Under the pieces are notes generated by a model. That model worked only from the letters and a program-made list of their open reading frames with translations. It ran no database searches and was not told the origin of the DNA. Positions 1-64,000 of a stretch of DNA of 64,000 nt are shown in pieces; the stretch's first letter is position 1; every line of letters starts with the position of its first letter. The DNA lies in the NCBI GenBank assembly GCA_017539025.1, contig JAFYHT010000020.1:1-64000 (forward strand), given 5' to 3'. The position numbers and the translations under genes are program-made. This stretch comes from Erysipelotrichaceae bacterium. Lineage in GTDB: Bacteria; Bacillota_I; Bacilli_A; Erysipelotrichales; Erysipelotrichaceae.

Positions 1-32
1 CGGGAATGATCTCTGTATCCATTGTTTTTCAT
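1..32 (-). CDS. 5' end of an unidentified gene (partial)
   Basis: A strong Shine-Dalgarno (TAAGGAGG on the minus strand) sits just upstream of two out-of-frame ATGs. The first gives MKNNGYRDHSR and the second, starting at position 22, gives MDTEIIP. The Shine-Dalgarno is 2 bases from the first ATG and 12 from the second, so neither start is convincing. Pyruvate kinase often follows pfkA in Bacillota, but the few visible residues do not show it. The gene runs off the window edge. Confidence 0.3.
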   Translation of the reverse strand, partial: MKNNGYRDHS

Positions 33-50
33 AACCTCCTTAAGGAAGAT

Positions 51-85
51 TATAAAAAAGACCTGAGTTTTAAACATCAGGTCTT
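51..85 (-). terminator. Rho-independent terminator after pfkA
   Basis: There is a perfect 9-bp stem (58-66 with 77-85) with a 10-base loop. On the minus strand it is followed by a run of six T. It closes the long trmB-to-pfkA unit and separates it from the next minus-strand gene. Confidence 0.85.
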
Positions 86-86
86 A

Positions 87-158
87 TCACCCTACATTTT
101 CTTAAAGGCGTATGGTCACCCTACAAAAATTTAAATCGCCCACTTTTCCAGTACGCCT
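87..158 (-). other. Structured pfkA 3' UTR: stem-loop and direct repeat
   Basis: A 10-bp stem with a one-base bulge pairs 106-115 with 148-158 around a 32-base loop. A 10-base direct repeat (tcaccctaca on the plus strand) occurs at 87-96 and 116-125, one copy outside the stem and one in the loop. The element lies between the pfkA stop and its terminator. Its function is unknown; an mRNA 3' element or a small-RNA precursor are possibilities. Confidence 0.45.
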
Positions 159-170
159 GTTTTTTTGGAT

Positions 171-1130
171 TTATACCAGTCTGTCGAATAAACGGTAGAA
201 TGCTTTTCTTGAGGATCTTGGCATAGAGACACATTCCTCGATCGGCATCGAGATGATCTCGTTATTCCTGATCGCAACACAATGTCCGCCGATGCCTGCT
301 ACCAGCAGTTCAACAGCCTTGGCACCCATCCTGGAAGCCAGAACACGGTCGGATGGAGTTGGTGAACCGCCTCGCTGGATATGGCCCAAGATCGTCGCTC
401 TGCCCGCAAAACCGGTCACCTTGGAGATCTTGTCTGCCAGCGATTTGACATCACATACATTCTCGGAAACGATGACGATCGCATGGTTCTTTCCCTGATT
501 TTCCAGATATCTGAGTTTCTCCAAGACCGCTTCCTCATCATAGCCTGTCTCCGGTGTGATCAGTATCTCTGCACCGCAAGAAATACCGGAATAGATCGCC
601 AGGTCACCACATCTGTTGCCCATGACTTCGACAACGGAACAGCGGTGATGAGAATTCGATGTATCTCTGAGCTTATCGACACATTCCACAACGGTGTTCA
701 AAGCCGTATCGAAACCGATCGTATAATCTGTTCCTTCGATATCGTTGTCGATCGTACCAGGAAGCGCAACGCAGTTGACGCCATGTCTTGTCAGAGAATC
801 TGCACCTCTGTAGGTTCCATCTCCACCAATGACGACGACTGCATCGATCTTGTTTTCTTTCAGCTTTTCAATGCCTCTCATCAGAACAGCCTCTTCCTTG
901 AATTCAGGAAGTCTTGCGGAACCCAAGATCGTACCGCCTCTGGCGATCGTCTCGGAAACGGAAGACCTGGTGAAAGGCTCATAAAGACCCTCTACAAGTC
1001 CCTTGTAGCCGTCACGAATACCGACGACTTCAATACCGTTTGCTAAAGCAGTTCTGGTAACGGCACGGATCGCCGCATTCATTCCCGGTGAGTCACCGCC
1101 GGAAGTCAAAATACCGATTTTTCTGAGCAT
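171..1130 (-). CDS. pfkA: ATP-dependent 6-phosphofructokinase
   Basis: Phosphorylates fructose 6-phosphate to fructose 1,6-bisphosphate in the cytoplasm, the committed step of glycolysis. The 319 residues match the short bacterial ATP-PFK family. The P-loop-like GGDSPGMN is at 11-18, GGDGT at 102-106, and the catalytic TIDND with its proton-accepting Asp at 126-130. The Gly after GGD and the Gly-Asp-Gly-Thr match the ATP-using rather than the PPi-using type. The ATG is preceded by GAAGGAG. It lies 4 bases after dnaI, so this glycolytic gene is the last member of a replication and repair operon. A terminator follows. Confidence 0.97.
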   Translation of the reverse strand: MLRKIGILTSGGDSPGMNAAIRAVTRTALANGIEVVGIRDGYKGLVEGLYEPFTRSSVSETIARGGTILGSARLPEFKEEAVLMRGIEKLKENKIDAVVVIGGDGTYRGADSLTRHGVNCVALPGTIDNDIEGTDYTIGFDTALNTVVECVDKLRDTSNSHHRCSVVEVMGNRCGDLAIYSGISCGAEILITPETGYDEEAVLEKLRYLENQGKNHAIVIVSENVCDVKSLADKISKVTGFAGRATILGHIQRGGSPTPSDRVLASRMGAKAVELLVAGIGGHCVAIRNNEIISMPIEECVSMPRSSRKAFYRLFDRLV

Positions 1131-1134
1131 AGTT

Positions 1135-1977
1135 TTATCTCCTTCTCATATTTATCCCCGATAATATGAAATTATCACTGAGTATATCGATCCTCTCCAT
1201 CAGTCTTCTGGCATTCATCAGATTCGACTTCTCTCTTCTGTCGTACTGATAATGTTTCAGAAGATCTTCCTTGTTGAGGTTGGAAGTAAATATCGTGATC
1301 TTCTTGTTTTCCAGACGATAGTCCAAGATCCTGAACAGTACATCATCCCTGACGAATTCCGAAACGGTCTCGGCACCGATGTCATCCAGGAAAAGATAAT
1401 CCGCCTTTTTCAATAAAGAGATCTTCACTCCGACATTCTCCGGATTCTCTGAAAAATCCGATTTCATCTGGTTGAAGAAATTGGTCACCTTTACGAATGC
1501 GACCTTCTTCCCCTGCTTCACCAAAGAATTGGCCAGTGCCGTACAAAGGTAAGTCTTACCGACACCCAAATCACCGCAGATATATAATCCCTTTTCACTT
1601 TTTTCATGCAGAATCTTTGCCAGCTCCAGATAGAGGGATTTCTGTTCCTTCGTATAGGAGACGCTCTCCAGATCCAGATCGGATAATTCTTTCGGAACAT
1701 CACAATACAGATACTTTGATAAGACGGATTCTTTCTTTTTCTGATCCAGGGCATAGTCGCAATACTCGATCTCTTCGATCAGTACGCCGTCATAGACAAG
1801 ATCCAGTCTTTCTCCTTTGGAAGGCTGTCTGCATTCATACAATCCCGGACAGTTATCGCAAAGCTTCCTGGATTTCAATACTCTCATATAAGATCCGATG
1901 TGATCATCGACAAAAGGATCGCTCTTTGCGACAATTGAGAGATGTTCATCGTTTAAAATCAATTCTTTCTGACTCAT
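1135..1977 (-). CDS. dnaI: Primosomal protein DnaI, helicase loader ATPase
   Basis: An AAA+ ATPase that loads the replicative helicase DnaC onto DNA together with DnaB and DnaD in Bacillota. An N-terminal zinc-type domain carries C40, C43, C49 and C73. Walker A (GDLGVGKT) is at 135-142 and Walker B (YLFLDDIG) at 194-201, with a sensor Asn near TSNLN at 231-235. The length of 280 is close to the usual ~310. Its ATG overlaps the end of the dnaB-like gene by 4 bases, so the two are translationally coupled. This is the same pairing as dnaB-dnaI in Bacillus. Confidence 0.93.
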   Translation of the reverse strand: MSQKELILNDEHLSIVAKSDPFVDDHIGSYMRVLKSRKLCDNCPGLYECRQPSKGERLDLVYDGVLIEEIEYCDYALDQKKKESVLSKYLYCDVPKELSDLDLESVSYTKEQKSLYLELAKILHEKSEKGLYICGDLGVGKTYLCTALANSLVKQGKKVAFVKVTNFFNQMKSDFSENPENVGVKISLLKKADYLFLDDIGAETVSEFVRDDVLFRILDYRLENKKITIFTSNLNKEDLLKHYQYDRREKSNLMNARRLMERIDILSDNFILSGINMRRR

Positions 1978-3101
1978 TTCTTCCCCATCAGTTTCAACAG
2001 TTCTTCTTCTTCTGCAGCCGATATCGTCTTGTTTGCGCTGCTGTCATAAGTCGGGATCTTCTCTTCCTTCTTACTTCTATCATAAGGTTTCGACAGCCTG
2101 TTCAGCGCATCTTTTGCGTTTCGGATATCGTTCCTGTGCAGATCGGAAGCGATCGGATAGAGATAATTCTCGATCAGCCTGTTATCGCAATTCTTCAGGC
2201 CATACTCCAATAATACATTGATCACGGCAGGTGCCAGATGGTATCTGTTTGACAGATTGTAGATGATCTTCTTGTCATAATCCGTCACTTCCTTGCCATC
2301 CTGCAAAGACATCAGGAAACGAAGACATGGTGCATCATATGAACCCTTTTCACTTTCATAATACTCGCTTCTGGCATTCATGCACATATATCGCAAGGCA
2401 TCCAGATCGAAGTGATCGGAATCGGTCCTGGCAACTCTTGGCAGATAAGTTCTCATCTTGTCATAGGAGATATTGTAGAGATCCGCCAGGATCGCCATCT
2501 GCCTTAAATTCTCTTTCGTTCTGAAACGCATCGGCAGCAGATTTGTCGAAATATCCTTCAAGAAGACATTGACATCGAACATCGTATCGAATTCAAACGG
2601 CTTCTCTTCCTTTTTCTTCAGATAAGATTCATTCTCCGCCTTCCATTCACTCAGATTCTCCATGGAAAGCGTCCTCGAGACATCTTCAAATCCTGTATGA
2701 TCGGACTCCATGTAGACCTGCGAAGTCAGTTCTCTGTAATGTTCGCCGGACGTCTTCAGGATAAAATCCCTGACCAGGATATCATCTTTGATGAACTGCG
2801 GGATCTCTAAAGGATTGTTGAAGACGAAAATATAGCGATTAGACTGTTTCAATGTCTTCATCAGCCTGTATTCGTTCAGCTTGATGCAATAGAATTCAAA
2901 ATCATCCACCGACAGATTCAAAGCCATCAGCAGTTCATTGATCTCTTCAAAGGCAACGCTGCTTCCCTTCAATACGAGATACTCATACATCACCAAAGCA
3001 TCATTTCCAACCAGAGGACCATAGAAAAAGACCAGAGACTTCAGTCTTTGTGAAGACAGTTCCGCATTTACTTCGATTTTATAAAGATCTTTTCCTATCA
3101 T
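1974..3101 (-). CDS. dnaB: Replication initiation and membrane attachment protein, DnaB-like
   Basis: A protein of the Bacillota DnaB/DnaD family (not the E. coli helicase) that acts in helicase loading at origins and restart sites. It has 375 residues, an N-terminal winged-helix-like region and a helical C-terminal region ending in a lysine-rich tail (KEEKIPTYDSS... KLMGKK). Family assignment rests on overall sequence character and above all on its 4-base overlaps with dnaI downstream and with the mutM-coaE fusion upstream, a conserved order (polA-mutM-coaE-dnaB-dnaI). No single catalytic motif exists to confirm it. Confidence 0.85.
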   Translation of the reverse strand: MIGKDLYKIEVNAELSSQRLKSLVFFYGPLVGNDALVMYEYLVLKGSSVAFEEINELLMALNLSVDDFEFYCIKLNEYRLMKTLKQSNRYIFVFNNPLEIPQFIKDDILVRDFILKTSGEHYRELTSQVYMESDHTGFEDVSRTLSMENLSEWKAENESYLKKKEEKPFEFDTMFDVNVFLKDISTNLLPMRFRTKENLRQMAILADLYNISYDKMRTYLPRVARTDSDHFDLDALRYMCMNARSEYYESEKGSYDAPCLRFLMSLQDGKEVTDYDKKIIYNLSNRYHLAPAVINVLLEYGLKNCDNRLIENYLYPIASDLHRNDIRNAKDALNRLSKPYDRSKKEEKIPTYDSSANKTISAAEEEELLKLMGKK

Positions 3102-4468
3102 AAAAGTTCCTTCAAGGTTTCTTCGATCAGATGATACAGTTCCTCCAGACTACCATTATTATATATGATTTTATCTGCTCTTTTGATCTTTTCTGTTACA
3201 GGCATCTGTGAAGCGAGCCTTCGCTTGCCATCTTTCTTGTTCATACCGCGAGCTACGAGCCTTTTCAACAGGATCTTTTCATCCGTTACCACCAGTATAT
3301 TGTGATCGAAATACTTGTCCCAGCCCGCTTCAAACAGTAAAGGCACTTCCGCAAAAAGCGGATCATCTTTCCTTTCATTCAACCGCTTCAAGATCAGCGG
3401 ATGCATGATCTCTTCCAGTTTTTTCTTATCGTTTTCATCCGCAAACACTTTTGCGGCCAGTTTTTTCTTATCCAGTATCTCTTTCTCAAAACAGTCAGGA
3501 AAGACTTCTCTGATCTTCAGATAGCCTTCTTCCCCTTTTTCCAGAAGCTTTCTGTTTTCCTCATCGCAGTCAAAGACGTCATATCCCTTGTTTCTCAGAT
3601 AGTTACAGACTTCGCTTTTTCCCGAACCGATCGTACCGGTGACCGCGATCTTCAGATATTTCTTTTTCTGACACTTCTCACAGAAATACGTTCCTCTTCC
3701 GTCGACTTTGATCTTTCTGATCTTTGAATCACAGACAGGACATCTGTTCTGGTCATGAACACGTAAGGAGAGCTGAAAACGCCCGGTCACGCCAAGGGAA
3801 GAAGTATAGGAACGGATCGTCGTCCCTCCCTTTCTGATCGCCAGATGAAAGATATTCCTGGTTTCTTTGATCATGTTTAAGATATCCCGATCAGTCAGTC
3901 TGAAACAAGGTGTTCTCGGATCGACCTTGATCGCAAAAAGGATCTCATCCGCATAGATATTGCCTATTCCGGCAACGAAACGCTGATCCAGAAGAACTTC
4001 CTTGATCATCTTTTTTCTCTTGTTCAGATATTTCTTGCAATACTTCACATTGAACCTTTCATCAAAAGGCTCCGGACCAAGTCCCTTGAAATCCAAGTAT
4101 TCTTTCTCTTTTTCGATCAGTTCCATCCGACCGAACTTGCGGGTATCGTTGTAACGAAGCTGCCTTCCATCATTCAGATAAAAGATCACATGATCGTGTC
4201 TGGATAAGGGCCTTTCATCATCAGTGATAAAAAACTTCCCTTCCATCCTCAGATGAACGACAAGAGTTACATCATTCATTTCAAAAAGCAGATATTTCCC
4301 TCTGCGTTTGAATTCACAGAATTCCTGTCCGACCAGAGTCGATATGAAAAGATCCGGATCGCAATCAATGATCTTTGGATAACGGATATCGATCGCTTTG
4401 ATCCTGGCCATATGGATCTGGCGTTCCAAAGTGCCTAAGACCGTCTGTACTTCAGGAAGTTCCGGCAT
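3098..4468 (-). CDS. mutM-coaE: Fused formamidopyrimidine-DNA glycosylase / dephospho-CoA kinase
   Basis: One 456-residue reading frame joins two enzymes that are normally separate neighbours. Residues 1-268 are MutM (Fpg), which excises 8-oxoguanine: the catalytic N-terminal PELPE is right after Met1, the helix-two-turn-helix GIGNIYADEIL is at 167-177, and the zinc finger cysteines are C243, C246, C263 and C266. Residues from about 272 are CoaE, which phosphorylates dephospho-CoA in the last step of CoA synthesis: Walker A GTIGSGKS is at 278-285. The junction is CQKKKYLKIAVTG, with no stop, no Shine-Dalgarno and no ATG, so CoaE is made only as a fusion unless the protein is cleaved. The ATG overlaps the polA stop (TAATG). 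Confidence 0.93.
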   Translation of the reverse strand: MPELPEVQTVLGTLERQIHMARIKAIDIRYPKIIDCDPDLFISTLVGQEFCEFKRRGKYLLFEMNDVTLVVHLRMEGKFFITDDERPLSRHDHVIFYLNDGRQLRYNDTRKFGRMELIEKEKEYLDFKGLGPEPFDERFNVKYCKKYLNKRKKMIKEVLLDQRFVAGIGNIYADEILFAIKVDPRTPCFRLTDRDILNMIKETRNIFHLAIRKGGTTIRSYTSSLGVTGRFQLSLRVHDQNRCPVCDSKIRKIKVDGRGTYFCEKCQKKKYLKIAVTGTIGSGKSEVCNYLRNKGYDVFDCDEENRKLLEKGEEGYLKIREVFPDCFEKEILDKKKLAAKVFADENDKKKLEEIMHPLILKRLNERKDDPLFAEVPLLFEAGWDKYFDHNILVVTDEKILLKRLVARGMNKKDGKRRLASQMPVTEKIKRADKIIYNNGSLEELYHLIEETLKELL

Positions 4469-7041
4469 TATTTTGCCTCGTACCAGTCTTTTCCGATCGC
4501 CAGAGAAGAATCAAGTCTGGTCTTCATATGGTATGCGTTCGACATGATCTCGGGGATCAGTGTCTTCATCGTTTCAATTTCATCTTCCGGTACATCCAGT
4601 ATCAGTTCGTCATGGACCTGCAGGATCAGTTTTGATTTCAAACCCAGTTCCTTGAGCTTTTCAGCAGTCCTGACCATAGCGATCTTGATCAGATCGGCGG
4701 CAGAACCCTGTATCGTCGCATTCATGGCCGCTCTTTTCCCGAACTCTCTCATCATGTAGTTGCGGTCATTGATCTCATTGATATATCTCCTGCGGTTCAA
4801 CATCGTCTTGACATAACCGTTTTCCTGGCAGAACTTCACCTGGGAATCCAGATAGTCCTTGATATTTGGATAAGTCAAAAAATAATCATCGATGAACTTC
4901 CTGGCATCCTTGAAAGAAAGCTGTGTCTGATTTGCCAGACCGAAATCGGAAATGCCGTAGACGACACCGAAATTGACCGCCTTCGCATGTCTTCTGACAA
5001 GATCGGTCACTTCTTCCTTCTCCAGATGGAAGACATCCATCGCCGTCTTGGTATGGATATCGATACCGCTGTTGAATGCCTCGATCATCTTTTCCTCATC
5101 CGCCAGAGAAGACAGTACTCTTAATTCGACCTGCGAGTAATCGCAGGATATCAGTACACTTCCCTTGTTTGGCTTGAAAGCCTTGCGGATTTCTCTTCCT
5201 TCATCGTCTCTGACCGAGATGTTCTGTAAGTTTGGATCATAGCTGGAAAGTCTTCCGGTATTGGTGATGGTTTGCGAAAAGATGGTATGGATCTTGCCAT
5301 CACTTCTGATATATTTCTTAAGCCCTTCGGCATAAGTTGAATACAGTTTCGTATACTTGCGGTATTCCAGGATATCGGAAACCGCCGGATGATAATCGAC
5401 AAGTTTTCCCAATACATCCGCATTGGTGGAACCCTTCTTGAGATCAGGAAGATCCAGTTCTTCATACAAGACCTGTGCCAGTTGCTTTGGAGAAGCGATG
5501 TTGAATTCATGGCCGACCTCTTCATAGATCCTGGCTTGCACTGCATCGATCTTTTCCTTCGTATGTAAGGCGATCTCATCCAGCTCTCTCTCATCGCAAT
5601 AGACACCTTGTTTCTCCATATCGAAAAGCACATCCACCAGCGGCAGCTCGATATCTTCATATAGGGAAACCATTTCCTTGTCTTCCAGTTCCTTCCTCGC
5701 CCTTAAAGCGACCTGATATAGATCCTTGACAAGTCTGCAGGCATAGGAAGCCTGGTCTTCGATACTTGGTTCCAGAGGTTTCTTTTCCGTTCCAAACAGG
5801 TCTTTCAGAGGTCTGATCTGTCCAAATCCGTAATTGAGCAGGATGTGTTCCAGATCACTGTTGTAGTTATTGGAAAGGAAACACATCAGAAAGACGTCAT
5901 CCGTATTCTTTCCGATCCTGATACTGTTATACTCCAAGGCATGTTTAACAGCTTTGAGGTCAAAGACATATTTCTTTTGATCCGAAGAAAGATAATCTAA
6001 AGCCTTCTGATCCTTCTTCAGATCTTGCAAGCTGATATATTCCTGTTCATCTCTGTTTCCAAACGCAAATCCATAGATCTTTCTCTCATAATAGGAAAAT
6101 TCATCCGAAAGCACACAGATGAACGCATCTTTCAATAATCCATCAGAGATCTTCTCAACGACCTTGTATGCATCTTTTCTGACATCTTCCTCAACTGTGA
6201 TCTCTGACATTAGGGAACGCATCTCATATTTCTCAAAGAAATCATTCCTGCCCTTTTCATCGATATTCAGTTTCAGATCGGAAAGATCCCCTTCAATATC
6301 AACATCTGTCTTGATCGTAGCCAGCTGCTTGGAAAGGAAACAGGAATCCTTGTCTCTGATCAGCTTCTCCTGCAGTTTTCCCTTGATCTCATCGATGTGT
6401 TCATAGATCCCCTCACAGGTATCAAAATCATTCAGCAGCTTGACTGCTGTCTTATCACCAACGCCTTCCACGCCCTTGATATTGTCTGATTTATCGCCAG
6501 CCAGTCCTTTATAATCGATGATCTGATATGGCTTCAATCCATATTCTTCCTTCAAAGCTGCCTCATCCATCTTTGCGATATCAGACATCCCCTTGCGCAT
6601 AACATAGACACTTGTCGTATCATCGATCAGCTGCAGCATATCCCTGTCGGAAGAAAGGATGCAGGTCTCGACGTTGTATTTCTTGGAAAGAGAGCCGATG
6701 ATGTCATCCGCCTCGATCGTATCAAACTCAAAATATGGAAGATTGTATGCTTCCAGCATCTCTCTGACCAGCTGAAACTGACCAACGAGCTCTTCCGGAG
6801 TCTCTCTTCTGCCTGCTTTATAGTCAGGTGCGATGTCATGACGGAAGGTGTGCTTGCCCTTATCGAAAGCCACTGCACAATAATCCGGCTGAATCGTCCT
6901 GATCGCCTTGTTCAGCATATTCGCAAAAGCGTATACCGCATTGGTGTATACGCCTTTTGAAGTCTTCATGATATTTCCATAAGCAGTCGCATAAAAACCT
7001 CTGAACAGTACAGAGTTTCCATCGATCAGTAATAATCTCAT
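4468..7041 (-). CDS. polA: DNA polymerase I
   Basis: A repair and Okazaki-fragment polymerase of 857 residues. The N-terminal ~290 residues are a 5'-3' nuclease domain (LLIDGNSVLFR at 3-13, DRDML, helix-hairpin-helix GVEGVGDKTA). The middle domain lacks the DxE and other acidic residues of the 3'-5' exonuclease, so proofreading is predicted to be absent, as in Bacillus-type enzymes. Polymerase motif A (DYSQVELR), motif B (RRHAKAVNFGVVYG) and motif C (HDE at 810-812) are all intact. The start has a strong Shine-Dalgarno (GGAAGGAG). It lies 2 bases after the lipoprotein gene and overlaps mutM-coaE. Confidence 0.97.
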   Translation of the reverse strand: MRLLLIDGNSVLFRGFYATAYGNIMKTSKGVYTNAVYAFANMLNKAIRTIQPDYCAVAFDKGKHTFRHDIAPDYKAGRRETPEELVGQFQLVREMLEAYNLPYFEFDTIEADDIIGSLSKKYNVETCILSSDRDMLQLIDDTTSVYVMRKGMSDIAKMDEAALKEEYGLKPYQIIDYKGLAGDKSDNIKGVEGVGDKTAVKLLNDFDTCEGIYEHIDEIKGKLQEKLIRDKDSCFLSKQLATIKTDVDIEGDLSDLKLNIDEKGRNDFFEKYEMRSLMSEITVEEDVRKDAYKVVEKISDGLLKDAFICVLSDEFSYYERKIYGFAFGNRDEQEYISLQDLKKDQKALDYLSSDQKKYVFDLKAVKHALEYNSIRIGKNTDDVFLMCFLSNNYNSDLEHILLNYGFGQIRPLKDLFGTEKKPLEPSIEDQASYACRLVKDLYQVALRARKELEDKEMVSLYEDIELPLVDVLFDMEKQGVYCDERELDEIALHTKEKIDAVQARIYEEVGHEFNIASPKQLAQVLYEELDLPDLKKGSTNADVLGKLVDYHPAVSDILEYRKYTKLYSTYAEGLKKYIRSDGKIHTIFSQTITNTGRLSSYDPNLQNISVRDDEGREIRKAFKPNKGSVLISCDYSQVELRVLSSLADEEKMIEAFNSGIDIHTKTAMDVFHLEKEEVTDLVRRHAKAVNFGVVYGISDFGLANQTQLSFKDARKFIDDYFLTYPNIKDYLDSQVKFCQENGYVKTMLNRRRYINEINDRNYMMREFGKRAAMNATIQGSAADLIKIAMVRTAEKLKELGLKSKLILQVHDELILDVPEDEIETMKTLIPEIMSNAYHMKTRLDSSLAIGKDWYEAK

Positions 7042-7043
7042 GA

Positions 7044-8069
7044 TTATTCTCCTTCCGTTTCTATGATCTCGTTTCCTGATGGAACCTGGCTCACGGAAGC
7101 TGCGATACTTTCCAGTACGCTGAGGTTTTCATACATCAGCGAAAGATAATCCTTGCCTGACTCGATCTGTGTTGAAGTCAGAGAAGAGATATTGTACAGG
7201 GTGATGCGCTTGAGACCCAGCTCATCTTCCAGCTGAGCCATCAGTTCCAGCATCTCCTGAGGCATATTCGGTTCATAAGCGATGAATTTTACATCATCAT
7301 TCCTGATCCTGGTCTTGATCACCTCCAGCTGTGCCTTGGAAGGAAGAGCTCCATACTTGGAAAGACAGACTGGATAGACCTGGAAACCGAAGTCCTTCTG
7401 CCAGCAGCCGAAAGAACCGGTCATGGACACGAAACGGATCGTCTTGTTTTCCTTGATGAGCTTGGAAGCCAGAGCCTGATAGGACGCATCCAGAGCGATC
7501 AGATCATCGGCGACCATCTTGTAGTTCTCTGAGAAGTAGGATGACTGCTCCACATAGTTGTTGGAGAGATACTCATAGACATCCTTGGCCATACAATACA
7601 TGCCGGAAGGTGACAGCCAGATGAAAGGATCCAGGTCATAAGTATCGATATCATTGAAGATATCATTTTCATAATACGGTCCTTCGACAAAAGACATCTT
7701 GCCTTCGACGATGACCGGTGTGTAACGCTTATACTCATAAAGACAGTTCAATACGGAAAGATCCCCAGCCGCCAGATCGATACCCAGAGCCTTGATCTGA
7801 TCATCATAGAGATCCATATACGGTTCCAGATTGCCGATATGAAAGAGAACGGAAGAATCTTCCAGGATCTCTTCATAGTTATCAACGAGGTTGGCACATT
7901 GTACCAGTGTTCTGTTCTGAATGGAAACCGGCTGAATCCTGTTGCCTCCGATCCTGTTTAAAAGATAAGCGATCGGATAGATCGTATATGCCGTATATTG
8001 TTTCGTGCTCGTGCAGCCGCATAACAATACGACTAACAGCACTGTGACTAACTTTCTAAAAAACTTCAT
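7044..8069 (-). CDS. ZnuA/TroA-like metal-binding lipoprotein
   Basis: The protein has 341 residues, a signal peptide and a lipobox (VLLCGC, lipidated Cys 19). The body resembles the cluster A-1 (ZnuA/AdcA/TroA) solute-binding family: YPIAYLLNRIGG after the signal, an FHIGNLEPYM segment where these proteins keep a metal-binding His, and a C-terminal IKTRIRNDDVKFIAYEPN segment. There is no His-rich loop, and no ABC permease or ATPase gene is nearby, so it would have to serve a transporter encoded elsewhere. The gene lacks a Shine-Dalgarno; TATAAT at 8078-8083 lies 8 bases before the ATG. Substrate (Zn or Mn) is not decided by the sequence. Confidence 0.75.
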   Translation of the reverse strand: MKFFRKLVTVLLVVLLCGCTSTKQYTAYTIYPIAYLLNRIGGNRIQPVSIQNRTLVQCANLVDNYEEILEDSSVLFHIGNLEPYMDLYDDQIKALGIDLAAGDLSVLNCLYEYKRYTPVIVEGKMSFVEGPYYENDIFNDIDTYDLDPFIWLSPSGMYCMAKDVYEYLSNNYVEQSSYFSENYKMVADDLIALDASYQALASKLIKENKTIRFVSMTGSFGCWQKDFGFQVYPVCLSKYGALPSKAQLEVIKTRIRNDDVKFIAYEPNMPQEMLELMAQLEDELGLKRITLYNISSLTSTQIESGKDYLSLMYENLSVLESIAASVSQVPSGNEIIETEGE

Positions 8070-8078
8070 ACTCTATCA

Positions 8079-8690
8079 TTATACCTTATCGATCTGATAT
8101 TTCGCATAGCAGATCGGCTTGCCTTCCGCCCTAAATTTTGCCTGATAGGCAGTCATCGGCTCACCCTCACGGAAATAGTCTTCGTCGATTTCCAATAATC
8201 GGAAATCTGACTGTTCAAAATAAGCTAAAGAATCCTCAAAGAAAGCCTGATTGTCTGTCTTATATACAAGGATCCCGTGATCCTTAAGCATCCTTTCATA
8301 CTTTTTTAAGAATGTCGGATAGGTCAGTCTTCTCTTATGCGTCCTCTTTTTTGGCCATGGATCGGAGAAATGAAGATAGATCAGATCGATGCTGGAAGGA
8401 TCGAAAAGTTCCTCGATATCTGCCGCATCATCCAGAATGACACGGAAATTATCTAATTCCAGTTCCCTTGCCTTCTTGATCGTCCTGGCAACGCAAGTCT
8501 CTTCTCTTTCAAGACCGACATAAAAGATCTCAGGATTCATTTTTGCGCTTTGCGTGATGAAATCACCCATCCCCATCCCGATCTCGACATATAAAGGCCT
8601 GCTTTCTTTCAGATCATGAAGATCATCGATCAGATAGTCCTTTTCTTCTTCCAGAAAAGCAGAGACCCATTTCTTTTTTCTCATTCGCAT
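8079..8690 (-). CDS. trmB: tRNA (guanine-N7)-methyltransferase
   Basis: Methylates G46 of tRNA using S-adenosylmethionine. The protein reads MRMRKKKW from the chosen start and has 203 residues, the usual size. The SAM-binding EIGMGMGDFI and the family-typical YLHFSDPWPKKRTHKRR segment (split here as DPWPKKRT HKRRLT) are present. A longer frame opens upstream but encodes a hydrophobic stretch foreign to the family and crosses the promoter. The chosen ATG follows TATAAT by exactly 6 bases and has no Shine-Dalgarno. It is divergent from the peptidase gene. Confidence 0.93.
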   Translation of the reverse strand: MRMRKKKWVSAFLEEEKDYLIDDLHDLKESRPLYVEIGMGMGDFITQSAKMNPEIFYVGLEREETCVARTIKKARELELDNFRVILDDAADIEELFDPSSIDLIYLHFSDPWPKKRTHKRRLTYPTFLKKYERMLKDHGILVYKTDNQAFFEDSLAYFEQSDFRLLEIDEDYFREGEPMTAYQAKFRAEGKPICYAKYQIDKV

Positions 8691-8696
8691 ATATCT

Positions 8697-8702
8697 ATTA
8701 TA
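8697..8702 (-). promoter_or_regulatory. -10 box of trmB, leaderless
   Basis: TATAAT on the minus strand is followed by six bases and then the ATG at 8690. The usual spacing from -10 to the start of transcription puts +1 on the A of ATG. Confidence 0.65.
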
Positions 8703-8727
8703 AGATATAGAAGAAAGGGAGACGCAT

Positions 8728-9798
8728 ATGAATCCGAAAAGAATCACAAATGTATTAGAAAAACTGAACAATGCCGATGCCTTACTGGTCAGCGATCCGA
8801 TCGCGATCTATTATCTGATCGACAGGATGATCCATCCGGGAGAACGCTTCTTAGGACTCTTATTGAAGAAAGATCAGAAACCAAAACTCTTCTTGAATAC
8901 CCTCTTCCCATTTGAAAAAGAAGAAGGCATAGAAGTAGTAGACTACTCTGACAGCGATGACATCACCAAGATATTATCAAAACACATCGATCCAAGCGAT
9001 ACCTTAGGTGTTGATAAATGTCTGCAGGCAAGATTCCTTCTGCCAATGCAGGAAGCAGCTATCGCCAAAGCCTATGTCAATGGTTCACTGGCAGTCGATC
9101 ACACAAGAGCGATCAAAGATGAAGAAGAACTGGAACTGCTCAGAAAATCCTCTCTGATCAACGATATGGCCATGGAACGCTTCAAAAAACTGGTCTATGA
9201 AGGCGTCAGCGAAAAAGAAGTTGCCGACCAGATCCTTGATATCTATCTGGAACTGGGAGCGGAAGGCTTCTCCTTTGAACCGATCGTCGCCTTTGGAAAG
9301 AATGCGGCCGATCCTCACCACATGCCGGATGACACGAAACTCAAAGCCGGTGATGCCGTATTATTCGATGTCGGCTGTGTATACAAGTCTTACTGTTCCG
9401 ATATGACAAGGACTTTCTTCTTCAAAGAAGGGCCAAACGAGAAACAGAAAGAAGTCTACGATCTTGTCAGAAAGGCCAATGAAGACGCCGAAAACTACGT
9501 CAAAGCAGGCGTCAGACTCTGTGATATCGACAAGGTCGCTAGAGATGTGATCACAAAGGGCGGCTATGGCAAATATTTCACCCACCGTTTAGGACACTTC
9601 ATCGGTATCGAAGATCACGAATACGGTGATGTTTCATCATCATTTACCGATCTCACACAAGAAAACAACGTCTTCTCGATCGAACCGGGCATCTATGATC
9701 CTGAAACCCTGGGCTGCAGGATCGAAGACCTCGTCATCGTCACGAAAGAGGGCTGCGAAGTATTGAATCACTATCCTCACGATATTGAGATCATCTAA
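8728..9798 (+). CDS. M24 metallopeptidase, Xaa-Pro dipeptidase/aminopeptidase
   Basis: A cytoplasmic peptidase predicted to cleave X-Pro bonds; 356 residues. The N-terminal ~125 residues form a creatinase-type domain. The C-terminal pita-bread domain has the five metal ligands of the family: two Asp (DVGCVYKSYCSDMTRTF), His (GHFIGIEDHEYG), Glu (SIEPGIYDP) and Glu (CRIEDLVI). A clear Shine-Dalgarno (GAAAGGGAG) precedes the ATG. Whether it is PepQ (dipeptidase) or PepP-like (aminopeptidase) cannot be settled by eye. A shared terminator follows. Confidence 0.93.
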   Translation: MNPKRITNVLEKLNNADALLVSDPIAIYYLIDRMIHPGERFLGLLLKKDQKPKLFLNTLFPFEKEEGIEVVDYSDSDDITKILSKHIDPSDTLGVDKCLQARFLLPMQEAAIAKAYVNGSLAVDHTRAIKDEEELELLRKSSLINDMAMERFKKLVYEGVSEKEVADQILDIYLELGAEGFSFEPIVAFGKNAADPHHMPDDTKLKAGDAVLFDVGCVYKSYCSDMTRTFFFKEGPNEKQKEVYDLVRKANEDAENYVKAGVRLCDIDKVARDVITKGGYGKYFTHRLGHFIGIEDHEYGDVSSSFTDLTQENNVFSIEPGIYDPETLGCRIEDLVIVTKEGCEVLNHYPHDIEII

Positions 9799-9800
9799 AG

Positions 9801-9831
9801 AAAATGCTGAATCGTTATGATTCAGCATTTT
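9801..9831. terminator. Bidirectional terminator between peptidase gene and pnp
   Basis: A 13-bp stem (9801-9813 with 9819-9831) has a five-base loop and A/T runs on both sides, so it can end both convergent genes. Confidence 0.88.
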
Positions 9832-9837
9832 TTCTGA

Positions 9838-12075
9838 TTAGTCCTTTTTTCCGAAGAATCTGATCTCACCTAAAGGTTTCTTTTTCTTTTCTTCCTTTAC
9901 TTCTTCAACAGTTTCTTCTTTCGTATCTTCTTTTTTGTTAGATCTTTCTTTCTTTGGAGAATTGTTCTGCTTTTCCGGTTTCGGAAGCAGTTCCTTGGCA
10001 GAAACATTGACTCTGCCCTTCTCATCGATCTCCATGACCTTGACTCTGATCTTGTCACCGATCTTTAAGACACTTTCCGGCTTGTCAACTCTCTCGTGAC
10101 TGATCTTGGAAACATGCAGCAATGCATCCTGTCCCTTGAACAGTTCAACGAAAGCACCGAACTTCTCAAGTCTGACGACTGTAGAATCATAGATCTCACC
10201 GACCTTGGCTTCTCTTGTGATCTCATCGATCATAGCCTTTGCCTTTTCAATGGCTTCCTTGGAAGTGTGGTAGATCACGACCTTGCCGTCATCGTCGATA
10301 TCGATCTTGACATCATCACATTTTTCGATGATATCATTGATCACCTTACCGCCTGTACCGATGACTTCTCTGATCTTGTCAGTCGGGATCATGAATGTGA
10401 CCATCTTCGGAGCATACTTGCTGACCTCAGGTCTTGGCTCAGCGATCGCTTCAGCCATGTTATCTAAGATCTCCATTCTGCCCTTATGAGCCTGTGCCAG
10501 AGCCTCTTCAAAGACTTCTCTTGTGATACCCTTGCACTTGATATCCATCTGTAAAGCAGTGATACCGTCTCTTGTACCGGCAACCTTGAAATCCATATCG
10601 CCATAATGGTCTTCCATACCCTGAATATCTGTCAGGATGGAATAGTTTTCACCAGTCGTGATCAGACCCATTGCAACACCGGCAACCGGAGCCTTTATCG
10701 GAACACCTGCTGCCATCAGAGACATAGAACCTGCACAGATCGAAGCCTGTGAGCTTGAACCGTTGGATTCAACGACTTCTGCAACTGTTCTGATCGCATA
10801 TGGGAATTCTTCTTCGCTTGGTAAGACCTGTAAGAGAGCTCTTTCGCCTAAAGCGCCGTGACCGATCTCTCTTCTGCCCGGAGTACCCATCCTGCCGACT
10901 TCACCGACACAGTAAGGCGGGAAGTTGTAGTGATGCATGAATCTCTTCTCTTCGACATCTGTCAAATCATCGATGATCTGATTGTCACCTAAAGGACCTA
11001 ATGTCGTAACGGAAATGACCTGTGTCTGTCCACGCGTGAACATTGCGGAACCGTGAACTCTCGGTAATAAGTCGACCTGTGAATTCAGAGGTCTGATCTC
11101 ATCTAATGCTCTGCCATCAGGTCTGATCTTTTCATCAGAGATCAGTCTTCTGACTTCATCAGCGATGATCTGTGTGCAATATTCATTTGTCTGCTTGACC
11201 AGCTTGTCAGATTCCTTTTCGCTCAGTTCGCTATCACTTGCGAAGTGTTCCTTCATCTCATTGGTGATGGATTCCTGCGCAGCATAGGATTCCAGCTTGT
11301 CATGGATCGAAACAGCAGCCTCAAGTCTTGCCTTGCCATTGGCGTTGACATATTCCTTGACTCTCTCATCGATCTCATAGAGGACGACTTCCATCTTCTC
11401 TTTGCCGACCTTGGCAATGATACCCTCTTCAATCTCACAGAGTTCTCTGACCTTTTCATGGCCAAACATCAATGCATCCAGCATCAGTTTTTCACTGACT
11501 TCATGTGCGCCTGCTTCAACCATGTTGAGAGCCTCTTTGGTACCTGCGACTGTCAGATCGATCTCGGATCTTGACATCTGCTCGACTGTCGGGTTGACAA
11601 CGAACTGCCCGTCAACATAACCGACCTTGACGCCGGCGATCGGACCATCAAACGGAATATTGGAAATGCAGATAGCCAGTGAAGCACCTAACATTGCCGA
11701 CATTTCCGGAGAACAGTCGGTATCAGTAGACAGAACGGTGTTGACGACCTGAACTTCGTTACGGAAACCTTCTGCGAATAACGGACGGATCGGTCTGTCG
11801 ATCAATCTTGCAGTCAGCGTAGCGTGTTCGGAAGGTCTTCCTTCTCTTCTCAGGAAGCCACCAGGGATCTTGCCTACGGAATAAAGCTTTTCTTCAAAAG
11901 ATACTGTCAGCGGGAAAAAATCTGTGTCTTTTGCGACACTGGAGGCACAGGCTGTTGACAGTGTGACAGTGTCACCGTACCTCACCAGTACAGACCCTCC
12001 GGCCTGTTTTGCGATCTCACCGGTCTCGATGCTTAACTTACGACCGTAGAAATCAAAATCGAATACTTCTTTCAT
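9838..12075 (-). CDS. pnp: Polyribonucleotide nucleotidyltransferase (PNPase)
   Basis: A phosphorolytic 3'-5' exoribonuclease that forms a trimeric ring and takes part in mRNA decay. It has two RNase PH-like domains (the second with [15 protein letters not shown]), then a KH domain ([12 protein letters not shown]) and an S1 domain ([20 protein letters not shown]). A lysine/glutamate-rich tail of ~50 residues ends in [10 protein letters not shown]. The start at [14 protein letters not shown] is preferred over an upstream ATG because homologues begin there; GAAAGAAG serves as a weak Shine-Dalgarno. The length is 745 residues. Confidence 0.96.
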
Positions 12076-12242
12076 TCTTCTTTCTCTTTCTTTCTTATTT
12101 TCAAACGTTATAATTCTAACATAATAATTCACAAAAAGCTTAAAAACAGCGTATTTTATGCAATTCTTGTCGAATAAAGCCTTTTCATTCGAGAAACTTA
12201 GCTAAGATTCCGTTTCCGTAAACCGAGAAAAAGAAAATATAT

Positions 12243-12248
12243 TATAAT
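12243..12248 (+). promoter_or_regulatory. -10 box of the FemABX-like gene, leaderless
   Basis: TATAAT lies exactly six bases before the ATG at 12255. No Shine-Dalgarno is present. The rest of the gap to pnp (12076-12242) holds the pnp upstream region and no recognisable element besides a CTTAGCTAAG palindrome. Confidence 0.65.
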
Positions 12249-12254
12249 GAACTT

Positions 12255-13247
12255 ATGAAACTGCACGAAACCGATATCAGCAAATTCAATGAACTCGTAT
12301 CCGCGGAACCCGATTCCACGATCTATCAGACATCCTTCTATTCCGATCAGATGGTCGCCAAAGGATACAGAGCTGTATTCCTTGAAGCAGAAGATGATTC
12401 AGACATCTGCGTCGCTTTATGCATGCTTCTGATCAAGAAAGAATCTCTGCTTTCTTCAAAGCTAACGGCTTATGCTCCATTTGGTTTCCTCATCAATTAC
12501 TATGATGAAGCACTTTTAAGGCAGTTTCATCAGATGCTGACGGGTTACCTGAAACACGAAAAGGTATCAAAACTCATCATCGAACCGCAGGTCCCGTTTG
12601 GCAATCATTCTGTAGAAAAGATCCTGAACGATCTTGGATATGAAAAGAAAGAAGAACTCAGCATCTATACAGAAGATATTCTGTTACATGAAAACGAGCT
12701 ATCCGATCCCAATGTCGTACTCAAGATCAGATGTATCGATGATGATTCCGTCTTGCGCAAGCTCATCACCAGCAAGAAAGAAAGTGATAAGCTGAAACTC
12801 TTTGAAAACCTCAAGGAACACGGTCTTTGTTATGTCGCTCAGCTGGATGGCTTCAAGAGCAGACGTGCGCTGGAAGAAAGCATCGGCGAATGCGAACAGT
12901 ACATCAAAGTCCACAAGGACGACTACAAGTTCGTCGAAGCAGTCGCAGAAAAAGAAAACGAAGCAAAACAGCTCAAGAAGGTATTCAATACCATCAACAG
13001 ATTTGAAAATGAACTGAAGGAAGATCCGGATATCGCCGCATTATGTATCGCTGATTTCTCAGATCACTATTCCATCATGTACAAAGTCAACCTCGACAAG
13101 GAAGATCTTTTCCATTGTGAAAAAGAAATGATCGATCAAATCTGTGCAGATTGCCAAAATCGTGGTATCATAAAAGTCGATTCAGTCGATCCGTTTATCT
13201 ATTCCAAGGAAAAGAAACTGCTTGGAAGATACGAACTGAAGATCTGA
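12255..13247 (+). CDS. Reduced FemABX-family aminoacyltransferase-like protein
   Basis: FemABX enzymes add amino acids from aminoacyl-tRNA to the peptidoglycan stem peptide. The 330 residues show the first acetyltransferase-fold half (MVAKGYRAVFLEAE, AYAPFGFLINYYDEALL, KLIIEPQVPFG) and a charged, Ala/Lys/Glu-rich coiled-coil arm at about 215-265, as in FemA and FemX. The second half is clearly shorter than in full-length family members (usually 400 or more residues), although the closing GIIKVDSVDPF... GRYELKI segment remains. It may be a specialised or degenerating enzyme. The gene ends one base before a tRNA-Thr gene and appears to be co-transcribed with it. Confidence 0.65.
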   Translation: MKLHETDISKFNELVSAEPDSTIYQTSFYSDQMVAKGYRAVFLEAEDDSDICVALCMLLIKKESLLSSKLTAYAPFGFLINYYDEALLRQFHQMLTGYLKHEKVSKLIIEPQVPFGNHSVEKILNDLGYEKKEELSIYTEDILLHENELSDPNVVLKIRCIDDDSVLRKLITSKKESDKLKLFENLKEHGLCYVAQLDGFKSRRALEESIGECEQYIKVHKDDYKFVEAVAEKENEAKQLKKVFNTINRFENELKEDPDIAALCIADFSDHYSIMYKVNLDKEDLFHCEKEMIDQICADCQNRGIIKVDSVDPFIYSKEKKLLGRYELKI

Positions 13248-13248
13248 T

Positions 13249-13324
13249 GCCGACTTAGCTCATCAGGTAGAGCAACGCACTCGTAACGCGTAGGTGGTAG
13301 GTTCAAGTCCTATAGTCGGCACCA
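13249..13324 (+). tRNA. tRNA-Thr (anticodon CGU)
   Basis: A 76-base cloverleaf: acceptor GCCGACT/AGTCGGC, D-arm GCTC..GAGC with GG in the loop, anticodon loop CTCGTAA giving CGU (reads ACG, Thr), T-loop TTCAAGT, and an encoded CCA. The closing pair of the anticodon stem is an A-C mismatch. It begins one base after the stop codon of the FemABX-like gene and has no promoter of its own. Confidence 0.93.
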
Positions 13325-13336
13325 TCTGAAATTCAA

Positions 13337-13361
13337 AAAGCCTTATTTCAAGGCTTTTTTT
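13337..13361 (+). terminator. Terminator after tRNA-Thr
   Basis: An 8-bp stem (13337-13344 with 13350-13357) is followed by T residues to 13361. Confidence 0.85.
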
Positions 13362-13375
13362 CATGTCCTGATCCA

Positions 13376-13404
13376 TAAATAAATCCCGCTATTTCCTGCG
13401 GGAT
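13376..13404 (-). terminator. Terminator of the small membrane protein gene
   Basis: A 7-bp GC-rich stem (13383-13389 with 13398-13404) overlaps the stop codon and is followed on the minus strand by TTATTTAT. Confidence 0.75.
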
Positions 13405-13805
13405 CTTCTCTCTTTTTTCTTCTTTGGAACCTTATTCTTATTCCTGATGGTCAGTATGCATATGATATACAGGATACCGAATACCGTCATGATGATACCC
13501 ATGGTATTCATCAGATCGCTCTTGCCGCTGAAATACAAAGTCAGATAGCCGGCCAGGATCTCTAATAACCCCGCAAAACACAATATCCCTTTCGTATTGA
13601 ACGTGATCCCGAAGATCCCGGAAATGATATTGATACCCGGAATGATATAGATCGAAAGACGAAGCAGAGTAGCCTCAAAATCCGTATCCGGCAATATCGC
13701 CATGATGACAGGATCATTGTCAAACTGATAAGCCACCGCAAAATACATGATCACAGCGATGATCAGTTCAGCTACGGATATGAATCTGGCGATCTTTTTA
13801 TTCAT
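13389..13805 (-). CDS. Small four-helix membrane protein, unknown function
   Basis: 138 residues with four predicted transmembrane helices (about 9-26, 46-68, 73-91, 98-120) and a very basic C-terminal tail (KVPKKKKERRSRRK) expected to be cytoplasmic. I do not recognise the family. It lies 9 bases after truA and its own terminator ends the ecf-truA unit, so it is probably the last gene of that operon. Confidence 0.7.
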   Translation of the reverse strand: MNKKIARFISVAELIIAVIMYFAVAYQFDNDPVIMAILPDTDFEATLLRLSIYIIPGINIISGIFGITFNTKGILCFAGLLEILAGYLTLYFSGKSDLMNTMGIIMTVFGILYIICILTIRNKNKVPKKKKERRSRRK

Positions 13806-13814
13806 AAGTCAATT

Positions 13815-14546
13815 CTAATAGAAAATCTTCACTAAATAAAGTCCGTTAGGATCGGCGTTATAACGCCTTGTGCTCTTATTCGGATGTTCCAACATCTCCC
13901 TGATATCATCCAGAGTCTTCTTTCCCCTGCCAAGATCGATCAGAGTACCAACCATGATCCTGACCATATTTCTGAGAAAACCGCTTGAAGTCACCCTGAT
14001 CTTCAGGATGTCTTTTTTTCTCGTGATCGAAAACTCGGAGATCGTTCTGACCTGATTCGGGTATTCCTTCAAAGAAGAAGTATTGAAAGATGCGAAGTTG
14101 TGTTCTCCTAAGAATAAGGCAGCGCCTTGTTTCATCAGATCGATGTCCAGCTTATAGAAACACTGGTAAGCCCTGCCTCTTAAAAAGACATCATACTCAC
14201 CGACATTGATCAGATACTCATAAGTCTTCTTCTTCACACTGTAGCGGGCATGAAAATCCTTACTTACCTGTTTGACTTCCATGACATGGATGTCATCCGG
14301 AAGTAAGGAATTCATCGAAAACTTCAGTTTTCTTTCTTCCTTTTCGATATCACTGTCAAAATGAAAGACCTGTCCATAGGCGTGAACGCCCGCATCGGTC
14401 CTGGAAGACATGACGATACGGATCTTCTCTGAGAAGATCCTTTCGATCACTGACTCTATGATATCCTGGATCGCTACGGCGTTCTTCTGGGACTGAAACC
14501 CCGCATAATTGAGTCCGTCATAAGCGATCGTAACTTTATATCTCAT
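13815..14546 (-). CDS. truA: tRNA pseudouridine(38-40) synthase
   Basis: Makes pseudouridine in the anticodon stem-loop of tRNA. 243 residues. The catalytic Asp51 lies in SSRTDAGVHA, and FHARYSVKKKTYEY and GFLRNMVRIMVG are family hallmarks. Its ATG overlaps the ecfT stop by 4 bases; the ecfA1-ecfA2-ecfT-truA order is conserved in Bacillota. Confidence 0.96.
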   Translation of the reverse strand: MRYKVTIAYDGLNYAGFQSQKNAVAIQDIIESVIERIFSEKIRIVMSSRTDAGVHAYGQVFHFDSDIEKEERKLKFSMNSLLPDDIHVMEVKQVSKDFHARYSVKKKTYEYLINVGEYDVFLRGRAYQCFYKLDIDLMKQGAALFLGEHNFASFNTSSLKEYPNQVRTISEFSITRKKDILKIRVTSSGFLRNMVRIMVGTLIDLGRGKKTLDDIREMLEHPNKSTRRYNADPNGLYLVKIFY

Positions 14547-15343
14547 AAGTAAAACCTGGAAGCGATGGAGAAACCTAAAGCTGCTACGCAGATCAGGATG
14601 AACAGGAAATCCGTAAACCTGAACTTCAAAACATGGTAACGGGTACGCTTGGCACCGGGTACATAGCCTCTGGCCTCCATGGCATCTGCCAGTTCATAAG
14701 CTCTTTCAAACGCAACAGAGAAAAGCGGAACGATCAGTGAAAGGATCGCTGCGATCTTTTCCGAAAGCCTGCCGTTATCAAAATCAACACCTCTTGATTT
14801 CTGTGCATTCATGATACGGATCGTCTCTTCGATGATCGTTGGAATGAAACGAAGAGCGATGGAAACCATCATTGCGACCTCATGAGTCGGGAAATGAACG
14901 ATCTCAAATGGTTTTAAAAGCCATTCGATACCCAGCGTCAGATCCAGAGGATTGGTCGTTGCAGTCAATAATGTCGTGATCGAGATCATCAGTAACAATC
15001 TCACGATGACAAACATGGTATTGAAGATCGCATCGGAATAGACTTCTACCGATCCGACTGTAAATAAGACATCTCCGGTCTTGACTGTGAGTGCGTTGAT
15101 CACAAGCAAGAAGATCATCATCATGATCATCGGTTTGAAGGACTGTACGATCATCTTGATGCCGATCTTCGCCATCAGCAAGGCGATCGTCAACAACAGT
15201 GCGATGACCAAGAAGACCCACCAGCTCTTCGGTACGAAAACAGCTGCGATCATCAAGAAAAGTCCGATCAGTTTAGCGCGCGGATCGAGTCGATGCATCA
15301 GAGAATCGATCGGGATATATTTACCGAAAACCAGATTATTCAT
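14543..15343 (-). CDS. ecfT: ECF transporter transmembrane subunit
   Basis: The scaffold of an energy-coupling factor transporter for vitamins and metals; it links the two ATPases to interchangeable substrate-binding S components. 266 residues with several transmembrane helices. Two coupling motifs of the family are visible (QKSRG and EARG in MEARGYVPGAKR). No S-component gene is adjacent, as expected for a shared (group II) module. It overlaps ecfA2 and truA by 4 bases each. Confidence 0.94.
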   Translation of the reverse strand: MNNLVFGKYIPIDSLMHRLDPRAKLIGLFLMIAAVFVPKSWWVFLVIALLLTIALLMAKIGIKMIVQSFKPMIMMMIFLLVINALTVKTGDVLFTVGSVEVYSDAIFNTMFVIVRLLLMISITTLLTATTNPLDLTLGIEWLLKPFEIVHFPTHEVAMMVSIALRFIPTIIEETIRIMNAQKSRGVDFDNGRLSEKIAAILSLIVPLFSVAFERAYELADAMEARGYVPGAKRTRYHVLKFRFTDFLFILICVAALGFSIASRFYL

Positions 15344-16194
15344 CTTTTCACCTGCCCTGCGATCTCTCTGGCGATCAGCTTCAAAGTACGCGCATCCTTT
15401 GAAAGCTTGAAGCCCTTATCGATCAGCTCATTGCGGAACGTCACGATCTGAGGTTCCAGCATATTGAATTCCTTCAGTTTTTCCTTATCATCAAACAGAT
15501 CCGTAGTCGGACCGTGATATACGATCTTGCCATGAGATAAAACGACAGTCTCATCACAATAGTTGTAGACCATCTCGTTGTCATGAGAAACGATGATGAT
15601 CGTCTTACCCAGTTCCTTATTTAAAGAGATGAAAAGATCGATGATCTCTCTTGCACCCTTCGGGTCCAGGCCTGCCGTTGGCTCATCCAGAACGATGATC
15701 TTCGGGTCACATGCGATGATGCCGGCGATCGCAACTCTTCTTTTTTGTCCACCGGATAATTCAAGTGGAGAAACATTGAAGAATTCCTCGTTGATCTTGA
15801 CCAGCTTCAAAGCGGAAGCAGCTCTCTTCAAAGCCTCTTCCGGCGCAAATCCGAAATTCAAAGGACCGAAAGCGACATCCTTGATGACGCTTTCTTCAAA
15901 CAGCTGATATTCCGAAAACTGGAAGACCAGACCGACATCCTTCCTCAAAGGTTTGAGGAACTTCTGCTTCTGTCCGGCGACGATATTGTAGTCAAGGATC
16001 TCAAGAGAACCTTCCGAAGGCAACAGCAAAGCATTCAGGTGCTCGACCAGTGTCGATTTTCCTGAACCTGTCTCACCGATGATCGCCGTGATGATGCCTT
16101 CTTTGATCTCAAGATCAACATGATCCAAAGCCTTATGGGCATAAGGCATATCCTTGTTGTAGATATAACTCAGCGTCTTGAACCTGATCGGCAT
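15340..16194 (-). CDS. ecfA2: ECF transporter ATPase A2
   Basis: An ABC ATPase of the group II ECF transporter, 284 residues. Walker A GETGSGKST is at about 40-48, the signature is LSGGQKRR, and Walker B is KIIVLDEPT followed by AGLDP. A C-terminal extension follows the H-loop (VSHD). Its start overlaps the end of ecfA1 by 25 bases, so the pair is translationally coupled. A2 rather than A1 is assigned from position and the TGSGKSTL P-loop. Confidence 0.93.
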   Translation of the reverse strand: MPIRFKTLSYIYNKDMPYAHKALDHVDLEIKEGIITAIIGETGSGKSTLVEHLNALLLPSEGSLEILDYNIVAGQKQKFLKPLRKDVGLVFQFSEYQLFEESVIKDVAFGPLNFGFAPEEALKRAASALKLVKINEEFFNVSPLELSGGQKRRVAIAGIIACDPKIIVLDEPTAGLDPKGAREIIDLFISLNKELGKTIIIVSHDNEMVYNYCDETVVLSHGKIVYHGPTTDLFDDKEKLKEFNMLEPQIVTFRNELIDKGFKLSKDARTLKLIAREIAGQVKR

Positions 16195-16994
16195 AATTCT
16201 TCCACCATTCCTTTCAGATCGTCAGACTTCAATCTGATCTTATATTTTCCAAACGTCTCACGGACATTTTCGATAAATGGAACATCCAGATCGATCTGTC
16301 TCAGCTTATCCGGATCACCGAAAACCTTTTCCGGCACATCGTGCATGAAAAGCTTTCCCTTGTTTAATACGATACAGTCATCAGACTGCAATACTTCTTC
16401 GATATCATGGGTGATCGAAACGATCGTGATATCATCCCCGGCAGCTAAGTCATACATCAGCTGCTTGATCTCTTTCTTTCCCTTCGGGTCCAGCATGGAA
16501 GTCGCTTCATCAAAGATGATGATATCCGGCTTCATCGCCAGGATGCCGGCGATCGCAACTCTCTGCTTCTGGCCTCCGGAAAGATTCTGCGGCTCATAAT
16601 CCATGAACGCAGTCAATCCGACCTTATTCGCAAACTCTTCAACGATGGCCTCCATGTTTTCGGAAGGGACCTGTTTGTTTTCCAGACCGAAAGCGATGTC
16701 ATCTCTTACCGTAGAACCGATGAACTGATTGTCCGGATTCTGGAAGACGATGCCCAGTCTCGTCCTGATCTGCGCGATATTTTCCTCGTTGACTTCCAAA
16801 GAATCGATCGTGATGCTACCTTCCTTGACCGGAAGAAGTCCGGCGATCAGTTTCGCTACAGTGGACTTTCCTGAACCGTTGTGACCGATGATCGTGACAT
16901 AGTCTCCTTTTTTAATAGAAAAACTCAGACCATCGACTGCCTTCATGGAATCGTTATAAGAGTAAGATACGTTTTTTACTTCGATTAAACTCAT
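16170..16994 (-). CDS. ecfA1: ECF transporter ATPase A1
   Basis: The first gene of the ecfA1-ecfA2-ecfT-truA unit; 274 residues. Walker A is GHNGSGKST, the signature LSGGQKQR, and Walker B IIIFDEATSMLDP. No good Shine-Dalgarno is present: TATAAT preceded by TG (minus strand; hexamer at 17003-17008) lies only 8 bases before the ATG, so the mRNA is leaderless or nearly so. Confidence 0.94.
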   Translation of the reverse strand: MSLIEVKNVSYSYNDSMKAVDGLSFSIKKGDYVTIIGHNGSGKSTVAKLIAGLLPVKEGSITIDSLEVNEENIAQIRTRLGIVFQNPDNQFIGSTVRDDIAFGLENKQVPSENMEAIVEEFANKVGLTAFMDYEPQNLSGGQKQRVAIAGILAMKPDIIIFDEATSMLDPKGKKEIKQLMYDLAAGDDITIVSITHDIEEVLQSDDCIVLNKGKLFMHDVPEKVFGDPDKLRQIDLDVPFIENVRETFGKYKIRLKSDDLKGMVEELCRSGSRR

Positions 16995-17034
16995 ACCTTT
17001 AGATTATACAACAGAATAAAGAAAAACACTGAAT

Positions 17035-17427
17035 TCACAGTGCAAGTTTCTTCTTCAAGGCCTCGTAAGCCTCATTCATATCGTCGATGTCCTTGACAGT
17101 CATCTCCATCGGGCACATACCATCCCCTTTTCTGTTGACGATGTAGTCGACGAGTTCATCATATTCATATGCAACATGATACTTTTCAAAGATCTCCTGT
17201 CCCGATCTTGAAAGCACCGGCGTATAGACTTCCTTTACTCCTGATAAGCTCAGAAGCATGGCAGAAGCCTTACCGATGATCTTATCGGCGACTGAGCAGC
17301 CTTCAAAAAAGTGCAGGTCATCCTTCATCGCCAGCATGATCGGCATGATTCCGGTCTTCACAGATGAATATCCGTTGGACGATACGATCGAATAGTTGTT
17401 TTCCAATAAAGTCTTTTTTAAATCCAT
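17035..17427 (-). CDS. DUF1893-family protein (deaminase-fold, TM1506-like)
   Basis: 130 residues matching the DUF1893 pattern: an N-terminal LLENNYSIV strand, a helix with CSVADKIIGKASAMLL, a GVKEVYTPVLS strand and a CPMEMTVKD segment. The family shares the cytidine-deaminase fold and may bind or modify a nucleotide-like ligand, but its reaction is not known. A single gene, divergent from the aldolase, with its own leaderless promoter. Confidence 0.8.
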   Translation of the reverse strand: MDLKKTLLENNYSIVSSNGYSSVKTGIMPIMLAMKDDLHFFEGCSVADKIIGKASAMLLSLSGVKEVYTPVLSRSGQEIFEKYHVAYEYDELVDYIVNRKGDGMCPMEMTVKDIDDMNEAYEALKKKLAL

Positions 17428-17433
17428 AAATCA

Positions 17434-17439
17434 ATTATA
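17434..17439 (-). promoter_or_regulatory. -10 box of the DUF1893 gene, leaderless
   Basis: TATAAT on the minus strand lies exactly six bases before the ATG at 17427. Confidence 0.65.
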
Positions 17440-17466
17440 TACCAATAATTAGCAGCTTTTTTGGGT

Positions 17467-17489
17467 TATAATGATGATAGAAAAAGGAG
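17467..17489 (+). promoter_or_regulatory. -10 box and Shine-Dalgarno of the aldolase gene
   Basis: TATAAT at 17467-17472 is followed at 17483-17489 by AAAGGAG, 10 bases before the ATG. This is a conventional leadered start, in contrast with the divergent neighbour. Confidence 0.6.
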
Positions 17490-17499
17490 AATAGATTTT

Positions 17500-18465
17500 A
17501 TGCCATTAGTTACATCTAAAGAAATGTTTGAGAAAGCATATAACGGCGGTTATGCGATCGGTGCTTTCAATGTCAACAACATGGAGATCATTCAGGGTAT
17601 CACTGAAGCTGCAAAAGAATGCAACGCTCCGGTCATCCTTCAGGTTTCCAAAGGCGCAAGAGCTTATGCCAACAGGACTTATCTGATCAAACTGGTAGAA
17701 GCTGCGTGCATTGAAACAGGTTTACCAATCGTTTTACACCTCGACCATGGTGACAGCTTCGAAACATGTAAATCATGTATCGATGACGGTTTCACATCAG
17801 TCATGATCGATGCTTCTTCAAAACCTTTCGAAGAGAACATCGCTATCACAAAACAGGTCGTTGAATACGCACACGCTCACGGCGTCGTCGTAGAAGCTGA
17901 GCTTGGTACTCTGGCAGGTGTTGAAGATGAAGTCGTCGTATCTGCTGAAGATTCATCTTACACAAAACCGGAAGACGTCGAAGAATTCGTCAAGAGAACA
18001 GGCTGCGACTCCCTGGCTATCGCCATCGGTACTTCTCACGGTGCTTACAAGTTCAAACCTGAACAGTGCACAAGAAATGAAGAAGGCATCCTGGTACCTC
18101 CACCACTCAGATTCGACATCCTCGAAGAAGTCTCAAAGAGACTCCCTGGCTTCCCGATCGTATTACACGGTTCTTCATCTGTTCCGCAGGAATGGGTCAA
18201 GATCATCAACGAAAACGGCGGCAAGATGCCTGATGCAGTAGGTGTTCCAGAGGATCAGCTGAGAGAAGCTTCAAAACTCGCTGTCTGCAAGATCAACATC
18301 GACTCAGACCTCCGTCTCGCTATGACCGGTACGATCCGTCAGTTCTTCAATGAACATCCGGAGAAGTTCGACCCGAGAGAATATCTCAAACCGGCAAGAG
18401 AAAACATCAAACAGCTTGTCAAACACAAGATCGTTGATGTATTAGGCTGCGACAATAAGATCTAA
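17500..18465 (+). CDS. fba: Class II fructose-bisphosphate aldolase
   Basis: Zinc-dependent cleavage of fructose 1,6-bisphosphate in glycolysis. 321 residues from the ATG with a good Shine-Dalgarno; a longer frame from an upstream TTG would run through the promoter. Zinc and catalytic motifs include LHLDHGDSFE (catalytic Asp and zinc His), EAELGTLAGVED, AIGTSHGAYKF and VLHGSSSVP, and NIDSDLRLA binds phosphate. A terminator follows directly. Together with pfkA and gap it shows glycolysis genes scattered across the window. Confidence 0.96.
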   Translation: MPLVTSKEMFEKAYNGGYAIGAFNVNNMEIIQGITEAAKECNAPVILQVSKGARAYANRTYLIKLVEAACIETGLPIVLHLDHGDSFETCKSCIDDGFTSVMIDASSKPFEENIAITKQVVEYAHAHGVVVEAELGTLAGVEDEVVVSAEDSSYTKPEDVEEFVKRTGCDSLAIAIGTSHGAYKFKPEQCTRNEEGILVPPPLRFDILEEVSKRLPGFPIVLHGSSSVPQEWVKIINENGGKMPDAVGVPEDQLREASKLAVCKINIDSDLRLAMTGTIRQFFNEHPEKFDPREYLKPARENIKQLVKHKIVDVLGCDNKI

Positions 18466-18478
18466 TCTTGAAATAATG

Positions 18479-18508
18479 ACGGTGCAGTAACAACTGCACC
18501 GTTTTTAT
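18479..18508 (+). terminator. Terminator of fba
   Basis: A perfect 10-bp stem (18479-18488 with 18493-18502) with a four-base loop is followed by TTTTATTTT. Confidence 0.9.
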
Positions 18509-18519
18509 TTTGTCTTGAT

Positions 18520-19077
18520 TTAATGCTGATACTTATCTTTCAACATCTTCAGCTTGCTTCCGCAATGGCTGATCAGATAGACATAGACACAGAACATGAA
18601 CGCGAAGAAGATCCCGATAAATGTCCACCAAGGCCCTGTAAATTCCCCAGACAGGAAACGCCAGAAATTCGGGATGACACAGCACAAGAATATAATAGCC
18701 AGCGGGATCATCCTCGTCTTGACGATCGCCGAGATCAAGTCGACCCTGGACGCATCATCAGAGAACAGTTCTCCCTCTTCCTTCGACTCGATGACATCTG
18801 CGTCTTTGCGGAAATAATGCCAGCCAAAGCACTTTCCGAAATATTCCCAACCGAAATCCTTCAACATCTGTAAGTAAGTCTCGTCCTCTACGACATCATT
18901 CCTGTAGTCCAGTCTGTAGATGACATCCTTCGGTTCGCAGCTTTCAAAATAGTAGAAACAAGGAGGTGTCATCCTGGTGATCTTCCAGCCGTTTCTGTGC
19001 TGATCTCTAAGCCACTGTTCTTCTTCCAGATAGTCCGCAACTGTATAAAATCTGATTTCTCTTTTCGTCATTTTCAT
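18520..19077 (-). CDS. DUF2812 membrane protein
   Basis: 185 residues. The N-terminal ~100 residues show the DUF2812 pattern (EEEQWLRDQHRNGWKI, CEPKDVIYRLDY, LKDFGWEYFGKCFGWHYFRK). Two hydrophobic helices follow near 120-140 and 145-168. DUF2812 proteins are regularly encoded after a PadR repressor, as here, with a 4-base overlap; their biochemical role is unknown. An envelope-stress or transport accessory role is only a guess. Confidence 0.85.
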   Translation of the reverse strand: MKMTKREIRFYTVADYLEEEQWLRDQHRNGWKITRMTPPCFYYFESCEPKDVIYRLDYRNDVVEDETYLQMLKDFGWEYFGKCFGWHYFRKDADVIESKEEGELFSDDASRVDLISAIVKTRMIPLAIIFLCCVIPNFWRFLSGEFTGPWWTFIGIFFAFMFCVYVYLISHCGSKLKMLKDKYQH

Positions 19078-19385
19078 TCTCCTTCGATGTTTCGATACAG
19101 ACGTCTGATCCTTGCGATCTCCGTATCAAGAACTTCTTTTCCCAATTCCGTGATCTGATAGAGCCTGCGCTTGTCTTCTTCGCGGCAGAAACTGATCAGA
19201 CCGTCCTTTTCCATCTTTGACAGTGTGCCATACATCGTACCTGCACCGATCACCACTTCCCCATTTGTCATCTGTTTGACCTGCTGAGAGATCCCATAAC
19301 CGTGTTGGGGCTGTCTCAGACAGTAGAGGATGTAGAAACCCGATTCCGTCATTGGCACATAAATCCGTTTTATCTTATCTTCCAT
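19074..19385 (-). CDS. PadR-family transcriptional repressor
   Basis: 103 residues of winged-helix type: FYILYCLRQPQHGYGISQQVK, then GAGTMYGTLSKMEKDGLI (recognition helix region) and RRLYQITELGKEVL (wing). It is the short PadR type with a reduced C-terminal dimer helix. It is the first gene of the padR-DUF2812 unit and very probably represses itself through the repeated palindromes overlapping its promoter. Confidence 0.92.
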   Translation of the reverse strand: MEDKIKRIYVPMTESGFYILYCLRQPQHGYGISQQVKQMTNGEVVIGAGTMYGTLSKMEKDGLISFCREEDKRRLYQITELGKEVLDTEIARIRRLYRNIEGE

Positions 19386-19403
19386 AATTCACCTCTATTG
19401 AAC

Positions 19404-19456
19404 CTCGATATATCGTACTTCGATATAATTATATCGAGCTTCGATATATGTGTCAA
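19404..19456 (-). promoter_or_regulatory. Consensus promoter with overlapping PadR operator palindromes
   Basis: On the minus strand TTGACA (plus 19451-19456) is spaced 17 bases from TATAAT (plus 19428-19433), a full consensus sigma-A promoter. A perfect 18-bp palindrome, TCGATATAATTATATCGA, spans 19420-19437 and covers the -10. A second palindrome CGATATATCG (19406-19415) follows, and a half site CTTCGATATA (19439-19448) lies in the spacer. Such a strong promoter covered by repeats fits an autorepressed PadR operon. Confidence 0.8.
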
Positions 19457-19465
19457 CATCTTTTT

Positions 19466-19497
19466 ATAAAAAATGACATTCATTATCTGAATGTCAT
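19466..19497 (-). terminator. Terminator of the HAD-ispF-GNAT unit
   Basis: A 10-bp stem (19473-19482 with 19488-19497) is followed on the minus strand by TTTTTTATA. It separates this unit from the padR promoter. Confidence 0.85.
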
Positions 19498-19501
19498 AAT
19501 T

Positions 19502-19945
19502 TCATTTCATTTTCTTGAACAGTCTCGCACTCCAGAAATCCATTCCCAGGTGTTCGATATAGAAACGTAGGATCGCCTGATAGTTTTTCGTAGCGGTAGA
19601 CAAGGTCAGATAATCGACATCCACCTTTTCTTCCATGTATTCAAACAGCTTCCTTCCGACTCCCTTATCCCGATACTCTGGCTTCACATAGATCTCCATG
19701 ACCTCAAAACACTTCTTGCCTTCTTCGATCACAGAACTGTGTTTCTCCTGTACTTCCTCATATCCGAAGAGATAGCCCAGGATCTCATCATTCTCTTTCG
19801 CCAGAAAGATCCGGTTTCCTTGAATATCTTCTTTCTGATTTCTTCGATATCCATGGCAACTGTTTTCTTTCTCCCAGTCGATCGACATCGAGATCAGTTC
19901 TTCCAATACTTCTTCAGACAGTTTTGTTTCTTCGATATACATCAT
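19502..19945 (-). CDS. GNAT-family N-acetyltransferase
   Basis: 147 residues of GNAT fold: the acetyl-CoA-binding motif A is VKPEYRDKGVGRKLFEYM, preceded by a strand ending in EVMEIY. The substrate is unknown. The start overlaps the end of ispF by 4 bases, making it the last gene of a three-gene unit closed by a terminator. Confidence 0.85.
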   Translation of the reverse strand: MMYIEETKLSEEVLEELISMSIDWEKENSCHGYRRNQKEDIQGNRIFLAKENDEILGYLFGYEEVQEKHSSVIEEGKKCFEVMEIYVKPEYRDKGVGRKLFEYMEEKVDVDYLTLSTATKNYQAILRFYIEHLGMDFWSARLFKKMK

Positions 19946-20415
19946 TTCTTTTCAATCAGGCAGACCGCTTCAGCCATGGCACCCTCACCGTTTCCGATAA
20001 AGCCCATGCCCTCTGCACAAGTCGCCTTGACATTGACCTTTGAAACATCGCAATGAAGATGAGTTGCGATATTTTCTCTCATCTGGTCGATATAAGGAGC
20101 CATCTTCGGTCTTTCGATGATGATCAGGGAATCGATGTTGACGACATCATAGCCGTTTTCTTCCAGCATCTCATATGTCCTGTCTAATAATACCAAAGAT
20201 GAAATATCCTTGAATTCAGGACTCTTATCCGAAAAATGCGTACCGATATCCTTTAAACCCATGGCGCCGATCAGTGATTCGATGATCGCATGAAGTAACA
20301 CATCCGCATCGGAATGTCCCAACAAGCCCTTTTCATAAGGGATCTTCACACCGCCGATGATCAGGTCTCTGCCCTCCACCAGACGATGGATATCTTTTGA
20401 CTGTCCTATCCTCAT
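19942..20415 (-). CDS. ispF: 2-C-methyl-D-erythritol 2,4-cyclodiphosphate synthase
   Basis: Makes the cyclic diphosphate intermediate of the non-mevalonate (MEP) isoprenoid pathway. 157 residues, the normal length. Zinc ligands DIH are at 8-10, and GHSDADVLLHAI and GNGEGAMAEAVCLI are family motifs. It implies that this organism makes isoprenoids through the MEP route. It overlaps both neighbours by 4 bases. Confidence 0.96.
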   Translation of the reverse strand: MRIGQSKDIHRLVEGRDLIIGGVKIPYEKGLLGHSDADVLLHAIIESLIGAMGLKDIGTHFSDKSPEFKDISSLVLLDRTYEMLEENGYDVVNIDSLIIIERPKMAPYIDQMRENIATHLHCDVSKVNVKATCAEGMGFIGNGEGAMAEAVCLIEKK

Positions 20416-21038
20416 ATCAATTCAACCTCTCTGATATCATCTACTACTTTATCCCACTTTTTCAACAATACATCCTTTGCCTGGTGGCCATTCGCCACTA
20501 GGACACAATCAACGCCCATAGCTTTGGCTGTTTCCAGGTCATGCAAGGTATCGCCGATCATCATGCAGTCACTTGGATCCTTATCTGCGATCCATTCCAG
20601 TGCGATATCGATCTTGGAACCCGCATAAATATTGTCGATCCCCAATACTTCATCGAAGTATCCTTCGATCCCCAGCTCTTTCAGCTGCTTTTTCAGCTCG
20701 ATCAGACTCGATGCGCTTAAAAGGATATTCCGATTCCCCTTTTCACGATTCTTTTTCAGGAATTCTATGACTCCTTCATGTACGCTGTATTCATCTTTCA
20801 AGGCACAATACCAGTCAAACCAGTAACGTCCGACTTCCTCGTAGGAATTCTTCGACCAGTCAAATCCGACATTTTCATAGTATTTCTGGACCGGAAAGGT
20901 AAAGGCATGGAGATATTCATCCAAAGTCAGAGGCCCTCTTTCAAGACCATATTTCTCGATCGTCAGATTTTCCGCCTTCAGACAGACGCCCACATCATCC
21001 AGGATCGTACCGTTGAAATCATAGATCACATATTTCAT
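20412..21038 (-). CDS. HAD-family hydrolase
   Basis: A phosphoglycolate-phosphatase-like HAD enzyme of 208 residues from the preferred ATG (MKYVIYDFNGTILDD). Motif I is DFNGT, with Asn in place of the usual second Asp; this variant is common in a HAD subgroup. Motif II is ILLSASS, and motif III/IV MIGDTLHDLETAKAMG. A longer frame from an upstream TTG would start inside the -10 box, so it is rejected. The promoter is of the leaderless type. Confidence 0.88.
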   Translation of the reverse strand: MKYVIYDFNGTILDDVGVCLKAENLTIEKYGLERGPLTLDEYLHAFTFPVQKYYENVGFDWSKNSYEEVGRYWFDWYCALKDEYSVHEGVIEFLKKNREKGNRNILLSASSLIELKKQLKELGIEGYFDEVLGIDNIYAGSKIDIALEWIADKDPSDCMMIGDTLHDLETAKAMGVDCVLVANGHQAKDVLLKKWDKVVDDIREVELI

Positions 21039-21044
21039 GGCACT

Positions 21045-21050
21045 ATTATA
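21045..21050 (-). promoter_or_regulatory. -10 box of the HAD-ispF-GNAT unit, leaderless
   Basis: TGTATAAT on the minus strand (hexamer at plus 21045-21050) lies exactly six bases before the ATG at 21038. It is embedded just downstream of the rpoE terminator. Confidence 0.68.
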
Positions 21051-21051
21051 C

Positions 21052-21077
21052 AAAAAAAAGACTCCTTAAGAGTCTTT
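21052..21077 (-). terminator. Terminator of rpoE
   Basis: An 8-bp stem (21057-21064 with 21070-21077) touches the rpoE stop codon and is followed by a long T run on the minus strand. Confidence 0.85.
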
Positions 21078-21390
21078 AATATTCGTCGTTATCGATCGTA
21101 ATATCCGGATCTTCTTCGCCCTCTTCCGGCTCATCGTCATCCAGTTCGATCTCAGAAAGATCAACATGTGATTCCGCGAACTTGCGACGCTCGATGAGAT
21201 CCCACTTGTTGTCTTTCAATGAAGCGAATCTCGAATCAAACGTCAGATCAGAATAGAACTGGGCAACCTTGTCGTTGGAAGCTCCATACAGTCTTGAGAC
21301 TTCTTCCCAAAGTTTTGAGAACTGTACTGCACGCTTTTTCTTTGAAATGACATCATACGCGATGTCTGTCATAGATTTAGCACTGGCCAT
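21076..21390 (-). CDS. rpoE: DNA-directed RNA polymerase subunit delta
   Basis: 104 residues. The N-terminal HARE-HTH domain reads MTDIAYDVISKKKRAVQFSK and FYSDLTFDSRF. The C-terminal ~35 residues are strongly acidic (DLSEIELDDDEPEEGEEDPD), the flexible tail that displaces nucleic acid from RNA polymerase. The tail is shorter than in Bacillus. There is no nearby Shine-Dalgarno (GGAG is 17 bases away). A TATAAA lies 11 bases before the ATG, so the leader is very short. Confidence 0.92.
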   Translation of the reverse strand: MASAKSMTDIAYDVISKKKRAVQFSKLWEEVSRLYGASNDKVAQFYSDLTFDSRFASLKDNKWDLIERRKFAESHVDLSEIELDDDEPEEGEEDPDITIDNDEY

Positions 21391-21410
21391 TTTTACTACT
21401 TTTTATACTC

Positions 21411-21758
21411 CTAGCAATACTTAATTTTTATAATCCTCTCCTCGTCATTAACGAGGTAATGCATAACTAATATATCACCATCTGCACTAAAGTCAACTAC
21501 TTTAACATCAAATCTTACAATTCCTTCTGTACTTGTGATCTTGGCATAAAGATTTGACTTCAGATGCAGCTCCAGGAGATGATCTTCATCCTGTCTGAAG
21601 AAGCACAAACCGTCATCATAGATACACATTTCACACAAAGAACCTTCATTATCGGTGTAAGAAAAGCAATTTCTGTCGCTGATATCTTCGACAAGGACCT
21701 CATCGAAGTACCCGCTAGCCGGATTAGAAAGTGATACCTTAGCTTTCATTAAATCCAT
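21411..21758 (-). CDS. DUF1934 beta-barrel protein (YwiB-like)
   Basis: 115 residues of mostly beta strands in the DUF1934/YwiB pattern, a small calycin-like barrel of unknown ligand. In Bacillus the ywiB gene also lies close to rpoE, which supports the call. The start is uncertain: ATG at 21758 or an in-frame ATG at 21749. TATAAA lies immediately upstream, so a very short or absent leader is likely. It is divergent from murD. Confidence 0.75.
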   Translation of the reverse strand: MDLMKAKVSLSNPASGYFDEVLVEDISDRNCFSYTDNEGSLCEMCIYDDGLCFFRQDEDHLLELHLKSNLYAKITSTEGIVRFDVKVVDFSADGDILVMHYLVNDEERIIKIKYC

Positions 21759-21808
21759 TTTTATACAATCATTTCAATAAGTCAATAATAATGATAGAAT
21801 TTATTCGT

Positions 21809-23146
21809 ATGAAATACCAAAATAAAAAAGTACTGGTCATCGGCCTGGCAAGGTCCGGAATGGCAGCCATCAAAGTACTGCATAAACTGGGTGCGATCAT
21901 CTTCCTTTCCGAAAGAAAAGAAGTACCTGAAAACGAAAAAAAGATACTGGAAGACATGGGAGTGACCATCTATGATCAGGATATGTCGGTCTTTGAAAAA
22001 GACTACGACCTGGTCATCAAGAACCCCGGTGTCCCGCCCATTTCTCCGATCGTAAAAAGACTGGAAGAAAGAAATATTCCGATCATCACCGAGATCGAAC
22101 TGGCCTTTAATGTGTCAAAATCTCAGCACTACATTGCGATCACCGGCACCAATGGCAAGACCACGACGACCACGATCGTATACGAACTGTTGAAGAGCGC
22201 ATTCAAGGAAAAAGCTCTTGTCGGCGGAAATATCGGTACGCCATTATGTGAACTGGTCCTCGATCACGATCTGATGAATGAGGAAGGATACTACATCTCT
22301 TTGGAGATCTCCAATCATCAGCTGGTCGACATCGACACATTCCGCCCACAGATCGCTACGATCATCAATCTGACTCCCGACCATCTGGAAACGATGGGCT
22401 CTCTGGACGCCTACTACAAGTCCAAAACGGAAGTCTATCGCAATATGAAAGAAGATGACATCTTCATCCTGAATGAAGATGATGAAGTATTGAAAGAGTA
22501 CATCGAAAGATATCCGATCCATTGTCAGATCCAGGGCTTTTCCTTAGACAGAAAAGACAGCTATGGCCATATCGAAGACGGATACATGGTGATCAATGAT
22601 GAAAAAGTCTTGCCTCTGGAATGCATCCGCCTGGTTGGAAAACACAACAGGCAGAACATCATCATCGCCATCATGGCAGCCAAAGCCTTAGGGATCTCAA
22701 ATGAAGACATCGTCTCTACGATCTCAGATTTCAAAGGCGTTGAACACCGCATTGAATTTGTCAGAGAGTTAAATGGTGTAAAATACTATAACGACTCCAA
22801 AGGTACCAATACCGACGCCACCATTACAGCTCTTGATTCCTTTGAAAAAGGTGTTATCCTGTTGGTTGGCGGCTATGAAAAAGGTCTCGACATGTCCGAG
22901 ATGAGAAAACACCTGAGTTGTGTCAAAAAGATCATCGGATACGGCGCTGCCGGACATCGCATCGCCCATGACTTGATCGAAGATCCAATCGTCGTCTCTG
23001 ACCTGAAGCAAGCCCTTGACGAGGCAAACAAGATCGCAGAAAGCGGAGATATCGTCTTACTTTCCCCGACAACATCGAGCTTCGATCAGTATTCCGGATA
23101 CGAAGAAAGAGGACGCCACTTCAAACAGCTGGTCAATTCATTATGA
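21809..23146 (+). CDS. murD: UDP-N-acetylmuramoylalanine-D-glutamate ligase
   Basis: Adds D-glutamate to the growing peptidoglycan precursor; cytoplasmic. 445 residues from the preferred ATG. The N-terminal nucleotide-sugar domain starts VLVIGLARSGMA. The ATPase P-loop GTNGKTTT is at 112-119, YYNDSKGTNTDAT is a Mur ligase hallmark, and LLSPTTSSFDQY is close to the C-terminus. No Shine-Dalgarno is present; TAGAAT lies 8 bases before the ATG. It is followed by murI with a 4-base overlap, which supplies the D-glutamate. Confidence 0.95.
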   Translation: MKYQNKKVLVIGLARSGMAAIKVLHKLGAIIFLSERKEVPENEKKILEDMGVTIYDQDMSVFEKDYDLVIKNPGVPPISPIVKRLEERNIPIITEIELAFNVSKSQHYIAITGTNGKTTTTTIVYELLKSAFKEKALVGGNIGTPLCELVLDHDLMNEEGYYISLEISNHQLVDIDTFRPQIATIINLTPDHLETMGSLDAYYKSKTEVYRNMKEDDIFILNEDDEVLKEYIERYPIHCQIQGFSLDRKDSYGHIEDGYMVINDEKVLPLECIRLVGKHNRQNIIIAIMAAKALGISNEDIVSTISDFKGVEHRIEFVRELNGVKYYNDSKGTNTDATITALDSFEKGVILLVGGYEKGLDMSEMRKHLSCVKKIIGYGAAGHRIAHDLIEDPIVVSDLKQALDEANKIAESGDIVLLSPTTSSFDQYSGYEERGRHFKQLVNSL

Positions 23147-23934
23147 GTAAGAAATACATCGGCGTTTTTGACTCCGGTTTAGGAGGATTAACGACCGTAA
23201 AAGAGATCATCAGACAGCTTCCCGATGAAAACATCGTCTTTTTAGGTGATACGCTCCATATGCCTTATGGAAACAAAACAACGGAAGAGATCATCTCCTA
23301 CTCTTTGGAAAACGTCGAAGTATTGAAACAATACGATCTCAAAGCGATCGTCATCGCCTGCAATACATCCGATGCCAATGCCAGAGAAGTGCTGAAGAAA
23401 TACAATGAAGACATTCCGATCTTCGGCGTCATCAATGCAGCCGCTTTACAGGCAGATGAACTCAGCGTCAATCACCGCATCGGTATCATCGCAACAAAGT
23501 CGACAGTCGATTCGGGAAAATACGTCGAAGCTCTTCATTCTTTAAATAAGAAAAACAGAGTCTATCCGATCGCCTGTCCGAAACTTGTCCCGATGATCGA
23601 AAAAGGAATGTTTCTGTCAGATCCAAAACAGATGAAAGAGACCCTGGCGGAATATCTTGAACCGTTAAAAGAAAAAGACATCGATACCCTGATCCTTGGC
23701 TGTACTCACTACGACATCCTCTGGAATCTTTCAAAAGAGATCATGCCGGGGCTGATGATCGTCTCCTCTTCCCGTTGCGTCGTCGCAGAATTAAAGAGAT
23801 ATCTCAAGGAAAACGATCTCTTAAGCAAAAATAAAAAAGCGCAGCGTATCTACATGGTCACTTCCGATCCGGAAGACTTTGAAAAGACAGCTGCGCTATT
23901 GATCGATGATATAGAAATCAAAAGAATCGCCTAG
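23143..23934 (+). CDS. murI: Glutamate racemase
   Basis: Makes D-glutamate for peptidoglycan. 263 residues with both catalytic cysteines, C73 in VIACNTSDA and C187 in LGCTHYDIL, and the substrate-binding DSGLGGLT at 10-17. Translational coupling to murD (ATGA overlap) places the D-Glu source and its user in one mRNA. Confidence 0.96.
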   Translation: MSKKYIGVFDSGLGGLTTVKEIIRQLPDENIVFLGDTLHMPYGNKTTEEIISYSLENVEVLKQYDLKAIVIACNTSDANAREVLKKYNEDIPIFGVINAAALQADELSVNHRIGIIATKSTVDSGKYVEALHSLNKKNRVYPIACPKLVPMIEKGMFLSDPKQMKETLAEYLEPLKEKDIDTLILGCTHYDILWNLSKEIMPGLMIVSSSRCVVAELKRYLKENDLLSKNKKAQRIYMVTSDPEDFEKTAALLIDDIEIKRIA

Positions 23935-23947
23935 GCGATTCTTTCAT
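23921..23947. terminator. Bidirectional terminator murI / rubrerythrin
   Basis: A perfect 24-base palindrome (23921-23944) contains the murI stop codon. It lies between convergent genes, 4 bases from the rubrerythrin stop. Confidence 0.75.
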
Positions 23948-23948
23948 T

Positions 23949-24488
23949 TTAATAATTCTCAGCGTTGACTTCGAAGTATGACTGCGGATGATTGCATGTC
24001 GGGCAGACTTCCGGAGCAGCCGTGCCGATCACGATGTGACCGCAGTTGCGGCATTCCCAGATCCTGACGGAACCCTTTTCAAATACTTCCTTGTTTTCTA
24101 CGTTGTAAAGTAAAGATCTGTATCTTTCCTCGTGATGTTTCTCGATCGCACCAACGAGTCTGAATTTCGCTGCCAGCTCAGGGAAACCCTCTTCTTCAGC
24201 TGTCTTTGCGAAACCTTCATACATATCAGTCCACTCATAGTTTTCACCATCGGCTGCCGCCTTCAGGTTGTCAGCAGTAGAACCGATACCTTCCAGTTCC
24301 TTGAACCACATCTTGGCGTGTTCTTTTTCGTTCTCAGCCGTTTTTAAGAAGATCGCAGCGATCTGCTCGAAACCGTCTTTCTTTGCCTTGGAAGCGAAAT
24401 AAGTGTACTTATTCCTTGCCTGAGATTCTCCGGCAAAAGCAGCTTCCAGGTTCTTTTCTGTCTTTGTTCCTGCGTATTTATTAGCCAT
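23949..24488 (-). CDS. rbr: Rubrerythrin
   Basis: A peroxide-scavenging non-haem iron protein of anaerobes; 179 residues. The N-terminal ferritin-like domain carries the diiron ligand helices ([40 protein letters not shown]). The C-terminal rubredoxin domain has two CxxC-type pairs ([21 protein letters not shown]). The Shine-Dalgarno AAAGGAG is well placed, and the promoter gives a normal leader. A single gene. Confidence 0.96.
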
Positions 24489-24557
24489 AGTTTTCTCCTT
24501 TTTTTCTTCTCTAAGTTCAGTATAATATTTTGCCTATCCAAAGTAAAACGAAGTGCC

Positions 24558-25136
24558 CTATTTCGTACCGGTCATGAAACGAACTTTCAGTTCATAGATG
24601 AGATCTTTCCTGTCAATGATGATCAACACCACAAACAAGAGGAAAGAAGCTGCCAGAAAGGCAAAAGCGATCCAGTTCTCGATCGGCCAGCTGTGGATGG
24701 AATAAGGGATCGCGATCAGATTCAGCAAACCCAGCCAAGTGATCGAAAGCAGATGTCTGTGTTTCCTGTCATAAGTCGCATAGTATATCACCAGCATGAT
24801 CAGCAGATCTCCAAACAGTACGATCGGAATGACTGTTTCCGCCCACCCGGAAGCCAGGAAACGATCGATCAGGATCAGTAAGACCACGATATAGAAACTC
24901 AGCTTGCCAAAGTGAGAAAAGACTGAGAATTCCACCAGACGCACCGAAAAGATCAAGCGCCAGGTAGAAAACAGCGACCAGACGACGATGATACTCCAGG
25001 CTTTCCCTTTGACAAGCACATTGACAAGGGCGCAGACAAAAGCAGCTGCCAGGAATAAGATCCTGACGATATCCCTCATGACGCGATAGAAAGATGACTG
25101 ACGTTCCGGGATCGGATAGATGATCTTAGGATTCAT
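24558..25136 (-). CDS. Multi-pass membrane protein (DUF6320-like)
   Basis: 192 residues with six or so hydrophobic helices and a basic C-terminus. The N-terminal segment MNPKIIYPIPERQSSFYR and the Trp/Leu-rich helices resemble the DUF6320 integral membrane proteins that accompany condensation-type acyltransferases. The ATG at 25136 follows AGGGAG with a 7-base gap and is preferred over an upstream GTG. It overlaps the acyltransferase gene by 11 bases, so the two proteins probably work together. No function is established. Confidence 0.7.
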   Translation of the reverse strand: MNPKIIYPIPERQSSFYRVMRDIVRILFLAAAFVCALVNVLVKGKAWSIIVVWSLFSTWRLIFSVRLVEFSVFSHFGKLSFYIVVLLILIDRFLASGWAETVIPIVLFGDLLIMLVIYYATYDRKHRHLLSITWLGLLNLIAIPYSIHSWPIENWIAFAFLAASFLLFVVLIIIDRKDLIYELKVRFMTGTK

Positions 25137-26625
25137 ATTCCACACTCCCTTCTATCTTTCCGATCAGATGATCTTCATTCAATAATTCATACAGTTCATC
25201 TTCAAAACAAGGATCATTGCCGTTTCTGACGACAGTGAAAACAGTCGTATCATTCACCGTGACCATGGAAGTTGATACTCTGGTAGGAGAGACCGGCGCA
25301 AAGAAGAAATAGAACTTCTCGATCGCCTCTTTCATCCCTTCCGGTACTTTTACGACACCGAGATTGGAAAGCGTACAGCCGATGATACTGTTGGCCAGAT
25401 AGCCATACACCATCTGCATGATCGGTACCTTGATGAACAACGGGACAAGAGCCAGTGACTTGATGATCTTGCCGGTAGTCATCATCATCTGGTTCATCGT
25501 ATTTTCATCACCCTTTTCTCTGATCTGCCTTGAGATCTCTTCAACAAGTTTTCTTTTTTCAGGCAAAGCAGACAGATCCATACTCGCATTGAAATACATC
25601 GAATAGTTTCGCAAGGTCTTGCTTTTATTGAACTTTCTCATATTGACAGGGACCTGGATATTGAAGATCCCATCTTTTCTTTTCACGCATTTTTCAGCCG
25701 CAAGAAACTCCAAAGCGATGATATAAGCCGTGACCGTACCGTTATAAGATTTTGCAACACTATGAAGTTTATCCGCATCCATTTCATAATGAACGATCCT
25801 TCTCAGATTCAGATGGGAAGGCTTGCCTTTGACCTGTAATGATTTCTTATCGACAAAAGTTGACAGTGAAGCGTCTCCCCTCGCATTCCTGAATTCGTTC
25901 ACTGACTCTTTCTCATCTGCTTCTTCATTGATATCAAGGATCATCTCATCATCCCCGACAGTGACCCCTTTCAATCGCAGATATTCTTTCAACAGCGTCT
26001 TAAGAAAGACCATTCCACCTGTTCCATCGGTGATCGTATGAAAAAATTCGACAGAGATCCTTTTGTGATAATAAAGAACTCGCAAGGAACGGTATGTCCT
26101 TAGCAGTACCGAGATCGGCTTACATGGGATATCACTCTCTTCTTCCACATTGATGACATGATTCACCGTCTCGAGATAATGCCAGAAGAAACCGCTCTTG
26201 ATGACAGCAGAAAAAGTCGGAAAACGCCGTATCGTGAAATCCAAAGCCAGCTGCAACAATTCAGGATCGATCTTTTCCTTGAGTTCCACCGACAGTCGAA
26301 ACATCGGCATCTGCCCGTATTTCATTCCCAAAGGATAGACGATCGCCGCATTATCCAGAGAATAAGATACCCTGTGATCCCCTCTGTAGAAATCTCCAAG
26401 ATATCTGACATCGATCAGCTTACAGATCTCATCCACACTGTATCCTTTAGACAGATAATGATCAAAGCCATCATAAAAATGCCTGTACAATAGATTTTGT
26501 CCCAATAAAGGCATATCGATCTGATGATCCAGTGCATCAAAAAAGACATCGATCTTTTCCTGTTCACTTCTTTCTAGACCGCCCTTGAGTTTTTCCAAAT
26601 GCAGATTGCGATCTTTTCTCTTCAT
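25126..26625 (-). CDS. Condensation-fold (alcohol acetyltransferase-like) acyltransferase
   Basis: 499 residues related to the CoA-dependent acyltransferase/condensation superfamily. The catalytic HxxxDG motif appears as FFHTITDGTGG, and a later VNMRKFNKSKTLRNYS segment and SNLGVVKVPEGM match the alcohol acetyltransferase-like group. The acceptor is unknown; lipids or cell-envelope molecules are possible given the membrane-protein partner. An upstream ATG frame adds a short hydrophobic stretch that would cross the promoter and is rejected. The start is leaderless. Confidence 0.75.
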   Translation of the reverse strand: MKRKDRNLHLEKLKGGLERSEQEKIDVFFDALDHQIDMPLLGQNLLYRHFYDGFDHYLSKGYSVDEICKLIDVRYLGDFYRGDHRVSYSLDNAAIVYPLGMKYGQMPMFRLSVELKEKIDPELLQLALDFTIRRFPTFSAVIKSGFFWHYLETVNHVINVEEESDIPCKPISVLLRTYRSLRVLYYHKRISVEFFHTITDGTGGMVFLKTLLKEYLRLKGVTVGDDEMILDINEEADEKESVNEFRNARGDASLSTFVDKKSLQVKGKPSHLNLRRIVHYEMDADKLHSVAKSYNGTVTAYIIALEFLAAEKCVKRKDGIFNIQVPVNMRKFNKSKTLRNYSMYFNASMDLSALPEKRKLVEEISRQIREKGDENTMNQMMMTTGKIIKSLALVPLFIKVPIMQMVYGYLANSIIGCTLSNLGVVKVPEGMKEAIEKFYFFFAPVSPTRVSTSMVTVNDTTVFTVVRNGNDPCFEDELYELLNEDHLIGKIEGSVEYES

Positions 26626-26631
26626 GTCTAC

Positions 26632-26637
26632 ATTATA
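26632..26637 (-). promoter_or_regulatory. -10 box of the acyltransferase gene, leaderless
   Basis: TATAAT on the minus strand is exactly six bases before the ATG at 26625. A short hairpin (GGGC/GCCC, 26655-26667) followed by TTTTTC on the minus strand lies just upstream and could end the tRNA-Arg transcript. Confidence 0.65.
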
Positions 26638-26682
26638 TGCTGAGAAAAGAAAAAGGGCCATAAGCCCATATAAACAAAAAAA

Positions 26683-26757
26683 TGGCGGCCCCAACAGGAA
26701 TCGAACCTGTAACTATCCCTTAGGAGGGGATTGTTTGATCCATTAGACTATGGGGCC
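26683..26757 (-). tRNA. tRNA-Arg (anticodon CCU)
   Basis: A 75-base cloverleaf: acceptor GGCCCCA paired with TGGGGCC, anticodon loop CTCCTAA giving CCU (reads AGG), T-loop TTCGATT, and an encoded CCA. The D-stem has one C-A mismatch (GTCT with AAAC). A TGTATAAT -10 box (hexamer at plus 26767-26772) lies 9 bases before the first base of the tRNA, so it has its own promoter. Confidence 0.93.
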
Positions 26758-26780
26758 ACATCTACTATTATACATAAATA

Positions 26781-26807
26781 AAAAGAAAATAGGACTTCGT
26801 CCTATTT
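26781..26807 (-). terminator. Terminator between the ABC exporter gene and tRNA-Arg
   Basis: A 9-bp stem (26787-26795 with 26799-26807) is followed by TCTTTTTATTT on the minus strand. It lies ~130 bases beyond the exporter stop codon. Confidence 0.75.
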
Positions 26808-26892
26808 CTTTTTTCTAAAGGATTAAAAATGAAAAACTTTTTACACTGATAATATATAAGATAAATGTGAAAATTCTGTGAAATTAATTACA

Positions 26893-26925
26893 TTTCATGA
26901 AAATTTACAATAATATTTCATGAAA
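26893..26925. repeat. Two TTTCATGAAA palindromes in the exporter 3' region
   Basis: Identical 10-bp palindromes lie at 26893-26902 and 26916-26925, 23 bp apart. They sit in an AT-rich stretch between the exporter stop codon and its terminator. They could be binding sites or part of the 3' UTR; no gene is encoded here. Confidence 0.4.
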
Positions 26926-26939
26926 AACCTTACATTGTG

Positions 26940-28781
26940 CTATTTTGCGCTCTCCATTTCGATCACTTTACGGAATTGTGTCTCATATAACTGTTTATAA
27001 ACACCGTTTTTGGCGATCAGTTCTTCATGTCCGCCCTGTTCCACGATCCTTCCATCAGAAATGACAAGGATCTTGTCTGCCTGAAGTATCGTAGAAAGCC
27101 TGTGGGCGATGACGATCGAAGTCCTGCCCTTCATCAGTACATCCAGAGCACTCTGGATCGAAGACTCGGAAATGGAATCCAAAGCACTTGTCGCCTCATC
27201 CAGGATGAGGATCTTCGGATCCTTCAATATGACTCTGGCAATGGAAAGTCTCTGTTTCTCACCACCCGATAGCTTTAATCCCCTGTTTCCGACTTGCGTA
27301 TCATAGCCGTCCGGCTGAGATACGATGAAGTCATGGATATTGGCGATCTTACATGCGTTCTCCAGTTCTTCTTGACTCGCATCAGCCTTGGCAAACAGCA
27401 GATTCTCCCTGATCGTGCCGTTGAACATATAAGCTTCCTGCGTCACCATGCCGATATTGGAACGCAGATAGGAAAGTTCGATGCTTTTCACATCAACGCC
27501 GTTGATCCTGACTGCACCGCCTTTTACATCATAAAGACGCGGAAGCAGATTGACGACAGTCGACTTTCCCGAACCGGAAGGACCGACGATCGCATACATC
27601 TTTCCCGTAGGGACATAGAATGAAAGGTCCTTGATCAAAGGAATATCCTTGGAATAATAGAACTCGACATTCTCATAGGAGATATCCGCCCTGTTTTCAA
27701 AAGAAGGCTTGAAGGTGATTTCCGCATTCTTGACCTCGGGATCCATATCGAGGTATGAGAAGATCCTGGTAAATAAAGCCATCGATCTGGTCAGGTCGAC
27801 AGAGACATTCAATAAGGATTCTACCGGACGATACAATCTGTTGATCATATTGACAGTGGCTGTGATCGTACCGACAGAGATCGCCTCATCATGAAGCACG
27901 ATGATCAGATAACCGCCTGCCAGATAGATCAGCAATGGTCCCAGATTGGTGAAGATACCCATCACGACTCGAAACCACGAACCGGCTCTTGATTCCTTGA
28001 CGGAAAGTCTGATGACTTCCTTGTTGATATCTTCAAATTTCCTGTTGATAATATCTTCTTGCGCAAACAGTTTGATCAGCAAGGAACCGGAAACGGATAA
28101 GGACTCATTGATGACATCGTTGAGCTCATCATCCTTTTCCCTTGATTGCGAAAGAAGCTGCCATCTGTTCTTGCCGGCAGACTTTGTCGGTAAGACCAGT
28201 AGAGGAATAACCAAAATACCGATCAGAGACAGCTTGGCATCGATCTTGAACAGCGCAACGATCGTCGTAAGCACTGTACAGACATTGGAAATGATATTGG
28301 TCAGGATATGGGAGATGACTGTCGCCACACCCGAGATATCCGAATTCATCCTCGTGATGATATCGCCCTGCTTCTCCGAAGTGAAGAAGGAGTGCGGCAT
28401 ACTCTGCAAGTGAGAAAACATCTCATTCTTCATATCGAAAACGATGCGCTGTGAGACCCAACTGTTGATATAGGATTCCAAGACTCCGACGATATTGGAG
28501 ATCGCCAGCGTGATGATCGCCAGAATGACCAGCTGTATCAGCAATGTCATATCCTTGCCCAATATCGCATCATCGATGATCCTAGCCGTGATCAGAGAAG
28601 GCAGTAATCCCAATACCGAAGATAAGATGATGATCGCAAAAACGATCAGCAGCTGAAACCAGTATGGTAAAAGATATTTCAGGATCCTGATGATCAGATC
28701 CTTTGTCAGTTTTGGTGCATTCTCTTTTTCTTCATCGGTCAGAAATCCTCTCGGACCAAGACCTCTTCCTCCAGCAGGCAT
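26940..28781 (-). CDS. ABC exporter half-transporter (multidrug/lipid type)
   Basis: A 613-residue fused membrane-ATPase subunit, expected to work as a dimer. An N-terminal cytosolic segment rich in Gly and Pro is followed by six transmembrane helices to about 320. The ATPase has Walker A GPSGSGKST, signature LSGGEKQR, Walker B ILILDEATSALD and the H-loop IAHRLSTI. The ATG follows a full AAAGGAGG Shine-Dalgarno; an upstream frame is rejected. No partner gene is beside it, so it may form homodimers. Substrate unknown. Confidence 0.92.
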   Translation of the reverse strand: MPAGGRGLGPRGFLTDEEKENAPKLTKDLIIRILKYLLPYWFQLLIVFAIIILSSVLGLLPSLITARIIDDAILGKDMTLLIQLVILAIITLAISNIVGVLESYINSWVSQRIVFDMKNEMFSHLQSMPHSFFTSEKQGDIITRMNSDISGVATVISHILTNIISNVCTVLTTIVALFKIDAKLSLIGILVIPLLVLPTKSAGKNRWQLLSQSREKDDELNDVINESLSVSGSLLIKLFAQEDIINRKFEDINKEVIRLSVKESRAGSWFRVVMGIFTNLGPLLIYLAGGYLIIVLHDEAISVGTITATVNMINRLYRPVESLLNVSVDLTRSMALFTRIFSYLDMDPEVKNAEITFKPSFENRADISYENVEFYYSKDIPLIKDLSFYVPTGKMYAIVGPSGSGKSTVVNLLPRLYDVKGGAVRINGVDVKSIELSYLRSNIGMVTQEAYMFNGTIRENLLFAKADASQEELENACKIANIHDFIVSQPDGYDTQVGNRGLKLSGGEKQRLSIARVILKDPKILILDEATSALDSISESSIQSALDVLMKGRTSIVIAHRLSTILQADKILVISDGRIVEQGGHEELIAKNGVYKQLYETQFRKVIEMESAK

Positions 28782-28810
28782 GAAAGTACCTCCTTTTTTT
28801 ACAAAGTATA

Positions 28811-28849
28811 ACACAAAAGCTCCCGGTCATATATGAGCCAGGAGCTTTT
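28811..28849 (-). terminator. Terminator of groESL
   Basis: A 9-bp stem (28815-28823 with 28841-28849) with additional inner pairing is followed on the minus strand by TTTTGTG. It lies next to the ABC exporter promoter. Confidence 0.8.
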
Positions 28850-28875
28850 ATCATTTGATTCTATTATTTTTGAGC

Positions 28876-30504
<1,629 letters not shown>

Positions 30505-30789
30505 CTATTCCACAATGGCCAGAATATCCTCGGCCTTGATCAGGATATATTCCGTCTCACCGTCTTTTACCTCCGTGCCGGAATACTTCTTATACATAAC
30601 TTTATCGCCCTTCTTCAAAGGCATTTCATAGACCTTATCGTCTATCTTGATCTCCTTGCATCCGCTGACTGCTGCAACGATCGCATACTCCTCATTTTTC
30701 TCTTTCTGAGAGATGATGATACCGCTGACAGTTTCATTTGATGCTTCAACTTTTTTTAATAAAACATTATTATATAAAGGTTTTATCAT
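30505..30789 (-). CDS. groES: Co-chaperonin GroES
   Basis: 94 residues with the GroES beta-barrel pattern: IKPLYNNVLLKKVE at the start, a mobile loop region EASNETVSGIII and the roof loop VYEMPLKKGDKVMYKKYSGTEV. It sits 9 bases before groEL. A GGGAGGAG Shine-Dalgarno precedes the ATG. Confidence 0.97.
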   Translation of the reverse strand: MIKPLYNNVLLKKVEASNETVSGIIISQKEKNEEYAIVAAVSGCKEIKIDDKVYEMPLKKGDKVMYKKYSGTEVKDGETEYILIKAEDILAIVE

Positions 30790-30815
30790 CTTAAAACTCC
30801 TCCCTACACTACTCT

Positions 30816-30855
30816 ATTATAACCATTTATAGCACTCAGTCAATAAGAGTGCTAA
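30816..30855 (-). promoter_or_regulatory. groESL promoter with CIRCE operator
   Basis: The inverted repeat TTAGCACTC-N9-GAGTGCTA (minus strand) spans 30829-30855 and is the binding site of the heat-shock repressor HrcA. The -35 TTGACT (plus 30838-30843) lies inside it, and the -10 TATAAT (plus 30816-30821) follows with a 16-base spacer. HrcA binding would block the polymerase directly. Confidence 0.93.
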
Positions 30856-30881
30856 ACATTGGCAATTGATTATCACTCATT

Positions 30882-30901
30882 AAAAAAGCGACTTTCGTCG
30901 C
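30882..30901 (-). terminator. Terminator of the amidase-domain gene
   Basis: A GCGAC/GTCGC stem (30888-30892 with 30897-30901) closes on a GAAA tetraloop and is followed by TTTTTTA on the minus strand. Confidence 0.85.
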
Positions 30902-30902
30902 C

Positions 30903-32147
30903 TCAGTTACTGCCCAATATCTTGATCAGCATGATATCCGTATAGGTATACGCATCGATCGGATAATCCTTCATATCGATACTGTTGGAATCCACCAGGA
31001 CATGATTGCCGATCACCTTGGAAACGATGGTCGTATGACCTAAACCGTTGTTCCCGACAAGGATGATATCACCCGGTTGCGCATAATAGAGGTTGACATT
31101 CACCTCTGCCGATAGACCCTTGCCCTCATTCCACTTGGCATAATTGTAGAAATAACCGACATTGACCCAGGACCTCGTCCTTCCTTCCGGAGTCGGATCT
31201 TCATTGATGAAAGGATCATATTCCGGATCATTGATGTAGCACTTCCACTGTTCATCACCATCAAAATCCATCTCGATCCCGCCTTCCAGCATGCATTGAG
31301 AAGCGTAGTTCTGACAATTGCCGCCTTCATCGGTGAAGTTGTACCACTTCGGATTGCGCTCATGGTAATAGGTATCCGCATAAGCGACTGCCTTGTTGCG
31401 GTCATATTGGCTCTTCACTGTCTTTGATGGAACATAAGGCTTTTCAGCTGCCTTGACCTTTAAGACTTCATCATTGTAAGCCTGCATATCCTTCAGCTGT
31501 TTTCTGTAATATGCATAAAGTGAATCCACTTTTTCGATCGAATCGACATCATCATAGAAAGTCATATAGTAACCCTGGACCTTCTCCAGATCCCTGATCT
31601 TATAACCGCTATCTGTCTTGACGATCTTGAAATAGTTTTCGATATCAAACGCCTGTGACTCGATCCCCTCCAAGAAAGCAAAGCTCATGTAGTCATCTTC
31701 TAAAATATCCACGCGATAGACATCACCCTCTTTGGCATAATCGATGACCTTGAGATCATAATGTGCCTTGTTCATGGTGAAATCAAAATCTCTGTCTTTT
31801 CTGGTATCGACGACCAGAGAGATCGCCCGATCGGAAATGGCAGCCATCAGATCATTCTCAAACAGAGAAGACATATCTTCCTTTTCCAATGTATATAGAG
31901 ATTTATAATAGGCATCCATATAGGAAATGATGAGATCCATCACTTCCTTATCAACAGAAAACTCATCATCGATCTTTCCCTTGAAAGTAGTCGGTACCTT
32001 CTTTGTATCGTCTGTCGGTGCAACAGGTTCTACGATCGTTTCTTTTTCGTTCTTATCTTCTCTCTTCAAAGTCAGTGCACCTAAAAAAGTCAGCACCAGC
32101 ATCGTCGAAAGCAACAGTATCATTACAAAACGGCTTTTCAGTTTCAT
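30903..32147 (-). CDS. Secreted or membrane-anchored amidase-domain (Amidase_6) protein
   Basis: 414 residues. A signal-anchor helix is at about 7-25 and a linker rich in Lys, Glu and Thr follows. The middle region is an unrecognised alpha/beta domain. The C-terminal ~150 residues match the putative amidase domain family (YDRNKAVAYADTYYHERN, GGNCQNYASQCML, YAQPGDIILVG, HTTIVSKV), with Cys, His and Asn as the likely catalytic residues, like NlpC/P60 or CHAP enzymes. Predicted role: cutting cell-wall peptides outside the cell. Its leaderless promoter overlaps the stop codon of the glycosyltransferase gene. Confidence 0.82.
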   Translation of the reverse strand: MKLKSRFVMILLLSTMLVLTFLGALTLKREDKNEKETIVEPVAPTDDTKKVPTTFKGKIDDEFSVDKEVMDLIISYMDAYYKSLYTLEKEDMSSLFENDLMAAISDRAISLVVDTRKDRDFDFTMNKAHYDLKVIDYAKEGDVYRVDILEDDYMSFAFLEGIESQAFDIENYFKIVKTDSGYKIRDLEKVQGYYMTFYDDVDSIEKVDSLYAYYRKQLKDMQAYNDEVLKVKAAEKPYVPSKTVKSQYDRNKAVAYADTYYHERNPKWYNFTDEGGNCQNYASQCMLEGGIEMDFDGDEQWKCYINDPEYDPFINEDPTPEGRTRSWVNVGYFYNYAKWNEGKGLSAEVNVNLYYAQPGDIILVGNNGLGHTTIVSKVIGNHVLVDSNSIDMKDYPIDAYTYTDIMLIKILGSN

Positions 32148-32153
32148 AGTTAC

Positions 32154-32159
32154 ATTATA
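32154..32159 (-). promoter_or_regulatory. -10 box of the amidase-domain gene, leaderless
   Basis: TATAAT on the minus strand lies exactly six bases before the ATG at 32147 and two bases after the stop codon of the upstream gene. Confidence 0.65.
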
Positions 32160-32161
32160 CC

Positions 32162-33466
32162 CTACTTGATGATCGTCTTCTTGAGATTTCCAAAGATATG
32201 TTTCCTGATCTTTGCATAAGCAGAAAGATCCTCGATGCTCAAACCATCATACAACAGGGAACGGAAATCCTCTTCCGCCTGATCGAAACGCAGATCCAGA
32301 GCAGAAGATACATATTCATAGAAGACCTTGTCTTCAGAAAAGATGCGGATATCAGCGATCTTGAGATACGGACCTGTCAGAAGTTTCGTCAGTGACAACA
32401 TACACATGGCATTATTGAGTTCACAAGCAGCAGCGATCTGATCGACAGTCGCAGCCTTATTCCTCTTATAGAGATAGTAAAGGATCCTGATATCATTGAA
32501 TTCAAGATCGTTCTGTGTCCCTACTGCATTTAAGATCTGATCGAATACCGCAGAAGACAATCGGTCAAACTGAAGTTCCGAAGCCACATTTGACTCCAGA
32601 TCAAACAATCCTCCGTTTTCTTCACCCAGTTTCTTTGTATCATCGATCACCGGCAAAGCCAAAGCATCTCTTGAAACGGCCAGAAGATAGCCGTAGATGA
32701 TTGGCTTTCTTGCCTCATAGTCATCCTTATCCAGGATCTGTTTATAGAAAGCATCGTAGTATCTGATGACACTCGTCTTCATCTTGACTGTACTGGATAC
32801 ATTCATATTCTTGGAAACAAGAGAACCCTCTGTCTTGACGTAGTAATAGACAGGAGACTTCAGCACAAAGATCCGATCGCAATGCAAAAGGTACTGCAGA
32901 TTGAAGATCGCATCCTCGGAATAAGAGATATTTTCATCCATTGCCAACTGATAGTCATCGATGATCTGCTTGCGATACATCTTATTCCAGAGAACTCCAT
33001 AATAGAAATCCGCAGGTGAAAGCAACATCTTATCCGCATATTCACTTCTCAAGATCAGACCACCCTTTTTGATCGAACCCTTCTTGGAAACCTTGTCGTC
33101 GATGACCCGATAGAAATCAGAAATCACCATATCGCAATCGTTCTCCTCCATTGCCCGATGCATCAGCTTGGTCGAATCAAAAGGCAGGTAGTCATCCACA
33201 TCGATGAACTGGATATACTTTCCCTTGGCCAAAGATAAAGCCACATTCCTTGTTGAAGAAACACCGCTGTTATCTTTGTGTATCGCAACGACTCTTTCAT
33301 CCTTTTTCGCATATTCGGAAATGATCGCAAAGGATTCATCCTTGCTTCCATCATCCACCAGTATGACCTCGATATCCTTGTGATCCTGAGCCAATATGGA
33401 ATTCACGCATCTTCTGAGTGACTTTGCACCGTTATAGACCGGCACGATGATACTTACCTTAGACAT
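32162..33466 (-). CDS. GT2-family glycosyltransferase
   Basis: 434 residues. The N-terminal GT-A domain has SIIVPVYNGAKSLRRC at the start, VDDGSKDES and the metal-binding DxD segment FIDVDDYLPF; an acceptor region with SYSEDAIFNLQY follows. The C-terminal ~200 residues are helical and not recognised. It probably transfers a sugar to an envelope lipid or polymer. The GtrA-like gene lies 3 bases upstream, and such pairs commonly serve polyprenyl-linked sugar transfer. Confidence 0.88.
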   Translation of the reverse strand: MSKVSIIVPVYNGAKSLRRCVNSILAQDHKDIEVILVDDGSKDESFAIISEYAKKDERVVAIHKDNSGVSSTRNVALSLAKGKYIQFIDVDDYLPFDSTKLMHRAMEENDCDMVISDFYRVIDDKVSKKGSIKKGGLILRSEYADKMLLSPADFYYGVLWNKMYRKQIIDDYQLAMDENISYSEDAIFNLQYLLHCDRIFVLKSPVYYYVKTEGSLVSKNMNVSSTVKMKTSVIRYYDAFYKQILDKDDYEARKPIIYGYLLAVSRDALALPVIDDTKKLGEENGGLFDLESNVASELQFDRLSSAVFDQILNAVGTQNDLEFNDIRILYYLYKRNKAATVDQIAAACELNNAMCMLSLTKLLTGPYLKIADIRIFSEDKVFYEYVSSALDLRFDQAEEDFRSLLYDGLSIEDLSAYAKIRKHIFGNLKKTIIK

Positions 33467-33469
33467 AAA

Positions 33470-34009
33470 CTACTCCTTGAATATCACATATTTTTCCAAA
33501 GGAAACAGAACAAGTACCTGGAAGATCCCGGCTGCACTAGCAGCGATCGTCCTGGCAAGAAATGCCAAAGATCCTTTCATAAAGAAAGCAGTGATCCTGC
33601 CCTGGATCCACGTCGATACAAAGATCAGCGTGATCAGCACGATAAAATATAGCACTATCCCTCTTCTGTTTCCCCGTTTCTTGAAAACAGTTTTCCTGTT
33701 GATGAAATACCCGTAGATATTGGCGATCAGATTGGAAAAGAAAAACGGCAATACATAAGCCCATGTGACGACGCCATCGACCACATATCTGCTTTGTTTG
33801 TCAAACAATACACTAGGATCAAAAAATGATCTCAGAAGCACAGGCAGTTTCTGATCAAAACCGTTGAGCACAAAAGGCAGAAGATTCGCCAAAACCAGCT
33901 GTACAAAAGAAATACTGTAGCCGGCCAGATTGAATTTGACGAATTGCCATAGAGAACTGTTTCCATATTTTTCATCCAGTTTTTCCAGTATCTTCATATC
34001 CAATACCAT
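33470..34009 (-). CDS. GtrA-like membrane protein
   Basis: About 179 residues with four transmembrane helices in the GtrA pattern (QFVKFNLAGYSISFVQLVLANLL, FFFSNLIANIYGYFINRKTVFK). GtrA proteins are thought to flip polyprenyl-linked sugars. It is the first gene of the gtrA-GT2 pair. The start is uncertain: TATAAT (plus 34015-34020) lies 5 bases before the ATG at 34009 and 2 bases before another at 34012, with no Shine-Dalgarno, which again suggests a leaderless start. Confidence 0.82.
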   Translation of the reverse strand: MVLDMKILEKLDEKYGNSSLWQFVKFNLAGYSISFVQLVLANLLPFVLNGFDQKLPVLLRSFFDPSVLFDKQSRYVVDGVVTWAYVLPFFFSNLIANIYGYFINRKTVFKKRGNRRGIVLYFIVLITLIFVSTWIQGRITAFFMKGSLAFLARTIAASAAGIFQVLVLFPLEKYVIFKE

Positions 34010-34043
34010 CATTTATTATAGTTCCATATGGAAATGAAAGCAC

Positions 34044-34066
34044 AAAAAAAGGAAGCTCAGCCTCCC
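34044..34066 (-). terminator. Terminator of the 64-residue membrane protein gene
   Basis: A 6-bp stem with one G-T pair (34051-34056 with 34060-34065) is followed by seven T on the minus strand. Confidence 0.75.
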
Positions 34067-34083
34067 GTGTGACTCGCTTGGTT

Positions 34084-34278
34084 TTACTTCTTCGTCACCA
34101 TCTGAACACCCTGAATCAGGATCACCAGAAGTAACGGTGTCAACATATCCTGGCTCATTGAAAAATGATAAGGCACCTTTGTGATAAGAGTGCACCACAG
34201 GAAGTCCAGGACATTCCATACAGCGATAAAACCGACGATAGTGATCAGCAACGCTTTAAAATCAACTTTGTTTTTCAT
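34084..34278 (-). CDS. Small two-helix membrane protein, unknown
   Basis: 64 residues with two transmembrane helices (about 9-31 and 44-60). A Shine-Dalgarno-like AAAGGAAA lies 8 bases before the ATG and a terminator follows, which supports a real single gene. I do not recognise the family. Confidence 0.65.
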   Translation of the reverse strand: MKNKVDFKALLITIVGFIAVWNVLDFLWCTLITKVPYHFSMSQDMLTPLLLVILIQGVQMVTKK

Positions 34279-34325
34279 AACTTATTTTCCTTTGCTTATA
34301 AACTAATGATAGTCCTACAGAACAT

Positions 34326-34364
34326 AAAAATAAAGATGGATGGATCTAATATCCACCCATCTTT
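34326..34364 (-). terminator. Terminator of gap
   Basis: A 13-to-14-bp stem with one wobble pair (34332-34345 with 34351-34364) is followed on the minus strand by ATTTTTATG. Confidence 0.85.
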
Positions 34365-34393
34365 ACATCATTAGAACGATCGTTGAATAACGA

Positions 34394-35464
34394 TTAACCT
34401 AATTCAGCGAAGTACTTGATCGTTCTTACCATCTGTGATGTGTAAGAGTTTTCGTTATCGTACCAAGAAACAACCTGTACCAGGAAAGAACCGTCGCCCA
34501 TAGGAGCAACCATTGTCTGGTTAGCATCGAACAGCGAACCGAATCTCATACCGATGATATCGGAAGAAACGAGTTTTTCAGTAGTGTAGCCAAATGATTC
34601 ATTCGCATGAGCCTTCATAGCTTCGTTGATGCCTTCAACAGTTACGTCAGCGCCCTTGACAACAGCGTGAAGGATTGTTGTAGAACCGGTAACAGTCGGA
34701 ACTCTCTGTGCAGCACCGATGAGCTTGCCGTTGAGTTCAGGGATTACCAGACCGATAGCCTTTGCAGCACCTGTTGAGTTAGGAACGATGTTAGCAGCAC
34801 CAGCTCTTGCTCTCTGCAGATCGCCTTTTCTGTGCGGTCCGTCTAAGATCATCTGATCGCCTGTGTAAGCATGAACAGTTGTCATGATACCAGACTGGAT
34901 CGGAGCATAGTCGTTAAGAGCCTGAGTCATAGGTGCCAGACAGTTAGTTGTACAAGAAGCAGCAGAGATGATCTTGTCTTCTTTTGTCAGAGTCTGATGG
35001 TTGACATTGTAAACAATTGTCGGAAGGTCATTGCCTGCAGGAGCAGAAATGACAACTTTCTTAGCACCAGCATCCAGGTGAGCCTGTGCCTTTGCCTTTG
35101 AAGTATAGAAGCCTGTGCACTCTAATACGACATCAACATCTAATTCACCCCAAGGTAAATCAGCTGCTTTTGGCATAGCATAGATAGTGATTTCCTTGCC
35201 ATCAACAGTGATGGAACCAGGAACCTTTACAGTCTTGCCGTCTTCTTCCAGTTCAGGTTCTTTTGAAGAAACTGTGTGAAGGTTCTCGCCAAACTTACCG
35301 CAGTATCCACCCTGAGCAGAGTCATACTTTAATAAATTTGCCAACATTTTTGGGCTTGTTAAATCGTTGATTGCAACAACTTCATAGCCCTCAGCACCGA
35401 ACATCTGACGGAAAGCTAATCTACCGATACGTCCGAAGCCATTAATCGCAACTTTTACTGCCAT
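34394..35464 (-). CDS. gap: Glyceraldehyde-3-phosphate dehydrogenase, type I
   Basis: NAD-dependent oxidation of glyceraldehyde 3-phosphate in glycolysis. 356 residues. The Rossmann motif is NGFGRIGR with Asp34 (AINDL) fitting NAD rather than NADP. The catalytic Cys171 lies in SCTTNC, and the family WYDNENSY segment is near the end. It has a good Shine-Dalgarno (AGGAGG) and its own terminator. Confidence 0.98.
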
Positions 35465-35550
35465 AATTAAATTTTTCCTCCTATTTTATGACTACATTTA
35501 TATTATAAGGTTTTTCCTATGATTTTGTATAAGATTTGATACAAAAAGAA

Positions 35551-35582
35551 CTAAAAAGGAAGGATTATGATACCTTCCTTTT
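35551..35582. terminator. Terminator of the OB-like lipoprotein gene
   Basis: A perfect 10-bp stem (35554-35563 with 35573-35582) with A/T flanks on both sides separates the lipoprotein gene from gap. Confidence 0.85.
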
Positions 35583-35594
35583 CATACAAAATAA

Positions 35595-36407
35595 CTATTT
35601 GACTGTAATCGATGTGATGTGCGGATTTGCGCCGTTGTACCAGTATAAAAAACCTTCCAGATCGACGACATCACCGATGTTGAGAGCCTCTGCAGCCTCG
35701 TATACATCAGAACCATCATAAGCCAGATAAGATTCAACTGTGAAGTTGTAAACCTGACCATCTACAGAAACGTTGAAGTAGATATCGCTGCCTGGCGTAC
35801 CTGATCCATCCCAGTTGTAAAGGAATGCAACTTCGCTGCCATCAGCTGCTGTTGAAGGCTCAACTGTCATACCGGAGAACTTGACCAGCTTGTTCATCTT
35901 GTCAGCGAGTTCATCCTTGCCTAATAAAGCAGTGACATCTTCTGCATCCGCAAGCCATGTGTCGGAATCAAGGACTGTAACTGTCGCATAAGAGATCTCA
36001 ACTTCGCCAGACCACTCGGATTTCGTACCCTTGACCTGGACCTTTGCGCCGGTTCCCTTGCCTACCCAACCATCGGAATAGTCGGTAGAAACAACGACCT
36101 TGGCAAAATCATCTTCGGAAATGTTGACATCCTCGCCCTTACCATCGCAATAAACGAAGTAAGCGCCGTCAGGATCTGCAACATAGAGCTTTGCGCCGTT
36201 CCAGTAAGACTGAGCAGCCTGAACGAAACCTTCGATCACGACCTCTGAATCAAGTGCAGCTGCAGCGTATTCCGCATAGGTCATGACACCCTCAGACTTT
36301 TCGCTTGGATCAAACGCAGGAGCTGGAGCTACTTCTTCCTTCTTTGCACAGCCTGCCAGAGACAGGATCATGCATAAAGCGAATAAAACTGTAAGTAATT
36401 TTTTCAT
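35595..36407 (-). CDS. Lipoprotein with two OB-like domains, unknown
   Basis: 270 residues with a signal peptide and lipobox (LSLAGC). Two beta-rich halves follow, each opening with an LxxxVVIEGFV-like strand and closing with a GxxVxVxG or GDVVDLEGFL strand, the pattern of tandem OB-fold (YgiW or nucleic-acid-binding-like) domains. The protein is acidic, rich in Asp, Gly and Tyr, and expected on the outer face of the membrane. The gene follows the sugar ABC operon by ~50 bases but has its own AGGAGGG Shine-Dalgarno. Function unknown. Confidence 0.7.
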   Translation of the reverse strand: MKKLLTVLFALCMILSLAGCAKKEEVAPAPAFDPSEKSEGVMTYAEYAAAALDSEVVIEGFVQAAQSYWNGAKLYVADPDGAYFVYCDGKGEDVNISEDDFAKVVVSTDYSDGWVGKGTGAKVQVKGTKSEWSGEVEISYATVTVLDSDTWLADAEDVTALLGKDELADKMNKLVKFSGMTVEPSTAADGSEVAFLYNWDGSGTPGSDIYFNVSVDGQVYNFTVESYLAYDGSDVYEAAEALNIGDVVDLEGFLYWYNGANPHITSITVK

Positions 36408-36460
36408 CTTTTTTCCCTCCTAGAGAACAATATTATGATAACACAGATATTTTATGGCTA

Positions 36461-38035
36461 CTATTTTGAACCCTTTGCCATATTCTTGAAATAATAGATT
36501 CCGATACAGATCCAGGCAAAGCCCAGCGACATCAGTAAAGCCTTCGCTGTTGAAGGAAGCGGACCCAGATCGCCGCCTGTCGATACTGCAGAACTCTGAT
36601 CCAGATGATAGAGCGATGTGACCTTTTCATATAAGTTTGTGAAATACGCATCATCGATCGTCTCATTCCTTCTTGCGGAACGACATGCGTTCTCGATCAG
36701 AGAACCTGCTGCATCTCTCAAAGATGCAGAACCGTTGAATACCGATGTGACGAAAGTATCGGAAACATGATCGATCAATAGTTTTGAAGCCTCGATCTTG
36801 ACTTCATAGTGTTCCTTTTCATCGTATGGCGCATTCAGATAATCCTGATACACCGGATCATTCTGTGCTTTATATGTAACAGGCGCATAGCCTTCCGTTT
36901 CACTGTATGCGATCTGAACATCATTGGAGATCAGATATTGCGCAAATAACCACGAAGCCAATACCTCTTGCGGATCACTCTTGTTGAAGATACACAAAGA
37001 CGGACCCTGAGAGATCATCTTCATGTTTCCTTCATCAAACTGCGGTATCGGAAGGACTGCTGTTTCAAAATCCACCAGCTGATCTTCCGGAATATCCAGA
37101 AGCGGAGCCTTGGAACCCATCCAGGTTGCGCCAGCCGTGGAATCGATCGCAAAGATGCACTGTCCTGCATTCAAGAAGTTTGCCGGATAGGAAGAGATCT
37201 TGAACGTTGAGAACGCACCTGTCTTGGCATGTTTACTGATCTCATACAAGAGATCCTTTGTCGTATCGTTGAAGATCAGGATGTTTCCGTCATCATCGGA
37301 ATACTCCCCATCGATCTGTTTCAACATACAGATCATCATATTGTCAGTTGACTTATAGATGAATGGGATCATGACCTTCTGATCGTTGACCAGATAGTTG
37401 CCATCACCATCCATTGCCAATGCAGCTTCCGAGATCTCGAAGATCTCATCCCAGCTGATGACATCCTTTAATTCATAACCCAGCTTTTCCACATAGGTCT
37501 TATTGACATACAAAGCCTCAGTAGAACGCATGAAAGGAAGTGCGTAGTAATCCCCGCTGATGATACATTCATCCAGGAATTCCTTTACTACCTCATCCTT
37601 TTTCGGCGCATCAAACTTCACTTCACTTCCGCCCAAGCCGTATCTTTCATCTTCCAGTAATTCATTGAGACAGACGACAGTATTGCTTCCGGTCATATAT
37701 GTCGCAATGTGGTCAGGATAAGTGATACAGACATTTGGTGTCGTATTGGTCGAAATATTGGTGATGACATCGTTGTAGATACGCGAATAATCGGTATAGA
37801 GCTTCAGATTGACCTTGATATCAGGATAGATCTTCTCAAAATCCTCAATCGCCTTCTTATAGACATTGACCTGATTGATATTGGTATCGTTCTTTGCCCA
37901 GAAGCTGATCTCATAAGATCTGCTTTCATCAAATTCCTCAGGGATCACAAAAGCCGAACTGCCCTTTGAACCATGACAGCCGCATAAACCCAAAACCATG
38001 AGAAGTGAAGCAAGAATCAATAATAACTTTCTCAT
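36461..38035 (-). CDS. Sugar ABC transporter substrate-binding lipoprotein with C-terminal membrane helix
   Basis: 524 residues of extracellular solute-binding family 1. The signal peptide ends in a lipobox (LGLCGC, lipidated Cys 20). The ligand-binding body has the NVYKKAIEDFEKIYPDIKV segment typical of CUT1 binding proteins. Unusually, a second hydrophobic helix (about 500-518, LLMSLGFAWICIGIYYF) ends the protein, so it may be fixed to the membrane at both ends. It is the last gene of the four-gene transporter operon and overlaps the permease gene by 4 bases. Confidence 0.88.
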   Translation of the reverse strand: MRKLLLILASLLMVLGLCGCHGSKGSSAFVIPEEFDESRSYEISFWAKNDTNINQVNVYKKAIEDFEKIYPDIKVNLKLYTDYSRIYNDVITNISTNTTPNVCITYPDHIATYMTGSNTVVCLNELLEDERYGLGGSEVKFDAPKKDEVVKEFLDECIISGDYYALPFMRSTEALYVNKTYVEKLGYELKDVISWDEIFEISEAALAMDGDGNYLVNDQKVMIPFIYKSTDNMMICMLKQIDGEYSDDDGNILIFNDTTKDLLYEISKHAKTGAFSTFKISSYPANFLNAGQCIFAIDSTAGATWMGSKAPLLDIPEDQLVDFETAVLPIPQFDEGNMKMISQGPSLCIFNKSDPQEVLASWLFAQYLISNDVQIAYSETEGYAPVTYKAQNDPVYQDYLNAPYDEKEHYEVKIEASKLLIDHVSDTFVTSVFNGSASLRDAAGSLIENACRSARRNETIDDAYFTNLYEKVTSLYHLDQSSAVSTGGDLGPLPSTAKALLMSLGFAWICIGIYYFKNMAKGSK

Positions 38036-38907
38036 CCCTTCGTACCTCCTCTGGAAACACCCTCCATGATCTTCTTATGGAAGATTAAGAAGATGATGAT
38101 CAGCGGAACGGAAATGACGACGACAGCCGCCATCATCGCCGGAATGTTTTCTCTGCCAAAACCGGATTCACGTATCGTCTGGATACCGTTTGATACAAGG
38201 AAGTAATTCTCATCATCGGTGATCAGTCTAGGCCAGACATAAGAGTTCCAGCACTCAATGACTTTTAATATCAGAACAGTGACGATCGTCGGCCTGCAGA
38301 TCGGGATCATGACCTTCCAGAGATATTTAAAATCACTGGTTCCATCCACCTTTGCCGCCTTGTATAATTCTTCCGGGATCTGTTCAAAATTCTCTTTCAG
38401 CAGATAGATATAGAAGATACTTGTGATACTTGGCAAGATCAGACCCGCAAACGAGTTTCTTAAACCCGCATTGGTGATCGTAACGAAATTGGTGATGATG
38501 ACCAGTTCATTCGGGATCATCATCAATGATAAGAATAATGTAAATACGAGATCCTTCCCCTTGAATTCAAGCCTGGAGAAGGCAAATGCCGACAATACCA
38601 CGACGACCATCATCAATGCTGTGGTGACCACAGTGAAGATGATCGTATTGGTGAAATACTTCGCCAGAGGCACCGCCGTAAAAGCCCGGATATAGTTCTC
38701 TATCGTCGGTGATAAAGTAAAGAACTGCGGGATATATTCACTGTTATAGGCACTGTAGGATTTAAGTGATGTCAGCAACATCCAATAGAATGGGAATAAA
38801 ACGATGATCGCCCAGAAGATTAACAGCACAAAAATCGCTGTCGTCCACAGGATGTTTCTCACTTTACTCTTTTTTTCCAGTTGCCTGATCTGTTCTATTT
38901 CATTCAT
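38032..38907 (-). CDS. Sugar ABC transporter permease (MalG/UgpE-like)
   Basis: About 291 residues with six transmembrane helices. The EAA loop, which contacts the ATPase, is EELYKAAKVDGTSDFKYLWK. The ATG at 38907 is chosen because it lies just after the stop of the other permease; the longer frame adds an unlikely N-terminus. Confidence 0.9.
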   Translation of the reverse strand: MNEIEQIRQLEKKSKVRNILWTTAIFVLLIFWAIIVLFPFYWMLLTSLKSYSAYNSEYIPQFFTLSPTIENYIRAFTAVPLAKYFTNTIIFTVVTTALMMVVVVLSAFAFSRLEFKGKDLVFTLFLSLMMIPNELVIITNFVTITNAGLRNSFAGLILPSITSIFYIYLLKENFEQIPEELYKAAKVDGTSDFKYLWKVMIPICRPTIVTVLILKVIECWNSYVWPRLITDDENYFLVSNGIQTIRESGFGRENIPAMMAAVVVISVPLIIIFLIFHKKIMEGVSRGGTKG

Positions 38908-38911
38908 AATC

Positions 38912-39808
38912 TTAACGGTAATGGACATTCCTTCTGGAAACAAGGAGATTGATGACAGTGATCGTCAAAACGATCGCAAACAGGATCAGCGCTGCCGCTG
39001 AAGCAAACGACGGATAACCTCCCGAATTTCCATACAACATATCATAGACATAACCGACGATCGTATTCATGCCTGCACCATTGAGATCGATCCCAAACAG
39101 TGCGACGACATCCGAATACGCCTTGAATGCGCCAATAAAACCGGTGATCACCAGGTAGAACAATGACGGTGATATCATCGGCAAAGTGATCTTGTAGAAG
39201 ATGCGCCATTTAGAAGTACCATCTACTCTGGCGACATTGTAGTAATCCTTATTGACAGAAGCCAAAGCGGAAGTAAGTATCAGGATCTTGAAAGGCAATA
39301 CCACCCAGATCGTATAGAAACACAGCACGAACATCTTTGCCCAATACGGTCCTTCGATGAAATCGATCGAAGAGATACCGAAACTGTTCAACAGCAAGTT
39401 GATCAGCCCTTCCGAATAAGCCGTCTTCTTGAACAGGATCATGAATACCAGTCCAACTGCCAATGTATTGGTCACATAAGGCAAGAAGAAGATCGTCTGG
39501 AAGAGATCCTTGAACTTCTTCACTGAATTCAAAGCCAGCGATATCAGTAATGCGATCCCGGTAGATAACGGTACAGTAATAATGACCAGGATAAAAGTAT
39601 TCTTGATCGCCTGCATGAAATAAGGATCATGTAAGACATAGGAATAATTGTATAAGCCGATCCCCTGATAAGTCTGGGAAGCGAAATTATAGCCTTCCTC
39701 AAACGAATAGACGAAAACATCGATCAGAGGATAGACCATGAAAACGCCGATGAATATAAGTGCCGGCAAAAGGTATAGCCAAGCTTTCAGATTGTTGTTG
39801 CGACTCAT
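38912..39808 (-). CDS. Sugar ABC transporter permease (MalF/UgpA-like)
   Basis: 298 residues with six transmembrane helices. The EAA loop is NKDYYNVARVDGTSKWRIFYK. It overlaps the ATPase gene by 4 bases. Together with the second permease it forms the channel for a carbohydrate or polyol phosphate; the substrate is not clear from the sequence. Confidence 0.91.
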   Translation of the reverse strand: MSRNNNLKAWLYLLPALIFIGVFMVYPLIDVFVYSFEEGYNFASQTYQGIGLYNYSYVLHDPYFMQAIKNTFILVIITVPLSTGIALLISLALNSVKKFKDLFQTIFFLPYVTNTLAVGLVFMILFKKTAYSEGLINLLLNSFGISSIDFIEGPYWAKMFVLCFYTIWVVLPFKILILTSALASVNKDYYNVARVDGTSKWRIFYKITLPMISPSLFYLVITGFIGAFKAYSDVVALFGIDLNGAGMNTIVGYVYDMLYGNSGGYPSFASAAALILFAIVLTITVINLLVSRRNVHYR

Positions 39809-40893
39809 CTGATCACTCTCTCATCTTCCTTTGAGAAGACATGAACTTTATATGGTTTCAATGAGAAACGGATGATGCCGTCTTCATGATTGAGTTTTTC
39901 ATCCGCAGAAACGATGGCTCTGACATCCTCATCGGAAGTGCACTTTTCATTGTGACAGACGATACTGGTATCCCTGCCGGTCGTCTCAACTCGGTCAAAG
40001 ACACATCTGAAAGGACCTTTTTCATCCGGAATGAAAGCCTCCGGACGGATACCGATGCTGACTTCCTGATCTTCTGCGTCCCTTTCGCCTACGACGTCTT
40101 CGCCGATATAGACCTTGTGATCTTTGATGTAACCGTCAAAGACGTTGATCGCCGGATTGCCTAAGAATCTGGCAACGAAAAGGTTGACCGGATCATTGTA
40201 AACTTCCTGTGGCTTGCCGATCTGTTGAAGGATGCCTGATTTCATGACGATGATCAGATCGGAGATCGACATCGCCTCTTCCTGGTCATGGGTGACGAAG
40301 ATCGTCGTGATCCCCGTCTCTTTCTGTATCCTTCTGATCTGTTCTCTGGTCTGCAGTCTGAGTCTTGCATCCAGATTGCTTAACGGCTCATCCAGAAGTA
40401 AAACTCCAGGAGTCTTGACCAAGGCTCTTGCGATCGCAACTCTTTGCTGCTGGCCACCGGAAAGCTCACTTGGCTTTCTGGCCATCAGTTCATCGATAGA
40501 TACGATCCTTGCCGCTTCCATCGCTCTTTTTTCCATCTCTTCCTTACTTAGCTTGTCTGCACCCTTCAGGTTCTGTAACGGGAACAAAATGTTGTCCCTG
40601 ACGCTCAGGTGGGGATATAAAGCATAGTTCTGGAAAACCATGCCGACACCTCTGTTTTCCGGAGGGAGATTGGTCACATCGAGATCTCCGAAAAAGATCT
40701 TTCCGGAAGTCGGTGTTTCCAGACCGCAGATCAGATTCAAAGTCGTCGATTTGCCGCAACCCGATGGCCCTAAAAGACCTACGAGCTTGCCATCAGGGAT
40801 CTCAAAATCAAAATCATTGACAGCGGTAACGATTTCGTTCTTATCACGCCTGGAGATAAATTTTTTTGTCAGATGTTCTAATACGATCTTCAT
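39805..40893 (-). CDS. CUT1-family sugar ABC transporter ATPase (MsmX/UgpC-like)
   Basis: 362 residues. Walker A GPSGCGKST, Q-loop, signature LSGGQQQR, Walker B LLLDEPLSNLD and H-loop VTHDQ form the ATPase; the C-terminal ~120 residues are the regulatory TOBE-type domain (VSIGIRPEAFI). It is the first gene of the ATPase-permease-permease-binding protein operon. It has a Shine-Dalgarno (AAGAGGA) and a TATAAT box (plus 40920-40925) just after the trxB terminator. Confidence 0.94.
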   Translation of the reverse strand: MKIVLEHLTKKFISRRDKNEIVTAVNDFDFEIPDGKLVGLLGPSGCGKSTTLNLICGLETPTSGKIFFGDLDVTNLPPENRGVGMVFQNYALYPHLSVRDNILFPLQNLKGADKLSKEEMEKRAMEAARIVSIDELMARKPSELSGGQQQRVAIARALVKTPGVLLLDEPLSNLDARLRLQTREQIRRIQKETGITTIFVTHDQEEAMSISDLIIVMKSGILQQIGKPQEVYNDPVNLFVARFLGNPAINVFDGYIKDHKVYIGEDVVGERDAEDQEVSIGIRPEAFIPDEKGPFRCVFDRVETTGRDTSIVCHNEKCTSDEDVRAIVSADEKLNHEDGIIRFSLKPYKVHVFSKEDERVIR

Positions 40894-40928
40894 AAATGAT
40901 CCTCTTATTATTTAAATCCATTATAAAA

Positions 40929-40955
40929 CAAAAAAACCTGCAATCATGCAGGTTT
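40929..40955 (-). terminator. Terminator of trxB
   Basis: A 9-bp stem (40934-40942 with 40947-40955) is followed by TTTTTG on the minus strand. Confidence 0.88.
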
Positions 40956-40964
40956 GATGTATCA

Positions 40965-41876
40965 CTATCGCAGATATGCGCAAGCCATGATCGCCGCATT
41001 GGCACCATCGGAACAGGCAGTAGCGACCTGACGCAGAGATTTTGTTCGACAATCCCCTGCCACAAAGATGTTGGCAGTCTTGGTCTTGCCATATTCGTCA
41101 GCACTGAAATAGCCTCTTTCATCGAGATCTGCCACGTTGACGAAATTGCCGTTGTCAGGGATCAGGCCGACAGCCAGGAAGACGCCATCACAAGCAACAA
41201 AACGTTCGGTATCATTCTCCAGATATCTGACACCGATCAGCTTGCCATCACCCATTTCATAGGAAAGGACTTTTGTACCGGTATGCGCTTCAAGCTTCGG
41301 ATTTGAAAGGATCTGTTCCTGCAGTTTCTGTTCTGCAGAAAAGAACGGCAGATCCTGCAACATGATGACCTTGGAACAGATGTCCAGAAGATGGCCCGTC
41401 TCAACGAAAGCGGAATTGCCTCCGCCGACCATGACGACGGTCTTGTCCTTGTAGAAGTTGCCATCGCAGACTGCACAGAAATGAATGGACTTGCCAATGA
41501 GGGCTTCCTCATTCTCCAAACCCAAAGTGCGGTGTGTCGTTCCCGTTGCCAGGATGACTGTCTTGGATCTGATCGGTTCACCCATATCCAGATAAGCGAC
41601 CGTCTCATCGCCATCCGCTTCGATCTTCTTGACTTCATCAAAAGTCACTTCGCCACCCTGTTTCATGACCTGATTCAACATCAGATCACCAAACTCATCA
41701 CCGGAGATCGATTCAAAACCCGGGATATTCTCTACTTTAGGAGAATTGACGATCTGTCCGCCGAAAACTGCCTTTTCAACAGTCATGACCGACTTGCCGT
41801 TTCTTAAGGCATATAATGCGGCTGTCAGACCCGCAGGTCCTCCACCGACTACCAGTACATCATAAATCTTTTCCAT
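40965..41876 (-). CDS. trxB: Thioredoxin reductase
   Basis: An NADPH-dependent flavoenzyme that reduces thioredoxin-like proteins. 303 residues. The FAD motif GGGPAGLTAA is at 11-20, the redox-active CAVC at 134-137, the NADPH motif GGGNSAFVE follows, and a C-terminal GDCRTKSLRQVATA segment is typical. It follows nrdD with a hairpin but no T-run between them, so it is likely co-transcribed. The obvious partner is the redoxin domain fused to NrdD. Confidence 0.95.
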   Translation of the reverse strand: MEKIYDVLVVGGGPAGLTAALYALRNGKSVMTVEKAVFGGQIVNSPKVENIPGFESISGDEFGDLMLNQVMKQGGEVTFDEVKKIEADGDETVAYLDMGEPIRSKTVILATGTTHRTLGLENEEALIGKSIHFCAVCDGNFYKDKTVVMVGGGNSAFVETGHLLDICSKVIMLQDLPFFSAEQKLQEQILSNPKLEAHTGTKVLSYEMGDGKLIGVRYLENDTERFVACDGVFLAVGLIPDNGNFVNVADLDERGYFSADEYGKTKTANIFVAGDCRTKSLRQVATACSDGANAAIMACAYLR

Positions 41877-41895
41877 ATTGCGTCCTCTGAGTTCA

Positions 41896-41915
41896 AAGCC
41901 CGCATCAGCGGGCTT
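41896..41915 (-). other. Intercistronic hairpin between nrdD and trxB
   Basis: An 8-bp GC-rich stem (41896-41903 with 41908-41915) without a following T-run. It probably stabilises the upstream mRNA end or attenuates transcription into trxB rather than fully terminating it. Confidence 0.55.
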
Positions 41916-41923
41916 GAATGTTT

Positions 41924-44302
41924 TTATTTGCTGTTGTGATACTTCATCCAGTCAGCTGCCGCATTGGCACCTACGAACATCGTTCCATCCGGATCAACGA
42001 TCGTCGGAGTCTCTGTCAGATTCAGCCTTCTTGCTTCATCCATGTTTTCAGTACAGTTGACGATCCTGTGCTCGATGCCTGAGACCTGTAAACGCTGCTC
42101 AGCACCCTTGCACTTCGGGCAATGATCCTGGACATAGATCGTCGGGATATCAAAGCCGGTTGTGACCTTTGTCTCTTCTTCCTTTTTAGCCTCGACGACA
42201 TCATTCATGATATCTCTTGCCTTCATGACAGAAGAAGCGATGTTATATTCCTTACGATGCTTGAATTCCTGAACCTTGCCATCGTTCCAGTTCTGAACCG
42301 GACGATAGTAACCGGTGATCCTTGACCAGACTTCCGTCTTCTTGCCACACTTCGGGCAGGTATAAGCCTCGCCTGTGATGTAGCCGTGTTCCGGACAGAT
42401 CGAATATGTCGGAGACATCGTGTAGTAAGGAAGCTTGTAGTTGTCAGAGATCTTCTTGACCAGGTTGGCTGCAGCCTTCCAGTCAGGCAGTTTTTCACCT
42501 AAGAAGCAGTGGAATACTGTACCTGAAGTGTAGAGGGTCTGTAACTGATCCTGAACATCCAGAGCAGAGAAGATATCTTCCGTATAGCCTACCGGCAGAT
42601 GGGAAGAGTTCGTGTAGTAAGGAGTCTCTCCTTCCTTGCCTGCAGTGATGATATCAGGATATTTTTCCTTGTCATGCTTTGCCAGTCTGTAAGCTGTCGA
42701 TTCAGCCGGAGTAGCTTCCAGGTTGTACAGATCGTGGTACATCTCCTGATAGTTGACCAGTCTCTTTCTCATGTAGTTGAGTACTTCAACTGCAAATTCC
42801 TGAGCAAGCGGATCCGTCAGATCTCTTCTGAGCCAGTTGGCATTCAGACAAGCCTCATTCATACCGACCAGACCGATCGTTGAGAAGTGGTTGTTGAAAG
42901 TGCCAAGGTATCTCTTGGTATAAGGATAGAGACCGTTGTCGAGCAGTTTGGTGATAACTTCTCTCTTGACATGCAGCGATCTGGCTGCGATGTCCATCAG
43001 GTTGTCCAATCTCTTATAGAAGTCTTCCTTGTCTCTTGACAGATAAGCAAGTCTAGGCAGGTTGAGGGTTACGACACCGACGGAACCTGTCGATTCGCCT
43101 GATCCGAAAAAACCACCGGATTTCTTTCTCAGTTCTCTAAGGTCAAGTCTGAGTCTGCAGCACATCGATCTGATATCAGACGGCTTCATGTCGGAATTGA
43201 CATAGTTTGAGAAATAAGGCGTACCGTATTTGGCTGTCATTTCAAACAGCATCTTGTTGTTCTCAGTCTCTGACCAGTCGAAATCTCTGGTGATGGAGTA
43301 AGTCGGGATCGGATACTGGAAGCCTCTGCCATTGGCATCGCCCTCGATCATGACCTCGATGAAAGCCTTGTTGACCATATCCATTTCCTTCTTGCAGTCC
43401 TTGTACTTGAAGTCCAAAGTTCTGCCGCCGACGATGCAATACTGATCAGCCAGGTCTTCAGGAACAGTCCAGTCCAATGTGACATTGGTGAACGGAGCCT
43501 GAGTTCCCCATCTGGAAGGTGTATTGACGCCATAGATGAAAGACTGGATATTCTGCTTGACTTCCTTGTAGGAAAGGTTGTCGATCTTGACGAACGGTGC
43601 CAGATAGGTATCGAATGATGAGAATGCCTGAGCGCCAGCCCATTCATTCTGCATGATACCCAAGAAGTTGACCATCTGGTTGCACAGAGTTGACAGGTGA
43701 TTTGCCGGTGTGGAAGTGATCTTGCCATTGACACCGCCCAGACCTTCCTGGATGAGTTGTTTCAAAGACCAGCCTGCGCAATAGCCTGTCAGCATGCTCA
43801 GGTCATGGATATGCATATCGCCATCCTTGTGAGCTGTGCCGATCTCGTCATCATATACTTCTGAAAGCCAGTAGTTGGCTGTGACAGCGCCGGAATTGGA
43901 AAGGATCAGACCGCCGACAGAATATGTGACAGTTGAATTTTCCTTGACACGCCAGTCGATCGCATTGACATAAGAATCGACGAGCTTCTTGTAGTCCAGC
44001 ATCGTTGTCGATATATTTCTGGCCTTTTCTCTCTGCTTTCTGTAGAGGATATAAGCCTTGGCAACATCCGGATAACCGGCCTCAGAAAGTGTCTTTTCAA
44101 CTGAGTCCTGAATATCTTCAACAGTTACCTTTTCATCCTTTACCTTGGATGAGAAGTCGGAAGTGACTCTCAAGGCCAAGAGGTTGATTACATCAGGATG
44201 ATACTCCTTCTTGCAGGCATCAAACGCCTTTGTGATCGCATCTGAGATCTTGCTCAGATCAAAATCTACTACTTTTCCATCTCTTTTTACTACGCGGTAC
44301 AT
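41924..44302 (-). CDS. nrdD: Anaerobic ribonucleotide reductase with C-terminal glutaredoxin-like domain
   Basis: A class III reductase making dNTPs by glycyl-radical chemistry; 792 residues. The N-terminal ~95 residues are an ATP-cone. The catalytic barrel follows with a Cys pair at 381-382 (RSMCCRLRL). A zinc site is formed by C636, H639, C649 and C652, and the radical Gly is G664 in RITGYY. Beyond the normal end, residues ~715-792 form a thioredoxin-fold domain: CPKC at 728-731, cis-Pro TPT at 765-767 and a GANAAADW helix. This suggests that the enzyme is reduced by its own redoxin and TrxB rather than by formate. It is preceded by the activase gene and has an AAAGGAG Shine-Dalgarno. Confidence 0.95.
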   Translation of the reverse strand: MYRVVKRDGKVVDFDLSKISDAITKAFDACKKEYHPDVINLLALRVTSDFSSKVKDEKVTVEDIQDSVEKTLSEAGYPDVAKAYILYRKQREKARNISTTMLDYKKLVDSYVNAIDWRVKENSTVTYSVGGLILSNSGAVTANYWLSEVYDDEIGTAHKDGDMHIHDLSMLTGYCAGWSLKQLIQEGLGGVNGKITSTPANHLSTLCNQMVNFLGIMQNEWAGAQAFSSFDTYLAPFVKIDNLSYKEVKQNIQSFIYGVNTPSRWGTQAPFTNVTLDWTVPEDLADQYCIVGGRTLDFKYKDCKKEMDMVNKAFIEVMIEGDANGRGFQYPIPTYSITRDFDWSETENNKMLFEMTAKYGTPYFSNYVNSDMKPSDIRSMCCRLRLDLRELRKKSGGFFGSGESTGSVGVVTLNLPRLAYLSRDKEDFYKRLDNLMDIAARSLHVKREVITKLLDNGLYPYTKRYLGTFNNHFSTIGLVGMNEACLNANWLRRDLTDPLAQEFAVEVLNYMRKRLVNYQEMYHDLYNLEATPAESTAYRLAKHDKEKYPDIITAGKEGETPYYTNSSHLPVGYTEDIFSALDVQDQLQTLYTSGTVFHCFLGEKLPDWKAAANLVKKISDNYKLPYYTMSPTYSICPEHGYITGEAYTCPKCGKKTEVWSRITGYYRPVQNWNDGKVQEFKHRKEYNIASSVMKARDIMNDVVEAKKEEETKVTTGFDIPTIYVQDHCPKCKGAEQRLQVSGIEHRIVNCTENMDEARRLNLTETPTIVDPDGTMFVGANAAADWMKYHNSK

Positions 44303-44306
44303 AAAA

Positions 44307-45452
44307 TTACTCCTTTATCCCTCTGATATCCACATCTTCAACGTACGCACTGACTTTTTCTTTCATCTGTTCCAATACATCAAGGCCAACCTCACCAAGT
44401 CCTTCCTTAATGCATGTCCCGTGATCTTCGAAGTTCTGCAGATAGTAGTGCTTTGCACCCTTGATCCACTTTCCGATCTCTTCGAAGTCCGAGACTTCAT
44501 GAAAATCCTTCACGACAGTCGTACGGAATTCGTATTCCACTTTGCCTTCCAGAAGAAGGTCTTTGCTTTTTTCGACCTCACTGAGGTCATAGTTCTCCAT
44601 ACCGATGGTCATCGCATATTTCTTCGGAGAATTCTTGATGTCCATCGCCACATAATCGACAAGCCCCTCATCGATCAGCTGCTTCAGCATCTCATAGTTG
44701 GAACCGTTGGTATCCAGCTTCACCTTGAGGCCCAGAGCTCTGACTCTTTCAATGAATTCTCTGATCCCCTTATGTAACAAAGGCTCACCACCCGTGATAC
44801 ACACGCCATCCAGGATCTTGTTCCTCCCCTTGAGGAAGTCAAAGATATCCTCGACTGCGATCTCGGAATCATTCTCGTTCAGGAAGACCAGGCTTCGATT
44901 GTGACAGAACGGACAGCGGAAATTACAGCCACCGGTAAACACCGTACAAGCCATATTTCCGGGATAGTCCAGCAAGGTCAGCTTCTGTAATCCGTAGAAT
45001 CTGACCCCCTGTTCATCCAGTTGCGTCGCATAGGCTCTCGCCTTTTCAATGAGCCTTCTTGAGACGCTGTTGTAGACATCCAGTTCCTCGGAACTGATAT
45101 CTGTAGACAGGTATGAATTCCACTTCGAACGCATTTCATAGAGATCAGGCATGATCTGCTGCGTTTCTTCCGTGGTATATAACAATTTCGACCGCTTGTC
45201 TACCTCACTGTTTTCGATCCTTACATAAGACAGCTGTTCCAGTCTCTGTATTGATTTGGTGATCGTTCCCTTATCAAAAACACCTCTGACAGCCAGTTCA
45301 TTCATCGATATACCTTCCTGTTCATAGATCTGAGTCAGAAGGATCAATTGCGTATAACCGATACCGTACTTATCAAGTAACTTATCGAAGTGTTTCTGAT
45401 TACAGCGATACAAAACAGAGGAGTCAAGGCTTAGGTAATTATTCTCGCTCAT
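44307..45452 (-). CDS. nrdG: MarR-domain / anaerobic RNR-activating radical SAM protein fusion
   Basis: 381 residues. Residues 1 to ~145 form a MarR-type winged-helix regulator: YTQLILLTQIYEQEGISMNE, then the recognition helix region DKGTITKSIQRLEQLSYVRI and the wing VDKRSKLLYTT, and terminal dimerisation helices. Residues from ~150 are an NrdG-type activase: LTLLDYPGNMACTVFTGGC, the iron-sulfur cluster cysteines C176, C180 and C183 and the SAM motif TGGEPLL. The activase installs the glycyl radical on NrdD, whose gene follows by 4 bases. Palindromes over the promoter suggest that the MarR half controls this operon. There is only a weak Shine-Dalgarno (CAGGT). Confidence 0.92.
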   Translation of the reverse strand: MSENNYLSLDSSVLYRCNQKHFDKLLDKYGIGYTQLILLTQIYEQEGISMNELAVRGVFDKGTITKSIQRLEQLSYVRIENSEVDKRSKLLYTTEETQQIMPDLYEMRSKWNSYLSTDISSEELDVYNSVSRRLIEKARAYATQLDEQGVRFYGLQKLTLLDYPGNMACTVFTGGCNFRCPFCHNRSLVFLNENDSEIAVEDIFDFLKGRNKILDGVCITGGEPLLHKGIREFIERVRALGLKVKLDTNGSNYEMLKQLIDEGLVDYVAMDIKNSPKKYAMTIGMENYDLSEVEKSKDLLLEGKVEYEFRTTVVKDFHEVSDFEEIGKWIKGAKHYYLQNFEDHGTCIKEGLGEVGLDVLEQMKEKVSAYVEDVDIRGIKE

Positions 45453-45474
45453 ATTTATCGTACCTGTAAATCTT

Positions 45475-45535
45475 ATTATAGTGTTTATAGTTGAAAGTTC
45501 AACTAAAATAATTCAAAAAAGTTGAATATACAACT
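45475..45535 (-). promoter_or_regulatory. nrdG-nrdD promoter with two MarR-type operators
   Basis: On the minus strand the -35 TTGAAC (plus 45497-45502) and the -10 TATAAT (plus 45475-45480) are 16 bases apart. A palindrome with perfect 8-bp arms, TAGTTGAA-AG-TTCAACTA, covers the -35 at 45488-45505. A second site with the same outer arms, AGTTG-N6-CAACT, lies at 45520-45535, 31 bp away. The rest of this 284-base gap contains no gene that I trust. Confidence 0.75.
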
Positions 45536-45724
45536 GTTTATTATTTCCTGGAAATATTGCCGGTACCCTATGAAAATTTTCATTAAAAGCACAGTTATTT
45601 TGGACCCGTTTGAAAGGCCAAAAACAGATAAAGTTAGCTGATCATACAATATGGAAACAACGCTGTAAACGAAGAAAAAAGGCCTCAAAAATAAAGATAG
45701 ATATCCAATCACGCCACAAAAAGA

Positions 45725-45730
45725 TACAAT
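45725..45730 (+). promoter_or_regulatory. -10 box of the ParB-like/phosphoesterase gene, leaderless
   Basis: TACAAT lies exactly six bases before the ATG at 45737; no Shine-Dalgarno is present. Confidence 0.6.
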
Positions 45731-45736
45731 AAAAGT

Positions 45737-47119
45737 ATGGAAATATCCAATGAATCATTCATGCAGTATCAGTATGCCCTGAAGAAAGGAAAACGGGAAG
45801 TTTTTCATGCGCATCTGCACAAGGAAGAACCCTATCTGATCGCTCTGGATGAGATCGTCGATGTCGCAAAACTCAGCAGCATCTCTCTCGGGCAGATCGA
45901 AGTCCCAGCTGAACTGATCGTCGGAACAAGGACGAAAGGCAGAGCACTTTCCTTTACGAAAAGCTTCATGCCACTCTTGAATGAAAAAAGCGAATTCGCA
46001 GCCAAATGGATCAATGTCTGCAGATATCACCTCTCCGATGCCGGGATCAACGATGCTCCGACAGCCTATGAATACTTAGGAAAGTTCTACATCGAAGAAG
46101 GAAACAAACGCGTCAGTGTCTTGAAATCCTATGGTGCACCATTCATCACGCTTGAAGTCAAACGCCTGACCCCGCTCGATACCCAAAGCAAGGAAGTAAA
46201 ACTCTATAACGAATTCCTGGAATTCTATCAGCTTTCAAAACTCTATTCCCTTCAGTTCTCCAAACCGGGATACTATAAGAAACTTCTGAAATACCTGCAT
46301 ATGGAAGAAGACCATGTCTGGGACAGAAAAGAAAGGATCACACTGGTCGGTTTCTATGAGAGGTTATCTGCCGAACTAAAGAAAAAAGGCGTCCGTACCA
46401 ATCACGCCGATTGTCTGGTCGCACTTTTAGAAATGTATACCTATGAATTCCTGGTCCAGATGTCCGATAAGGAAATGGACAAGATCATTTCCCAGCATAA
46501 GACCAGACTCTCCTATGGAAAAGGCTTCTATAACATCACATGCATCTCCGATGATGAAGATCAGCTTCTCTACTCTTCCAATGTAAAGAATATCCTCAAA
46601 GATACTGATTTCATCATCTCAGCCGGCGATCTGAAGAAAGAATACCTGGAATACATCGTCACAATGACAAATAAGCCCTTATTCTACATCCCCGGCAACC
46701 ACGACAACAAATACCTGGAAGATCCACCGGAAGGATGCATCTGCATCGATGACGACTTGATCACCTATGAAGGCATCAGGATCTTAGGTCTTGGCGGAAG
46801 CATCCGCTACAGCGGTGATCACTATCAATACACCGAGATCCAGATGAAAAGAAGGATCAAAAAACTCAGATACAAGATCCTGAAAGCCGGAGGTGTCGAC
46901 ATCATCGTCACCCACGCACCGATCAAAGGATATGGTGATCTGAGAGATTATGCCCATCAGGGCTTTGAATGTTTCAGAAAACTGCTGGAAGACGAGAAAC
47001 CGAAGTTCTGGTTCTATGGTCATGTCCACAGCAGCTATGATCCTCTCATTCAGAGAGTTCATGCCTATAAGAATACGATGATCGTCAATGTATCCGGCAG
47101 ATACAACGCCAAATACTAA
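45737..47119 (+). CDS. ParB-like domain / calcineurin-type phosphoesterase fusion
   Basis: 460 residues. Residues ~35-145 resemble a ParB/sulfiredoxin-like domain: an IVDVAKLSSISLGQIEVP strand region and the hallmark-like YIEEGNKRVSVLKSYG at 118-133. A helical linker follows to ~260. Residues 265-460 form a metallophosphoesterase: GD at 297-298, GNHD at 320-323, TH at 392-393 and GHVH at 428-431. The first motif, normally DxH, reads D272-D-E274, so one metal-ligand His is replaced by Glu. The enzyme may bind metal differently or be a sensor. The substrate is unknown. Nothing in the neighbours explains it; it is a single gene with its own leaderless start. Confidence 0.75.
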   Translation: MEISNESFMQYQYALKKGKREVFHAHLHKEEPYLIALDEIVDVAKLSSISLGQIEVPAELIVGTRTKGRALSFTKSFMPLLNEKSEFAAKWINVCRYHLSDAGINDAPTAYEYLGKFYIEEGNKRVSVLKSYGAPFITLEVKRLTPLDTQSKEVKLYNEFLEFYQLSKLYSLQFSKPGYYKKLLKYLHMEEDHVWDRKERITLVGFYERLSAELKKKGVRTNHADCLVALLEMYTYEFLVQMSDKEMDKIISQHKTRLSYGKGFYNITCISDDEDQLLYSSNVKNILKDTDFIISAGDLKKEYLEYIVTMTNKPLFYIPGNHDNKYLEDPPEGCICIDDDLITYEGIRILGLGGSIRYSGDHYQYTEIQMKRRIKKLRYKILKAGGVDIIVTHAPIKGYGDLRDYAHQGFECFRKLLEDEKPKFWFYGHVHSSYDPLIQRVHAYKNTMIVNVSGRYNAKY

Positions 47120-47850
47120 TCATCCTTTGTACAGTTGAGTTCTGCCCAAGCCGGTACAAAGCCGGCATTCAAAGCAGTCTTTTGCGAAATGATGTGCGAC
47201 AGCGAGGTCCCATAGAACGGCAAGATGCCTTTCTTGAGGATCTCGTTTTTGATCAATGCCACAGCTATTGAACCCAAACCTTTTCCTCTGGCCTTTTCAA
47301 GAGTATCGATGCCGACCTGCCACATATAAGGACTGTCAGCCGATGCCCCAGCCATCGTCAATATTTCTCCATCCCTAGATAAAGATACTCCAATCACGTC
47401 TGGCGCATCTTTGACGAATGTGAAAGCTTCTTTAAAACGAGGATCTCCCTTGAACTGGAATATCTCCTCTTGCGTATACCACTTCACATCATAATCGCCT
47501 GTATCAACATCACTCATCTGTTCGCCGATAAAGAAAGGCCTTACCGCTTCGATGTGATAATGAAATTCGCTCAATATCTGATTGAGCTTCCTCAGGTTTT
47601 CCGCTTCAAAAAACCACTCACCGGGATAATCGTGATATTTTTCTTTACAAATATCGATGATCTGTTTCTTCCCGCAGAATAAAAGCTTTGAATTGACAGA
47701 AACGATCTTCAGGAAACACTCTTCCTGTTCCCTGTATCTTCTTCTGCCTTCAAGATAAGAATGGATGAAGAAATGATTCTTTTCATCCAATACATCTTTT
47801 TCTTCACAGCAGTAATCCTTAGAAAGCTGCTTACATAGTGTCTTATTCAT
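47116..47850 (-). CDS. GNAT-family acetyltransferase
   Basis: 244 residues from the ATG that overlaps the citrate synthase stop. The C-terminal ~110 residues hold the GNAT domain (QVGIDTLEKARGKGLGSIAV, then a YGTSLSHIISQKTALNAGF segment). The N-terminal half is helical and specific to this protein, as in the PF12746-type acetyltransferases. A longer upstream frame only overlaps citrate synthase and is rejected. It is the last gene of the TCA operon; substrate unknown. Confidence 0.8.
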   Translation of the reverse strand: MNKTLCKQLSKDYCCEEKDVLDEKNHFFIHSYLEGRRRYREQEECFLKIVSVNSKLLFCGKKQIIDICKEKYHDYPGEWFFEAENLRKLNQILSEFHYHIEAVRPFFIGEQMSDVDTGDYDVKWYTQEEIFQFKGDPRFKEAFTFVKDAPDVIGVSLSRDGEILTMAGASADSPYMWQVGIDTLEKARGKGLGSIAVALIKNEILKKGILPFYGTSLSHIISQKTALNAGFVPAWAELNCTKDD

Positions 47851-49186
47851 CGCCTTCAATATATCTGTATGCCGGACGGATGATCCTTCTGGAGAATTCG
47901 ATCTCCTCCATACGGTGTGCACACCATCCCGCAACTCTTGAGATCGCAAAGATCGGAGTATAGAGTTCTTCATCAATACCCAATATGCGATAGACCAGTC
48001 CTGAAAAGAGGTCGACATTGGCACAGACGTTCTTACCGGAAGAGTTGTTTTCCGCAAAGATCTCCGGTGCCAGTTTCTCTACCTGACAAAGCATTTCATA
48101 TTCCCTGTCGAGACCTTTTTCATATGCAAGATCTTTACTGTATTTCTTGATGACCTGAGCTCTTGGATCGGACTTGGTGTAGACCGCATGACCAATGCCA
48201 TAAATCAGGCCACTCTTATCTCCGGCTTCCTTATTCATGATCTTTCTGAGAAAATCTTTTACCTTTTCATCGTCATGAACATCATCGACATGTTTCAGGA
48301 TGTCATCAAGCTGTTCCATGACCTTCAGATTGGCACCGCCATGTTTTGGACCCTTTAAAGAACCGATCGCCGCAGAGATCGCCGAATAAGTATCCGTTCC
48401 GGTCGAAGAAAGCACCCTATCCGCAAAGGTAGAGTTATTGCCACCGCCGTGATCCGCATGGACCATCATGCACAGATCGAGAAGCTTGGCCTCTTCATGA
48501 GTGAACTTCTGATCCGGACGGTAGATATCCAGGATGTGTTCCGCCGTACTCAATCCGTGTTTTGGATAATGAAAGTACAGTGACTGATGCAGATAAGTGT
48601 GGCGATAGGACTGATAGGCATAGATCATCATCGTCGGCAGCTGTGCGATCAGGTTGATGGATTGTTTCATGACATTCTCTAGAGATGTGTCATCCGCCTT
48701 TTCATCATAGCTGTACATCGCCAATACGGATCTTGCCATCTTATTCATGATGTTTGGAGATGGCGCATTCATGATCATCGTTTCCGCAAAACCATTAGGC
48801 AGTTCTCTGTGTTCTTCCAACATCGCCTTGAACTTTTTGAGATGTTCGTTGCTGGCACGCTTTCCAAACAGTAAAAGCCACACAACTTCTTCAAACATGA
48901 AACGGTCGTTGATCATCGCTTCTTTGACCAGCTCTTCCATATCGATACCGCGATAGATCAGTTTCCCATCGATCGGAATGATCTGATCATCTTTTCTTTC
49001 ATAACCCACGACATCACAGATATTGGTCAGACCGGCCAAAACACCGGTACCATCCGAATTCCTCAATCCCCTTTTGACACCGTACTTTTCCGAATTCTGC
49101 GCATTGATGTGATTGTTGTTTCGATATTCATTCAGAAGCAGATTCAGATCTTCTTTACTCAAAGCTGCAATTTCAGGATAGATCAT
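47843..49186 (-). CDS. gltA: Citrate synthase
   Basis: Condenses oxaloacetate and acetyl-CoA. 447 residues. Catalytic residues lie in MVHADHGGGNNSTF (His), GIGHAVYTKSDPRA (His) and the late segment DLFSGLVYRILG (Asp). It overlaps the aconitase gene by 4 bases. With aconitase and isocitrate dehydrogenase it makes 2-oxoglutarate, most likely for glutamate synthesis, since no other TCA gene is visible. Confidence 0.95.
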   Translation of the reverse strand: MIYPEIAALSKEDLNLLLNEYRNNNHINAQNSEKYGVKRGLRNSDGTGVLAGLTNICDVVGYERKDDQIIPIDGKLIYRGIDMEELVKEAMINDRFMFEEVVWLLLFGKRASNEHLKKFKAMLEEHRELPNGFAETMIMNAPSPNIMNKMARSVLAMYSYDEKADDTSLENVMKQSINLIAQLPTMMIYAYQSYRHTYLHQSLYFHYPKHGLSTAEHILDIYRPDQKFTHEEAKLLDLCMMVHADHGGGNNSTFADRVLSSTGTDTYSAISAAIGSLKGPKHGGANLKVMEQLDDILKHVDDVHDDEKVKDFLRKIMNKEAGDKSGLIYGIGHAVYTKSDPRAQVIKKYSKDLAYEKGLDREYEMLCQVEKLAPEIFAENNSSGKNVCANVDLFSGLVYRILGIDEELYTPIFAISRVAGWCAHRMEEIEFSRRIIRPAYRYIEGDE

Positions 49187-51396
49187 AGTTCAGCTCCTTT
49201 CTTCTTGTAATAATTCATCAGACAGCCATTCAAGAGGATCTGTCTTTCTTCTTCATTCAACTGGCCCAAAGACAATTCGATCTTCTTCAGCTCATCCGAA
49301 ACAAGATAAGCCTCAATAGCATTGTCTTCTTCGATCGCCTTTCTGATATTTCTGACTAAAACATAGTTGTCTTTCTTTAACGATTCTTTATCCTTAGTCA
49401 GAAATGGCAGGATACCCCAGTTGATACAGTTGGAACGATAACGCTTGGTCGCATACTCTTTTGCGAAGTTTGCTCCGCCACCCAATACTCGCTGGCAGGA
49501 AGCGGCCTGTTCTCTGGCAGAACCATCTCCGGGCTTATTCGCATAGATCGCCGATACGATCAGAAAATCATCGCTCAACAATCCTTTTTCTTTCAGATCC
49601 CTAACGATCTCAAGATCATCCTTCTTCTCATTGAGATCTTTTGTTTCCTTTGCCAGGCCCACATAATCCGGATCTCTTCTGGATAAAGTGAATTCTGCCA
49701 GTCTTAAAGGATTGGAACGAAACGATGAAGTCTCTCCCGAAGGGATCAGTTCATCCGTCGTCGTAACCGGATCATCGATATGAGAAACGATACGGATCAA
49801 TAGATCTTCACTTAATTCAGGGATCGCAGGCCAATCCTTGATGTTTGGCCCAAAAACCAGTTCAACACTATGATCAGCTTTCCCATACGCATTGAACACT
49901 CTTCTTTCATAGATCTTTCGATCAAAGCCAGAAGGTTTCAGATCATATTCCATATCCAGATCGCTGGCGGCAGTTAATACGCCGTGATTGCCAGCGGTCG
50001 CTGCGATCGATCTGGCATCCATCAGACAGACCATTGCACATTGACCTTCCGTCGGTTTGGAGCCTTCACGATTCGGGAAATTCCTGGTCGTATGGCGGAT
50101 GGAAAGTTCCTTGTCGGCTGGCACATCGCCAGCCCCGAAACAAGGTCCACAAAATGCCTCTCTATAAACTGCACCGGCTTCGATCAGATCGGAAACAACG
50201 CCCTTTTTCATCAGTTCGAGTGATATCGGCATTGAATCAGGATAGACGGACAACCTGAACTGTCCACTTCCGATATGTTTTCCTTTTAAGATCTGAGAAG
50301 CTGCACAGATGTTTTCATAAACACCGCCGGAACAGCCTGCAATGATCGCCTGATCGACACGGATATCACCGTTTTCATCGATCTTGGAAACGAGCTTCAT
50401 ATTGTTTTTGTTCTGGCCCTGTTTGCCAAGTCGTTCATCAGCCTCATTCAGATATTTATAAGGATCTTTCTTTAATTCGTTAATAGCGATCGCATAACTT
50501 GGATGCATCGGCAAAGCGATCATACATTCGACTTTGGAAAGATCCAGATCGATATAGCGGTCGTAATAAGCACCGTCTTCAACCTTTAATTCCCTGTATG
50601 CATCTTCCCTGCCATGGATCTTATAATATTCTTTCGTCTTGTCATCCGTCTCCCAGATACTGGAGAAACAGGTGGTCTCTGTCGTCATGACATCGATCCC
50701 GTTACGGAAATCCTGTGACAGTTCATGGATCCCCTCTCCGACGAATTCCAGTACGGCATTTTTCACAAAGCCGTTTTCATATACGGACCCGATCAGATCC
50801 AGAGCCACATCATGAGGACCGACACCGTTTATCACTTTTCCATGGACATGGACCAATACCACATCCGGATAAGTGATGTCATAAGTCTGTTTCAACAGCT
50901 GTTTGACCAGTTCTCCTCCGCCTTCGCCAACACCCATCGTGCCCAAAGCACCATAACGGGTATGGGAGTCTGAACCCAATATCATCCTTCCGCAGCCGCT
51001 CATCATCTCTCTGTTGTAGCTGTGGATGACCGCGTAGTTTGCCGGAACATAGATGCCGCCATATTTCTTTGCGGCAGACAAGGCAAAGCGATGATCATCT
51101 TCATTGATGGTCCCACCGACTGCGCATAAGGAATTATGACAGTTGGTCAATACATAAGGCACAGGAAATTCTTCCATTCCCGAAGCCTTGGCAGAAAGGA
51201 TGATCGAAACATAGGTGATATCGTGGGAAGTTAAAGAATCAAAACGGATATGCATCTGTCTTTCATCGCTCTTGTCATCATGTGCTGACATGATCTGATA
51301 AGCCAGCGTCTTTCGATATCCGCTTTCTTTCAAGCTCTTATCGCATACTACAGGCTTTCCATCCTGCAGGATGACAGGTGTATTATAGATCTTCAT
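49183..51396 (-). CDS. Aconitase-family hydratase
   Basis: 737 residues with the aconitase fold: GSDSHTRYGALGTMGVGEGG in the N-terminal part and the 4Fe-4S cysteines in AGCSGGVYENI and CGPCFGAGDVPA. The C-terminal swivel domain has DGSAREQAASCQRVLGG, close to the substrate-binding GSSREQA of aconitases. The family also includes proteins annotated only as hydratase, but the position between isocitrate dehydrogenase and citrate synthase, overlapping both, argues for citrate-isocitrate conversion. Confidence 0.88.
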   Translation of the reverse strand: MKIYNTPVILQDGKPVVCDKSLKESGYRKTLAYQIMSAHDDKSDERQMHIRFDSLTSHDITYVSIILSAKASGMEEFPVPYVLTNCHNSLCAVGGTINEDDHRFALSAAKKYGGIYVPANYAVIHSYNREMMSGCGRMILGSDSHTRYGALGTMGVGEGGGELVKQLLKQTYDITYPDVVLVHVHGKVINGVGPHDVALDLIGSVYENGFVKNAVLEFVGEGIHELSQDFRNGIDVMTTETTCFSSIWETDDKTKEYYKIHGREDAYRELKVEDGAYYDRYIDLDLSKVECMIALPMHPSYAIAINELKKDPYKYLNEADERLGKQGQNKNNMKLVSKIDENGDIRVDQAIIAGCSGGVYENICAASQILKGKHIGSGQFRLSVYPDSMPISLELMKKGVVSDLIEAGAVYREAFCGPCFGAGDVPADKELSIRHTTRNFPNREGSKPTEGQCAMVCLMDARSIAATAGNHGVLTAASDLDMEYDLKPSGFDRKIYERRVFNAYGKADHSVELVFGPNIKDWPAIPELSEDLLIRIVSHIDDPVTTTDELIPSGETSSFRSNPLRLAEFTLSRRDPDYVGLAKETKDLNEKKDDLEIVRDLKEKGLLSDDFLIVSAIYANKPGDGSAREQAASCQRVLGGGANFAKEYATKRYRSNCINWGILPFLTKDKESLKKDNYVLVRNIRKAIEEDNAIEAYLVSDELKKIELSLGQLNEEERQILLNGCLMNYYKKKGAEL

Positions 51397-52390
51397 GTCT
51401 GATCCTTTCGATCAGCGCATCGGTAAATGCACTTGTAGAGGCAGTCCCGCCGATATCAGCAGTGACACATTTTCCTTCGGCAATCATATCTTCGATCACC
51501 TTACGGAGCAGTTCTCCTTTTTTCTTTTCGCCATTATCCTTTAAAAGATCCGCAAAGCTCATCAGGATAGCACTTGGATTTGCGATATCCTTGCCGGCAA
51601 TATCCGGAGCGGAACCATGTACTGCTTCATAGATCTTCACCTCATCACCGATATTGACGCTTGGCGCAAAACCAAGACCGCCGACAAGTCCGGCACACAG
51701 ATCGGAAATGATATCTCCATAGAGATTCGGTGCAACCAGAACATCAAAAGCACATGGATCGCTTACCAGTTTCATACATAAGGCATCGATGATGACACTG
51801 TCACTTTCGATCTCGGGATATTCTGAAGAGACTTTCTTAAAGACATCCAGGAACAAACCATCTGTGAGTTTCATGATATTGGCCTTATGAACACAGGTCA
51901 CTTTTTTACGTCCGTTTTTTCTTGCGTAATCAAACGCAAAACGGATAATCCTTTCACTCGCTTCACGAGTGATAATCTTGATCCCATGAGCCGTGTTTTC
52001 ATCGTACATGTATTCTACGCCCTTATAGAGATCTTCGCTGTTTTCTCTGATGACGACCAGGTCGACATCTTCGAATCTGGTCTTTACACCCTTCATCGAT
52101 CTCAAAGGTCTGACGTTTGCGTAAGTATTGAAACGCTGGCGCAGATAGACATTGATGCTGCGGAAGCCTGTTCCGATCGGCGTTGCGGTAGGACCTTTTA
52201 AAGCCAGACCACAATCCTGAATCTTCTCCAATAAGCCATCTTCCATGAGCTTTCCGCTTTTCTCGTAGTATTCGCTTCCTGCTTCACATTCCAGAAAAGA
52301 AACATTACAGTTCAATGCTTCAGATACTCTGATGACACTTTCACAGATCTCCTTACCGATCCCATCACCTCTGATCAATACAACATCCAT
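51383..52390 (-). CDS. NAD-type isocitrate dehydrogenase (isopropylmalate dehydrogenase superfamily)
   Basis: 335 residues. IRGDGIGKEI starts the fold, GFRSINVYLRQRFNTYANVR is the substrate-binding region in the isocitrate rather than isopropylmalate style, and LYGDIISDLCAGLVGG carries metal-binding Asp residues. EAVHGSAPDIAG is shared by the superfamily. The preferred ATG follows GTGAGGT by 7 bases; a GTG 21 bases upstream is the alternative. The first gene of the operon IDH-aconitase-citrate synthase-GNAT; it overlaps aconitase by 14 bases. Confidence 0.87.
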   Translation of the reverse strand: MDVVLIRGDGIGKEICESVIRVSEALNCNVSFLECEAGSEYYEKSGKLMEDGLLEKIQDCGLALKGPTATPIGTGFRSINVYLRQRFNTYANVRPLRSMKGVKTRFEDVDLVVIRENSEDLYKGVEYMYDENTAHGIKIITREASERIIRFAFDYARKNGRKKVTCVHKANIMKLTDGLFLDVFKKVSSEYPEIESDSVIIDALCMKLVSDPCAFDVLVAPNLYGDIISDLCAGLVGGLGFAPSVNIGDEVKIYEAVHGSAPDIAGKDIANPSAILMSFADLLKDNGEKKKGELLRKVIEDMIAEGKCVTADIGGTASTSAFTDALIERIRHEDL

Positions 52391-52424
52391 ATCCATGACC
52401 TCACTATTCACTTCATTCTACCAC

Positions 52425-52455
52425 AATAAAAGAAGAGTACCTCTTAATGGTACTC
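52425..52455 (-). terminator. Terminator of the pRiA4b-like gene
   Basis: A 7-bp stem (52435-52441 with 52449-52455) containing the stop codon in its loop is followed by TTCTTTTATT on the minus strand. Confidence 0.8.
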
Positions 52456-53403
52456 CTCATCTTCCGATTCATAGTCATCTTCGTCCATATCATCCATGAA
52501 ATCATCCAGAGAACGATATGCTTCCCTTAGAAGCTGTTCCTTCACCATCTCCATCAGAGAGTATTCATCCTTTTCCGGATACAAGAGAGAGAAATGTTCC
52601 AACAGTCCCTTGATCAGATAATAACTCGATATCTGCATATTCACATAGCTGTCCGTCAGAAGATCTTCATCATCAAAGTGGAACTGATCCATCTCCTGAT
52701 CCCTGTTCCAGTCAAACGGTTCATCTCCATCATAAAGGTCCAGTCCATCAACGAAAGGATTCTCACCCGAGTAATACAGTTCAGGATCGACATATCTGAC
52801 ATCCTTTTCAAAACCATGGCGGTGATATCCATCTACATACTCATTGATGTCATCCAGATAAAAATCTTCAAAATACTGCTGTTCCTCTGCCAGATCATAG
52901 TCCTCAAAATCCGCAAAACAGACATTCTCGTGATTCCAAGGAAGAGTGACAGAAGGATTCTTCGGATCATGATCGGCACTTGGAGAAACAAGACCTGAAA
53001 GATACATATCCAGAGAATACTTGTTGTCTTCCCAGACACCCTGGCCCTTGCCATCGATCAATATCGCAAAAGAAGTATCATCGTTGTTATAGGAACCCAA
53101 AGTCTCACATTCAAATTCCCAGCCATCTCCGGTATCGTATTCAAAAGTGAAATACGGACCAAGATCCTTCAATATATAATCCTTCATCGGTTTCCAGCCG
53201 TCATAACCGTTCCCGGTGAAAGACTCCGGCACATATGCTTTCTTATTGGACCTGAACATGAAGTTATGTTCAAATTCACAACTCAAAGCCGTGCAAAGGA
53301 TACATCCCACATATACCAGATTCAGATCACTTCTGATATCCAGAACACGATAAAAACGATCCTTTGCCTCTTCATAACTGACCGAAATCCTGTTATATTC
53401 CAT
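52444..53403 (-). CDS. Plasmid pRiA4b ORF-3-like protein
   Basis: 319 residues. The N-terminal ~170 residues match the PRiA4_ORF3 family: FYRVLDI, ALSCEFEHNFMFR, FTFEYDTGDGWEFECETLG and a PSVTLPWNHENVCF segment. The rest is very acidic, with repeated Asp, Glu and Tyr. This family often travels on mobile DNA and is found with transposons and plasmids, but its function is unknown. It has a strong Shine-Dalgarno (AAGGGGGAG), and two tandem palindromes lie in its upstream region. Confidence 0.78.
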   Translation of the reverse strand: MEYNRISVSYEEAKDRFYRVLDIRSDLNLVYVGCILCTALSCEFEHNFMFRSNKKAYVPESFTGNGYDGWKPMKDYILKDLGPYFTFEYDTGDGWEFECETLGSYNNDDTSFAILIDGKGQGVWEDNKYSLDMYLSGLVSPSADHDPKNPSVTLPWNHENVCFADFEDYDLAEEQQYFEDFYLDDINEYVDGYHRHGFEKDVRYVDPELYYSGENPFVDGLDLYDGDEPFDWNRDQEMDQFHFDDEDLLTDSYVNMQISSYYLIKGLLEHFSLLYPEKDEYSLMEMVKEQLLREAYRSLDDFMDDMDEDDYESEDEEYH

Positions 53404-53460
53404 TTCGATTACTCCCCCTTATTTCATTCATATTTATCATGCTTGATCTGAAACCATTCG

Positions 53461-53536
53461 TTTCCAGTATCGTATATGATAATACTTTCATCTGCTTTTG
53501 TTTCTTTACCAGTATCATATATGATACTATTTTTCA
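53461..53536 (-). promoter_or_regulatory. Tandem palindromic repeats upstream of the pRiA4b-like gene
   Basis: Two copies of an approximately 30-bp unit occur at 53461-53490 and 53505-53536. The second contains a perfect 18-bp palindrome, AGTATCATATATGATACT (53511-53528); the first contains an imperfect version (53466-53486). They lie in the 144-base gap between the Panacea-domain gene and the pRiA4b-like gene and look like operators, most simply for the HTH protein encoded next door. Confidence 0.6.
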
Positions 53537-53547
53537 ACAATAGGAAT

Positions 53548-54543
53548 TCAATCAATACTCAGATCCTTTGCATAAGAATACGGGATCACCTGATATTCCT
53601 TCGTTTCCTGATATCCCTTTTCCTGATGAGAATAGTCCGCGATCTGCTTTGAACCGAAATCTTTAAACCGATCATACACCTTATTCAATATCAAAGTCTC
53701 ATCATCAGAAAGATCCGAAATCGGATCTTTATCCAGTGCTATGATCCTTATCTTCTCATAACCGTTGTCTTCAAAATGTTCCATACGGATCAACCCGTCT
53801 TTTTCCATGAATTCCAGCAACATCTCATATCTTTCCGGAACAGGACCGTAATTGTAATGAAAATACCTGCTTCCGGATATTGAAACACTGTTTTCCCGAT
53901 AACTCAACATATCCGCATAATTCATCAGTTTCAAAAGCTTGACTTTTAATAATTCCTTAGAACGATCCGCATAATACAGAACCATTGCACAGAACTTTTC
54001 ATAATCAAACGATTTAAACCCGTTTTCAATAGACGGTCCTGATCTCATCATCTGTTCAGCAACGCCTTTGGATCCCTGCTGTTTTTCAGACAATCCTTCG
54101 ATCTTCTTAAGAAGACTGTCCTTTTTATTTTCACTGAGCGTGATCTCATTTTCATTCAGATAAGTCTTCATATTATTCGGATCTTTCAGAAGTGTCAGCA
54201 AACTGTTGTGTGCCTTGTCCTGAAGAGAACCATTTTCATATCTATGTATCGTTTTATCTCCCCAGTTCAACAGTTTTCCAAAACTTCTCTGAGACAATCC
54301 ATACTGTTTTCTGATGTCTTTGATATCTTCAGGAAACAGAAGTTTATGTCTGATCCGATATTCGTTGTAAGCTTTCAATAAGGTATCATTATCGAGTTCC
54401 TCATCAAACAGTCTCTCTCCGCATTCACAACACACCAAAACATCCGCAAGGACTTCTATATCCTCCCCATTGATGCGGTATGATTCATTGACTTTGTCAA
54501 TCCTTGTTTTGACCTTCTTTTGACATTTTGGACAATAATTCAT
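53548..54543 (-). CDS. Zn-finger/HTH/Panacea-domain antitoxin-like protein
   Basis: 331 residues in three parts. Residues 1-45 are an MqsA-like zinc ribbon (C4, C7, C38/39, C41). Residues ~70-105 are an XRE-type helix-turn-helix (IKDIRKQYGLSQRSFGKLL). Residues ~178-320 match the SocA/Panacea (DUF4065) domain (YEKFCAMVLYYADR, LLKLMNYADMLSYR, YFHYNYGPVPERYEML). Panacea-domain proteins neutralise diverse toxins in toxin-antitoxin and prophage systems. No toxin-sized gene lies next to it; the only close neighbour is the pRiA4b-like gene. The gene is more AT-rich than its surroundings. Confidence 0.82.
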   Translation of the reverse strand: MNYCPKCQKKVKTRIDKVNESYRINGEDIEVLADVLVCCECGERLFDEELDNDTLLKAYNEYRIRHKLLFPEDIKDIRKQYGLSQRSFGKLLNWGDKTIHRYENGSLQDKAHNSLLTLLKDPNNMKTYLNENEITLSENKKDSLLKKIEGLSEKQQGSKGVAEQMMRSGPSIENGFKSFDYEKFCAMVLYYADRSKELLKVKLLKLMNYADMLSYRENSVSISGSRYFHYNYGPVPERYEMLLEFMEKDGLIRMEHFEDNGYEKIRIIALDKDPISDLSDDETLILNKVYDRFKDFGSKQIADYSHQEKGYQETKEYQVIPYSYAKDLSID

Positions 54544-54594
54544 TCTATATAATGTTTCCCGTAAATATTATATCTGTTTATATCATTCAATTCA

Positions 54595-54621
54595 ATAAAA
54601 ATGCGGTCATATAACCGCATT
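54595..54621 (-). terminator. Terminator of the GHMP kinase-NTase-GNAT unit
   Basis: An 8-bp stem (54600-54607 with 54614-54621) is followed by TTTTATTG on the minus strand. Confidence 0.82.
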
Positions 54622-54639
54622 ATTTTGTTAACATATTCT

Positions 54640-55455
54640 TTAAAGAAACAGATTCGCAGTGATCTCGTTTCGTTTCTCATCGATCACAAACCCTAATGAA
54701 CGATAAAGATTAAGTGCTGGAATATTATCGATATCCACATGGAGACTCATGTCTTTCGGTTCGTTCATTTTGATTGCCTTTGTCAGAAGCTTTCTACCAT
54801 ATCCTTTTCTGCGATATTCTTCTCTAACAAAGAGATCGGCAGGTTCGTTGTCATCATATGTATACGTGACATCGACATAGCCGACTGCTTTATCATCCTC
54901 CAAAGCGATCAGGACCTTGAAACGTTCCGGAGCTTCGATCACTTTCTCTCCTGTCCAGTAAAGATCCTTGTTATGCATATCCAGGTAATCATCCTGATAT
55001 CGATCATTCAACAGGATGATCCCGTCACATTCATATGGTAAAGGCTTATGAGTATAACTCATCTTATACTGTTCGACATCAAACTGCGCGTTTGCTTTCT
55101 TAAGTTCTTCTTTCAGAAGAAGATTCTTCGGATTGAAAACGAAATCGATCTGATATCCAGGATACTTTTCTTGAAAGTAAGCGATCAGTTCTTCATATGC
55201 TTTCTCATTTCTTGAAAAACACCCCAGCAGCTCCATATACTTTTCATCCTGCAGTTCAAGAAAAACGAAAAGTCCTGTGATCTCTTCATCTTCAAAAGCA
55301 CCATATGCGATATGCTTGTCATTTTTCAGAAAATTGAATAATCGATCATCGATCTGATCTTCACTTAAGAAATGCGGATCACAAAAGCATTCTTCATCTA
55401 TAAAACCGATGACAAAATCCCGATACCGATTCAAATCTGTGATCTGTCTTATCAT
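54640..55455 (-). CDS. GNAT-family N-acetyltransferase (two-part)
   Basis: 271 residues. The C-terminal ~130 residues are a GNAT domain with the acetyl-CoA motif VREEYRRKGYGRKLLTKAI and a closing NIPALNLYRSLGF. The N-terminal half (FIDEECFCDPHFLSEDQI, YGAFEDEEITGLFVFLEL) looks like a second, degenerate GNAT lobe. It starts right after the nucleotidyltransferase stop and is the last gene of that unit, so it might acetylate a sugar product, but this is only inferred. Confidence 0.8.
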   Translation of the reverse strand: MIRQITDLNRYRDFVIGFIDEECFCDPHFLSEDQIDDRLFNFLKNDKHIAYGAFEDEEITGLFVFLELQDEKYMELLGCFSRNEKAYEELIAYFQEKYPGYQIDFVFNPKNLLLKEELKKANAQFDVEQYKMSYTHKPLPYECDGIILLNDRYQDDYLDMHNKDLYWTGEKVIEAPERFKVLIALEDDKAVGYVDVTYTYDDNEPADLFVREEYRRKGYGRKLLTKAIKMNEPKDMSLHVDIDNIPALNLYRSLGFVIDEKRNEITANLFL

Positions 55456-56178
55456 TTATATACTTTTTTCTTCAAACAGTTTCTTTACATTTTCATAGGA
55501 AGCGATATCACCGATATCATAGCGTTTCCCTTCCATGATCCAGGCATGCATATCTATCTTATGCGAAAGCCATGCCGCAAAAGAACCCGGCGCATCATAG
55601 CCGCAGCCATCTTTCAATGCTTCTTCGATCCGCTTGATATCTTCATTTCGATAGAAATAAAACGGCGGGACCGCCAAGTTTCCCTTTGGTTCTTTCGGCT
55701 TTTCTTCGTAAGTCAATATCCTCTTATTCTCATCGATCGTGATGATCGCTGTCTTCTGTTTTTTCTTCAGATCATTTTCTTCATGACACATGACACAGCT
55801 GGTCTTTTTCTGTTTCGAAAAATCGATGAATCCCTTCAAAGAAAAATCCAGAAGATTGTCTCCCGCCATGACCAGTACATCATCATCGATCTCTTTGGCG
55901 GCCAGCTGAATATCCCTGACAGCGCCAAGTCTTGTTTCATTGCTTTCAGTCATATCGTCGATGATGCGGACGTTCTTTTCTTCTGCAGCCCACTTTTCGA
56001 AGATATGAGAGAACTTGTGATTGGTGACGACGATGAACTCTTCGATCTGATCTTCTATGTCCTGAATCAGCCAGTCCAGGATCGGTTTTCCGCCTACTTC
56101 CAGTAAAGGCTTGGGAAAGTTTTCCGTCAATGGATATAATCTTGTCGCATAACCTGCCGCAATGATGATACACTTCAT
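55456..56178 (-). CDS. Sugar-1-phosphate nucleotidyltransferase
   Basis: 240 residues of the NTP_transferase family. The nucleotide-binding start is IIIAAGYATRLYPLTENFPKP, with VGGKPILDWL and the metal-binding AGDNLLDF; the late RYDIGDIASYENV is typical of hexose-1-phosphate nucleotidyltransferases. It overlaps the GHMP kinase gene by 4 bases, so the kinase product (a sugar 1-phosphate) is its likely substrate. The nucleotide (UTP or TTP) cannot be told from the sequence. Confidence 0.87.
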   Translation of the reverse strand: MKCIIIAAGYATRLYPLTENFPKPLLEVGGKPILDWLIQDIEDQIEEFIVVTNHKFSHIFEKWAAEEKNVRIIDDMTESNETRLGAVRDIQLAAKEIDDDVLVMAGDNLLDFSLKGFIDFSKQKKTSCVMCHEENDLKKKQKTAIITIDENKRILTYEEKPKEPKGNLAVPPFYFYRNEDIKRIEEALKDGCGYDAPGSFAAWLSHKIDMHAWIMEGKRYDIGDIASYENVKKLFEEKSI

Positions 56179-57365
56179 TTCAAAACTCCTACTCCGTCAG
56201 CAGAATGACAGATCGCTGCCTGATACTTGCCGATCAGATCAGGATATTCTTTCAGATATTCATGTGTGACCTTGTCAATGATCTCATCCGCCTTATCCGG
56301 ATCGATCAGGGCCATACAACAGCCCTTAAAACCGGCACCGGAAAAACGTCCGCCATAGATGCCGTCAGTTTTTGTCATGATGTCATATAAGCTGATCAGC
56401 TGGTCACAGCCACACTCATAGTTTTCGATGCTGGATCTGCCCGATTCAAAAACAAGTCTTCCATAGGCATCCAGATCGCCATCCTTCCAGGCTTTGGCAC
56501 CTTCTTGTGCTCTTTCAAACTCCGTGAAGTAGTGCTTTGCCCGCTTATAGAAGTTTTCCGGAAGTCTGTCCTTGTAGCTTTCAAATACCTCAAACGGCAC
56601 ATCCCTGAGTCTGGTCTCCTTGAATTTTCCATATGGAAGCCCTGCATAGGCAAGCAGGTCATAAGCCGCAGCCTTGCATTCATCCTGACGCAGATTGTAG
56701 GCGGAATTGGCTAAAGACCTCTCCAGACCCGAGAAAAAGACTGCGATCGCATAAGGTTTCATATTTTCAGGTGTTTGAATCAGTGTATAGGAATCATCTT
56801 TGCAATCGAGATAGAGAAGATGATCCTTCTGGCATAACACTTCGCAAGCCTGATCCAGCTTGCCACAGTTGACACCGACATATTCATTCTCAGCCTTCTT
56901 GGCCATCATGATCAGTTCCCAGTCACCTAATTCGATCCGATTCAGTTTGCACAAAGCACTCATGAAAACGATGATGACAGCAGCCGAAGAAGAAAGACCT
57001 CCTACCGGAAGAGTTCCTTCGATCACGGCAGACATGCCGACACGCAAAGGATAGACTTCATTCAATACCTTTGCCGCACCGCGAAGATGATCTGCCCAGT
57101 CTCCTACCTTCTTATCCGGAATGGAAGCGACATGGAACTGTGCCCTTTTTGGGAAATTCAAAGACTGCAGTTCCACGACTCCGTTCTGTTTGGCACTGTA
57201 TGCGATATGGATCCCCTTATCGATCGCCAATCCGTTGATCTTGCCAAACTGATGGTCGATATGGGCACCCAAAGGTGAGATGCGGTAAGGACAGAATCCG
57301 GTATATTCCGGATCCTTGCCATAGATCTCTCTGTATTTGATCACACTGTTCATTTCATTTTTCAT
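56175..57365 (-). CDS. GHMP sugar kinase, galacturonokinase-like
   Basis: 396 residues of the galactokinase group. The ATP-binding GGLSSSAAV is at about 123-131 and the C-terminal GGRFSGAGFKGCCMAL is conserved. The sugar-binding motif of galactokinase (GEHTDY) is replaced by PLGAHIDHQFG. From memory, this GAHIDHQ form is that of plant galacturonokinase rather than of galactokinase. The gene lies 107 bases after uxuB in a hexuronate region, which supports a uronic acid as substrate. The product would be a uronic acid 1-phosphate for the coupled nucleotidyltransferase. Confidence 0.8.
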   Translation of the reverse strand: MKNEMNSVIKYREIYGKDPEYTGFCPYRISPLGAHIDHQFGKINGLAIDKGIHIAYSAKQNGVVELQSLNFPKRAQFHVASIPDKKVGDWADHLRGAAKVLNEVYPLRVGMSAVIEGTLPVGGLSSSAAVIIVFMSALCKLNRIELGDWELIMMAKKAENEYVGVNCGKLDQACEVLCQKDHLLYLDCKDDSYTLIQTPENMKPYAIAVFFSGLERSLANSAYNLRQDECKAAAYDLLAYAGLPYGKFKETRLRDVPFEVFESYKDRLPENFYKRAKHYFTEFERAQEGAKAWKDGDLDAYGRLVFESGRSSIENYECGCDQLISLYDIMTKTDGIYGGRFSGAGFKGCCMALIDPDKADEIIDKVTHEYLKEYPDLIGKYQAAICHSADGVGVLK

Positions 57366-57424
57366 AAATCAAAATCCATTTCATATATACACTATAACTT
57401 TATCACAAGGACCTGATATAAATG

Positions 57425-57443
57425 AAAAGCTCTTTTCAGAGCT
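57425..57443 (-). terminator. Weak hairpin after uxuB
   Basis: A 6-bp stem (57428-57433 with 57438-57443) with a GAAA tetraloop is followed by only TTTTC on the minus strand. Partial read-through into the GHMP kinase unit is plausible. Confidence 0.55.
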
Positions 57444-57472
57444 CTCATTCAAGCATTCTTTGATCGTATCGA

Positions 57473-58999
57473 TCAGACGTACTTTTCCAAAGTCCTTCTG
57501 ACCGCACCTTTTTCCTTCAACATCTCGTTCAGATAGGAAATGACTTTATCGGAAAGGCCATTCTCATAGAGATCAACGCCGAAGATCTTATCATTTTTCA
57601 ATATTGAAAGAATATCTTCTTTTTTTACTTCATCACCTAATGTATAAGTGACTAACGGCTTCAGTTCTTCGAGCATCGGATCGGAAGGAAGCTCAAACTC
57701 TTCACCCTTGTCGTTGATCCCTGTCAGATATCTTAACCATCCCGCAAAAACCAGTGGGATATAAGTCAGTTCAGAAAGATCTTCCCCTTTCTTAAGATAA
57801 GCCTTCAGGGTCTCACCGAATCTGACCGGCAGCTTCTGTGATGTGTCCATCGCAATACGCTGCGGTGCATCAGGCATGAACGGATTGGGAAGTCTGACAT
57901 CGATAACGGTATCGATGAATTCCTTCGGATCGATGATCCCCGGATCAGTAACGACCGGAAGTCCCTCATCATAACCGACATGTCTGGCCAGCTTGTTCAG
58001 GACATCATCTTTCATCTCTTCACAGATCAGATGATGATCCAAGAGGCAACCAAAGACCGCCAGTGAAGTATGGACCGGATTGAGACAGGTTCCGACTTTC
58101 ATCTTTTCGACCTTGTCGACTGTTTCTCTGTCAGTAAAGATGACACCGGCTTTCTCCCATGAAGGTCTTCCGTTTGTGAAATCATCTTCAATGACCAGAT
58201 ATTCACTCTCTTCCGAATTGACGAAACAGTTCATGTAGTATGCAGGATCGAGTTCATCGACTTCTTCTACCCCGTCTTTTCTTAATATCTCAGCGATCCT
58301 CTTATCAGGACGCGGGGTGATCTTGTCGATCATCGCGATCGGGAAAGATACTTTATCTTTCAGATAATCATTGAATCTCGCATCATCGATCCTGTCCGCA
58401 AAAGCCATGATCGCTTTTTTCAATACATCGCCATTATGGGAACAGTTGTCATGAGAAGACATCGTCAAAGGATATGCGCCATTAAGATATCTTTCATACA
58501 GGAGCTTTGTGATCTTGCCGAAATATGATTTCTCCGTATCCGGATAAGCATCTCTTTCTTCTTGAGATACCTTGTATCCTTTTTCTGTGATCGTAAAGGA
58601 AACGACCTGTAAGGATGGATTTGAGAAGATCTCCTTGAGTCTTTCTTCTTCCTCGATCTTGATCGATTCAGCGATCGACCCGATCACTTTCTTATCAATA
58701 TTGCCATCGCTTTTCAATACGACGGAAATATAAAGATCATTCATATCTCTGTAATAGGTATCGATACCGGAAGAGCTCCTTCCGGAAACGACGATCACAC
58801 CCTTGTTTATAACGCCTTGATTCAACAATCTGTCGCAGAAGTCTGCCTGATAGGCTCTGAAAAGATTCCCGGAACCAAAGTGGATCCATACAGGATCTTT
58901 TCTGGTTTCTTCGATCATCTTTTTGCGGTCATAGGAGTAGACTTCATAACCTTTGGAAAGCCATTGTTCTCTTTCCTTATCAATATTGATGAGTCTCAT
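57473..58999 (-). CDS. uxuB: Fructuronate reductase / mannitol dehydrogenase family
   Basis: 508 residues of the polyol dehydrogenase family. VWIHFGSGNLFRAYQADF is the N-terminal dinucleotide site; conserved later segments are MSSHDNCSHNG, FPIAMIDKITPRP and DPGIIDPKEFIDTVIDVRLPNP. The start overlaps the end of uxuA by one base, which argues for D-fructuronate to D-mannonate reduction rather than the tagaturonate reaction of UxaB. Confidence 0.87.
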   Translation of the reverse strand: MRLINIDKEREQWLSKGYEVYSYDRKKMIEETRKDPVWIHFGSGNLFRAYQADFCDRLLNQGVINKGVIVVSGRSSSGIDTYYRDMNDLYISVVLKSDGNIDKKVIGSIAESIKIEEEERLKEIFSNPSLQVVSFTITEKGYKVSQEERDAYPDTEKSYFGKITKLLYERYLNGAYPLTMSSHDNCSHNGDVLKKAIMAFADRIDDARFNDYLKDKVSFPIAMIDKITPRPDKRIAEILRKDGVEEVDELDPAYYMNCFVNSEESEYLVIEDDFTNGRPSWEKAGVIFTDRETVDKVEKMKVGTCLNPVHTSLAVFGCLLDHHLICEEMKDDVLNKLARHVGYDEGLPVVTDPGIIDPKEFIDTVIDVRLPNPFMPDAPQRIAMDTSQKLPVRFGETLKAYLKKGEDLSELTYIPLVFAGWLRYLTGINDKGEEFELPSDPMLEELKPLVTYTLGDEVKKEDILSILKNDKIFGVDLYENGLSDKVISYLNEMLKEKGAVRRTLEKYV

Positions 59000-60066
59000 T
59001 ATCTTTCACTCTTTTCTATTGCTTCCCACAAGCCGCAGATGTAGGCAGCCCCTAAGGCTCTGTCATACAAGCCATAACCCGGCATCGCCACTTCATCCCA
59101 GATCATACGTCCGTGGTCCGGTCTGATCGGACCTGTAAAGCCGATATCATGTAAGGCCTTGACGATCTCATACATGTCGAAATTTCCGTCTTCAGATAAA
59201 TGAGCAGCTTCTTCAAAATCGTCCTGCGAATTGAATTTCAGATTTCTGACATGCGCAAAATGGATCCTACCCTTTAATGATCTGATCATATCAGGAAGAT
59301 CATTCTTCAGATTGGTTCCATAGGAACCTGCACAGAATGTCACACCGTTGTGCGGGTCATCGACCATCTTCATCATCCTCAAAATGTTTTCCTTATTGGT
59401 GATGATACGAGGCAAACCAAATACCGACCAGGCCGGATCATCCGGATGGATCGCCATATTGATGTCATATTCGTTACATACCGGCATGATCTTCTCCAAG
59501 AAGTATTTCAGATTCTCAAAGAGCTTTTCTTCATCGATGTCTTTATACATTTCAAAGAGCTCTTTGACATGCGCCATCCTTTCCGGTTCCCAACCCGGCA
59601 TCACAGTTCCATTCATATCGGAAGCGATGGAGTCGAACATCTTTGCCGGATCAAGTTCATCAACTGTCTTTTGCGTATACGCGAGAACTGTTGAACCATC
59701 TTCCCTGACTCTGGCCAGTTCAGTCCTTGTCCAGTCAAATACCGGCATGAAATTGTAACAGACCATATGGATGTCTTCCTTGCCGAGATTCCTTAAACAC
59801 TCGATATAGGTTTCAATATCTTTGTCTCTGTCAGCCGAACCCGTTTTGATCGCATCGGAAACATTGACCGACTCAATACCTGCCAGGTGTAAACCGGCAG
59901 CTTCAACTTCTTCCTTTAACGCATGGATCTCTTCCCTTGTCCATAAGTCTCCGGGCTGTTTGTCATATAAAGTAGTAATAACTCCCGTCACATATCTGAT
60001 CTGTTTCAGCTGTTTCAGGGTAACGGTATCGTGTCCTGTACCGTACCAGCGCATCGTCATTTCCAT
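58999..60066 (-). CDS. uxuA: Mannonate dehydratase
   Basis: 355 residues. Converts D-mannonate to 2-keto-3-deoxygluconate. Characteristic segments include MTMRWYGTGHDTVTLKQLKQ at the start, MAIHPDDPAWSVFGLPR, GVTFCAGSYGT (metal Cys) and IRPDHGRMIWDE. The ATG follows GGAGAAG. The 108-base gap to the kinase gene holds an AT-rich promoter region with a possible TATAAA box. Confidence 0.95.
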   Translation of the reverse strand: MEMTMRWYGTGHDTVTLKQLKQIRYVTGVITTLYDKQPGDLWTREEIHALKEEVEAAGLHLAGIESVNVSDAIKTGSADRDKDIETYIECLRNLGKEDIHMVCYNFMPVFDWTRTELARVREDGSTVLAYTQKTVDELDPAKMFDSIASDMNGTVMPGWEPERMAHVKELFEMYKDIDEEKLFENLKYFLEKIMPVCNEYDINMAIHPDDPAWSVFGLPRIITNKENILRMMKMVDDPHNGVTFCAGSYGTNLKNDLPDMIRSLKGRIHFAHVRNLKFNSQDDFEEAAHLSEDGNFDMYEIVKALHDIGFTGPIRPDHGRMIWDEVAMPGYGLYDRALGAAYICGLWEAIEKSER

Positions 60067-60174
60067 AGTTCTTCTCCAATCATCGATATTGTTTTATAGG
60101 TTTTTTCAATTTTATTCTATTCTCAGGCAGACAGATCATCTTATAAATTTGTCATATTTATTTAGAGAATGTAA

Positions 60175-61590
60175 TCAGCACGAAAGCAACTTCTTTACTG
60201 CCTTATACAGCGTATCATCATCTCCGACATTCCCCGGAAAGATCACATACGGGATATCCGGGAATTTTGATTCACTATCAGCCTTCCAGACCGGAACACC
60301 CGGCTCGATCTGTCCCAAGACAAGTGCCTTACGGATCCCCAGACCCTTGACACCCACATCGGCAGAAGTGATCCCGCCTTTGGCTACGACAAAGGACGGC
60401 CTGACTTTCAGATCTTTGATCAGAGTATAAACGCCCTCTGAGATCCTGACACTTCTTTCAAGAGCTTCTTCCTTACTATCGTTTTCAAACGACAGTAGAA
60501 CTCTTTCCGTATAGATCACAACACTCTTTCCCTTGGATATCAGTTCTTCCTCCAGAGAAACGCAACGTCTGATCTCTTTTTCCCATTCTTCCTTGCTTTC
60601 AAGGATCTTTGAACATTTGAATTCAATGAATTCCAGCCCTTCGATCCTTCTTAACATCTCCATCTGCCTTGTCGTCTTATCGGTATGGGAACCGATGACG
60701 ATGATGCCACCGTTTTTCTGTTCACCTGTGATCAGTTCTTCATGGCTCAGAAGATCTTTATCAGAAACTCCGCCAACACACTTTACAAAAGAAGCCGCTG
60801 TTCTGAAAGAGAAGATCTTCCCCTTTTTCATTGCCTGATACAAAGCGATGCAGAAGACTCTGATGTCGTCATCGCAAACCGCATTGACGATGATCCTTTT
60901 TCTGTCGTGAGCTTGACAAAGCAAATCACAGATCTTTTCAGATCTTCTGTTTTTCAGATCATCAAGGCAAACGCTTAAGACATCTTCCTTTGCGATCTTT
61001 CCATCCGTTTTTTCTTCGATGTATCCCTTGAGATCGGAAGAAGAATAACCGAATGTCTTATCCTTTGCGAATTCTGTTTCTGCACAAGGAATGAGTTTGT
61101 CTCCATATTTCACATAGTGGACATCATCGATCGTGAATCTTCCGCCTTCCTTGAAATACGGGATCAGGATCTCTCCATCGACTTTTCCATAGTCTTTGAT
61201 CAGACCAACGCACAGAATATCCGGTTCCAAAGGATAATGTCCTCTTAAAGTCGAATCTCCTCTTGAAATATAGAGATATTTTTTCCCTGTTTCTTTTGAA
61301 ACTTCAGAAACGGTTCTGATCAGATTTTCATGATAGTTTTTTGTCTGGTCTTCACTCATCGCCCTGGAATTAGTCAGGATGAAAAAGAGCTTGTGCTCAA
61401 AGCCATCCCTGATCGAATCGTGAGAGATATCCGTATAGACATTGATGTCGTGAACACATTGCACACCCGTCGGATCATCATCAAGAACGACAAAAACATG
61501 ATCGTCTTCTTCTACATATCCGCTTAGAATTTTTTCGATCTCTTCGTCTTTTCCATTATTGTTTTCCAGGATCGAAGTATCCAGTATCAT
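60175..61590 (-). CDS. Four-carbon acid sugar kinase (DUF1537 family)
   Basis: 471 residues. The N-terminal domain starts FVVLDDDPTGVQCVHDINV, the DDDPTG pattern of the family; SRGDSTLRGHYPLE is the acid-sugar-binding segment. The C-terminal ATP-binding domain has FVVAKGGITSADVG and IPYVIFPGNVGDDD. Family members phosphorylate threonate, erythronate and related acids. The start follows the stop of the racemase-fold gene directly (TAGATG), so the two are coupled. The substrate is open. Confidence 0.88.
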   Translation of the reverse strand: MILDTSILENNNGKDEEIEKILSGYVEEDDHVFVVLDDDPTGVQCVHDINVYTDISHDSIRDGFEHKLFFILTNSRAMSEDQTKNYHENLIRTVSEVSKETGKKYLYISRGDSTLRGHYPLEPDILCVGLIKDYGKVDGEILIPYFKEGGRFTIDDVHYVKYGDKLIPCAETEFAKDKTFGYSSSDLKGYIEEKTDGKIAKEDVLSVCLDDLKNRRSEKICDLLCQAHDRKRIIVNAVCDDDIRVFCIALYQAMKKGKIFSFRTAASFVKCVGGVSDKDLLSHEELITGEQKNGGIIVIGSHTDKTTRQMEMLRRIEGLEFIEFKCSKILESKEEWEKEIRRCVSLEEELISKGKSVVIYTERVLLSFENDSKEEALERSVRISEGVYTLIKDLKVRPSFVVAKGGITSADVGVKGLGIRKALVLGQIEPGVPVWKADSESKFPDIPYVIFPGNVGDDDTLYKAVKKLLSC

Positions 61591-62241
61591 CTATAATCCC
61601 AGTTCTTTTTTGACTCTTTCAACAGCCAGTCTCGGCGAAGTTAGTACCGGTTTTTCAATGCCTTCCAGATAAGGCAGGATCGCCGTCATGGAACCCTGTG
61701 CCAATACGACGACATCGTTTTCACTGGCTGCTTTTCTGATCTCTTCAATGACCAGTTCATTGTGCTTTTGCGTATCGCCAGCCATTAAGATATCCAGTGC
61801 GCCATCTACCAGATATTCTCTGACATGGACGTCCTTTTCCATCTTATCAGCTGTCCTTCTGATCAGGTCACAGGATGGCTGAACAGTTGATGCGACTGTC
61901 GCGACGACACCGATCCTGGAACCCAGTTCGACAGCCTTTTCTGCCATCGGTTCATCGATCTTGAGCGTCTTACAGGAAACCTGATTCCTTGCAATATCAA
62001 AAGCCTCACCAACTGATGAACACTGATTGAAGATCAGATCCGGATGCAGGGTATTGGCAACTTGCACATAAACACACATCCTTGAAATGATATCCGAATT
62101 GATCTTGCCATTTCTCTTGACCTCTTCCAGAAGAGAATCATCAATGATATTGACCATCTCAACTTCCGGAATGATCTCCTTGAACAGAGCCTTGAGATCA
62201 TTGAGTGAAACAGGACTGGTGTGGATCAATACAACTTTCAT
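61591..62241 (-). CDS. Asp/Glu racemase-fold protein lacking the second cysteine
   Basis: 216 residues from the ATG with the better Shine-Dalgarno distance (GGAGG, 10 bases). The racemase fold is suggested by VVLIHTSPVSLNDLK, the first Cys motif in FNQCSSVGEA, RIGVVATVASTVQPS and the late VVLAQGSMTAI. In true racemases the last motif carries a second catalytic Cys (GCT); here it is QGS. It is therefore unlikely to be a classical two-base racemase and may be an isomerase or decarboxylase of the same fold. It is coupled to the DUF1537 kinase, so it may act on the same four-carbon acid. Confidence 0.75.
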   Translation of the reverse strand: MKVVLIHTSPVSLNDLKALFKEIIPEVEMVNIIDDSLLEEVKRNGKINSDIISRMCVYVQVANTLHPDLIFNQCSSVGEAFDIARNQVSCKTLKIDEPMAEKAVELGSRIGVVATVASTVQPSCDLIRRTADKMEKDVHVREYLVDGALDILMAGDTQKHNELVIEEIRKAASENDVVVLAQGSMTAILPYLEGIEKPVLTSPRLAVERVKKELGL

Positions 62242-62287
62242 AACTGTGAATTCCTCCATCTAAATTGAAATATCAATATTGCTGTTA

Positions 62288-62293
62288 TAAAAT
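62288..62293 (+). promoter_or_regulatory. -10 box of the small membrane protein gene, leaderless
   Basis: TAAAAT lies exactly six bases before the ATG at 62300; an overlapping TATAAA (62286-62291) is an alternative that is two bases farther from the ATG. Confidence 0.5.
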
Positions 62294-62299
62294 ACATTT

Positions 62300-62524
62300 A
62301 TGATTAAAATACTTGTTCTGATCAGGGATATCATCATGTACATCGGCATGTTTGTCGGACTGTTCATGATCGGCTATGTCAGAGTCTCCTTCTCTTCCAG
62401 ACAGAAGCTGTCTCCCAATACACCATTAGACTACAATGAGAAGGAAGCCAGACTGCGCAAGATCGCCAGGATCATCCTGATCATCACGGTCGCTCTGGCA
62501 CTCATCCCGACCAGAAATCTCTAG
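62300..62524 (+). CDS. Small two-helix membrane protein, unknown
   Basis: 74 residues with two transmembrane helices (about 5-27 and 54-70) and a polar loop (SSRQKLSPNTPLDYNEKEARLRK split around NTPLDY). It is the only plus-strand gene in this region, has its own promoter and terminator, and lies between the racemase-fold gene and uxaC. I do not recognise the family. Confidence 0.65.
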   Translation: MIKILVLIRDIIMYIGMFVGLFMIGYVRVSFSSRQKLSPNTPLDYNEKEARLRKIARIILIITVALALIPTRNL

Positions 62525-62545
62525 GAAGCAACGCTTCCTTTTTTA
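62523..62545 (+). terminator. Terminator of the 74-residue gene
   Basis: A 7-bp stem (62523-62529 with 62533-62539) touching the stop codon is followed by TTTTTATT. It abuts the uxaC stop. Confidence 0.85.
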
Positions 62546-63949
62546 TTATCCGAAATAATGAAGCGCGTTATTGTAAGAGATATCCTCAACGATCTTTCCT
62601 AATGTTTCAAGATCATATGGATAATCTCCGTTTTCAACATAAGTGCCAAGCTTGTTGCATAAGATCCTGCGGAAATACTCATGTCTTGAGAAAGACAGGA
62701 AACTTCTGGAATCCGTCAACATGCCTACAAACGTAGAAAGAACGCCATTATCTGCCAGGTCATTGAGCTGTTTCTCGATACCCGTCTTGTGATCGTTGAA
62801 CCACCAGGCACTGCCATACTGCATATGGCCCGGCGGGCCCGGTTTCTGGAAACATTGCATCAAGGTGATCAATGCATCATTATCGTTTGCGCTGAGTGAA
62901 TAAAGAATCGTCTTAGGAAGACATTCGTTCAGATCCAGCTGATCCAAAACCTTCTGTAACTGTCCCAAGTAATCACCGCTGCCGATCGAATCATAGCCGG
63001 TATCAGCACCCAATATCCTGAAACTCCTTGTCGAGTTGTTTCTCATCGCGCCGATGTGCAGCTGCATCACAACATTTCTCTTATAATATCTTTCGCCCAT
63101 CTGAACGTAGAGATAACCCTTGTACTGTCTGACTTCTTTTGTTGTAAGAGTTTCGCCATTCAAAGCTTTCTTCATGATCGCAGTGACGGCAGCTTCATCT
63201 GCTTCTTCATAGATATTTCCATCTACCGCATGGTCAGAACCGGCACAACCCATTTCCACGAAATAATCAAGACGTTTCTCCAACGCTTTGACAAGAGTTG
63301 CAACATCAGTGATCTCAACACTGGAAACATCAGACAACTGTTTCAGATACTCCTTATACCCTTCCTTATCGATATTGAATGCCTTGTCCGGACGATAGGA
63401 AGGAAGGACTCTGATCTCAAAACCATCTTCCTTGATCAGCTTATGCCATTTCAGATCATCGATCGGATCATCTGTCGTACATAATGTCTTGACATTCATC
63501 TTTCTCAAAAGATTCCTGACAGAAAACTCTTTCGTTTTCAGAAGTTCATTGCATCTCTCATATACCTTTTCACAGTTATCCGGTGTCAAAGATTCGTCGA
63601 TCCCAAAGTATCTCTTTAATTCCATATGAGAGAACGTATAGACCGGATTGCCTATCACTTTAGGAAGAGTCTCACTGTAAGCCTTGAACTTTTCAAAGCC
63701 TGACGCATTGCCGGTGATCTTTTCTTCTTCTACGCCACAAGCTCTCATCAGACGCCATTTATAGTGATCGCCATAGTTTCCTTCATTCAGCCAGATCTTG
63801 GAGATATCATCGAAGTTCCTGTCTTCATAGATCTCCTTTGGATTCAAATGGTTATGGAAATCATAGATCGGCATATCCTTGGCGTGTTCAAAGAACAGCT
63901 TTTCCGCAACTTCATTGTTCAACATGTACCTGTCATCTAAAAAGTTCAT
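62546..63949 (-). CDS. uxaC: Uronate isomerase
   Basis: Interconverts glucuronate and fructuronate (and galacturonate and tagaturonate). 467 residues, the normal size. The amidohydrolase metal motif is YDFHNHLNP, followed by LCTTDDPIDDLKWH and QLHIGAMRNNSTR. The Shine-Dalgarno TTTGGAGG is well placed. It overlaps the preceding gene by 4 bases and supplies the substrate for uxuB and uxuA in the same region. Confidence 0.95.
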   Translation of the reverse strand: MNFLDDRYMLNNEVAEKLFFEHAKDMPIYDFHNHLNPKEIYEDRNFDDISKIWLNEGNYGDHYKWRLMRACGVEEEKITGNASGFEKFKAYSETLPKVIGNPVYTFSHMELKRYFGIDESLTPDNCEKVYERCNELLKTKEFSVRNLLRKMNVKTLCTTDDPIDDLKWHKLIKEDGFEIRVLPSYRPDKAFNIDKEGYKEYLKQLSDVSSVEITDVATLVKALEKRLDYFVEMGCAGSDHAVDGNIYEEADEAAVTAIMKKALNGETLTTKEVRQYKGYLYVQMGERYYKRNVVMQLHIGAMRNNSTRSFRILGADTGYDSIGSGDYLGQLQKVLDQLDLNECLPKTILYSLSANDNDALITLMQCFQKPGPPGHMQYGSAWWFNDHKTGIEKQLNDLADNGVLSTFVGMLTDSRSFLSFSRHEYFRRILCNKLGTYVENGDYPYDLETLGKIVEDISYNNALHYFG

Positions 63950-64000
63950 CTGTAGTCCTCCAAATTCAGTATCGTTTCTCTGACCATTTCTTTCGTGATC
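63946..64000 (-). CDS. 3' end of an unidentified gene (partial)
   Basis: The last 17 codons (ITKEMVRETILNLEDYR) and the TGA stop of a gene upstream of uxaC; the stop overlaps the uxaC ATG (ATGA), so it belongs to the same operon. Too little is visible to name it; a hexuronate-related enzyme or regulator would be expected. Confidence 0.6.
   Translation of the reverse strand, partial: ITKEMVRETILNLEDYR

Follow-up and report, generated by a model that had tools for sequence, protein, structure and literature searches.

The question raised by this locus is which sugar is phosphorylated by a kinase that shares the fold of galactokinase but departs from it in a principal sugar-binding motif. Within the window, by which is meant the entire 64,000-nucleotide stretch of DNA analysed, the original prediction had pointed to a GHMP kinase with PYRISPLGAHIDHQ where galactokinase has PGRVNLIGEHTDY, had described it as translationally coupled to a nucleotidyltransferase and a GNAT acetyltransferase beside uxuB-uxuA and near uxaC, and had suggested a salvage route from free uronic acid to a nucleotide sugar such as UDP-galacturonate for envelope glycans. 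Open reading frames, Pfam assignments (GHMP_kinases_N, GHMP_kinases_C and GalKase_gal_bdg) and the location of the motif, GAHIDHQ, at residues 33–39 all agreed with that description of the kinase, and the two genes that follow it (Table 1) encode proteins matching NTP_transferase and Acetyltransf_1, respectively. The kinase stop and nucleotidyltransferase start share a 4-bp ATGA overlap, and the GNAT gene begins one base past the nucleotidyltransferase end, with zero gap. The hairpin downstream of the GNAT gene is likely to mark the end of a transcription unit and, taken with the weaker hairpin upstream of the kinase, suggests that the three genes may form a separate unit of their own. The interval between uxaC and uxuA (60175–62259) was found to encode an SBD_N/NBD_C protein of the four-carbon acid sugar kinase family and a member of the Asp/Glu racemase family.

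Table 1. Features of the kinase locus and its immediate surroundings, in coordinates of the window.
Feature	Position	Strand	Remarks
Kinase ORF	57365-56175	minus	396 aa; GHMP sugar-1-kinase, galactokinase fold; proposed galacturonate 1-kinase
Nucleotidyltransferase ORF	56178-55456	minus	240 aa; PF00483; proposed UTP:galacturonate-1-phosphate uridylyltransferase
GNAT ORF	55455-54640	minus	271 aa; PF00583; lineage-specific acetyltransferase
Terminator-like hairpin 3' of GNAT	54621-54600	minus	AATGCGGTTATATGACCGCATT TTTATT; good
Weak terminator-like hairpin, uxuB/kinase gap	57446-57425	minus	consensus match only
uxuB-like fructuronate/mannitol dehydrogenase family gene	57473-58999	minus	family search; context, outside unit
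uxuA mannonate dehydratase	58999-60066	minus	family search; context, outside unit
uxaC uronate isomerase	62546-63949	minus	family search; context, outside unit; catabolic competitor for the same substrate

The G-A-H-x-D-H portion of the motif was invariant in all 87 kinase-family members compared, and its presence in the window is therefore not a matter of chance. The family as a whole conformed to PYRxxxxGAHxDH[QN], the sole deviation being one Pro to Thr replacement outside G-A-H-x-D-H, and A34, H35, D37 and H38 were each invariant in a 32-row alignment. The equivalent sequence in E. coli galactokinase (L124) is GEHTDY, while galactokinase-like paralogues of the window's order mostly read GNHTDHQ. 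A phmmer search of solved structures with the window kinase found galactokinases, and its AlphaFold2 model (mean pLDDT 91.1) matched the L. lactis galactokinase-galactose structure 1pie with a Z of 47.0 over 380 residues at 27% identity. The ATP motif GLSSSA is common to both enzymes, and phmmer alignment showed that human GALK1 residues R37, H44, D46, D186 and Y236, which belong to the galactokinase sugar site, are all kept as R28, H35, D37, D171 and Y223. By the same alignment Tyr47 becomes His38, and Glu43, also a sugar-site residue, becomes Ala34, the conserved sugar-binding Glu of GEHTDY thus being absent and replaced by Ala in 87/87 family members. Glu43 of galactokinase lies near O6 of galactose, and its replacement would fit the demands of a substrate bearing a carboxylate at C6.

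Annotation pipelines will nevertheless call this protein a galactokinase, since it passes the TIGR00131 galactokinase model by a margin of 0.6 bits (227.2 against a cut-off of 226.65), other galactokinase equivalog models scoring it far under their cut-offs. That narrow pass, and the galactokinase fold and domain, favour a kinase acting on galactose or on another neutral or amino sugar, the downstream enzyme then making a different NDP-sugar and any linkage with UDP-uronate genes reflecting shared capsule clusters. Such an activity is judged unlikely given the exchange of Glu for Ala at the sugar-binding position, the separate phylogenetic placement described below, and the presence in the same genome (contig C22) of a second galactokinase-like gene with 27% identity to the kinase.

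A maximum-likelihood tree constructed from 32 kinase-family members, eight galactokinases and 12 order-level paralogues with G[N/M]HTDHQ placed the kinase family in a single clade (support 100/99) apart from the galactokinases (89/91), to which identity of the kinase is 27–31%. Clustering with true galactokinases, named beforehand as the outcome that would count against a uronate kinase, did not therefore occur. The usual galactokinase-like protein of the order (L009-L020), with GNHTDHQ in place of GEHTDY, branches far from both the galactokinases and the present kinase family. An approximate Arabidopsis galacturonokinase sequence, to be read as a lead only, joined the kinase clade with support of 100/98 and shared 36–41% identity with the kinase family (about 40% with the bacterial kinase) compared with 26–31% with galactokinases; in that approximate sequence the motif is likewise GAHIDHQ. 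The plant enzyme (EC 2.7.1.44, GalAK), reportedly the subject of a study by Yang et al. in 2009, would resemble the window kinase as a GHMP 1-kinase of galactokinase fold with GAHxDH for GEHTDY. In Arabidopsis galacturonokinase is encoded by At3g10700 (PMC8636097) and has a Km of 71 µM as quoted in PMC3938481, and in plants the product of the kinase step is then activated to give UDP-galacturonate (PMC8636097, PMC6329318). The two systems differ in that the window pair is bacterial and operonic, and in that the second plant enzyme is a UDP-sugar pyrophosphorylase (Sloppy/USP) whereas its bacterial equivalent is a short 240-aa nucleotidyltransferase of RmlA/GalU type.

This assignment of the second enzyme was confirmed by its N-terminal signature AAGYATRLYPLTENFPKPLL and by its fold, both characteristic of RmlA/GalU-type proteins (PF00483). 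Structure searches returned UTP-glucose-1-phosphate uridylyltransferases as the top matches (Z 27.3) with others within 1–3 units, and by profile as well as structure uridylyl-, thymidylyl-, adenylyl- and guanylyltransferases match it almost equally. Examination of 87 distinct kinase loci, 84 of which had room for a downstream nucleotidyltransferase, demonstrated that this gene follows the kinase directly and on the same strand in 79/84. Across 61 order-level genomes, moreover, an orthologue was present in 8/8 that bear the kinase compared with 0/53 of the others (p = 3e-10). The conserved core unit is the kinase plus the nucleotidyltransferase, a partnership that further distinguishes the kinase from galactokinase GalK, the partner here being a nucleotidyltransferase and not GalT.

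The GNAT gene is tied to this pair by adjacency only, adjoining it in 1/87 loci, that of the window, and a role for the acetyltransferase as a third pathway enzyme was accordingly rejected. Similarly, uxuB-uxuA and uxaC do lie where they had been described, but they accompany the pair in the window alone (1/87 loci), and their adjacency was discarded as evidence for its function. The same count bears upon the suggestion that the pair serves uronate catabolism or its regulation beside uxuB-uxuA, for example by detoxifying or storing uronate-1-phosphate. The kinase does adjoin uxuB in the window, and uxaC is associated with it across the order, being present in 6/8 kinase-bearing and 10/53 other genomes (p = 0.003 for the whole order and 0.10 for the genus alone); with none of uxaC, uxuA and uxuB near any other of the 87 loci, however, and a weak terminator-like hairpin separating uxuB from the kinase, a catabolic role appears highly improbable.

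By way of contrast with these catabolic genes, which neighbour the pair in the window only, the commonest partner of the kinase after the nucleotidyltransferase was a short-chain epimerase resembling UDP-glucuronate 4-epimerase, located no more than 6 kb away in 46/87 loci and usually adjacent, while UDP-glucose 6-dehydrogenase lay within 6 kb in 23/87. All 53 epimerases recovered, including that on contig C61 of the window's own genome and that of Lactococcus garvieae, contained FFTVYGPxGRPDM. The closest solved structure was 5u4q, deposited as a dTDP-glucose 4,6-dehydratase, followed by 6zl6 and its companions, entries that we equate with the B. cereus UDP-glucuronate 4-epimerase described in PMC7984243 and PMC12338863. 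In the conserved motif, the Arg aligns with Arg185 of the B. cereus enzyme, which is reported to engage the UDP-galacturonate carboxylate (PMC12338863); the aligned WbgU sequence is devoid of an equivalent Arg.

Other neighbours of the pair were polysaccharide genes, comprising flippases, WbsX glycosyltransferases, UDP-GlcNAc 2-epimerases and FnlA, and many of the loci are capsule clusters. On the L. garvieae plasmid CP066001.1 (L109) the order recorded was capsule tyrosine kinase and phosphatase, sugar transferase, epimerase, kinase, nucleotidyltransferase, nucleotide-sugar dehydrogenase and glycosyltransferases; the existing annotation of this plasmid represents the kinase by two hypothetical proteins, and the gene table used has no nucleotidyltransferase entry. 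Neighbours of FnlA type (12/87 loci) and WecB/FnlC-like type (8/87) would be in keeping with a neutral or amino sugar substrate, but the predominance of the epimerase as a partner argues against one, as does the need of 17 genomes, considered below, for a source of UDP-uronate. A recurrent neighbour of a different kind was NTP_transf_5 (PF14907), an uncharacterised nucleotidyltransferase family detected in 9/104 flanking proteins scanned (e.g. L055:6832-7989).

The possible sources of UDP-uronate were compared by searching 48 kinase-bearing genomes from the contig scan for the epimerase, UDP-glucose dehydrogenase and the UDPG_MGDP_dh domain. The epimerase was detected in 42/48 and UDP-glucose dehydrogenase in 20/48; 22 of the 28 genomes without the latter contained no UDPG_MGDP_dh domain, and 17 of those 22 possessed the epimerase. 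Incomplete assembly is an unlikely cause of the missing dehydrogenase, PheS (E < 1e-60) being present in 25/28, including 17/17 of the key genomes. In the six other genomes of the 28, three dehydrogenases (L131, L133, L136) resemble by eye those acting on UDP-ManNAc or UDP-GlcNAc. Every one of the 26 epimerase-bearing genomes in the window's order carries UDP-glucose dehydrogenase too, a contrast that is suggestive, the sets of 17 and 26 genomes belonging to different clades and ancestry being uncontrolled. Since those 17 genomes have an epimerase yet no nucleotide-sugar dehydrogenase, the kinase-nucleotidyltransferase pair is their likeliest source of UDP-uronate. The window genome itself has on contig C61 a UDP-glucose dehydrogenase gene (7590–8825; 74%) and an epimerase gene (6230–7234; 63%), a divergent pair among unrelated genes, and with this de novo route available salvage is not needed there.

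The best-supported reading of these results, and one we consider probable, is that the pair would convert galacturonate via galacturonate-1-phosphate to UDP-galacturonate and thereby feed surface glycans. The original proposal to this effect is upheld by inference, mostly through evidence beyond its own argument from context, namely the separate clade, the near-invariable pair, the linkage to epimerase, dehydrogenase and capsule genes, and the genomes that have the epimerase and lack UDP-glucose dehydrogenase. The order-wide association of uxaC with the kinase also counts in favour of this reading. As envisaged, the kinase would catalyse the ATP-dependent C1 phosphorylation of free D-galacturonic acid, and the nucleotidyltransferase would combine the resultant galacturonate-1-phosphate with a nucleotide, UTP being its most probable source, and so yield UDP-galacturonate. 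UDP-glucuronate 4-epimerase, encoded elsewhere in the window genome and beside the pair in many relatives, would connect this product with UDP-glucuronate, the two together supplying acidic capsule or other surface glycans. Galacturonate rather than glucuronate as substrate, UTP as nucleotide and the use of the product are what we infer from the sequence data. With uxaC and, by reading alone, further uronate catabolic genes at 74–88 kb of the same contig accompanying the kinase pair in one genome, galacturonate probably has two fates in the window organism, a gut bacterium, namely catabolism and activation, and salvage would compete with the uxaC-type route for it. One feature that counts against the salvage model, and that it does not explain, is that in Bacteroidales the kinase follows directly, and almost without a gap, a glucose-6-phosphate isomerase gene (L054:6648-8000, L057, L058, L061, L062, L064, L068, L072, L078).

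The same route could alternatively be entered by phosphorylation of D-glucuronate, or of both uronates, with UDP-glucuronate as the first product in the manner of plant and zebrafish glucuronokinase/pyrophosphorylase. The gene context fits either uronate and does not separate them, because the epimerase interconverts their UDP forms, and a GH2 gene, beta-glucuronidase-like by reading, lies 2 kb away in two relatives. The galactokinase fold argues against glucuronate, as does retention of Asp37 and Tyr223, whose counterparts in galactokinase contact the galacto-configured ring, and so does the placement of the approximate plant galacturonokinase sequence within the kinase clade. In zebrafish a glucuronokinase is fused to a bacterial-type nucleotidyltransferase (glucuronokinase/putative UDP-glucuronate pyrophosphorylase; PMC3938481), a precedent for a uronate 1-kinase and such a nucleotidyltransferase cooperating in UDP-uronate salvage, but it is a fused, glucuronate-specific protein of another GHMP subfamily, and PMC3938481 describes the sequence of the Arabidopsis galacturonokinase as highly divergent from those of glucuronokinases. 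On balance, this alternative entry through glucuronate, or through both uronates, is rather improbable. The salvage logic of a kinase plus nucleotidyltransferase, as proposed here for galacturonate, is also that of the Bacteroides fucokinase/GDP-fucose pyrophosphorylase FKP and the HddA/HddC heptose pair, which differ in acting on other sugars and in belonging to other GHMP subfamilies (Z ~29 vs 47 for galactokinase).

The kinase was present in 8/36 genomes of the window's genus and at a frequency of about 1% more widely (3/344 genomes in the window's phylum; 3/348 in that of a Butyrivibrio relative), most genomes searched holding another galactokinase-like gene too. Named carriers were for the most part assembled from rumen or gut metagenomes and belong to Lachnospiraceae, Oscillospiraceae, other Clostridia, Erysipelotrichaceae and Bacteroidales. 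This rare and patchy distribution, together with the copy on the L. garvieae plasmid, points to possible transfer. A bolder proposal, offered tentatively and at somewhat less than even likelihood, is that a mobile UDP-galacturonate salvage module, composed of the kinase and its dedicated nucleotidyltransferase, has taken over from UDP-glucose dehydrogenase and become the sole supplier of UDP-uronate in many gut bacteria, whose acidic capsules would then be made with pectin sugar scavenged from the diet. Among the open-access papers searched, none described a bacterial galacturonokinase, so the novelty of a bacterial counterpart to plant galacturonate salvage is provisional. If the proposed function is correct, a substrate could be named for a family that pipelines annotate as galactokinase, bacteria would gain an equivalent of the plant pathway, the capsule chemistry of bacteria in the gut and rumen would be tied directly to dietary pectin galacturonate, and the pair would constitute a compact enzyme set for making UDP-galacturonate. 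The idea is directly testable in that some kinase-bearing genomes seemingly have no other route to UDP-uronate.

Beyond the downstream hairpin, the window encodes an antitoxin protein in which an MqsA-type zinc-finger/HTH part is fused to a Panacea (SocA-like) part, together with a neighbouring pRiA4b ORF-3-like protein (53548–54543 and 52444–53403), no toxin gene being seen near them in that region. Further on, at 47843–52411, lie in tandem genes that by sequence resemble those for citrate synthase, aconitase and isocitrate dehydrogenase, a putative compact oxidative TCA branch.
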